Virus record (IMG/VR): IMGVR_UViG_3300045738_001664
Coordinates: 1 to 34,382 of that record
Length of the DNA stretch: 34,382 nucleotides
Origin: a virus
Direction: 5' to 3' (one strand)
Numbering within the stretch: the stretch's first letter is position 1; every line of letters begins with the position of its first letter. This document shows, one piece after another, positions 1-34,382 of the stretch. The translations under genes and the position numbers were made by a program. The notes under the pieces are model-generated. The model did not search any database. It was not told the DNA's origin and saw only the letters and a list, made by a program, of their open reading frames with translations.

Positions 1-128
1 TGGTCACTTATTGGTTCCTTTGGACTATACATATGTTCGACGGGATTACTCAAGTTTCATAGTCGAACTGTTGATAGAAAGTAATTTTATAAACTAAGCC
101 GCTTCAACCAACACGATAAGGAGTAGAG
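1..128. other. leader region before the first complete gene
   Basis: No complete gene is visible. Two plus-strand frames are open from the window edge, one stopping at 82-84 and one at 95-97, so the 3' end of an upstream gene may lie here. The first would end in a hydrophobic stretch and a basic tail (a membrane-helix-like C-terminus), but such short open frames also occur by chance. A ribosome binding site (AAGGAG, 117-122) stands before the ATG at 129. No convincing promoter was found. Confidence 0.3.
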
Positions 129-1139
129 ATGAATACAATGATTCGTAATATGGCGATGGTATTGGCGATGTGCCTTGCGTCATTCGCACAGGCCCAAGAC
201 AAGTTAGTCCAACACTTACAAGATATAAGCGTTACAGTTAAATCTCCGGGATTATATGGTGAATCTCAAGGATCTGGAGTAATTGTTACAAGAGAATTAA
301 AGATATCTGAGGATGGCAATGAAACTGAAGTTGTTAACTTTGTGTGGACTGCTGCTCACGTTATTGATAATCTTAGATCAACAAGAACCGTTATAGAAAA
401 TGGACAGCCTAGAAAGATTATTGAGTTTAAAGACGCCCAGATAGTTCAAGAGCTTATAGAAAAGGGTCGTAAGGTTGGCGAGATCAAAATGGATGCTAAG
501 GTTATCAGGTATTCTGATTCTGAAGACGGTGAAGATCTGGCCCTGTTAATGATTAGAAAAAGAAATTTCGTCACTGCTTCCGCTAAATTCTACCTAGAAG
601 GCGATAAGATTGTTCCAATCGGAACAGAGCTTTTTCATGTGGGTTCCCTGCTGGGGCAGACGGGAGCCAATTCTATGACTCGTGGTATTATGTCCAAGGT
701 GGGAAGAGTCCTTGATCTTGGTTCTAGCGGCGGAGTAGTGTTTGATCAAACAACCGTGACTGCATTTCCCGGATCTTCTGGTGGGGGTGTATACTTTTCT
801 GATAGAAACGAGGAACATGCTGGCAAGTATGTCGGAATGCTTGTAAGAGGTGCCGGAGAAGGGTTCAACTTTATTGTTCCAGTTCGCAGGATGAATGAGT
901 GGGCTGAGTCCGTCGAAGTACAATGGGCCTTAGACGATTCTGTTGCAGCCCCGTCTATTGAAGAACTGTTAGAGCAACCCATTGAAGATGCTAGCTTTAC
1001 CCCCAAAGAAGAAAAGGAAGAGAATAATAAAAGTCTTGGTATTAAGTTTATGATTGTAGAGAGAATTTATAGACAGTATCAGGATCAGGATCAGAATCAA
1101 GATACCAGCATAGTTCCTTACCTTAAGCGGCAAGACTAG
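129..1139 (+). CDS. exported trypsin-like (HtrA-type) serine protease
   Basis: This 336-residue protein reads as a secreted or periplasmic chymotrypsin-fold protease. Residues 1-22 form a signal peptide with a positive start, a hydrophobic core and an AQA cleavage site. The fold opens with a GSGVIV strand (48-53). The catalytic triad is visible: His77 in TAAHVID, Asp136 in EDLALL, and Ser217 in PGSSGGG. After about residue 275 comes a charged low-complexity tail with a Q/D-rich run near 318-327. No PDZ domain is seen, so it is not a full-length DegP/HtrA. The ATG follows AAGGAGTAGAG, a good ribosome binding site. It is first in a run of four small exported or membrane genes. The protease call is firm. 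The target is unknown: it could act on host envelope proteins or in maturation of phage or glycan-related proteins. Confidence 0.85.
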   Translation: MNTMIRNMAMVLAMCLASFAQAQDKLVQHLQDISVTVKSPGLYGESQGSGVIVTRELKISEDGNETEVVNFVWTAAHVIDNLRSTRTVIENGQPRKIIEFKDAQIVQELIEKGRKVGEIKMDAKVIRYSDSEDGEDLALLMIRKRNFVTASAKFYLEGDKIVPIGTELFHVGSLLGQTGANSMTRGIMSKVGRVLDLGSSGGVVFDQTTVTAFPGSSGGGVYFSDRNEEHAGKYVGMLVRGAGEGFNFIVPVRRMNEWAESVEVQWALDDSVAAPSIEELLEQPIEDASFTPKEEKEENNKSLGIKFMIVERIYRQYQDQDQNQDTSIVPYLKRQD

Positions 1140-1151
1140 AGGGTGTCTACA

Positions 1152-1460
1152 ATGAAATTTCTTAAGTATGCAGTTTGTGTTCTTTTTACTCTTGCGTTGG
1201 CTAACTTAGGTCTTACTGGTTACGTGTACAATGAATCACAAAAACCTGTTCACCTTGATATTAAAGTGCCCGCAGTGCCCCTGAGTCCAGTATTAATGCA
1301 AATGCTAGATAAGAGCAAGATAAGAGACAGCCATATTATGCAGGCTATATTAGTGTCACACCACAACGATGGAATACATCCCCCGGGGCAGCATCCGATG
1401 TGTCCGCTGTGTAATATGATAAAGGAAGCACTACCACAAATAAAAACCGCTCAAAGATAA
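1152..1460 (+). CDS. small single-span membrane protein with a CPLC motif
   Basis: This 102-residue protein was not matched to a named family. The ATG at 1152 is preferred over a GTG at 1143. Residues about 5-27 form one hydrophobic helix, so it is an N-terminally anchored membrane protein or has an uncleaved signal. The rest is soluble and ends in a His-rich segment followed by HPMCPLCNMI, where Cys-x2-Cys could bind metal or be redox-active. The plan (N-terminal helix, 50-60 residue linker, His residues, then a CPxC motif) is shared with the 134-residue protein at 20001-20405, although overall identity is low. It starts 12 bases after the protease and is probably co-transcribed with it. Confidence 0.6.
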   Translation: MKFLKYAVCVLFTLALANLGLTGYVYNESQKPVHLDIKVPAVPLSPVLMQMLDKSKIRDSHIMQAILVSHHNDGIHPPGQHPMCPLCNMIKEALPQIKTAQR

Positions 1461-1471
1461 AGGCTGTTTAA

Positions 1472-1630
1472 ATGAGGTTCCACAAGTCTCAGCAGTCTGC
1501 CACCTCACCTGTAAAATACTGCCTAGAGTTGTCTCTAGAGGAATTAGAAAAGGTGAAGGCAGAAGTCATGAAAATTATTCAAATTACTAAATCAACACAG
1601 AAGGATAGCGAATGTACAAAAGAATATTAA
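1472..1630 (+). CDS. small hypothetical protein, 52 residues
   Basis: An ATG 11 bases after the previous stop opens a 52-codon frame, with AAAGG about nine bases upstream as a possible ribosome binding site. It ends inside the next gene with a 19-base overlap. The product has a Ser/Gln-rich start and then a charged amphipathic helix (LSLEELEKVKAEVMKII). It fills what would otherwise be a 150-base gap in a very compact operon, which supports it. Its function is unknown and no family was recognised. Confidence 0.45.
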   Translation: MRFHKSQQSATSPVKYCLELSLEELEKVKAEVMKIIQITKSTQKDSECTKEY

Positions 1631-1956
1631 AATGGGCAATGTGGACTTGTATTATTCTTGGTGTTGGTGTATTTACAATAAACAAGTGTTCTGCACAAAA
1701 TAACTTTCAGCATCACCACGGCGGACGGTGGCACTCGCACCCACACAACCGGTTTCATTATCACAACAGGGTTACATACTATCCTGTCGTCCAGTGGTTT
1801 CCATATGGAACGAATTTGAGCGTTGGCCCCGTTATTGTTTCCCCAGATAGAAGATACGTGAGAATTGGGATTAATATGAACTTCTCGTCTATCACTGGAT
1901 TTAGCACGTTTAATTATAGAACGGGCAAATCTAGGTGGCACCCCAATAACAAATAA
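1612..1956 (+). CDS. His-rich exported protein
   Basis: This 114-residue protein has an N-terminal signal or anchor (hydrophobic residues about 8-23, followed by CSAQ, a plausible signal-peptidase site). The start of the mature part is His-rich (HHHGGRWHSHPHNRFHYHN), suggesting metal binding. A conserved-looking tail follows: VSPDRRYVRIGINMNF, then STFNYRTG. The VSPDRRYVRI-type segment resembles one I know from secreted Planctomycetes proteins, where it precedes a short Phe-rich strand; this is recognition from memory, not a search. Ribosome binding site AAGGAT lies seven bases before the ATG. It may be a virion-external or host-envelope protein; its role is unknown. Confidence 0.65.
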   Translation: MYKRILKWAMWTCIILGVGVFTINKCSAQNNFQHHHGGRWHSHPHNRFHYHNRVTYYPVVQWFPYGTNLSVGPVIVSPDRRYVRIGINMNFSSITGFSTFNYRTGKSRWHPNNK

Positions 1957-1965
1957 GGAGATAAA

Positions 1966-2343
1966 ATGCCAATACCATCTAAAAGAAAAGGCGAAGACCC
2001 CAAGACATTTATGTCTCGCTGTATGGGCGATGACGTTATGAATAAGGAATATCCAGATCAATCCCAGAGGTCTTCTATCTGCATGGGCAAGGCCACAGAG
2101 TATCTTGGTATTATTGAAGCGGCCGATTTTCAAATGGGTTATAAATCGGAATCAGACGAAAAGGCAGGCTATCCACCCAATTGCAATAAGGGGTATGTGG
2201 AAAAAAATGGAAAATGTGTTCCTGTCGAAAAAGAAGAGGCGTCCTTTAAGTACAAAGACCCAAAAACCGGCGAGATTTACGAATACAAATTCAAAGGTAT
2301 TTATAAAAAAAACGGTAGAACTTTGATCCCCGTAAGGGGGTAA
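1966..2343 (+). CDS. phage-type small protein with RCM-x-PDQ-C motif
   Basis: This 125-residue protein begins MPIPSKRKGEDPKTFMSRCM and continues with KEYPDQSQRSSICMGK. The pattern (PxPxKGE, F-x-x-RCM, KE-PDQ-QR-A/S-x-C) recurs in phage proteins, often near head or protease genes. The second half is a separate Lys/Glu-rich part containing PPNCNKGYVEKNGKCVPV, a small two-Cys loop, then KDPKTGEIYEY. The ATG follows AAGGAGATAAA, a strong ribosome binding site. The next gene starts eight bases after its stop. It supports the phage origin of the window. Its molecular role is not known to me. Confidence 0.65.
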   Translation: MPIPSKRKGEDPKTFMSRCMGDDVMNKEYPDQSQRSSICMGKATEYLGIIEAADFQMGYKSESDEKAGYPPNCNKGYVEKNGKCVPVEKEEASFKYKDPKTGEIYEYKFKGIYKKNGRTLIPVRG

Positions 2344-2350
2344 GTAAGGC

Positions 2351-4111
2351 ATGGCGTACAACGCTCTCGACTTATCTGGGTGCCAGTGTGAACAACCGAG
2401 GCATTGCCCAGTCTTTAATAAGGAGATGGGCATATCGCCCCCCAATTGGGAGTGGTGCCAGCACGCAAGTGAGGGCGAGAGAAAAAAACTATATGAATCT
2501 TGCTATCAACGGGTTCGTAAGTTAAAGACACAAAAACATCGTGTCCCAATAATGCAGTTCTTCGATGAATTGCCCCCACAAGAAAATGACATAGCTCTTT
2601 GTGTTATTCCCGCCAACTGGAACGCATCTCAACAGCTAACAGAAACAAGGAGGTCGTTAGTCAGCTACGCCAAAAGGTGCAAGGCCGATTATATAGAACT
2701 ATCTGGCGACCAGTGCGAAGAATGGCCAATGGCCAACAAGTATAGACTACATCAGGTCACGACTAGATACAAAAAAACACTCTATGTAGACTGTGACGTG
2801 GTGATCAAAAAAGAAGCACCAGATATCTTCAAGCTAACCCCAGACGATAAAATATCTGCTTTTAATGAATTTGAAATCCACCCCGAAAACGGGTGGGTCA
2901 GAGAAGAACAAGAAATCATATCTTTCAAGCTAAATCTAGCTTCCATCGAGGTCGGCCTTGGGGTTAAAATGCTAAATGGTGGCGTTATGGTTATACCACA
3001 ATCATTAGCAGATTACTACAAACAGCCCAGCCAGCCATATCCTAGAATATGGTGTTTCGATCAGCACTTTCTCACTCTCACTCTTCCTGACGACAAATTC
3101 TTTAATTTAGACGAAAAGTTCAACACTGAATATATATCTAGAGAATTCTGGTCAAAGCTAGGAGAAAGTTACTTTGTACACATTAATAATTGCAAAGATA
3201 GTCATCTTAGAGAAATTCTAATAAAAAAAATCTGCGAGAACAGTCTTTCGGGTAATAATACCCCTAATTATTCTTTATACTCCACGCTGTATTCTGCCCT
3301 TGCAACGCATTGTGGTAAGTGTCCAGATCACGATGCAACGAGGTGCGTTAACTTTGTCAACAAGCATTGCGAAGCTGGTCAAGACGCCGACACTTCTTCT
3401 GTCCAAATATTAACCCTAGGCCACAGCCAAGAACAGTTTGACTCCATCGAGGACAGAGATTATATAAAAAAAATCAATTTAAACGAGCTAGATACAGATT
3501 ACGGAAACGAGTGGGGAGAAGCTAGAATTTTTGACGTAGATTTTGACTCGATATTCTCTAGGGATAAAACCTTTTTAGGCACTGTTACAGCCTCTTGGAA
3601 TAAAAAATATACAGGATGGCATCCTATTGACAAGTTTGAAAAGTGGGCTTCTGCTTCAGCCTTGACGAGATCTAAAAGTAAAAAGTTTATAATAGGTTCT
3701 CACGTAGATTGTGTGTGCTCTTGGTATGCGGGACATAGGATATTTAGCGATATAATCTTTAAAAACTTTACTTATAAGTATCTGTACAAATTTATGAAAT
3801 CAATTGGACTCCAACCAAATCATGGAAAAGTCACGGCCGCCAATCAGATCATCGCACACAGGGATACCGTAAAGAGTATTTTTAACTTTATGAAAGACAA
3901 TGAAGCGTTAGAAAGAACTAGGTTTTTCCTAAAAAGACATAAACTTGAAGGGAGGTCGGAATACTACGATAAGAGAAAACCGGCGTACTTTATGGAATTT
4001 GTCAGCCTTCTTTGGTACTGTAACCAAGATGATTTGATGTTCTCGCCCCAAGAACCACCAGCAACGGAGTGGTATCAACCCCAAGAAATGAACAAGCGGG
4101 TGGACTGGTAG
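2351..4111 (+). CDS. two-part glycosyltransferase with Cys-rich segments
   Basis: This 586-residue protein has four visible parts. Residues 1-60 are Cys-rich (CQCEQPRHC, WCQHAS, a later Cys), perhaps a metal-binding knob. Residues about 75-290 look like a GT-A transferase of the GT8 type: YVDCDVVI with Asp147 and Asp149 as the DxD metal/sugar-nucleotide site, then MLNGGVMVIP, then FDQHFLTL. Residues about 315-345 hold a second Cys cluster (HCGKCPDHDATRCVNF). Residues 350-586 form a further domain (NLNELDTDYGNEWGEAR, GSHVDCVCSWYAGHR, ATEWYQPQEM) of a type I cannot name. A fusion of two transferases is possible. It is followed 38 bases later by the mutase, so it may use a furanose or hexose donor. 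The transferase call rests on the DxD region. Confidence 0.7.
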   Translation: MAYNALDLSGCQCEQPRHCPVFNKEMGISPPNWEWCQHASEGERKKLYESCYQRVRKLKTQKHRVPIMQFFDELPPQENDIALCVIPANWNASQQLTETRRSLVSYAKRCKADYIELSGDQCEEWPMANKYRLHQVTTRYKKTLYVDCDVVIKKEAPDIFKLTPDDKISAFNEFEIHPENGWVREEQEIISFKLNLASIEVGLGVKMLNGGVMVIPQSLADYYKQPSQPYPRIWCFDQHFLTLTLPDDKFFNLDEKFNTEYISREFWSKLGESYFVHINNCKDSHLREILIKKICENSLSGNNTPNYSLYSTLYSALATHCGKCPDHDATRCVNFVNKHCEAGQDADTSSVQILTLGHSQEQFDSIEDRDYIKKINLNELDTDYGNEWGEARIFDVDFDSIFSRDKTFLGTVTASWNKKYTGWHPIDKFEKWASASALTRSKSKKFIIGSHVDCVCSWYAGHRIFSDIIFKNFTYKYLYKFMKSIGLQPNHGKVTAANQIIAHRDTVKSIFNFMKDNEALERTRFFLKRHKLEGRSEYYDKRKPAYFMEFVSLLWYCNQDDLMFSPQEPPATEWYQPQEMNKRVDW

Positions 4112-4149
4112 CATGCTATACAACAAAGAGAAGAACACTAAGGGTGGGT

Positions 4150-5247
4150 ATGACCTTGAAATATGACTATCTAATAGTGGGCTGTGGGTTATTTGGATCA
4201 ACCTTTGCTCGACAAGCTACCGATGCTGGAAAAAAGTGCCTCGTAATAGATAAGAGGGGTCATATTGGCGGAAACGTATTTACTGAAAACAAGGCCGGTA
4301 TACATGTTCACAAATACGGCCCTCATATTTTTCATACAAATTCTCAGGAGATATGGAATTACGTTAATCAGTTTGCGGTGTTCAATGATTATAAACACAC
4401 GGTCAAAGCTAGTTATAATGACCAACTGTATTCTTTCCCAATCAATCTTTATACGCTAGAGGAACTGTGGGGCAAACACGACAAAGACACCCTGCTATCT
4501 ATTTTAGATACAAAAAGAGTCAAAGTTGAACAACCAAAGAATTTCGAGGACTGGATGTTGAATCAAGTTGGCGAGGAAATATACCAAAAGTTTTTTTATG
4601 GCTACACAAAAAAGCAATGGTCTAGGGAGCCGCGAGATCTACCGACCTCCATCGCAAGAAGACTTCCAGTTAGAGATAACTACGACAACAGATACCACAA
4701 GGATCGCTACTCTGGTATTCCTATTGGGGGGTATACTGCCATGATGGAAAATATCTTGGACGGAATTCAGGTAGAGTTAGGGCAAAACTATTTTAATAAT
4801 CGTGACTATTATGATGGTTTAGCAAAAAGGGTTGTCTATACGGGTGCTATAGATGATTTCTTTGATCACCAATGTGGCACCTTAGACTGGAGGTCTCTAA
4901 GGTTTGACGAAGAAGTACACGCCAAGAAATACTACCAGTGTGTTGCACAAATAAACTATACAGATTACAACGTGGGATTCACTAGAATAGTGGAGCATAA
5001 GCACTTCAACGACAATGCCGAAATTAACCACACGATAATAACTAAGGAATACCCCGAAGACTACAGGGTAGGAATGGAAAAATACTACCCGATCAACGAC
5101 GAGAAAAATAAAATTCTGTACAGACAATATAGGAAAATGATACCCCCCAAGTACGTGTTTGGGGGTAGATTAGCTGAATATAAATATTACGACATGGATC
5201 AGATAATAGGGTCTTCAGCCAATAAAGCTGAAAAAGAACTGAAATAG
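4150..5247 (+). CDS. glf: UDP-galactopyranose mutase
   Basis: This flavoenzyme interconverts UDP-galactopyranose and UDP-galactofuranose in the cytoplasm, supplying furanose donors for glycans. The 365-residue length fits the family. An FAD-binding GxGxxG (Gly11, Gly13, Gly16) in a Rossmann start is followed by DKRGHIGGNVFTE. Family-typical segments follow: HKYGPHIFHT, FPINLYTLEELWG, YTKKQWSREPRDLP, and a C-terminal FGGRLAEYKYYDMDQ. The ATG at 4150 is chosen because the mutase fold begins there and a purine-rich AGGGTGGG lies just upstream; an earlier in-frame start would add 27 unrelated residues. It lies between two-domain transferase 2351-4111 and the polymerase promoter, separate from the main glycan block. 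The assignment is firm. Confidence 0.93.
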   Translation: MTLKYDYLIVGCGLFGSTFARQATDAGKKCLVIDKRGHIGGNVFTENKAGIHVHKYGPHIFHTNSQEIWNYVNQFAVFNDYKHTVKASYNDQLYSFPINLYTLEELWGKHDKDTLLSILDTKRVKVEQPKNFEDWMLNQVGEEIYQKFFYGYTKKQWSREPRDLPTSIARRLPVRDNYDNRYHKDRYSGIPIGGYTAMMENILDGIQVELGQNYFNNRDYYDGLAKRVVYTGAIDDFFDHQCGTLDWRSLRFDEEVHAKKYYQCVAQINYTDYNVGFTRIVEHKHFNDNAEINHTIITKEYPEDYRVGMEKYYPINDEKNKILYRQYRKMIPPKYVFGGRLAEYKYYDMDQIIGSSANKAEKELK

Positions 5248-5259
5248 CTCAGAATCAAC

Positions 5260-5288
5260 TTGACTATTTGTCTATTCTAGACTATTAT
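5260..5288 (+). promoter_or_regulatory. sigma70-type promoter before the replication genes
   Basis: TTGACT (5260-5265) and TATTAT (5283-5288) are separated by exactly 17 bases, close to the TTGACA/TATAAT consensus. It lies in the 90-base gap between the mutase stop and the polymerase start at 5338, with an untranslated leader of roughly 40 bases. Spacing and position make it the best promoter in the window. It would drive the split polymerase and exonuclease genes using host RNA polymerase. Confidence 0.75.
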
Positions 5289-5337
5289 ATTTAGGTTGAC
5301 CACCGCTGTTGAATTTGAAATATTGAAAGGAAAAGGA

Positions 5338-6960
5338 ATGAAGTGGTTCCCGCTGTGTAACTACACGCATTATTCTTTACAACGAGGCTTCTCTAAGCCC
5401 AAAGACCTAGCAAAAAAGTGTGCTGACAACTCTTATCCGGCCTGTGGCATTGCAGATTACAAATCAATATCTGGTGCCGTCTCTTTTTATCAGGCTTGTA
5501 ACGCAAGCAGCATTAAGCCAATTATAGGCTGCTCTTTTGATGGTTTTACCCTGTTCGCCAAGAATAAACAGGGCTGGTTTGATTTAATTCAGCTTGTATC
5601 TTCTATTGATTCTAAGGGCGAGGTTAACAGACCTTTACTAGTTGAAGTAGCCAATAAAGGAAACTTGATTTCCGTTGCTAAAGACGAGGCTAGCTCTCCC
5701 GTTCGCGGTGAAGATTTCTACGAAAAATCAGAAGCGTTCATGTCTATCTACTACACAGATAAGGATCATGCCCCCTTACACAGAATTACCCTGTGCTCTG
5801 GGATGAAGACCACGCTCCCAAAAATTAAAAAGGCGATCTCGGATAAAGAAGATGTAGAAAATAGTGTCTTTTTTGAGTCGAACGATTTCTACCTCAAAGA
5901 CAAAACAGAAATATCAAGACTCCTTATAGAAGATCCCAAGATGGATCTATTTCATAATATATTTGACAAATGTGAAAACTATAACATACTTAGCCAACCA
6001 ATCCTGCCTAAGTTTGAAACACCTAATGGGGAGTCTCAAAAAGATTACTTGAGAAATTTGGCTAGAGAAGGATGGGTGAAGAAGCTATCACACAAGATTA
6101 CAGATCCAGAGGAAAAGAAAGTCTACGGAGACCGATTCAAGCAGGAGTTTGAAGTCATAGAACAGGCTAATCTTTTCGGATATTTCTTAATTGTTCGTGA
6201 TATCATTAAGTATGTGGAGGGGCAAGGATGGCTAGCCGGTCCGGGTCGTGGTTCAGCCGCAGGTTGCCTCATCTCCTACCTCGTAGGTATTACACAAATA
6301 GACCCAATCGAATTTGATCTTTTGTTTGAAAGATTCTATAACGCAGGAAGAAATACTGAGGGTCACATCTCGTTGCCCGACATTGATATGGATGTTCCGG
6401 GTGGCAAACGCGATGAGATTATCACATACCTTAAAGATAAGTATGGACACAACAATGTTAGTCAGATGATTACTTTTGGCAGACTTCAGGGGCGAAGTGC
6501 CCTAAAAGAAGTACTGCGTGTCAACAACGCTTGCGGGTTTAGTGAAATGAATGAAATTACCAAGTCCATTCCAGATGAAGCTGCTATATCTGACCAGCTT
6601 GCAGACATGGATGCCGATGACCGATCCATTATTAAATGGTCTTTGCTAAACCATGCAGATGAACTGCGTGATTATTGCTTTGTAAACGACAGGGGAGAGC
6701 TTGAAGGTGATTATGCCGAATTTTTTCAACAGGCAATAAGCATCGAGGGCACTTTCAAAACACAGGGAAAGCACGCGGCTGGCGTTGTTATTTCAGCTGA
6801 AGAACTGTATACAGTTTGCCCTATGGTTAATCCTAAAAGCGGAGTAGAAAAAATAGCCGGACTTGAGATGGCAGACTTAGAAGCTCTTGGGCACGTCAAG
6901 TTTGACGTTCTGGGTATCAATCTTTTAGATAAACTAATGATGATCAAGGAGTTAATATGA
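5338..6960 (+). CDS. dnaE: DNA polymerase III alpha, N-terminal piece (PHP, palm, thumb)
   Basis: This is the first half (540 residues) of a C-family replicative polymerase. A PHP-like domain opens the protein; its metal-binding His residues are largely lost (PLCNYTHYSL, GIADYKSISGAVSFY), as in some bacterial DnaE. The core motifs follow: GYFLIVRDIIKY, LAGPGRGSAAGCLISYLVG and LPDIDMD with Asp348 and Asp350. GKHAAGVVI and HVKFDVLG, with the third catalytic Asp523, come after. The protein stops 17 residues past Asp523, near the palm/fingers boundary known from DnaE structures. The ATG at 5338 is preferred over a TTG 42 bases upstream; AAAGGAAAAGG precedes it. It overlaps the exonuclease gene by ATGA. 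It cannot polymerise alone, since the fingers lie in 7655-9214. It is about 550 residues, against about 1160 for the whole E. coli enzyme. Confidence 0.92.
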   Translation: MKWFPLCNYTHYSLQRGFSKPKDLAKKCADNSYPACGIADYKSISGAVSFYQACNASSIKPIIGCSFDGFTLFAKNKQGWFDLIQLVSSIDSKGEVNRPLLVEVANKGNLISVAKDEASSPVRGEDFYEKSEAFMSIYYTDKDHAPLHRITLCSGMKTTLPKIKKAISDKEDVENSVFFESNDFYLKDKTEISRLLIEDPKMDLFHNIFDKCENYNILSQPILPKFETPNGESQKDYLRNLAREGWVKKLSHKITDPEEKKVYGDRFKQEFEVIEQANLFGYFLIVRDIIKYVEGQGWLAGPGRGSAAGCLISYLVGITQIDPIEFDLLFERFYNAGRNTEGHISLPDIDMDVPGGKRDEIITYLKDKYGHNNVSQMITFGRLQGRSALKEVLRVNNACGFSEMNEITKSIPDEAAISDQLADMDADDRSIIKWSLLNHADELRDYCFVNDRGELEGDYAEFFQQAISIEGTFKTQGKHAAGVVISAEELYTVCPMVNPKSGVEKIAGLEMADLEALGHVKFDVLGINLLDKLMMIKELI

Positions 6961-7631
6961 ATCGTGATATAATTATGTTTGACTTTGAAACCGGTGGGCG
7001 TAATCCACTGCGTTGCCAGCCAACACAGCTTGCAGCAATTGCTCTAGATGGCAGAAACTTTCGACTTAAGGGTGAGTTCAACAGCTTAATGCGACCCATT
7101 CTTGATGACAAGAAAGCACTAAAGGCTGGCGTCGATCCGGTTGAAGAAGGAGCCTTAAAGGTTACTGGACAAACAAGGGCACAGCTAGCAAGGGCACCGC
7201 TACCCAAGGGGGTCTGGAAAAAGTTCTGCACATTTGTAAATAAATACAACTGGAAGGGTACGCCATACTTTGCCCCCATTCCAGCGGGTTTTAACATCAT
7301 CGGCTTCGATATGAAAATTGTCGATAGGCTCTGCAAAGAATATGGGCCTTGGGACGACAAAAGAGAATGCCAAAAGATATTTCACCAGATTTATAAAATT
7401 GATGTAATGGATGACGTATGGCTTTGGACAGAAGGCGACCCCAGCGTGAAGTCAATTAGCATGGATTCACTTAGAGAAAGGATGGGGTTGTCGTCAGAAA
7501 ATGCTCACGACGCATTACAAGACGTTAGGGATACAGCTAATATATTCATCAAGCTACAAAAATCCCGCAGGGCGGTGTATAGAAACATGAAGTTTGAGAA
7601 GGCGTTTGCTGACGGAAAATTATACGTTTAA
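6957..7631 (+). CDS. dnaQ: DnaQ-like 3'-5' proofreading exonuclease
   Basis: This 224-residue protein is a DEDDh exonuclease, the fold of the Pol III epsilon subunit. All five catalytic residues are present: Asp9 and Glu11 in FDFETGG, Asp118 in GFNIIGFD, and His184 and Asp189 in AHDALQDVRDT. It probably removes mismatched 3' ends for the phage polymerase. Its gene lies between the two polymerase pieces, overlapping the first by ATGA and ending 23 bases before the second, so all three should be made from one message in near-equal amounts. The fit is close: the polymerase PHP domain looks metal-free and thus unable to proofread itself. A clamp-binding motif was not identified. No homing-endonuclease features are present, so it is not an ordinary selfish insertion. 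Confidence 0.92.
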   Translation: MNRDIIMFDFETGGRNPLRCQPTQLAAIALDGRNFRLKGEFNSLMRPILDDKKALKAGVDPVEEGALKVTGQTRAQLARAPLPKGVWKKFCTFVNKYNWKGTPYFAPIPAGFNIIGFDMKIVDRLCKEYGPWDDKRECQKIFHQIYKIDVMDDVWLWTEGDPSVKSISMDSLRERMGLSSENAHDALQDVRDTANIFIKLQKSRRAVYRNMKFEKAFADGKLYV

Positions 7632-7654
7632 TTATGTTGTTGGGTTGAATTTTA

Positions 7655-9214
7655 ATGATTGATTTGAATGATGAAAAAGCTTGGGATCTTTTCAAGCAGG
7701 GCTTTACAAAAGGTGTATTCCAATTAGAGAGTAATCTGGGTAGGTCTTGGTCTAAAAAATTAGCACCTTCTAACATAGAAGAATTAGCTGCACTAATAGC
7801 CCTGATCCGACCGGGTTGCCTGAAGGCTATCATTGATGGCAAGTCTATGACACAGCGTTTTGTAGACAGGAAGCACAAAAAGGAAGACGTTACCTATTTG
7901 CATAGTTCTTTAGAGGACATACTAAAGCCCACGTATGGGGTTCTTGTCTATCAAGAGCAATCCATGCGTATAGCACAAAAGCTTGCGGGGTTTGATTTAA
8001 AAAAGGCTGACGACTTACGCAAGGCAATTGGAAAAAAGAAAGCCGACCTTATGGCCCTAATTAAAACAGACTTCATCGCAGGATGCAAAAGCCAAGGTAT
8101 TGTAGATGAAATTACGGCAAATGAAATCTTCGGGTGGATTGAGAAATCCTCCCGCTATTCATTTAACAAATCTCACGCAGTGGCGTATGCATTTGACTCC
8201 TACTGGTCTGCTTGGTACAAAGCAAACCACACCAGTGAGTTTTTCCTGTCTTACTTATTTTATGCCTCAGAGAAACAAGACCCGCACCAAGAGGTTTATG
8301 AACTCGTGTCTGAGGCCAAGCTGTTTGACATTGAGGTTAAACTACCAAAGCTTTCATCTTTTAGCACAAAATTCAGCATTAAAGAAGATGGGCTTTATTT
8401 TGGAATCAAAGATGTTAAATCACTTACTGGAGTTACTGGGGATAAGGTCATTCGGGCCATTGAAGAAACTTCGGAGGAACTAGAAAAAAATCCGAAGGAC
8501 TTTAATTGGATGGACATTATTGTATATTTGTCACCAAAAATTAATGCGACCGCTTTTAAAGCCCTTTGCTCGATTGGTTTCTTCTCGACAAAGACTACGA
8601 ACATTTCAAGAAACAGAGCATTATACGAATATCTTATTTTTAGAGAATTAACTAAAGCAGAAACAACTTGGGTTCAAAATAACTACCCCGATAGACAGTG
8701 GCAGGAAATGTATGATTGCCTTATGGAATTAGCACCCACGAAAAAAGGGGGTGGCGGGACAAGCAGAGAAGAAAGAAGTCAGATAGTTTATAATGAGGCA
8801 AACTTCCTTGTACACCCGCCCTACGATCTTTCCGATGATCCGGCTTGGATTATCGAGCAGGAAAATAAATTCCTAGGCTGTCCCATTTCGCTGTCAAGAA
8901 TTGATGCTGCGGACACTTCTGTTGCGAACACTTACTGTAGGGACGTATTAAATGGAAAAACCGGTAAAAACATATGCATCGCAGCAAATGTAAACAGGGT
9001 GGCAACCACAATCGTTAAGCGAGGTAAAACGAAGGGGAGAAGAATGGCGTTCTTGACCATAGAAGACGCGACATGCTCCCTAGACAGCGTCGTTGTATTC
9101 CCAGAGGCTAGAGAGAGATATCAATTTGTTTTATATGAAGGCAATAATCTCTTGCTTTGCGGCAATATAGAAAAGGGTAATTCCTTTATTGTAAACAAAA
9201 TCCATGAAATATAG
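7655..9214 (+). CDS. dnaE: DNA polymerase III alpha, C-terminal piece (fingers, HhH, OB)
   Basis: This 519-residue protein is the second half of the split polymerase. It begins at the fingers domain: DEKAWDLFKQGFTKGVFQLES corresponds to the LDD-KSF...FQLES region that in DnaE follows the third catalytic Asp by about 40 residues. Family segments follow: LIALIRPG, YGVLVYQEQSM, LAGFDLKKADDLRKAIGKKK, SRYSFNKSHAVAYA. Then comes a helix-hairpin-helix-like part (INATAFKALCSIGFF) and a C-terminal OB fold (GRRMAFLTIEDATCSLDSVV). A tau-binding tail as in E. coli is missing. The start ATG has only a weak ribosome binding site, so translation may be coupled to the exonuclease gene; an in-frame stop at 7646-7648 rules out an earlier start. 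The pieces together make 1059 residues and must associate to work. Confidence 0.92.
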   Translation: MIDLNDEKAWDLFKQGFTKGVFQLESNLGRSWSKKLAPSNIEELAALIALIRPGCLKAIIDGKSMTQRFVDRKHKKEDVTYLHSSLEDILKPTYGVLVYQEQSMRIAQKLAGFDLKKADDLRKAIGKKKADLMALIKTDFIAGCKSQGIVDEITANEIFGWIEKSSRYSFNKSHAVAYAFDSYWSAWYKANHTSEFFLSYLFYASEKQDPHQEVYELVSEAKLFDIEVKLPKLSSFSTKFSIKEDGLYFGIKDVKSLTGVTGDKVIRAIEETSEELEKNPKDFNWMDIIVYLSPKINATAFKALCSIGFFSTKTTNISRNRALYEYLIFRELTKAETTWVQNNYPDRQWQEMYDCLMELAPTKKGGGGTSREERSQIVYNEANFLVHPPYDLSDDPAWIIEQENKFLGCPISLSRIDAADTSVANTYCRDVLNGKTGKNICIAANVNRVATTIVKRGKTKGRRMAFLTIEDATCSLDSVVVFPEARERYQFVLYEGNNLLLCGNIEKGNSFIVNKIHEI

Positions 9215-9243
9215 TTGCCTTATAGTGATTAATAAGCTACTAT
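9215..9243 (+). promoter_or_regulatory. sigma70-type promoter before ssb
   Basis: TTGCCT (9215-9220) and TACTAT (9238-9243) are 17 bases apart, in the 48-base gap between the polymerase C-piece and the SSB gene. It is a fair match to the host housekeeping consensus. It would let SSB and the downstream glycan genes be transcribed independently of the polymerase. Confidence 0.6.
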
Positions 9244-9262
9244 AGGCATTAAAGGAGTATTG

Positions 9263-9580
9263 ATGAATAACTGCACTTTCACGGGATATCTTACAGATAA
9301 CCCAGACACAGAAATCACAGACGGGGTGGCTCATACCACCTTTAGGATGGTAACATATAATTATGTTAGAAATAAGCACGGCCAAAAAAAGAGATACCCG
9401 ACCACACTAACGTTCGAGGCTTGGCATACTGGGGCGGAAACCATAGCTAAGTTAGCGGAAAAGGGCACAAAAATGACCGTGCATGCGTCAGCCAGAAATG
9501 GCGAGCTTCAAGCGGCTGACAATGATGATATACGTTTTAGGGTAAACGAATTCGACTTCGGATGCTTGGACAAGGAATAA
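9263..9580 (+). CDS. ssb: single-stranded DNA-binding protein
   Basis: This 105-residue protein resembles a short bacterial-type SSB, an OB fold that coats single-stranded DNA at the replication fork. The order of segments fits: MNNCTFTGYLTDNPDTE (SSB start, as in VxLxGxLTxDPE), HTTFRMVTYNYV, TLTFEAWHTGAETIAKLAEKGTKMTV (as in the W-x-x-A-E-x-x-x-K-G-x-x-V region), then a strand with RFRVNEFDFG. The acidic C-terminal tip of typical SSB is reduced to DFGCLDKE. The ATG at 9263 sits after AAAGGAGTATTG; an adjacent TTG at 9260 is a poorer start. Placed directly after the polymerase genes, it completes a minimal fork set. The next gene begins one base after its stop. Confidence 0.82.
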   Translation: MNNCTFTGYLTDNPDTEITDGVAHTTFRMVTYNYVRNKHGQKKRYPTTLTFEAWHTGAETIAKLAEKGTKMTVHASARNGELQAADNDDIRFRVNEFDFGCLDKE

Positions 9581-9581
9581 T

Positions 9582-11267
9582 ATGAGAAAAAAGAGAATCT
9601 TATTTTGTAGCGAAGCAACATTCCTTAATACTGGATATGCCACCTACACGAGGGAAATATTAAACTATCTCTATGGCACTGAGAAATATGAATTAGCAGA
9701 AATGGCCTCTTATGGCCAGCGAAATGATCCGCGAGCCGCCAATATACCTTGGACGTATTACGGTGTCGCACCAAACGTCGACTGTGAGCCAAGGGCTTTA
9801 CAGGAAGAGATCGAAATGTACAGCTCTTCTGGAACCAACCAGTTCGGTGAGTGGATCTTTGAGCATGTTTGCTTAGATTTCATGCCCGACATTGTCTGCG
9901 ACATCCGCGACTTTTGGATGCTTGATTTTGAAGAACGCTCCCCGTTTCGCCCGCTTTTCAAGTGGGCGGTTATGCCCACGGTTGACGCAAGGCCCCAAGC
10001 ACGGCAATGGGTTGCAACATACCAATCTGCTGACGCTTGTTTTACATACTCTGACTGGGCGGGAAAAATTTTAAGAGATCAATCTGGGGACAAGATTAAC
10101 TACCTTGGAAGTGCTCCCCCTTCTGCACACCCAGCATATAACCCCGTAGAAGATAAGCATGCCCACAAGTTAAGATATGGTATCGATCCAGAATATAAAA
10201 TTATTGGAACGGTAATGCGTAACCAAAGACGCAAGCTTTACCCAGACTTGTTTGAGGCGTTTCGGAAATTCTTAGATGCCTCCGAAGATAAGAAATTCTA
10301 TCTGTATTGCCACACATCATATCCAGATTTGGGCTGGGACATTCCAGAGTTGATCTTAGAGAATGGTTTGTCATCTCACGTTATGTTCACCTATATTTGT
10401 CCAGAAACAAAAAAGCCGTTCCCGTCGTTGTTTAAGGGGGCTATTGCACAGTCTCCATTTACCGGAAAGTGGGGAGCGACCCTTTCAAACGTGAAGAATG
10501 GTGTGTCTTATGAAGACCTGTCTAGCATCATTAACCTTTTTGATCTTTATACTCAGTATGCGAATTGCGAGGGTTTTGGTCTTCCGTATGTAGAAGCTGC
10601 GGCCTGTGCGGTACCCGTTTGCGGTACAGACTATTCTGCCATGGAAAGTGAAATTAGAAAGCTCGAAGGATACCCAATTAAGATAAAGGCACTCTATAAA
10701 GAACTAGAGACGGGTTGTTTGCGAGCCGTTCCAGACAACGACGAAGCCTGTAAGCTATTTCTAGAGTTCTTCTCCAAAACACCAGAAGAAAGACTAGCCG
10801 AAGGAAAGAGAACACGAGAAAATTTTGACAAACATTACCAGTGGGATAAAAGCGGCTCTCAATGGGAGAAATTCTTTGATAGCTTTGAACCTTTGCCGAT
10901 TGAGCAAACGTGGGCCTCTCCACCCAGAATATACAACCCCAACCCAAAGCCGTCAGAAGAAGAAATTGAGGGTGTGGGTATGGGAAACTTGGCTAGATGG
11001 TTAATTACAGACGTGCTAGGTGATCCATCAAAGCTCAACACATTCTTTGAAGCTAGGTTAACGAGAGACCTTATGTACCGTACCGCCACGGGTTCAACTG
11101 GGGGCATGTATTTTAACGAATCTTCCGCTGCTTTTGAAGGCGTGAACCAAAGAGTTAATTTTAATTTTGATTTAGCTTATGACCAAATGGTTCAACAGTG
11201 CCAGAGAACAAACAATTGGGAACAAAAAAGGGTCGAGACGATGAAGCAAAAGGGAGTCATTAAATGA
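9582..11267 (+). CDS. GT4-type glycosyltransferase with C-terminal extension
   Basis: This 561-residue GT-B transferase moves a sugar from a nucleotide donor. The N-terminal Rossmann half contains FCSEATFLNTGYATYTREIL, an acceptor-loop signature of family 4. The C-terminal half has GTVMRNQRRKLYPDLFEAF and the donor-site E-x7-E motif at Glu330 and Glu338 (CEGFGLPYVEAAACAVPV). After about residue 440 a roughly 120-residue extension continues (PPRIYNPNPKPSEEE and LARWLITDVLG), of unknown role. Its stop overlaps the next ATG by four bases. It opens the main glycan block right after ssb. Donor and acceptor cannot be read from sequence. Confidence 0.87.
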   Translation: MRKKRILFCSEATFLNTGYATYTREILNYLYGTEKYELAEMASYGQRNDPRAANIPWTYYGVAPNVDCEPRALQEEIEMYSSSGTNQFGEWIFEHVCLDFMPDIVCDIRDFWMLDFEERSPFRPLFKWAVMPTVDARPQARQWVATYQSADACFTYSDWAGKILRDQSGDKINYLGSAPPSAHPAYNPVEDKHAHKLRYGIDPEYKIIGTVMRNQRRKLYPDLFEAFRKFLDASEDKKFYLYCHTSYPDLGWDIPELILENGLSSHVMFTYICPETKKPFPSLFKGAIAQSPFTGKWGATLSNVKNGVSYEDLSSIINLFDLYTQYANCEGFGLPYVEAAACAVPVCGTDYSAMESEIRKLEGYPIKIKALYKELETGCLRAVPDNDEACKLFLEFFSKTPEERLAEGKRTRENFDKHYQWDKSGSQWEKFFDSFEPLPIEQTWASPPRIYNPNPKPSEEEIEGVGMGNLARWLITDVLGDPSKLNTFFEARLTRDLMYRTATGSTGGMYFNESSAAFEGVNQRVNFNFDLAYDQMVQQCQRTNNWEQKRVETMKQKGVIK

Positions 11268-12268
11268 ACTCAATAGTAATTACGGGCTGTGCGGGTCTGC
11301 TAGGCTCGCACTTTTCTCGCCACCTGTTAAGTAAAGGCTATCGGGTTATCGGAGTAGACAATTTAAGCGGCGGGTATGCAGATTTTTTACCAGACCACGG
11401 AAATTTTGAATTTCACGGGTTTGGCTTGGAGTCTGGCCTCAAAAGACTCAACGACATCTTCCAGAGAGAAGAACCCATCGCTTGTTACCATTTTGCAGCA
11501 TATGCAGCCGAAGGATTGTCCCCCTTTATAAGGCATTTTAATTACACCAACAACGTATTAGCATCAGTAAACGTTACCAACGCTTGTATAAATTCAGGCT
11601 GCAAGCTGATCTTTACTTCGTCTATGGCTGTTTACGGAAGGCACTACCCCCCGTTTACCGAGAACATGGCACCGGCACCAATTGACCCTTATGGAATCGC
11701 TAAGTATACGGTAGAAATGGATATCAAGCAGGCCAGACATCAATTTGGCTTACGCTACAATATAATTCGCCCTCACAATGTCGTGGGGATCTACCAGAAC
11801 ATCTGGGATCGTTATCGTAACGTCATCGGCATTTTTATACGACGAGTTTTAGACCTTAAGCCCATGCTCATATATGGAGACGGGGAACAAACCCGTGCTT
11901 TTTCTGATATAAAATATTACATGGAGCCGTTTGAGAAACTAATCGACAGCACCCATGACAGCCACATATTTAATATTGGTGCCGACAAATACTGGACGAT
12001 AAATGAAGTAGCTAGAATCGTAGAGACGGTCGCCAGCAAATATGGACACAAGGCTACTATAGAAAATGTAGAGGCTCGCCACGAAGCCAAGCATGCATAC
12101 TGCGATCATACGAAGGCCAAAGACCCCAAGGGTTTAAACTTCGTGGATCATACAGACTTAGAAAAACTAATTGATGAAATGTTTGACTGGGCCATGTGTC
12201 AACCAAAACGCGAAATGAAATCAATGGAGTACGAAGTTAAAAAGGGGATATATGACTACTGGAAATAG
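11264..12268 (+). CDS. NAD-dependent epimerase/dehydratase (UDP-hexose epimerase-like)
   Basis: This 334-residue extended short-chain dehydrogenase acts on a nucleotide sugar, most likely as a UDP-hexose 4-epimerase or a relative. The NAD-binding GxxGxxG is TGCAGLLGSHF near the start. The catalytic set is visible: FTSSMAVYG (Ser/Thr), and Tyr143 and Lys147 in DPYGIAKY. RPHNVVG and YGDGEQTRAFSDI follow the GalE plan. A His/Glu-rich segment (ENVEARHEAKHAY) in the C-terminal part fits substrate-end variation. It overlaps the genes on both sides, so it is part of one operon. Whether it makes galactose, a uronic acid or another sugar is not decided by the sequence. Confidence 0.85.
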   Translation: MNSIVITGCAGLLGSHFSRHLLSKGYRVIGVDNLSGGYADFLPDHGNFEFHGFGLESGLKRLNDIFQREEPIACYHFAAYAAEGLSPFIRHFNYTNNVLASVNVTNACINSGCKLIFTSSMAVYGRHYPPFTENMAPAPIDPYGIAKYTVEMDIKQARHQFGLRYNIIRPHNVVGIYQNIWDRYRNVIGIFIRRVLDLKPMLIYGDGEQTRAFSDIKYYMEPFEKLIDSTHDSHIFNIGADKYWTINEVARIVETVASKYGHKATIENVEARHEAKHAYCDHTKAKDPKGLNFVDHTDLEKLIDEMFDWAMCQPKREMKSMEYEVKKGIYDYWK

Positions 12269-13019
12269 ACTGAATCTTCCAGATGTAACTATCTTCACAT
12301 TCTGCTGGGGTTCGGAACATGTAGAAAAATCACTTAGGGCCATGCTTATCGGCATGGATCAGGTTGATTTTAAGAAATCTGTTCTGATTACTGATAGCAG
12401 TAAAACAGATCTGAGTTTGTTTCAAGACGTAATAAACAGAAACAATATCGAAGTCTGCGACGTGGTAACGGGCTTAAATTCAAATCTAAAAGATGACGAC
12501 GAGAATAGGGAGGGCTTTTGTGAATCTTTTGTGCAACAAGCAAATAAATATATTTTAGATGATTTTTGTTTGAATGTTCAGCACGACTCGACTATTCTAG
12601 ACGCATCCAAGTGGGACGATGCATACCTGCAATATGACTATATTGGTGCCCCTTGGCCAATGGATATTATTCAAGCAAGCGACATGGTTGCTGGCCGCAT
12701 AGAGGAAATACCCAACGTTGTTGGCAACGGGGGGTTTTCCCTGAGAACACGAAAGTTTGTAGAAGAATCGGCCAAGCTTGGATGGGAACATAAAAACGAA
12801 GACCTCAATATCTGTGTTTTCAATTATGACCACATGATCGATAAGGGAATAAAATTTGCACCCCCAGAGCTTGCAATAACATTTTCCGTAGAGCACCCGA
12901 TGCCATACAAGCACTTTACGAGAGACTTGGTATTCACATATGACTCGTTTGGTTTTCACGGTGAATTTAACGCCGGTGGCATGCAATTTATAAATCACTA
13001 CGCTATTACAGGAATATAA
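12252..13019 (+). CDS. DUF5672-like glycosyltransferase
   Basis: This 255-residue protein carries the marks of the DUF5672 transferase-like family: a QHDS acidic pair followed by W, then YDYIGAPWP, then VGNGGFSLRTRKFVE and an ED pair in NEDLNICV. In this family the Asp-rich segment and the GNGGFSLR loop are thought to form the donor site. There is no signal peptide, so it is cytoplasmic. It starts 17 bases inside the preceding epimerase gene and ends three bases before the next transferase. The donor and acceptor are unknown. Confidence 0.75.
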   Translation: MTTGNRLNLPDVTIFTFCWGSEHVEKSLRAMLIGMDQVDFKKSVLITDSSKTDLSLFQDVINRNNIEVCDVVTGLNSNLKDDDENREGFCESFVQQANKYILDDFCLNVQHDSTILDASKWDDAYLQYDYIGAPWPMDIIQASDMVAGRIEEIPNVVGNGGFSLRTRKFVEESAKLGWEHKNEDLNICVFNYDHMIDKGIKFAPPELAITFSVEHPMPYKHFTRDLVFTYDSFGFHGEFNAGGMQFINHYAITGI

Positions 13020-13022
13020 TAT

Positions 13023-14147
13023 ATGAAAGTGCTATACATAGGATATTACAAAGAAAATAGCGATTGGGGCAAATTAACCTCAAACAACATCCTCGCCCTA
13101 GACTCGGCTGGCGTAGATGTTGCGTGTAGGGCAATTAGTCTGGGTGTGGATAGGCAGATATCTGGAAGACTAGAAGAGCTAGAAAAGAAAAGCATAGATG
13201 ACTGCGATCTCTGCATTCAGCACGTCTTTCCAGATAACATGGTGGGTAGCAATAAATTCAAAAAGAATATTGCCATATTTGGAAATAGCTTTGTAGAGCT
13301 TGAACATACCACATCTGTAGAAAAACTAGAGCTAGCCGATGAGGTGTGGGTTCCGAGTGCTTGCTCTGCGGAATACCTAGGATCGATTTTGAATAAACCC
13401 TGTAAATATGTCCCCTTTGCCTGCCAGATAGATGATTACACCAAACCATATCAAAACATAGAAATTCCGCAAGCCCAAAACCAGTTTAAATTTTATTCAT
13501 TTGTAGACCCAAGTGATGCTAAGGCATTAGATACTACTCTGTCATGTTTTCACTCCGAATTTGATTCATCAGAAGGTGTTGCACTAATACTATTATCGAC
13601 ATCAAATATGGATGGAGCCAAGGACAAGATAGACAACGTGTCTTTAGATGTCAAGCGGGCGTTAGGGCTACAAAAAGATCCATCAATGTACATTAGGGAT
13701 ATAATTATAACAGAGTCTAATTTAACGGAGTCAAATTTATACGAAATGCACCAATATGGCGACTGCTTTTTAAGCTTGGGCGGGGGAGACCCTTGGTCAC
13801 CACATGTGCTTGACGCTATGGCCTTTGGTAGCACCCCAATAGCAACCGCTTGGGGAGGAACCAAGTCCTTTTTGAAGGACAATGGCACGCTTGTTAGCGG
13901 TAGTTTCCAGTGCCGTAAAACTACTAAGGAAACCAGATCCGAGTCCAACCTAGGAAAAGACTACCTCTTGCTCCCCTGCCACAGAGAAACAAGATTGGCT
14001 ATGCGTAATGCCTATAACAACTGGCTGGAAAACCCCATAAAACACGCGAAAGACAGCAGGGTTAAGGGGCTAGAAAGGGCAAAAGAATTTTCACTACAGA
14101 ACGTAGGAAAGATAATGAAGGAGAGGCTGGAAAATGCTGAAAACTGA
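13023..14147 (+). CDS. GT-B glycosyltransferase, family 4-like
   Basis: This 374-residue protein begins with a Rossmann strand (MKVLYIGYYKENSDWGKL). It has the linker region ADEVWVPSACSAEYLGSI and KYVPFACQI typical of GT4. The donor region is GDCFLSLGGGDPWSPHVLDAMAFGSTPIAT, here with Asp where the second Glu of E-x7-E is usual (LDAM for LEAM) and Gly-Asp for the first. That difference may alter catalysis or donor choice. The start overlaps nothing; the end overlaps the next gene by 14 bases. It is one of two adjacent GT4-like genes, perhaps an old duplication, although the N-terminal halves differ strongly. Confidence 0.78.
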   Translation: MKVLYIGYYKENSDWGKLTSNNILALDSAGVDVACRAISLGVDRQISGRLEELEKKSIDDCDLCIQHVFPDNMVGSNKFKKNIAIFGNSFVELEHTTSVEKLELADEVWVPSACSAEYLGSILNKPCKYVPFACQIDDYTKPYQNIEIPQAQNQFKFYSFVDPSDAKALDTTLSCFHSEFDSSEGVALILLSTSNMDGAKDKIDNVSLDVKRALGLQKDPSMYIRDIIITESNLTESNLYEMHQYGDCFLSLGGGDPWSPHVLDAMAFGSTPIATAWGGTKSFLKDNGTLVSGSFQCRKTTKETRSESNLGKDYLLLPCHRETRLAMRNAYNNWLENPIKHAKDSRVKGLERAKEFSLQNVGKIMKERLENAEN

Positions 14148-15114
14148 AAACATTATTAACAGGGTGGGTAGAACAAACAAAACGTATAACGTACTTACAT
14201 TTAATACTCACGAAAGATATCAGTCCCAACTAGCCAAAACTGGGCATAATTTTTATGCTTTTACTTACGAAGGGGGTAAAGATTGGTACTCTGGCCACGC
14301 ACCAATGCCGGATAATTACTATGTGTTACCTAAAAACGCCATGTATCCGGCCATAAACTTTGACTTCATTCTTTCCAATAGCAAGTTTGGTCAATTTCAG
14401 ACAGCGTTTCAGATAAATAGATCGCTACAGATACCGATCATATCCCTAGAACACACCTTGCCACTTCAAAATTGGCCAGAACAACAATTACAGGAATTTC
14501 AGTCCATGAATGGTGATATCAATGTATTTATTACTGAGTACTCAAAGAAGGAGTGGAGCATGGAGGGCGAAGTAATTTACCACTCGATTGATGCCGAACT
14601 TTTCAAACCCGCCGAACACCCTTCTAGGGAAAAGGTAATTTTAACTGTTGCTCATGATTTTATTAACCGAGACTACGCTCTTAATTATCACGGCTGGAAT
14701 AGAATCACTGAGGGGCTAGATCGTAAAGCAATAGGAGAAACAGAGGGATTATCCAAACAAAGCGAGTCTGTAGAGGATTTAATTAGTGAATATCAGAATG
14801 CCCTGATTTATATCAATCCCAGCACCCTTAGTCCTGTGCCGACATCTTTACTGGAAGCCATGTCCTGTGGCTGTGCTATTGTTACCACCGAGACGTGTGA
14901 GATTCCAAATATTATCAAACATGGTGTAAATGGTTTTATGTCAAACGATGAGCCAGAACTTAGAAAGTACTGCGAACAGCTACTGGCTGATCCAGAACTT
15001 GCTTTCAAGATGGGGGCAGCGGCCAGAGAAACAATTAAAGAGAAATTTTCACAGAATCGGTTTGTTGATGAATGGAACAAAATTTTTGACAAGGCATACG
15101 AGGTGATAAAATGA
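14134..15114 (+). CDS. GT4-type glycosyltransferase
   Basis: This 326-residue GT-B protein has a short N-terminal acceptor half (NVLTFNTHERYQSQLAKTGH) and a clear GT4 donor half: KVILTVAHDFINRDYALNY, then YINPSTLSPVPTSLLEAMSCGC with Glu241, then NIIKHGVNGFM and the C-terminal helix KEKFSQNRFVDEWNKIF. The first Glu of E-x7-E is replaced in the STLSPVPTSLLEAM stretch. It starts inside the preceding transferase gene and its stop overlaps the following ATG by four bases. The fold is secure; the sugar is unknown. Confidence 0.8.
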   Translation: MLKTENIINRVGRTNKTYNVLTFNTHERYQSQLAKTGHNFYAFTYEGGKDWYSGHAPMPDNYYVLPKNAMYPAINFDFILSNSKFGQFQTAFQINRSLQIPIISLEHTLPLQNWPEQQLQEFQSMNGDINVFITEYSKKEWSMEGEVIYHSIDAELFKPAEHPSREKVILTVAHDFINRDYALNYHGWNRITEGLDRKAIGETEGLSKQSESVEDLISEYQNALIYINPSTLSPVPTSLLEAMSCGCAIVTTETCEIPNIIKHGVNGFMSNDEPELRKYCEQLLADPELAFKMGAAARETIKEKFSQNRFVDEWNKIFDKAYEVIK

Positions 15115-15527
15115 AATTACAGGTTTTAAAATCAGATCAAGACTCTATTGAAAACTTTACACAGGTTTTTGTAAGCCCCAATGAGATTGATCTTAAGGAC
15201 ATATCTGATAACGAATGCGAAACAATAATCGCACCAGATGTATTGGATAGCTTCTCGGCTCAAAATATAGCCGAGTTGATTAAAGCGTTGCTCTCCAAGT
15301 TAAGGTTGGGCGGTGAGATATCGATAGGGGGTACAGATGTGAGGCTATTCTCCAAGTGTACCCTAAACGGGTCGCTATCAGTAAGCGAAGCGTCTGACAT
15401 AGCTGGACAGATGGAATCCATGACGGCATTACCAATGATACAAGACATGCTAACAAGTGCTGGTCTAAGGATTCTATCTTCGCATCTAAATGGTATTCAC
15501 TTTGAAATAAAAGCAACAAGGGGGTAA
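15111..15527 (+). CDS. degenerate methyltransferase-like protein
   Basis: This 138-residue protein looks like the second half of a class I SAM-dependent methyltransferase: LLSKLRLGGEISIGGTDVRLFSK matches the strand-4/5 region where L-x-PGG occurs, and MLTSAGLRILSSHLNGIHFEIKATR matches the C-terminal strand pair. The first half, with the glycine-rich SAM-binding motif, is absent or too altered to see. It is therefore either inactive, a partner for another protein, or reused. It overlaps both the start (ATGA) and the reading of the operon closely, so it is being kept as a gene. The function is an inference from shape only. Confidence 0.45.
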   Translation: MKLQVLKSDQDSIENFTQVFVSPNEIDLKDISDNECETIIAPDVLDSFSAQNIAELIKALLSKLRLGGEISIGGTDVRLFSKCTLNGSLSVSEASDIAGQMESMTALPMIQDMLTSAGLRILSSHLNGIHFEIKATRG

Positions 15528-15529
15528 GC

Positions 15530-16300
15530 GTGGATTGCTCGAAGTGTATCTTTGCTGAATTTTCCCCGCCTAGCAGTGGTGGCCCACACGGTGTTTTTCA
15601 AACAGGTTGCAGTATAGGCAGGCTGGACACCCTAAAGAATCTGAACAAAGCGAAATTTGTCGAAGACAAGGCGTGTTACGAACTAGCTCAATTTTGTAAT
15701 TTGTACAGAGACGACGAGTGGGCAAAGAAACTTTCTACAGAAGAAGTGCTACAGGATCAAGACTGCTTCGCCTCCGCTGCAAGAAAAGAAATTGAACCCA
15801 CTTTTGGGATTGCGATCTACGACTCGCCACAAGCAACTATTGATGAATTAGAAACAACGGTGTCGTCATTGCTAGAGTCCAAGTACGACAAATCTAAACT
15901 CAGCATAGTAATTTCTACCTCCTTGACCAGACCTATAGTTCAAACGGTTGATTTAGTAAACAGGATCAAGGAAAAAGTAAACAAGGTTAAGGGTATCACG
16001 CATCTTTTCGATAAAAGCAACACGAGAGACAGAGAATGTTTTCAAAAGCTTGTGGGTGCGTCCTACTTTGTTAGAATAGAAGCGAGTCAGAGCATTTCTC
16101 CGTTATGGTTCAACAAAATAGGTGCCTCGTTGAACGAAAGATTAGAGCAGATTACACTGTTCGAGAACAAGGAGGGGGCAACAGCAATCCCGTGCGGCGT
16201 GGTGCGATCTCTTTATCTAGACTTTAATGATTACGATTTAATGGTGAAGGAGTTAAAAAAAATATCTAAGGAGCAAGATAAATATAAACTTTTACCATGA
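15530..16300 (+). CDS. Cys-rich, glycosyltransferase-associated protein
   Basis: This 256-residue protein starts at GTG 15530, two bases after the previous stop, with AGGGGG as ribosome binding site; no ATG fits. Residues 1-50 are Cys-rich: MDCSKCIFAEF, then FQTGCSIGRLD, then DKACYELAQFC, a layout I recall from phage glycan clusters. The rest recalls a reduced GT2 fold: FGIAIYDSPQATIDELETTVSSL, YDKSKLSIVISTS and a later LWFNKIGASLNERLEQI. No DxD was found, so catalysis is doubtful. It may bind metal through the Cys set and pair with a neighbouring transferase. It overlaps the next gene by ATGA. Confidence 0.5.
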   Translation: MDCSKCIFAEFSPPSSGGPHGVFQTGCSIGRLDTLKNLNKAKFVEDKACYELAQFCNLYRDDEWAKKLSTEEVLQDQDCFASAARKEIEPTFGIAIYDSPQATIDELETTVSSLLESKYDKSKLSIVISTSLTRPIVQTVDLVNRIKEKVNKVKGITHLFDKSNTRDRECFQKLVGASYFVRIEASQSISPLWFNKIGASLNERLEQITLFENKEGATAIPCGVVRSLYLDFNDYDLMVKELKKISKEQDKYKLLP

Positions 16301-17049
16301 GAAAACCTAGAACCAACGAATTTATTACTACCCCCAGACCGGGGCCTAACGCCAAGCGATCTGAACCTATATCAGTGATATTGCTTGCTGAAAACCATGG
16401 ATATAGAATGAAATCATACGGCCCCATATCTTTAGTCGTAGTAGACGGAAAAACTCTCATAGAGCGTCAAATAGAAGCAATTAGTTCTGCGTTTCTTGAT
16501 TTCGAGGTAATTGTTTGCTCCGGCTTCGAGACCGCCAAGATTTACAATTTCATCAAGAAAAGGTTTGGGAGAAGCGTAAAAATCAGAATAGTTGAAAATC
16601 AGGTATACTTTCATTCAAATTGTTGCGAAAGTATCAGGCTGTGTATGAATAACGTAATGACTGATAGCCTAATAATATGCGGGGGCGGTGTGTTGCTTAC
16701 CCCCCAATATTTAAGATCCGTTGATCTCAAAAAACCATCAATGCTTTATCAAAACCCACAGTCCGACAGCGAGTTTGACATTGGTGTAATAGAAAATGCT
16801 GGAAAATTAGAGAATCTATCACTAGCCATTGACGATAAATGCTGGACTGAGCTAACATATTTGACGGGGTACAACCTAATACAATCTTTTTATAACCTAA
16901 TTTCCAACCCAGAATACAAGAACAAGTTCCTATTTGAAGCAATAAATGCATGGCCCAGCCGAAGGCAGATATCTACAAGGTTCAACGAACATTACCCCAT
17001 AGTTAAAATTAATAACATTAAAATGCTAAGAAGGATTAACGAGGAATGA
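16297..17049 (+). CDS. degenerate sugar nucleotidyltransferase-like protein
   Basis: This 250-residue protein has the shape of a sugar-1-phosphate nucleotidyltransferase. The start of the fold reads ISVILLAENHGYRMKSYGPISLVVVDGKTLIERQIEAI. In active members the loop is LAAGxGxRM and a Lys precedes the SL; here Gly-rich loop residues are replaced by Glu-Asn-His and the Lys by Ile. Residues around 125 (CGGGVLLTPQYL) stand where the metal-binding Asp would be, and no Asp is there. It therefore probably lacks activity as a nucleotidyltransferase and may be a regulatory or structural relative. It overlaps both neighbours by ATGA, so it is well embedded in the operon. Confidence 0.6.
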   Translation: MRKPRTNEFITTPRPGPNAKRSEPISVILLAENHGYRMKSYGPISLVVVDGKTLIERQIEAISSAFLDFEVIVCSGFETAKIYNFIKKRFGRSVKIRIVENQVYFHSNCCESIRLCMNNVMTDSLIICGGGVLLTPQYLRSVDLKKPSMLYQNPQSDSEFDIGVIENAGKLENLSLAIDDKCWTELTYLTGYNLIQSFYNLISNPEYKNKFLFEAINAWPSRRQISTRFNEHYPIVKINNIKMLRRINEE

Positions 17050-17924
17050 AAATTTTATTTCACAACTATACAACACCCCTGTCAACAGAAGCTCGATATT
17101 TACACGCCGCATTAAATAGCGTTGGCATGCAAGCAGAAGCGTGGATAAATCCCCAGATTAGTGCGTATGATATATTAGATGGTTACCAGCCAAATGTTTT
17201 AGTCTCTCATTATACATTTTTAACCAATGATATAGTCAAGTACCTCACAAATAACAAGAGCATTGACCTAGTTCTCAATGTTACTGGTGCGGATAAACAT
17301 GCCATGTCTGCGATAGAGGGCTTGTCCGACTCTGCAAACATACCGTTTGTATTCACCAACAACTATGCCAACGACGAGAAGTCCTCAAAATTACAGGTTC
17401 ATAATATATTACCAGCGGCTGACACCTTCCTGCTAAATGGGCAACCACGCAGCCCAGAAATAGATCTTGGGATAATCGGAAACTCAATAACCAAGGAAAT
17501 GGAAGGGGTAATAAAAAGGGAAAAAATGTACCACTTGCTTTGCTTGGGCAAGGGTGAGGGGTTTGATTTGGAAACCAATATAACACAGTTAGCTGACATT
17601 TATGGACTCTACACCAAAATCATACTGTCTGGAGACATAAGCCTAGTTGCATCACAGGTATTTTTTGACATATGCATGGGCGGTCACGATCTAAATGTCG
17701 TCTTAAGTAAAAAGCAGAAGGAGAAATTCGATGATTTTCTGGAAAAGGTCTTTAAGGAGCCAAAACACTCAGCGAGAGACACAAATCTCATACAAGAAGT
17801 CAAGTCTCAAATCATTTCCAAGCATACGCCGTTCAATCGAGCAGAAAGGTTGATGCGGTTTTTAAAAAATGATGAGGCCGTCAAAATGTTACAAAAAGCC
17901 CAAAAAGATATGGTCAAAAGCTAG
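17046..17924 (+). CDS. putative GT-B-like protein of the glycan block
   Basis: This 292-residue protein begins MKILFHNYTTPLSTEARYLHAAL, a GT-B-like N-terminal Rossmann half with LHAALNSVGMQAEAW. Then NVLVSHYTFLTNDIV and FVFTNNYANDE follow. The middle has IDLGIIGNSITKEMEG, close in form to the DIGFCGNINNRGG segment of the transferase at 24324-25175, and ASQVFFDICMGGHDLNVVL where a donor site would be. The usual E-x7-E is absent. It is best called a possible glycosyltransferase of uncertain activity. It overlaps the previous gene by ATGA and ends the first half of the glycan operon, before a promoter. Confidence 0.45.
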   Translation: MKILFHNYTTPLSTEARYLHAALNSVGMQAEAWINPQISAYDILDGYQPNVLVSHYTFLTNDIVKYLTNNKSIDLVLNVTGADKHAMSAIEGLSDSANIPFVFTNNYANDEKSSKLQVHNILPAADTFLLNGQPRSPEIDLGIIGNSITKEMEGVIKREKMYHLLCLGKGEGFDLETNITQLADIYGLYTKIILSGDISLVASQVFFDICMGGHDLNVVLSKKQKEKFDDFLEKVFKEPKHSARDTNLIQEVKSQIISKHTPFNRAERLMRFLKNDEAVKMLQKAQKDMVKS

Positions 17925-17939
17925 GTGTTAGACTATAAT
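17911..17939 (+). promoter_or_regulatory. promoter within the glycan block
   Basis: TATAAT (17934-17939), a perfect -10, lies 17 bases after TGGTCA (17911-17916, four of six matches to TTGACA). It overlaps the 3' end of the previous gene and precedes the only clear gap (30 bases) in this part of the operon. It would restart transcription for 17955 onward, including glnB. The ribosome binding site AGGAAG follows. Confidence 0.55.
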
Positions 17940-17954
17940 AAATAGGAAGCTAGG

Positions 17955-18657
17955 ATGAAATTATTAGTTCAATTCCCTACCCTGAGTAGATCAGATAAGT
18001 TTTTAAGGTGTTTAGATGCTTATGTTGGCTACGCGAGCGGTCACAACGAAATATTCTTCAATATAAATTGTGACTCCAGCGATTTAATGATGACCGACCC
18101 GTATGTTCAGGAGAGAATTAGGTATATACTTTCCAAGTCTTCAAGTGTTGACGGGATAGTCAATTTTGATAGCAATATGGATAAGATAGACGCCATTAAC
18201 GCACACATAGACGATAGGGAATTTGATATTGTCATCTGTGCCTCCGACGACATGGTTCCCCAGAAAGCCAACTGGGATGAGAAAATAACCACGGCCATGA
18301 GTGAAAATTTCCCAGACTTAGACGGGTGTGTACATTTTAATGATGGGCATACAGCCGGAAAGCTAGTGACATTTTCTATCTTGGGAAAAAAATTATACGA
18401 ACACTTTGGGTATATTTATCACCCCGACTATAAAGGTCTATATTGCGATGATGAATTTACACAAGAGGTGACTAGGATGGATAAGGTAGCATATATTGAC
18501 GAGATAATTATAACACACGAGCACTATAGTATAGAGGGGACAGAGAATCATGGCCATCTAGACTTCGCGGCTAAAAAAACCCTGTTTTATTCTGGCAGGG
18601 ATGGTGCCGTTTTTAAGAAAAGAAAGAAGCTTGGCTTTCCAAGAGAAAGGATAACGA

Positions 18658-18665
<8 letters not shown>
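17955..18665 (+). CDS. GT2-like glycosyltransferase
   Basis: This 236-residue protein has a GT-A plan: MKLLVQFPTLSRSDKFLRCL, a variation on the GT2 opening, then DIVICASDDMVPQKANWDEKI with Asp98 and Asp99 as the metal/sugar-nucleotide site. HFNDGHTAGKLVTFSILGKKLYEHFGYIYHPDYKG follows, where GT2 relatives carry an acceptor-side Asp region, and then DDEFTQEVTRM. No membrane anchor is seen. It follows the internal promoter and overlaps the epimerase gene after it by eight bases, suggesting the two act on one sugar route. Confidence 0.72.
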
Positions 18666-19935
<1,270 letters not shown>

Positions 19936-19936
<1 letters not shown>

Positions 19937-20026
19937 GGCTGGTCTCCACGGGTAGACCTAGAGCAATGACTAAAACACTTTTAAAATAAGGAAAATAATT
20001 ATGTCTGGAAAATGGTTTTATCTAGC
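19936..20026 (+). repeat. right copy of direct duplication flanking glnB
   Basis: This copy holds a decayed epimerase tail, a 14-base segment with the ribosome binding site AAGGA absent from the left copy, and the true start of the membrane-protein gene. It begins at the last base of the glnB stop. Compared with 19509-19585 it has five substitutions, all in the epimerase part, one of which creates a stop. Confidence 0.92.
19937..19984 (+). pseudogene. remnant of the epimerase 3' end
   Basis: In the frame of the epimerase this segment reads as its last 16 codons (WSPRVDLEQ, stop, LKHF, stop), with Trp changed to TGA at 19967-19969. It has no start and no upstream gene in frame. It shows that the duplicated tail has been free to decay since glnB was inserted, and that the functional epimerase end is the left copy. 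Confidence 0.85.
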
Positions 20027-20405
20027 ACTTACTTCTATGCTTTTAAGTTTGGGTGGTCTCTCTGTGGTAACCACGCTCGCCATACAAGAAAATTATAGGC
20101 TACAAAAGGAGAGTAGTGCCGTAGAAGAGAATCTAAATGATATTTATTTGATCCTCACTCAACAAAGCTCACAAGTTCGATTAATGATGAACACCGCCCT
20201 AACTAGGGATCACTGGGCTAAACACACCGACAAGGTTCCGCAAATGGATTGCCCAGAATGTGTGCGAATTTATCGGGGAATTGCAAAACAGACCAAGGAA
20301 TTAGAAGATATGGGATTACCGAAGAACGCCATTCATGAACGACTAAAATCGCTTGGTTATAAAAATCTCTTGGAATCTACAGAGGGAAACACCAATGCCA
20401 ACTAG
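20001..20405 (+). CDS. single-span membrane protein with a CPEC motif
   Basis: This 134-residue protein has one N-terminal hydrophobic helix (residues about 6-27), then a coiled-coil-like stretch (ENYRLQKESSAVEENLNDIYLIL), then HWAKHTDKVPQMDCPECVRIYRG, and a helical tail ending in an Asn-rich tip. The Cys-x2-Cys with nearby His residues could bind metal. The same plan appears in the protein at 1152-1460. The ATG follows AAGGAAAATAATT. Its first 26 bases are duplicated before glnB. It overlaps the next small gene by 11 bases. The function is unknown; topology suggests the soluble part lies outside the cytoplasm. Confidence 0.65.
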   Translation: MSGKWFYLALTSMLLSLGGLSVVTTLAIQENYRLQKESSAVEENLNDIYLILTQQSSQVRLMMNTALTRDHWAKHTDKVPQMDCPECVRIYRGIAKQTKELEDMGLPKNAIHERLKSLGYKNLLESTEGNTNAN

Positions 20406-20571
20406 CGAGGATGAAGCAAAAAAGATACAAGAAATCATGAATGATTATTTGACACCAGAGCAGGCTAAAGAAATTACAGCAAGGCTTGATAAAGAGGTGG
20501 GGCAAAAAACGGAGAACGATTCCCTAAAGGTAAGTTTACATATGCTAAGGGTTTTATATTCAAATGAATAA
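20395..20571 (+). CDS. small acidic hypothetical protein, 58 residues
   Basis: The ATG at 20395, inside the end of the previous gene, gives a 58-residue product. An earlier GTG in the same frame would read through the previous coding sequence and is rejected. The ribosome binding site is GAGGG. The product is helical and charged: EDEAKKIQEIMNDYLTPEQAKEITARLDKEVG, then a short C-terminal helix. LTPEQAKEITARL recalls helical protein-binding segments but no family was recognised. It overlaps the following transferase gene by eight bases. Confidence 0.55.
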   Translation: MPTSEDEAKKIQEIMNDYLTPEQAKEITARLDKEVGQKTENDSLKVSLHMLRVLYSNE

Positions 20572-21199
20572 GGTTATTGCTTTTAGCCTTTGGGGTAGCA
20601 ATCCGAAATACACCATTGGTGCAATTAGAAATGTGGAAATAGCCCAAGAACTGTTTCCCGATTGGCATTGTCGTCTCTACCACGGAGATGATGTCCCCGA
20701 CGATATCATTGATAGGCTAATAGATTTAGGGGCTACTACGGTGTGTATGGGAGACGGAAACTGGAACGGTATGTTCTGGCGGTTCTACGCAGCAGACGGC
20801 GATGACATAATGATATCAAGGGACACCGACTCCAGATTGGGACAAAGAGAGAAGGCTGCTATTGATGAGTGGCTATCTAGCGATAAAGACTTTCACATAA
20901 TGCGAGACCACCCATATCACGCAACAGAAATTCTAGGTGGAATGTGGGGTTCAAGAAATGGGGTGCTGAAAGGTATCAAAGATATGATAGCTAGTTATGA
21001 CAAGGGTGAGTACGACAATAAATATCAAGTAGATCAGAATTTCCTTAGAGAGATCGTTTATCCTATCGTTAAAAATAATTCAATTGTTCACGACGAGTTT
21101 TTCGATAAAATGCCATTTCCTAAAAATGCCAAACCTAGGACTAATGAATATTTTGTCGGCCAAGCGTACAACCACCTTGATGAACCAGAGTTTGAATAG
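20564..21199 (+). CDS. putative glycosyltransferase with DTD motif
   Basis: This 211-residue protein has a GT-A-like layout: MNKVIAFSLWGSNPKYTIGAIRN, then LFPDWHCRLYHGDDVPDDII, then DIMISRDTDSRLGQREKAAI with Asp87-Thr88-Asp89 as the nucleotide-sugar site, HIMRDHPYHATEILGGMWG, and finally VDQNFLREIVYP. This order (opening WG, RDTDSR, RDHP, GGMWG, DQ) is that of a group of small transferases common in bacteria and phages. The donor is unknown. It begins inside the end of the 58-residue gene. Confidence 0.75.
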   Translation: MNKVIAFSLWGSNPKYTIGAIRNVEIAQELFPDWHCRLYHGDDVPDDIIDRLIDLGATTVCMGDGNWNGMFWRFYAADGDDIMISRDTDSRLGQREKAAIDEWLSSDKDFHIMRDHPYHATEILGGMWGSRNGVLKGIKDMIASYDKGEYDNKYQVDQNFLREIVYPIVKNNSIVHDEFFDKMPFPKNAKPRTNEYFVGQAYNHLDEPEFE

Positions 21200-21209
21200 G
21201 ATAAATAGA

Positions 21210-21896
21210 ATGAAAGTAGCTGTTTTGATGTTGTCGTCAAATGACGGAGGCTATAGGAAAATGGTTGATGCTTGCAAAGAGACTTGGATTGATAACGCAC
21301 CAGAAAACACAAAGGTTTTTTATAATTACGGAAGAGGACATAAAGATGAATTACTAAAGGGTCTCGGGAAAGATGAATATGTGGTGACTGAAGATAATGA
21401 AATTATTGTAAATTCCAGCGAAACACGAGAGAACCTACTAAAAAAAACAATCAAGGGGTTTGAGTACTTGTTAAATCAAGATTTTGACTACATAGTAAGA
21501 GTAAATTGCGGCAGCTATATAAACCTAAATCTTTTAAACCGTTTTTTATTGGATAAGCCTAGGACTGGATATTATTCTGGGGTGAATGGGCTTTATGGTA
21601 GCATCAAATATGCTTCTGGGGCCTGCATAAAAATGAGCACAGACGTAGTAATGCTTTTGGTGGAGAAGCAGGACGAATTGGAATATGATGGAAACAAATT
21701 AATGGACGACGTGTCTATAGGGGATTTTTTGTTGAAAAACCACATTAAGCTACAAAATGACTCGCAAAGAGTAGATTCAACAACCTCCGAGCTTAGACAG
21801 CTTTTCGATAAAAATTGCTATCACCATTATTTCAAACATCAGATAGACCCAAATGCAATTCATCTATGCCACAAACTTTATTTTACAGATGGGTAG
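21210..21896 (+). CDS. putative GT-A-like glycosyltransferase
   Basis: This 228-residue protein starts at the ATG 21210, chosen because the fold begins with MKVAVLMLSSNDGGYRKMVD; an upstream in-frame start would read 42 residues out of the previous gene. It has ETWIDNAPENTKVFYNYG, then DFDYIVRVNCGSYINLNLL, then GYYSGVNGLYGSIKYASGACIKMS and NKLMDDVSIGDFL. The layout resembles Fringe/GT31-like enzymes, but the usual DDD site reads N-C-G. This fits a group of viral and bacterial transferase-like proteins with an R-x-N-x-S-S motif in this place. Catalysis is uncertain. Confidence 0.6.
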   Translation: MKVAVLMLSSNDGGYRKMVDACKETWIDNAPENTKVFYNYGRGHKDELLKGLGKDEYVVTEDNEIIVNSSETRENLLKKTIKGFEYLLNQDFDYIVRVNCGSYINLNLLNRFLLDKPRTGYYSGVNGLYGSIKYASGACIKMSTDVVMLLVEKQDELEYDGNKLMDDVSIGDFLLKNHIKLQNDSQRVDSTTSELRQLFDKNCYHHYFKHQIDPNAIHLCHKLYFTDG

Positions 21897-21950
21897 GAAC
21901 AATACCGCTGGCATTTAAACAAATCGATAATGACAGAGGTAAACAATAGA

Positions 21951-22793
21951 ATGAAAATAAATAGAATAATTACTTCTATTAACGAAAACCCAGACTACGC
22001 TTCGTTTGCAGAACTTGTTTGCATGACTTGGAATAAACTTGGATATTCTGTAACACTGAACATTATAGGCCCAGATCTGCTGAAACCTGCCCGCCACCGC
22101 CAGCCCAGCCCAAAGTTTGTAGAAAACATCGGCCGATGGGCCGATATTCAAATCTGGCCCAAACTTGTTGGCGTAAAAAGCAGCAAGCAATCGCAATTTA
22201 TTAGAATGATTTGTGCCAGCCACCCCCTCTTGGCCTCTGACACTTTGATGATTGCTGATATTGATATGATCCCCCTTAGTGCCGCACCCCTAGAAAGTTA
22301 TGGTCGCGTCCCAGAAGATCATTTGGCTCAGTTTGGATATGAGCATCCGGCGTTTCAGTCACATCCTGATATCGGAAAGTGGCCAATGCACGGAACGGCA
22401 GCTAGGGGGAGTACTTTTGCTGAAATCGTAAACCCAAACAACTTAAAATACTCAGAATTGGTTGATTACTGGAATAGTAGACCTCCGCATTTAGCTGATC
22501 TAAGAAGTATTCCAAACGGCTTACGTTATTTTTGCGACGAATCTTTACTAAAATGTCTAACTGATATTTGGCAGGGCAAATTTGATAGAATAACTAAAAT
22601 CAGGAGAGAGGAGGCTGGTGATTTTAAGCAGCATAAAAGCGGTGGATATGCTGTTTATGGAAGAATTTGCAGAACAGAATGGAAATCTCTGGAGAATGAA
22701 AATTTAGACGATTATTTTGAGATTCATGGCCCTCTCCCCTGCGATCTAGAAGGGTTTTACAAACCTGTGCTACAATATTTAAGGAAAAAATAG
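21951..22793 (+). CDS. putative glycosyltransferase with DID motif
   Basis: This 280-residue protein has a GT-A plan: RIITSINENPDYASFAELVCMTWNKLGY, then DTLMIADIDMIPLSA with Asp103 and Asp105 as metal/nucleotide-sugar site, then FGYEHPAFQSHPDIGKWPMHG and RYFCDESLLKCLTDIW. The ATG at 21951 follows AGAGG at 12 bases; an ATG at 21930 in frame is possible but has no ribosome binding site. A 54-base gap precedes it. Its stop TAG shares bases with the GTG start of the fucose synthase, so the two are tightly coupled. This suggests, but does not prove, that it uses GDP-fucose or its precursor. Confidence 0.7.
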   Translation: MKINRIITSINENPDYASFAELVCMTWNKLGYSVTLNIIGPDLLKPARHRQPSPKFVENIGRWADIQIWPKLVGVKSSKQSQFIRMICASHPLLASDTLMIADIDMIPLSAAPLESYGRVPEDHLAQFGYEHPAFQSHPDIGKWPMHGTAARGSTFAEIVNPNNLKYSELVDYWNSRPPHLADLRSIPNGLRYFCDESLLKCLTDIWQGKFDRITKIRREEAGDFKQHKSGGYAVYGRICRTEWKSLENENLDDYFEIHGPLPCDLEGFYKPVLQYLRKK

Positions 22794-23704
22794 TGGAAAT
22801 ATTACTAACTGGGGCAACTGGTTTTCTAGGTAAAAATTTAATGCCAGTTTTGTCAGAGAAATATGAGGTGTTTGGCATTGGTTCCACTTGGGATTTGAGA
22901 GATCAAGCGATTTGTCATGATCTCGTTAGTCAAACTAAGCCTGATGTTATTGTGCATGCCGCAGGGTCTGTTGGAGGAATCGGAGCCAACCAAGAAAATC
23001 CCGGAAAATTTATGTATGAAAACTTAATCATGGGTGCCAATCTAATAGAGGCGGCAAGAGAACGCGGCGTGGGAAAGTTTATACTTTTGGGCACTGTGTG
23101 TGCTTATCCTAAATTTACTCCGGTTCCTTTTAGAGAAGAAGATATTTGGAATGGCTATCCAGAAGAAACAAACGCACCATACGGCATTGCAAAAAAGACT
23201 TTGATGAAAATGATAGAAGCCTATCATGAGCAATATGGATTTAACGGCGTCAACCTTATTCCAGTAAACATGTATGGCCTACACGATCATTTTAATTTGA
23301 CTAGCAGCCATGTGATACCGGCCCTTATCTTAAAGTTTTATAATGCCATAAAGGCTGGTGATCGTAAGGTGGGGTTGTGGGGTACGGGAAAGGCGTCGAG
23401 AGAGTTCCTTTTTGCTCCAGACTGTGCAGAGGCAATTATGTTAGCCATTGAAAAAGATATTGAGCCAGATCCAATCAACATAGGAACCGGCAAAGAGATA
23501 ACAATATCTGGTTTAGCAAATGAAATCGCAGAGCAAATGGGGTTTGACGGAGAAATACTGTACGACTCATCAAAGCCAGACGGTCAGCCTCGCAGATGTT
23601 TAGATGTTTCTAGGGCAAAAGAACGCTTGGGGTTTGTGGCAAAAACAGATTTCAAAGATGGACTCAAACAAACCATAGAGTGGTTCTTGTCGGAGGGCAA
23701 ATGA
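22793..23704 (+). CDS. fcl: GDP-L-fucose synthase
   Basis: This 303-residue enzyme performs epimerisation and reduction of GDP-4-keto-6-deoxymannose to GDP-L-fucose, with NADPH. The family signature is strong: TGATGFLG near the start, HAAGSVGGIGANQENPGKF, NLIEAARERGVGKFILLGTVCAYP, then NAPYGIAKK with catalytic Tyr130 and Lys134, and NMYGLHDHFN. FREFLFA is represented by ASREFLFAPDCAEAI. It starts at GTG 22793, overlapping the previous stop. GDP-mannose 4,6-dehydratase, the enzyme before it, is not in the window, so the precursor must come from the host or from another part of the phage genome. The next gene overlaps by four bases. Confidence 0.92.
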   Translation: MEILLTGATGFLGKNLMPVLSEKYEVFGIGSTWDLRDQAICHDLVSQTKPDVIVHAAGSVGGIGANQENPGKFMYENLIMGANLIEAARERGVGKFILLGTVCAYPKFTPVPFREEDIWNGYPEETNAPYGIAKKTLMKMIEAYHEQYGFNGVNLIPVNMYGLHDHFNLTSSHVIPALILKFYNAIKAGDRKVGLWGTGKASREFLFAPDCAEAIMLAIEKDIEPDPINIGTGKEITISGLANEIAEQMGFDGEILYDSSKPDGQPRRCLDVSRAKERLGFVAKTDFKDGLKQTIEWFLSEGK

Positions 23705-24327
23705 TAGTTTTTCAAATAGGTACATGTAAAGGAAATGACGACCTCACAAAAATAATTAAAGGCAAGGATATAGACTTACTTGTACTTGTAGAACCAATGG
23801 ATGTTCATAATGAAGATATCTTGAACTGCTACAAAGATATCGAAAACAAAGCTCTAGAAAATATAGCAATTGTTGATGATGAAACGGTGAAAGAATGCCA
23901 TTTCTACTACCACAAAGACGATGGCCCCCGATACGAAACGTCATCATTTAATCCTCGTCATGTCGCAGGACATAGAACAGCATCCCGAGAGACATATCTA
24001 GAGTGGGTTGAAGATGGACTTAAAATAAAACAAGCAGTAAAATGCATGACCCTTAATAACCTATTTGAAAAATATAACACAGTTGATATTGATATTTTGT
24101 TTATAGACGCCGAAGGCATGGATGATAATATAATAAGATCAATTGATTTTAACAGGTTTAATATTAAAGAGCTATATTTTGAAAACTTGCATCTACAAAC
24201 CATACAGACTCATGTCCATCCATACTCTATTGATATATACCAGTACTTACAAAGGTTTGGATATTCTGTAACAAGAGAGTGGGGATCTCAGGGGTGGACG
24301 TCTCTTGCAACCAAGGAGAAGATATGA
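23701..24327 (+). CDS. FkbM-like methyltransferase
   Basis: This 208-residue protein matches the FkbM type of SAM-dependent O-methyltransferase: it opens with IVFQIGTCKGNDDLTK (the D/G-rich SAM-binding turn), has a middle with CMTLNNLFEKY, then DILFIDAEGMDDNIIRSIDF (the K/F-I-D-x-EG motif) and a C-terminal GYSVTREWGSQGW. FkbM relatives methylate sugars or related hydroxyls and are frequent in polysaccharide clusters. It likely caps or modifies a sugar made by the neighbouring enzymes. It overlaps the genes on both sides by ATGA. Confidence 0.78.
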   Translation: MIVFQIGTCKGNDDLTKIIKGKDIDLLVLVEPMDVHNEDILNCYKDIENKALENIAIVDDETVKECHFYYHKDDGPRYETSSFNPRHVAGHRTASRETYLEWVEDGLKIKQAVKCMTLNNLFEKYNTVDIDILFIDAEGMDDNIIRSIDFNRFNIKELYFENLHLQTIQTHVHPYSIDIYQYLQRFGYSVTREWGSQGWTSLATKEKI

Positions 24328-25175
24328 AAGTACTTCTAATACAAGAAAACGGGCGACACAAAGAAAATCGCCTATTTAGAGAAGCCCTATCTATGCAGCG
24401 TGCGTTTAAAAAGCACGGGTCTAACGCAACCGTGTGGGGGCTGAATCACTCCAATTATGATGAGACACCAGACTTTGAATCGTATGACCTAATCATTAAC
24501 CTAGAGAATTATGATGAGACGGGGTGGGTTCCGAGCCTGTCAAAAGTTCAAACCAAGAAGTTCTTGTGGTCAATTGACGCCCACGTAAAGGGGATTCAAC
24601 CATACCTTAAAACGGCCCACGAAGGAAACTATGATCTTATACTACAAGCCACACCCGACTTTGTTAACAGCAGCAGCGTATGGTTTCCCAACTGCTATGA
24701 CGACATGTTAATATCCCCTCTGAGCGATGATCCAACACATGATATTGGATTTTGCGGGAACATTAATAATAGGGGTGGTCTAATTGACGCCCTTCGTAAT
24801 ACATTTGACGAGTTCAAGCTCGATGAATTTGTTATAGGCGATGCAATGATAAAGGCAATCAACTCTTATAGGGTTCATTTTAATGCAAACATATCATTGG
24901 ATATTAATTATAGAAATTTTGAAACACTTGGCTGTGGAACATGCCTGTTAACCTCTTATAACCCACACTACAAACGGCTGGGGCTAGAAGATTGTGTAAA
25001 TTGTCTGGTGTATAATAACGTGGAAGAAATGCTAGACAAGGTGTCTTGGGCAATAGACAACGAGGGGCGAAGAGAAGAAATAGCTAAAAACGGACTAAAA
25101 CTTGCTAAAGACCACACCTATGAGAATAGGGTTGGTCATATTTTAAATCAACTTGATCACGCAGGAGAAGAATAA
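24324..25175 (+). CDS. GT-B glycosyltransferase, CgeB/GT1_2-like
   Basis: This 283-residue protein starts at ATG 24324 after AAGGAGAAG; an earlier in-frame start is out of the family frame. It opens with KVLLIQENGRHKENRLFREAL, then DLIINLENYDETGWV and KFLWSIDAHVKG. The donor half reads DIGFCGNINNRGGLID, then VHFNANISLDINYRNFETLGCGTCLLTS, where Arg-x-Phe-Glu and the GCG turn are the CgeB/GT1_2 donor-site marks, and a C-terminal HTYENRVGHIL. It is a cytoplasmic transferase of unknown sugar. Confidence 0.75.
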   Translation: MKVLLIQENGRHKENRLFREALSMQRAFKKHGSNATVWGLNHSNYDETPDFESYDLIINLENYDETGWVPSLSKVQTKKFLWSIDAHVKGIQPYLKTAHEGNYDLILQATPDFVNSSSVWFPNCYDDMLISPLSDDPTHDIGFCGNINNRGGLIDALRNTFDEFKLDEFVIGDAMIKAINSYRVHFNANISLDINYRNFETLGCGTCLLTSYNPHYKRLGLEDCVNCLVYNNVEEMLDKVSWAIDNEGRREEIAKNGLKLAKDHTYENRVGHILNQLDHAGEE

Positions 25176-25177
25176 TT

Positions 25178-25624
25178 ATGCATATAGGATTTTACTTAGA
25201 AACCAGCGGAGGAACTCCGCAAAATACTGAAATCTACAACGCCCTAAACGAGGCTGTAGAAAACGAAGAGGTAGATGACGCCAGCGTGTTTTATAATAAC
25301 ATAGACTTCAATCCCATCACGAGCAAATTTGGGATGTTTAATTCCGCAGACATGTGGAGCTTTACGGGGTTGCTAGTCGCAACATCCACGGGTAATGTAA
25401 TCAGGGCGTCCAAAATAGTAAACAAGCTCAAACTAGCTTACCTGTATGACCCTTTCGACAAGCAAGACATGGGTCTTTTTAATTTAATGGGCGTATCAAA
25501 AATGGTGCCCATTTTAACAAAAACTCAGGAAGATTCCGACGAAGTGTACAGGCTAACTGGCACAAAACCATTTTTACTAGACAAATTCTCAATTAAGGAT
25601 ATTATAGAGGTGCTTCATGAATAA
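25178..25624 (+). CDS. hypothetical protein of the glycan block
   Basis: This 148-residue protein begins HIGFYLETSGGTPQNTEIYNAL and has FNSADMWSFTGLLVATSTGN, then LKLAYLYDPFDKQDMG and MVPILTKTQEDSDEVYRLTG. The alternation of strands and helices suggests a Rossmann-like single domain. I recall proteins with the same NS-x-x-x-W-x-F-TG-x-L-x-AT pattern next to transferases in marine phages, but no function is known to me. It is complete, starts two bases after the previous stop, and overlaps the endonuclease gene by eight bases. Confidence 0.55.
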   Translation: MHIGFYLETSGGTPQNTEIYNALNEAVENEEVDDASVFYNNIDFNPITSKFGMFNSADMWSFTGLLVATSTGNVIRASKIVNKLKLAYLYDPFDKQDMGLFNLMGVSKMVPILTKTQEDSDEVYRLTGTKPFLLDKFSIKDIIEVLHE

Positions 25625-26381
25625 ATTTGATAAATCTGTGATACACATGTACAACGAAGAGGATATGAGTACCTATGAAATAGCAAAGCTGCTAAAGACT
25701 TATCCCAACAAAATTCGTCGTACATTAATAAAAAACGGCTACGAATTAAAAGATAAAAGCGAGGCACAGAAGGTGGCTTTAGCTGAAGGTAGAAGTTCGC
25801 ACCCAACTCAGGGCAAAACAAGGTCTATGGAGGAAAAGATAAAAATTAGTAGTGGACTAGTGGGTTACTGGGACGACATGAGCGATAAAGAAAAAGAGAA
25901 GAGAGTGGCTATAGCCAAAAAGAATTGGAACAATATGTCCAGCGAACAAAAGGAAACTATGCGTTCTAAGGGGATTGCCGCAATTAGAATTGCTGCAAAA
26001 GAGGGGTCAAAACTGGAGAAGTTTATGCAAGAAAGACTCCAAAATGCTGGCTTTCGTGTGAAAATGCACGAAATTATCATTCCCGCAGAAAATCTAGAAA
26101 TAGATTTGTATATTCCATCGTTAAAGACTATAATAGAGGTAGACGGCCCTTCACATTTCTTACCTATTTGGGGCGAAGACAAGCTGCAAAAACAGGTTAA
26201 CGCCGACCTGAGAAAAAGCGGTGCATTACTAAGTAGGGGGTATGCAGTTATTAGGGTCAAGTCACTGGGGCAAGAATCGCTAAGTAAAAAGGAGGAACTT
26301 ATTAAATGTGTTTTAGAGAACTTGAAGAGAATTGAAAACAAGTTTCCGCCAAGATCAAAACGTTTTATAGAGGTTGAATAA
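25617..26381 (+). CDS. Vsr/RAP-like endonuclease, probable free-standing homing enzyme
   Basis: This 254-residue protein combines a DNA-binding N-terminus with a PD-(D/E)XK-type nuclease. Residues about 3-35 look like a helix-turn-helix (MYNEEDMSTYEIAKLLKTYPNKIRRTL). Residues about 58-75 (GKTRSMEEKIKISSG) resemble the NUMOD3 DNA-binding motif of homing endonucleases. The C-terminal part carries IIEVDGPSHF with Glu174, Asp176 and His180, then KSGALLSRGYAVIRVKSL, the layout of Vsr/DUF559/RAP-like nucleases. Enzymes of this type cut related phages lacking the gene and spread by repair. It overlaps the previous gene and lies one base before the annealing protein, a recombination factor that could aid its spread. 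The family is clear, the homing role is an inference. Confidence 0.7.
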   Translation: MNKFDKSVIHMYNEEDMSTYEIAKLLKTYPNKIRRTLIKNGYELKDKSEAQKVALAEGRSSHPTQGKTRSMEEKIKISSGLVGYWDDMSDKEKEKRVAIAKKNWNNMSSEQKETMRSKGIAAIRIAAKEGSKLEKFMQERLQNAGFRVKMHEIIIPAENLEIDLYIPSLKTIIEVDGPSHFLPIWGEDKLQKQVNADLRKSGALLSRGYAVIRVKSLGQESLSKKEELIKCVLENLKRIENKFPPRSKRFIEVE

Positions 26382-26382
26382 A

Positions 26383-27138
26383 ATGAATGACGATTTATTT
26401 GAAAATGTAGAGTTGCAAACACCGTCAGACACCGATACGAGTACGAAGGACGTTGTAGCGAGTGACACCCCCCTAGTTACTTCACCAGAGTGGAATGACT
26501 ACGTGATGGGACTGTTCGAGGAGAATGAACTCATAGATGGACGGCCACTATCTGCTGGATTAAGAAGGGTCGCTGAACTGCTTTTGGGGCAAATTATATC
26601 CAGTGGGCCGACTAAGGTTTTTCCTCCCGCCAACGGGAGTGAAATTGGTCGAGCCACAGTAATCTGGGAAGTTCAGTTTGCTGATGGCACACGCTTCTCC
26701 GATGTGGCAGACTGCTGGGAGGGCAACACAGACGACACATTTTGTGTCTATGCGGTTGCAACAGCAGCTACGCGAGCAGAAGGGCGTTCTTTTAGAAAAG
26801 CCCTGAGACTGCGAACAGTAGCCGCTGAAGAGGTCACATCAAAAAACACAGCTAGTATCACAAGGAGTATTAGCCAAACCAAGACCGTCGAAACAACTGG
26901 TGAATATGAAGATTCAGACAGGATGACCGACGCACAGGCTAACTTCGTGGACGCTAAGTGTAAACAATTAGATATTGACGGGGCTGGTATGTTTAAAAAT
27001 GTCTTTAACGTATCAGTTAAGAGAAAGATCACTAAACGTGAAGCAAGTCTGGCTATAGAGAAGTTAAATGACTACCAACGCGGTGTCCTTACTGTGCCAG
27101 ATAACATTACAGGTTACTCAGAAGACTGGAGAGGTTAA
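26383..27138 (+). CDS. probable single-strand annealing/recombination protein (Rad52-like)
   Basis: This 251-residue protein has an acidic, disordered start, then a core with SAGLRRVAELLLGQI, ATVIWEVQFADGTRFSDVAD, and ATRAEGRSFRKALRLRTVAAEE. The strand-strand followed by an Ala-Thr-Arg-x-x-x-Arg helix is what I expect for phage annealing proteins of the Rad52/Sak type. The C-terminal part (MTDAQANFVDAKCKQLDID, ITKREASLAIEKLNDYQRG) recalls a small helical domain often attached to such proteins. If right, it anneals complementary strands during phage recombination. The ATG at 26383 is preferred over a TTG nine bases before. The assignment is from pattern memory and needs a profile search. Confidence 0.5.
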   Translation: MNDDLFENVELQTPSDTDTSTKDVVASDTPLVTSPEWNDYVMGLFEENELIDGRPLSAGLRRVAELLLGQIISSGPTKVFPPANGSEIGRATVIWEVQFADGTRFSDVADCWEGNTDDTFCVYAVATAATRAEGRSFRKALRLRTVAAEEVTSKNTASITRSISQTKTVETTGEYEDSDRMTDAQANFVDAKCKQLDIDGAGMFKNVFNVSVKRKITKREASLAIEKLNDYQRGVLTVPDNITGYSEDWRG

Positions 27139-27139
27139 A

Positions 27140-27472
27140 ATGAAGGTTACTTATACCACAAGAAACAAGAGATTGAACGTTCAGCTTGAGGGTGATTCCC
27201 AGAGAGATATCTTTGGTGAGGTTGCCAAGTTTCAAGAGGTTTTCGAGGAAGACGCATGTGGAAAATGTGGCTCAGACAATGTCCGATTCGTTGTTAGAAA
27301 TGTCGATGACAACCTCTATCACGAACTTCGCTGCGGAGATTGCGGAGCGAGACTATCCTTTGGTTCTCACAAGAAGGGAGGGGGCTTGTTTCCTAGAAGA
27401 AAAGATGGCGAAAACTGGCTACCCGACCGAGGTTGGGTTAAGTGGAATCCTAAAACTGAGAAAAATGAATAG
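27140..27472 (+). CDS. zinc-ribbon protein
   Basis: This 110-residue protein starts at ATG 27140 with GAGG upstream, one base after the previous stop. It has a beta-rich N-terminus (MKVTYTTRNKRLNVQLEGDS) and a four-Cys zinc ribbon: Cys40 and Cys43 in CGKCGS, then Cys65 and Cys68 in RCGDCGA. A basic, Gly-rich loop (SHKKGGGLFPRRKDG) and a WLPDRGWVKW tail follow. The pairing with the annealing protein suggests a DNA-binding helper. The fold is clear, the role is not. It is the last plus-strand gene before the terminator. Confidence 0.7.
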   Translation: MKVTYTTRNKRLNVQLEGDSQRDIFGEVAKFQEVFEEDACGKCGSDNVRFVVRNVDDNLYHELRCGDCGARLSFGSHKKGGGLFPRRKDGENWLPDRGWVKWNPKTEKNE

Positions 27473-27492
27473 GGGGGGGAGTTAAAATGAAG

Positions 27493-27524
27493 AAGGGGTG
27501 GTTTTTACCACCCCTTTTTCTTTG
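27493..27524 (+). terminator. rho-independent terminator of the plus block
   Basis: A perfect 9-base stem (27493-27501 with 27508-27516) with a 6-base loop is followed by a T-rich run (27515-27524). It lies 20 bases after the zinc-ribbon stop. On the minus strand the same stem is followed by TTCTTCATTTT, so it may also stop the opposing transcripts. Confidence 0.9.
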
Positions 27525-27544
27525 TGTTTGTAAAACTAGTAAGC

Positions 27545-27581
27545 TAGCCTCAAAGCCCCCGCTCCATCGGGGGTTAGGCTA
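27545..27581 (-). terminator. GC-rich hairpin, possible terminator of the minus block
   Basis: An inner stem of six G/C pairs (27556-27561 with 27568-27573) and an outer stem (27545-27550 with 27576-27581) form a compound hairpin four bases past the end of the minus-strand 36-residue gene. The T-run is weak on either strand, so it may slow transcription before the stronger hairpin at 27493-27516. Confidence 0.45.
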
Positions 27582-27585
27582 TGTA

Positions 27586-27696
27586 TTAAAAAATACCTAC
27601 CCACCATCCTCTAGAGATGCCAAGGAAGTATACACCAACTGCTAAACCGATAGCTAGCAAGGGCTTTCTTTTAAGTAGATCTAAAATCTTCGACAT
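27586..27696 (-). CDS. 36-residue single-span membrane protein
   Basis: The ATG (complement of 27694-27696) follows AGGAGACATCC, a strong ribosome binding site. The product is MSKILDLLKRKP followed by a hydrophobic helix (LLAIGLAVGVYFLGI) and SRGWWVGIF. A positive N-terminus and a single helix suggest an inner-membrane protein with N-in topology. It lies 19 bases after the stop of the 258-residue gene and is last in the minus operon. Size and place recall a small holin-like or lysis helper protein, but nothing proves this. Confidence 0.6.
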   Translation of the reverse strand: MSKILDLLKRKPLLAIGLAVGVYFLGISRGWWVGIF

Positions 27697-27715
27697 TGGA
27701 TGTCTCCTATAAAGA

Positions 27716-28492
27716 TTACAAGTACTCAAGAGTAAAATAAAGACCAAAGTCAGTCTTACTACCAATACTGTCTGGGGATGCACTGAGTGCAATGTACCAA
27801 TCATGACGTGTAGCACGACAGGATTCGCCCGACTGAGCGATCCAGTTAAAGTAAGTACCATCACCGGTCGGCAGCGGATCATCAGATGAAGTATTTAAGC
27901 CACTAGGGCCGGGACTCGCTGTAAAAGCTACGTCAGCCATGGTTATACCATCAGCAAACTGTTTCCATGCATGATCCCCATCAACCCCCCTGTGCGTCAA
28001 GGCTCCTTGAGTTGCAGAAAATAACTCTTTGATGGGGTTGGGGCGACGTACTTCATATATCTTTGTGGTTACACCGCTGGCATGATTGCTTATGTCATTT
28101 CTGTCAAAAATTCTTAATTTACAATTCTGTACCCTCACCCCTTCAGTGTGTTCAAACCTAACATTTAATGGAGCTTGAAAGTTAGGAAGTCCAGAGTTGG
28201 AAATGGCAGCAGCGTCATTACTAAAGACCATACCGCTACCGGGCACACCTACAGCGTCAGCTAGAGCGGCATCAAACCTCGTATTGGTACATTGTATCCC
28301 AGAAGCTGTACCGTTAGAATTAGTCACATATGTGCTGCTTTGATAGTCCCCTACTGGTACGGAAATACCAAATCCACCGCCAAAGAACCCTATCCCAGAA
28401 CCATCGGCGTGGGCGATTAGTGTGGGGTCTGTAGCATAATGTGAGGCGGCTATATTAGCCGCATTATTAGCATGAAATGTAATCGTAGCCAT
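27716..28492 (-). CDS. probable virion protein, 258 residues
   Basis: This 258-residue protein is rich in small and polar residues and predicted strands, without signal or membrane segments. It opens with MATITFHANNAANIAASHYA, has a Gly-rich stretch (GSGIGFFGGGFGISVPVGD), then a strand-rich middle (LNVRFEHTEGVRVQNCKLRIFDR), and ends RHDWYIALSASPDSIGSKTDFGLYFTLEYL, a beta ending seen in capsid or decoration proteins. The ribosome binding site AAGGAGA precedes the ATG. It is downstream of the 1447-residue gene by 53 bases in the same operon. No family was recognised; the virion role rests on composition and place. Confidence 0.6.
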   Translation of the reverse strand: MATITFHANNAANIAASHYATDPTLIAHADGSGIGFFGGGFGISVPVGDYQSSTYVTNSNGTASGIQCTNTRFDAALADAVGVPGSGMVFSNDAAAISNSGLPNFQAPLNVRFEHTEGVRVQNCKLRIFDRNDISNHASGVTTKIYEVRRPNPIKELFSATQGALTHRGVDGDHAWKQFADGITMADVAFTASPGPSGLNTSSDDPLPTGDGTYFNWIAQSGESCRATRHDWYIALSASPDSIGSKTDFGLYFTLEYL

Positions 28493-28545
28493 AAAAATAA
28501 TCTCCTTTTTAAAGGGTTCTGTCTAATTATACACGAAAAAGTGTT

Positions 28546-31500
28546 TTATATTGAAGTTATTGAGGTTTGAATATACTGTTCGTCGTTCTCAAAGGGGTTC
28601 AGACCATCAGTATAGTCTTGATGGTTATTTCCCCAAGTGTGTGTAATATCATTGTGAAAATGAAAGAATACGTCGTATTTACCGTTTGGGGATTTATATT
28701 CTTCCTCAATAGCAACGGTCATGGTGGTGGGGGTTTTAACGAAGCCAAATTGAGATTCAGATACCCCAGTTCCGTCTTTAGCTAGTGTTTGATCAGCGGG
28801 GGCACTAACCCTAAATATTCTACCATCAGCCCCATCAACAAATAGCGGTTTGTGATCAATTGCTGACGTGGAATGAACCAGAGAATTAACGAAAAACCCT
28901 GCAAAACCATTGCCATTTGTGGCCACGTTACCAATCGAAATGCCCCCTTTGATATCTTTATCAACTATTTCGGTAATAGGAAAGCATCTGTCAGTTGGAA
29001 TATCCTTTCCAACGTCAAAAACTTTAATCGTAATAATATTACCTTCGTGAAGGCCGATGGCTGGAATGCTGAGCGTGCCGACTAACATCACTGAGGCCAT
29101 TACCCCAAAATCCTTATTGCCAATAATATCTCCTATTTGGTAGCCACTGCCAGTACTAACCAGTATAAATTTGTTCTCCAAATCCGTGACGGGAGTATCA
29201 TCTGGTATTAAAGCCGCCAACTCCGTGTTGCCGCCAATTATGGGAAATTCAGCCCCAGATACCCAAGGCACGCCTAACGTGCTGCGAACATATTTATATG
29301 GTAGCAGTTTACCAACCCTAGTGACATCGATATCCCAGAATTTTGAAGGCATAACCTTTCCGCCGACAGTACCGGCAGAAACGTGTGAATCTGACCAAAC
29401 GGTCGTATTCGGACCCAATACTAGGGGGTACTGAGGAGAAGTAGTTGCAAGCTGGAAGGCTGAAGGAACCCGCATATCAACATCTAGTTGGTTTACAACA
29501 CCCCCGGGCCACCTAGTCTGTATGCCGTATGTGGTTTTTCCACCAGCGTGGTTGATAAACTCAATCCCAGTTCGCTCCGGTGTTACACCGAGAAACTGTG
29601 GGTACTCATTAAAATGGTGAACGCTAAAATATCTAGAATCGAACAAAGTCTGCGTTCTGGGCCAGGCTTGGTATATTGTTGCGTGTAACTCAGTAGTTCT
29701 ATTTGTGTTATAGCTACAACCAGCACCGCCCCAACTGGGGCGTTGGTACCAGCGTCCGAGAGTACTTGCTCCCCCCACGGCATGACTGATTCTTACCGAT
29801 TTAGACCAGCTTTCTGAACCCATGCCAATCTGCTGCTCTGTGGTAAAAGTGATTGAATTATTGGCACTTATAGTAGCAACAGCACCAATAATGCCATACG
29901 CATTTGCCCCCTGGAATGCCCCGTCCATACACGGGCCGCCCGCGACGTAACTTTCCCAATCCTCGGGACAATTCATCCATGGGGAGTCAAACACCCCTGG
30001 CGGTAGATGGCGAGGATCCCAATAGTGTACGTTGTGGATTCGCCCTTGGTACGATGGAAACATACCAATATCTGCCGCCGATTTTCCCGTCTGCACTGCC
30101 ACCCACCTAGCAATATCCACATTAAAATGAAGACCTGAATTCTTCGGCCACCCGAACACGGATGTGGTGTCGGACCAAACTGACGAGAAAGCATCAGCAC
30201 CCCCAGCTTTGGCGGACTCGACATTTCTCTTTATTGACATATTCGATGCTGGCTTGCCAAGGGATAGCATCTGCCGACGCCCCTCGGACGACCAAGTCGA
30301 ACGTCCAGAATTAGCTGGAAAGAAGTAGCTAGGAACACCGCCGTGGCTGGGGTACCATGGAAAAAACTGTACAAATGTCTCTATTTTTAACGGCCTGAAC
30401 TGTATCGTATTGGGGCGTTTGGGTGTAAAATCAAAAGCACTATCGTTCGCATTGAACACCCCGGGATTATTGAGATCAACCTTGCAAAGCCACGAACATG
30501 CATAAAAAGCATCCACAGCTACTTGGTGCAGATCCAACCCAGTCACGCCATCCTTGTGAAACTGATCAAAAGCGTGTATGTTTCGGAATGGCCCACCATT
30601 TTTTATCTCTGGCGTGCCCGCGAAAGGAGAAGATAGGGTTCCTATATCGGCTGGTAACTGTTTTAAATTTTGTGAACCCTTTTCACTTTCCATAAAGAAC
30701 ATAGATGGGCCAGGATAGTTTGTTCTTGCATAGGTATCTTCCCCGTCCGCAAATTCTGCTGCAGGATCTGGATTAAGAACGGCGGCGGTGCAGTCGCTTC
30801 TGGGTGGAATATATAGATCTGCCGTGCCATCGTCTCTGTACTCCCACGTTTGGCTTTTATCTAAAAAGGGATTTGACTTATTATTATACTGGTAACTAGT
30901 ATTGAAAGCCAGCGATGCCGCTATAGCCAAATCCGAGGCTGGCAACTTCGGTACTGCTTTCCGTATATTAAACGGCCGTGCGGTTGCCCAATATTCTGTC
31001 AGCTGACTGTTAACACGATAGCCGTCTGGAAAAACACACCCAAAAAATGGCCCACTATGAGCAGGATTGCGATGATATTGCTCTAAGGGGATAGTTCGAT
31101 CCGCCGCATCTAGCGTAGCCTGAGTTGTACCTAGGGAATTCCACTTCCGAGTCCCACAGATCTGAGCGTCCATAAAGTCAAAAGAAGAAAATTGCCACCA
31201 ACCATCGCGGGAAATAATTGGACTTATGCCAATCGTACTAAATTGATCGTTAAACCGCTCCCCCATAACCCACTCGCCGCCGATGCCCATGTCGGGATCC
31301 CAGTACTGGCCGTTAAACGTATCACCTTTATAATACTGTTTATGAAACCCACGCTCTACTCGTGATGGATCAACCTTGGTAGTATCGCGTTCGAGTATAA
31401 AGCAGTACTCGTCGGCCAGAATCCAAAAGCAGTATTCATATTTCTCTCTCGCAGAGAAAAAGTTAATCGAATTGGTGGCGAGATACTGAAATTCCCACTG

Positions 31501-32889
31501 TCCCTCAAACCCCGCAGTTACTACTCCCTGCCCATCCTTGACGATACCACTCCCCATGTCAGTAATATGCCATATGCTACCAATCTTGGATAGCATGACA
31601 AGGCTGCCGTGAGGATATTCTTTTAATGGGTTAAAATTAAAGCCTATTACCTTAGCCTTCTCATTCTTGTCTTCACCGAACCTGCAGCCTGACGATTGGG
31701 CATAGTTTGGTTGCCACTGTGCGGGGTTACTATTTTGCTGATGAATAGGCATTACATAGCCGCTACTAGGTGCAAAGTGCTTGTCTGCATCGCCGTCAAG
31801 GTCTAATCCTATATCGCTGTGAAGCAAACTCTCGACTGTTGGGTTATTATACGCTGCGTCTATCTTGCCACCGGGCGTATCAACCACACCCATCATATTA
31901 GCAGTCCCAGATTCCCACTTTTTTGTTACTGAATTCCAAGATCTTTCCAGTGGACCAACCGTCCCGTGACTAGGGTTAGCTGGGTCTGCATCAGAATATT
32001 CGCCGTCAACAGATGAGGCATAAGTCCGGCCTGTGGCATCTTTCTTAACTCCCCCAAGATGGGAGTTTTTCAATATTGCAAAATTCGTAGCCACTCTTGG
32101 ATTGAAGTCGTCATATAAATGTAGTTTATAAGTAACCCATTCACTTTTAATACACGTTACACCACTGTCAGCCAGATTGACATTGAAGGGAACAAGGCCG
32201 CTAAAGGGAATGTGACTAAATTTGCTCCCTTTTATATCCGTCAGGAACATATCAATAGCGTGCAAATTTTTGCCTGTGAGATTTTCCGCAGAAAATCGCC
32301 AATCCTGCTTGGGAAACATTCTTTTAAAGCTATTCATCCAGCGGTTCATTTGAATTATGCTAAGGATTGGGTTTAAAGCAGCAAGGGCAAGGGCACTTTT
32401 GTCAATATCATCACCGGGAAAAGGAGAATAAGCTGTATCGAATTTAAGGGCGTCGGGAGCCGACGCTGGATCATCGTGGACAAAATCAATGGCAAAGCCT
32501 CCATTGGTAACACCTTCAAACAGGTCGTATCTTAGGTCGTCCTGTGTATACGGAGCAATAAGAAAGGGCCAAGTCCATGACCAATCATTCCATTTTTGAA
32601 TTTTGTAATTTCCAGTAGTGGTGAGGTTTTTTCTCCAGCCGTACCACTCACCCCATCCGTCACTACTTTGGACAGTGTCGGTGCCAAACATTTGATCTAT
32701 GCTGGCATAATTGATTAAAGCTTGATTGCTGTAAACGCCTTTTTCGTCCTTTGTGTTATACCAATTATATAAATTGCCCGTTGTGAATACGCTTAAACCC
32801 AGAGCCTTCATGTGCGAATGGTCTGTGCTAATTGCGTGGTTGTCTGCTTCTCCGGTATGTAATGTTGGGTTATCAAATGGGTCAACCAT
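28546..32889 (-). CDS. very large Trp/Tyr-rich protein, probably virion structural
   Basis: This 1447-residue protein starts at an ATG with AAGGAGG upstream. It has no signal peptide and no long hydrophobic helix. It is markedly rich in Trp, Tyr, Asn, Asp and Gly and poor in long charged helices, as in beta-rich tail or fibre proteins. Distinct stretches: SDGWGEWYGWRKNLTTTGNY and KWNDWSWTWPFLIAPYTQDD (about 75-120), KYEYCFWILADEYCFILERD (about 480-500), a C-terminal part with GDIIGNKDFGVMASVMLVGT resembling adhesin-type strands. No catalytic motif was found. It follows the partial gene at 32909 by 19 bases and precedes the 258-residue gene. No known family was recognised; structural protein is an inference. 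Confidence 0.6.
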   Translation of the reverse strand: MVDPFDNPTLHTGEADNHAISTDHSHMKALGLSVFTTGNLYNWYNTKDEKGVYSNQALINYASIDQMFGTDTVQSSDGWGEWYGWRKNLTTTGNYKIQKWNDWSWTWPFLIAPYTQDDLRYDLFEGVTNGGFAIDFVHDDPASAPDALKFDTAYSPFPGDDIDKSALALAALNPILSIIQMNRWMNSFKRMFPKQDWRFSAENLTGKNLHAIDMFLTDIKGSKFSHIPFSGLVPFNVNLADSGVTCIKSEWVTYKLHLYDDFNPRVATNFAILKNSHLGGVKKDATGRTYASSVDGEYSDADPANPSHGTVGPLERSWNSVTKKWESGTANMMGVVDTPGGKIDAAYNNPTVESLLHSDIGLDLDGDADKHFAPSSGYVMPIHQQNSNPAQWQPNYAQSSGCRFGEDKNEKAKVIGFNFNPLKEYPHGSLVMLSKIGSIWHITDMGSGIVKDGQGVVTAGFEGQWEFQYLATNSINFFSAREKYEYCFWILADEYCFILERDTTKVDPSRVERGFHKQYYKGDTFNGQYWDPDMGIGGEWVMGERFNDQFSTIGISPIISRDGWWQFSSFDFMDAQICGTRKWNSLGTTQATLDAADRTIPLEQYHRNPAHSGPFFGCVFPDGYRVNSQLTEYWATARPFNIRKAVPKLPASDLAIAASLAFNTSYQYNNKSNPFLDKSQTWEYRDDGTADLYIPPRSDCTAAVLNPDPAAEFADGEDTYARTNYPGPSMFFMESEKGSQNLKQLPADIGTLSSPFAGTPEIKNGGPFRNIHAFDQFHKDGVTGLDLHQVAVDAFYACSWLCKVDLNNPGVFNANDSAFDFTPKRPNTIQFRPLKIETFVQFFPWYPSHGGVPSYFFPANSGRSTWSSEGRRQMLSLGKPASNMSIKRNVESAKAGGADAFSSVWSDTTSVFGWPKNSGLHFNVDIARWVAVQTGKSAADIGMFPSYQGRIHNVHYWDPRHLPPGVFDSPWMNCPEDWESYVAGGPCMDGAFQGANAYGIIGAVATISANNSITFTTEQQIGMGSESWSKSVRISHAVGGASTLGRWYQRPSWGGAGCSYNTNRTTELHATIYQAWPRTQTLFDSRYFSVHHFNEYPQFLGVTPERTGIEFINHAGGKTTYGIQTRWPGGVVNQLDVDMRVPSAFQLATTSPQYPLVLGPNTTVWSDSHVSAGTVGGKVMPSKFWDIDVTRVGKLLPYKYVRSTLGVPWVSGAEFPIIGGNTELAALIPDDTPVTDLENKFILVSTGSGYQIGDIIGNKDFGVMASVMLVGTLSIPAIGLHEGNIITIKVFDVGKDIPTDRCFPITEIVDKDIKGGISIGNVATNGNGFAGFFVNSLVHSTSAIDHKPLFVDGADGRIFRVSAPADQTLAKDGTGVSESQFGFVKTPTTMTVAIEEEYKSPNGKYDVFFHFHNDITHTWGNNHQDYTDGLNPFENDEQYIQTSITSI

Positions 32890-32908
32890 AATGTCCTCCT
32901 TCTAGTCT

Positions 32909-34382
32909 TTAAAAAGATCCCGCATCCGCAGCGGATGGGTTTGTCATCGTATTCCGAGCATTTTCGTTCGTGGATTCTGCACCAGGACTAGGTAGGGTTG
33001 GGTGACCGTGCTGATTGGTAGCTGCTGTCCATAAGTCACCTAGCCTTGCAACCGCCCTGCCTGCAAATTGCCTGCCCATTTCGATTGCTGGCCCGTACAT
33101 CTCCATAAGCTGCTCAAGGCTTTCGTGGGTGTGTATCGCTCCCCCCACATCATCCAGAACCATCACTTGTCCGGGTTTACCAAATTTTTCTACTTCGCTA
33201 AAGTGATCTTCTCCTTGTCCAGCAGCTTTTATTATTGATGCCCCTCCCGCACTCATAAGATCACCAAGCAGGTCTTGGTTTCCTAGTTGCTTCCCAAAGC
33301 CTCTCCTAGCGGCGTTATTATTCTGATCGATAATCTTTTGTCTTTCTCTAGCAATCTGAGCAATAGCACCCTCTTTTTGTTTTTGTAGTTTGCCATATTG
33401 TGCGGTATATAAGTCAAGCTTTACTGTCGTTTTAACACCCCCCGCTCCCACATCAACGCCTATAGAAGTAATTATTGGGCCTTCTGCTTGTAGGGCCGTA
33501 GCCAACGCTATTCCCGTTGGTGCATCTGGAAACACAAAGCCTCCACGCTCACTGAACAAAAGCAGGCTGTTTGAGAAAACGGCTTTCATCTTACCGGCTT
33601 CATTCATCATTTGATAGCCAGCAAAATTCCAAGGAGCCAATTTTTCATCTTTTTGGAATTCAACTTTTCCGCCTATATCTGAGTATTTTATTCTTGCGTC
33701 TGCTGAGGAATCTAGCTGAGAAGCGGATAACCAAGGCCCATAACACCTCTCCCACGACATGAGGGGTATGGCAACCATGCTGGGATACACTGGGGATGGC
33801 TGTATAAACGATAACCCACCTTCTGGGTCGCTCAGTGAAATCCCCTTTAAAACATCTCTTTGTGCGATCTGTGCTTCATTTAACTCATCAAATGTGAAGT
33901 CAATATAATCTTCCGCTTTTCCCGGCCAGAATTTTCCCCCATCCTCGTGGGAACCTATAAGCCCCCGAGCTAGGCCAGCATCCCGAGCGTTGGCGTGGGT
34001 GGAAAACCCCTCATCCCACATCTCCTCTTTGGTGGTGCATATAATTACCTTGTCTTTTAGTTCTGGAAAAGCCGGTTTGTCAAAATCTGGATGCTTTACA
34101 ACATCTGCCGTTAGTATGTTTTCAATCTGTAATGTATTGTACGCCTTCATAGGGCCAGAAGCCCACCTTTGATCAATGGTCGATTTTATTCTCCCCGGTA
34201 CGGTGACCAAAGCATACACATGATTGGAATCTAAATTCTCAATCTGAGTATTGACCATGCGTGACTTCAGGATTTGGTCATAATATCTTACAAAATCCAC
34301 ATGGTGTTTCTCTGTGCCATCCCTTCCTCCGCTCGGCCCAACTGAGAATATTGGCGTAATTCTACGAACCTGAAAAGTAAAT
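32909..34382 (-). CDS. probable virion structural protein (partial at window edge)
   Basis: The frame is open to the end of the window: codons upstream of the first candidate start (a GTG at 34300) continue without a stop to 34381, so the true start lies outside. At least 490 residues are seen. It has SVGPSGG, VYALVTVPGRIKSTIDQRW, then a Gly-rich segment and GGVKTTVKLDLYTAQYGKLQKQ, followed by a charged helix (IAQIARERQKIIDQNNNAARRG). The G-GGVKTT-x-x-L-x-T-x-x-G-x-L-x-K pattern is one I associate with large virion proteins of marine phages. A low-complexity C-terminus (PSPGAESTNENARNTMTNPS) ends it. It leads the visible minus operon; its promoter is beyond the window. Confidence 0.65.
   Translation of the reverse strand, partial: FTFQVRRITPIFSVGPSGGRDGTEKHHVDFVRYYDQILKSRMVNTQIENLDSNHVYALVTVPGRIKSTIDQRWASGPMKAYNTLQIENILTADVVKHPDFDKPAFPELKDKVIICTTKEEMWDEGFSTHANARDAGLARGLIGSHEDGGKFWPGKAEDYIDFTFDELNEAQIAQRDVLKGISLSDPEGGLSFIQPSPVYPSMVAIPLMSWERCYGPWLSASQLDSSADARIKYSDIGGKVEFQKDEKLAPWNFAGYQMMNEAGKMKAVFSNSLLLFSERGGFVFPDAPTGIALATALQAEGPIITSIGVDVGAGGVKTTVKLDLYTAQYGKLQKQKEGAIAQIARERQKIIDQNNNAARRGFGKQLGNQDLLGDLMSAGGASIIKAAGQGEDHFSEVEKFGKPGQVMVLDDVGGAIHTHESLEQLMEMYGPAIEMGRQFAGRAVARLGDLWTAATNQHGHPTLPSPGAESTNENARNTMTNPSAADAGSF

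Follow-up and report, generated by a model that had tools for sequence, protein, structure and literature searches.

The stretch of viral DNA analysed here (34,382 nucleotides, positions 1 to 34,382 of IMG/VR record IMGVR_UViG_3300045738_001664; hereafter the window) encodes one C-family (DnaE) polymerase as two proteins. The first carries the PHP, palm and thumb parts and the second the fingers, helix-hairpin and OB parts, and the gene for an exonuclease lies between them. In DnaE, the main replicase of bacteria, the palm/fingers joint closes on each nucleotide added. Our reading, to which we give a probability of about 0.83, is that a single ancient cut divided the gene of a full-length DnaE, that the halves of the enzyme rebind non-covalently, and that it is the replicase of this phage lineage.

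The two halves and the break between them

The N piece (540 aa, 5338-6960, + strand) comprises a PHP-like domain, palm and thumb. It matches the Pfam families PHP (PF02811, 8e-15) and DNA_pol3_alpha (PF07733, 8e-66), the latter over profile positions 2-260 of 260. The frame is also opened by a TTG at 5296, but the ATG at 5338 is preferred because it has an AAAGGA ribosome site and gives a length that agrees with the relatives. The catalytic aspartates D348, D350 and D523 are invariant in 36 sequences; the third of these, D523, lies in the KFD motif, and the chain stops (at 6960) 17 residues beyond it, just where the first-pass annotation had put its end. An AlphaFold model of the piece (pLDDT 91.6) aligns with residues 4-572 of E. 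coli alpha (2hnh) with a VIA-align Z of 28.1 (3.1 Å over 497 residues).

The C piece (519 aa, 7655-9214, + strand) provides the fingers, the helix-hairpin (clamp-binding) region and an OB domain, and matches DNA_pol3_finger (PF17657) at 1e-46 over profile positions 25-166 of 166. Its identity among the surveyed loci ranges from 39 to 83%, and relatives show little or no variation in the fingers motifs LRKAIGKK and FNKSH. The AlphaFold model (pLDDT 92.2) aligns with residues 588-1073 of E. coli alpha (5fku_A, VIA-align Z 22.2) and with 616-1099 of M. tuberculosis DnaE1 (7pu7_A, Z 21.0, 4.6 Å over 446 residues).

Taken together, the two pieces match C-family polymerase profiles end to end. The domain order of DnaE (PHP, palm with three aspartates, thumb, fingers, helix-hairpin, OB) is complete and spread over two chains, and in every relative two open reading frames stand in place of the single polypeptide. 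Positions 246-614 of PHROG 405 are covered by the N piece and 626-1054 by the C piece, with 11 positions lost; between the modelled halves the unmatched residues are 573-587 in E. coli numbering, or 636-646 in Taq numbering. In deep relatives the C piece still begins with the linker, and thus nothing essential has been lost at the cut. Reading frames, Pfam matches and models agree with the first-pass annotation in placing a split at the palm/fingers boundary within 5338-9214 and in the loss of only a short linker, and Pfam matches and alignments bear out its assignment of all three catalytic aspartates to one chain and the fingers to the other. The split itself is confirmed.

How might such an enzyme be assembled? 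The cut would have been placed in the palm/fingers linker of the DnaE gene. Each piece would be translated from its own start and would fold independently, and the two would then bind non-covalently, so that palm, thumb and fingers would again enclose the DNA. The catalytic aspartates would come from the N piece, while the C piece would supply the OB domain, the helix-hairpin part and the fingers, which handle nucleotide and template.

Introns and inteins often interrupt phage polymerase genes, and the halves could instead be rejoined into one DnaE chain by an intron, in cis or in trans, or by a split intein, with the exonuclease gene inside the intervening element. Inteins are indeed present in the same family, where a split intein interrupts the N piece of one relative (L205), and the C piece of another (L305) contains a split intein as well as a cis intein. 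Their motifs are plain, and serve as positive controls for the break itself. There the N piece has no intein-like tail and the C piece no C-terminal intein motif at its start, as had been noted at the outset; the N piece extends only a few residues beyond LDKxMxIKEL, and the C piece starts at its own ATG. Neither the window nor five sampled relatives gave an Rfam intron match at the gathering threshold, and on the junction a search relaxed to E values of up to 5 returned chance snoRNA and lncRNA matches only. Rfam alone is not decisive, as it misses some introns (an interrupted gene of Bacillus phage Jayan is likewise without a match), but the gene overlap and the missing linker also speak against an intron. 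Against rejoining of any kind is the spacing of 23 bases between the exonuclease gene and the C piece in the window, and the variability of the gaps flanking the exonuclease gene, which run from overlap to >1 kb among the loci. We consider rejoining highly improbable.

The exonuclease gene within the break

The gene between the halves encodes a complete DEDDh 3′-5′ exonuclease (DnaQ/PolC-exo-like, 224 aa, 6957-7631, + strand), and its start overlaps the N-piece stop as ATGA, both points having been correctly read in the first-pass annotation. An AAGGAG ribosome-binding site (6946-6951, + strand) lies inside the final part of the N-piece gene and precedes the exonuclease ATG by 5 bases, and an SD-like site was found ahead of the exonuclease in 35 of 44 relatives scanned. 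The product matches Pfam RNase_T (PF00929) at 1.1e-9, the PolC exonuclease 2p1j at 3e-6, and PHROG 192, annotated as 'DNA polymerase exonuclease subunit', at 8e-26. All of the DEDDh motifs are present (ExoI D-x-E, ExoII D and ExoIII H-x4-D), and D9, E11, D118, H184 and D189 are invariant in 17 relatives. Directly downstream of the C piece is a single-strand binding protein (106 aa, 9260-9580, + strand; PF00436, 2e-8). It is found just after the C piece in most loci, and N piece, exonuclease, C piece, SSB is the common order in relatives. Relatives of the exonuclease also occur in the isolates Bacteroides DAC16, Chryseobacterium MA9V-3 and Virus Rctr197k, where none of the large neighbouring genes scanned is a DnaE; they are terminase, ligase or helicase genes, or have no match.

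Gene order, family and conservation indicate that the exonuclease is most likely the proofreader of this polymerase, acting as a separate subunit. It would be co-expressed through the order of the operon, and would correspond to the epsilon subunit of E. coli, where a DEDDh exonuclease is likewise a separate protein serving a C-family polymerase. In the PolC of Gram-positive bacteria the exonuclease is inside the single chain, whereas here it has its own gene between the halves. E. coli alpha and PolC are both single chains, while alpha here is two. The suggestion that this constitutes a third arrangement is therefore sound for gene order, but not for the protein, where the exonuclease is separate as in E. 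coli. The further suggestion in the first-pass annotation, an enzyme built from three proteins, is plausible.

The same two gaps gather other genes, with HNH or endonuclease VII-like genes in 46 of 177 loci and methyltransferase-like or unknown genes in others. The N and C pieces could thus form the polymerase while the exonuclease is a passenger in a tolerant site, for example a nuclease of recombination or one acting on host DNA. Yet unlike the variable inserts it is present in all surveyed loci. All three genes are under strong purifying selection, and the exonuclease is the most constrained of them (median dN/dS 0.02, compared with 0.06 for the N piece and 0.04 for the C piece). Its distances co-vary with those of both pieces (r about 0.8; the N and C pieces correlate at 0.91), and its membership of PHROG 192 also argues against a passenger, which we think rather unlikely. 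Quite unlikely too, in our estimation, is a three-chain core whose palm and fingers chains are bridged by the exonuclease or licensed by it to join, which would couple assembly of the polymerase to the presence of the proofreader. If true, this would account for the exonuclease gene never leaving the break.

Spread, origin and role in the lineage

How widespread is the divided polymerase? We found 177 distinct loci with N piece, exonuclease and C piece, and all those judged for continuity are split with the exonuclease between; the same gene order, which the first-pass annotation had proposed to seek in other phages, is thus recurrent. In a second survey all 144 of 144 viral loci having both pieces are likewise split around the exonuclease, and those of the first survey show the same. 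Identical split and gene order in all tested relatives is far beyond chance. The split polymerases are monophyletic in the tree (SH-aLRT 100), for which a single ancient gene fission is the best reading. By comparison, of the 78 cellular DnaE sequences in the comparison set 77 are intact. A DnaE break in a cellular MAG (L361) resembles a frameshift, and might by itself favour a sequencing, assembly or binning artefact. But 177 distinct loci from independent samples, conserved starts and stops, and a gene of 0.7 kb in the break leave this a negligible prospect, already refuted by recurrence. A sequencing error whose correction would restore one frame, raised in the first-pass annotation, is excluded, since an entire clade under purifying selection shares the fixed arrangement.

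The lineage is best explained as a large group of uncultivated tailed phages. No cultured member was found among phage isolates, where the best identity is about 31-35%. The terminase family PF17289 gave no match; PF03237 detected TerL in 7 of 8, and the closest TerL of an isolate shares only about 24% identity.

The uninterrupted dnaE that the first-pass annotation had thought might lie elsewhere in the genome was found neither in the record of the window nor in 14 longer relatives. In each of the 14 long viral records (101-174 kb, not certified complete) the split polymerase is the sole one of the C family, and none of eight long records checked has an A- or B-family polymerase. A DnaB-type helicase is encoded in 9 of 10 records. 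No phage beta clamp was detected by PF02767 among 10 records, so that any clamp used would be the host's or one that went unseen. It could be argued from this that the pieces are not a replicase, the host polymerase being used and the N and C pieces having separate roles, or that the gene is decaying; moreover, the N piece of the window has lost part of the PHP domain and the PHP metal ligands compared with that of L133. An inactive PHP is, however, common in DnaE. Neither chain varies at its catalytic residues, dN/dS values lie far below 1, and the two pieces are always found together, with no other polymerase beside the helicase and SSB. These observations make a role other than replicase very unlikely.

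Relation to other divided polymerases

Split genes for Pol III alpha are already known in phages in other forms (PMC7824862). The minimal version in group 2.2 jumbo phages similarly divides a C-family core between two proteins, which are thought to come together as a single enzyme (Iyer et al. 2021, PMC7824862). There the cut separates the NTP-binding from the Mg/template-binding subdomains rather than palm from fingers; the two genes lie at distant sites, encode none of the other Pol III domains, and occur together with a family B polymerase (PMC7824862). Here the genes are adjacent, the polymerase is full-length with PHP and OB domains, and no family B polymerase was found.

In other phages DnaE is carried by at least two genes with no exonuclease gene in the breaks. 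That of Corynebacterium phage P1201 (gp59/gp58) is broken in the same palm/fingers linker; its halves retain the linker and overlap in different frames, so that unlike here a frameshift is possible. In Microbacterium DannyDe (57/58), Rhodococcus MacGully (68/67) and Mycobacterium Papyrus (72/74) the PHP is split from palm and fingers, and in Staphylococcus S-CoN_Ph1 the break is within the fingers. The cyanobacterial split-intein DnaE (cited in PMC3919608) is also encoded by two genes, but attached intein halves ligate it into one chain, whereas the break here is without an intein; the site differs too, as had been recognized.

A phage replicase in two chains that reassemble without splicing, as we suggest here, is exemplified by gp43A/gp43B of Aeromonas phages 25 and 44RR (PMC2988022). 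Co-purification and polymerase activity have been reported for the proteins of the T4-type phage 25, and mobile endonuclease genes have been implicated in the break (PMC2988022). That polymerase is of family B, with an unrelated fold, and is split in few phages, and its halves are separated by an untranslated spacer or a homing endonuclease (PMC2988022), in contrast to the lineage-fixed, proofreading-type exonuclease found here. In the literature searched, which took in few subscription papers, there was no account of the present arrangement.

A lineage living with a cut palm/fingers joint is a natural experiment on the covalent continuity required of a replicative polymerase, and offers a ready-made two-part C-family enzyme for reconstitution, structural work and split-enzyme design. 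The fission, fixed once, has persisted through deep divergence while mobile HNH and intein elements continue to invade these genes, and it bears on the origin of split essential genes in phages.

The two halves and the gene between them

In this IMG/VR virus record of 34,382 bases, three genes run head to tail on the + strand: the N piece of DnaE (540 amino acids, 5338-6960), the exonuclease (224 amino acids, 6957-7631) and the C piece (519 amino acids, 7655-9214), the next gene being that for SSB (9260-9580, + strand). In Pfam terms the N piece carries PHP and a complete DNA_pol3_alpha domain, the exonuclease is RNase_T, and the C piece is DNA_pol3_finger from profile position 25. The phage DNA polymerase family PHROG 405 is matched at 246-614 by the N piece and 626-1054 by the C piece, with about 11 positions between. 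Two details of the first-pass annotation are also seen in the sequence: the N piece stops 17 residues beyond the third catalytic aspartate (Asp523), and its stop codon shares ATGA with the start of the exonuclease, 5 bases 5′ of which lies AAGGAG. The DEDDh set of the exonuclease (D9, E11, D118, H184 and D189) is kept in every relative aligned.

Relatives of each piece were aligned as input for AlphaFold, which modelled both with high confidence (pLDDT 91.6 for N and 92.2 for C). By VIA-align, N 1-540 superimposes on residues 4-572 of E. coli alpha (2hnh; Z 28.1, 3.1 Å, 497 residues) and 5-635 of Taq alpha. C 1-519 matches E. coli alpha 588-1073 (5fku_A; Z 22.2, 448 residues) with a deviation of 9.3 Å, presumably due to rotated domains, as well as Taq 647-1121 and M. 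tuberculosis DnaE1 616-1099 (7pu7_A; Z 21.0, 4.6 Å). PDB profile searches are consistent with these placements on Pol III alpha. The models fit complementary stretches of alpha, so that together they span the whole catalytic core; the unmatched linker of 11-15 residues agrees with the earlier suggestion that a short loop alone was lost.

The PHP part is some 100 residues shorter in the window (5338-6000) than at the compared locus L133 (5868-6700), and its histidine ligands are lost (HLHTHYS in L133, NYTHYS here); PHP activity has probably been lost within the split lineage. The polymerase genes are embedded in a large carbohydrate cassette (2351-19557) with UDP-galactopyranose mutase, glycosyltransferases, sugar epimerases and a nucleotidyltransferase. 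Proteins of 1447 (28546-32889) and 463 amino acids (32909-34300), both on the - strand, have no Pfam or PHROG match.

Splicing, and the probable role as replicase

Is the polymerase rejoined by splicing? The break has no intein tail or head, as noted at first reading, and no Rfam intron was found there. Recognisable inteins lie elsewhere in the same genes of two relatives, L205 and L305, which are the family's own positive controls for intein detection; in both the conserved palm/fingers break is again intein-free. An intein-joined DnaE at the break is rejected, and an intron-spliced one is very unlikely. In L205 (2805-5096) a split intein cuts the N piece at GPGRG/SAAGC, its Int-N beginning CFVPETNIKM and its Int-C ending VEGIGVHN, so that DnaE occupies three genes; an HNH-like gene (2025-2753) lies immediately upstream. 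The C piece of L305 (8479-12112) contains two inteins. The one at IRPG/CTKAI is a cis intein; the other, at SFNK/SHS, is split, and its halves flank an endonuclease-like gene of its own (10098-10985) in a fractured-gene arrangement.

Searches of 14 long records (101-174 kb, not certified as complete genomes) with PF07733 and PF17657 gave one match to each per record, both from the split pair (14/14); the uninterrupted dnaE elsewhere in the genome that the first-pass annotation had considered is found in none of them. No A- or B-family polymerase is present in eight records, a DnaB-like helicase is encoded in nine of ten, and the DnaN clamp in none of ten. Median dN/dS is 0.06 for N, 0.02 for the exonuclease and 0.04 for C, and distance matrices correlate at 0.91 between N and C and about 0.8 between the exonuclease and either. 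The single split pair, the lack of another polymerase, the helicase, the low dN/dS and the correlated distances thus argue that the pair is very likely the functional replicase of the lineage, which would be rebuilt from two chains; the exonuclease is its probable proofreader.

Recurrence and origin of the cut

How general is the split? Several hundred loci were gathered from IMG/VR by searches with each piece and then with alignments. The roughly 100 non-redundant loci of the first set are all split, with the exonuclease in the middle wherever all three pieces are present. In the second set, where C-piece identity falls from 83% to 39%, each of the 144 viral loci that hold both pieces has them separated by the exonuclease, and none has an intact polymerase. 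Overall, the proposed search for this gene order in other phages yielded 177 distinct loci, with no cultured member in the collections searched. DnaE is intact in 77 of 78 cellular comparisons; the exception, a Patescibacteria MAG (L361, 4286-7419), changes frame around residue 430 of the N part, probably through a frameshift. The split arrangement also occurs on contigs binned with a Flavobacteriales MAG (L317) and a Lokiarchaeota MAG (L318), which are probably viral; the bins are only weak hints to host.

A maximum-likelihood tree was built from 34 split polymerases together with intact ones from phages (8) and cells (20); a single branch (SH-aLRT 100) has all the split enzymes on one side. 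The linker absent from the window heads the C piece in deep members (L226, for instance, has KIVFDSSIDSINLDCQKTWDL). The cut thus cost no sequence initially, and the linker was trimmed afterwards. Ahead of the linker, the C pieces of the deep members L222, L226, L216 and L208 have additional N-terminal sequence that includes a CGCxF motif.

HNH-type or endonuclease VII-like genes adjoin the exonuclease, in one of the two gaps, at 46 of 177 loci, so mobile endonucleases do reach the site. Insertion of a mobile element would then be the most probable cause of the break, an origin that has been argued for T4-type split genes (PMC2988022). Genes are inserted in the gaps at L064, L084, L019 and L044, among other loci; other gap genes are FkbM-like methyltransferase, glycosyltransferase-like or without assignment. 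In 19 loci (L133, L138, L140 and others) the gap between N and exonuclease holds the gene for a small conserved protein of about 70 amino acids that has no Pfam match; in six deep loci (e.g. L205) it holds a different one of about 58 amino acids.

Comparison with known split polymerases

A split C-family polymerase has been reported in group 2.2 jumbo phages (PMC7824862), but there it is a minimal core encoded by distant genes, cut at another site and accompanied by a family B enzyme. Among phage isolates, the DnaE break sets PHP apart from the remainder in DannyDe, MacGully and Papyrus, and lies inside the fingers in S-CoN_Ph1. In Bacillus phage Jayan (L153, 5980-9387) it lies in the palm near the catalytic Asp, almost seamlessly between the counterparts of residues 401 and 402 in the GBK1 enzyme; this is probably an intron, with no Rfam intron match. 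Corynebacterium phage P1201 (L400, 1408-4768) is broken across gp59 and gp58 at the same linker as the split lineage, but with overlapping frames and no exonuclease gene, either by a frameshift (real or from sequencing) or by an independent split. That a cut phage replicase is able to function has its precedent in the T4-type gp43A/43B (PMC2988022). Split phage replicases in other forms are thus already known; what is new here is a clade-wide palm/fingers cut of a full-length DnaE, of single origin, with an exonuclease gene fixed in the gap.
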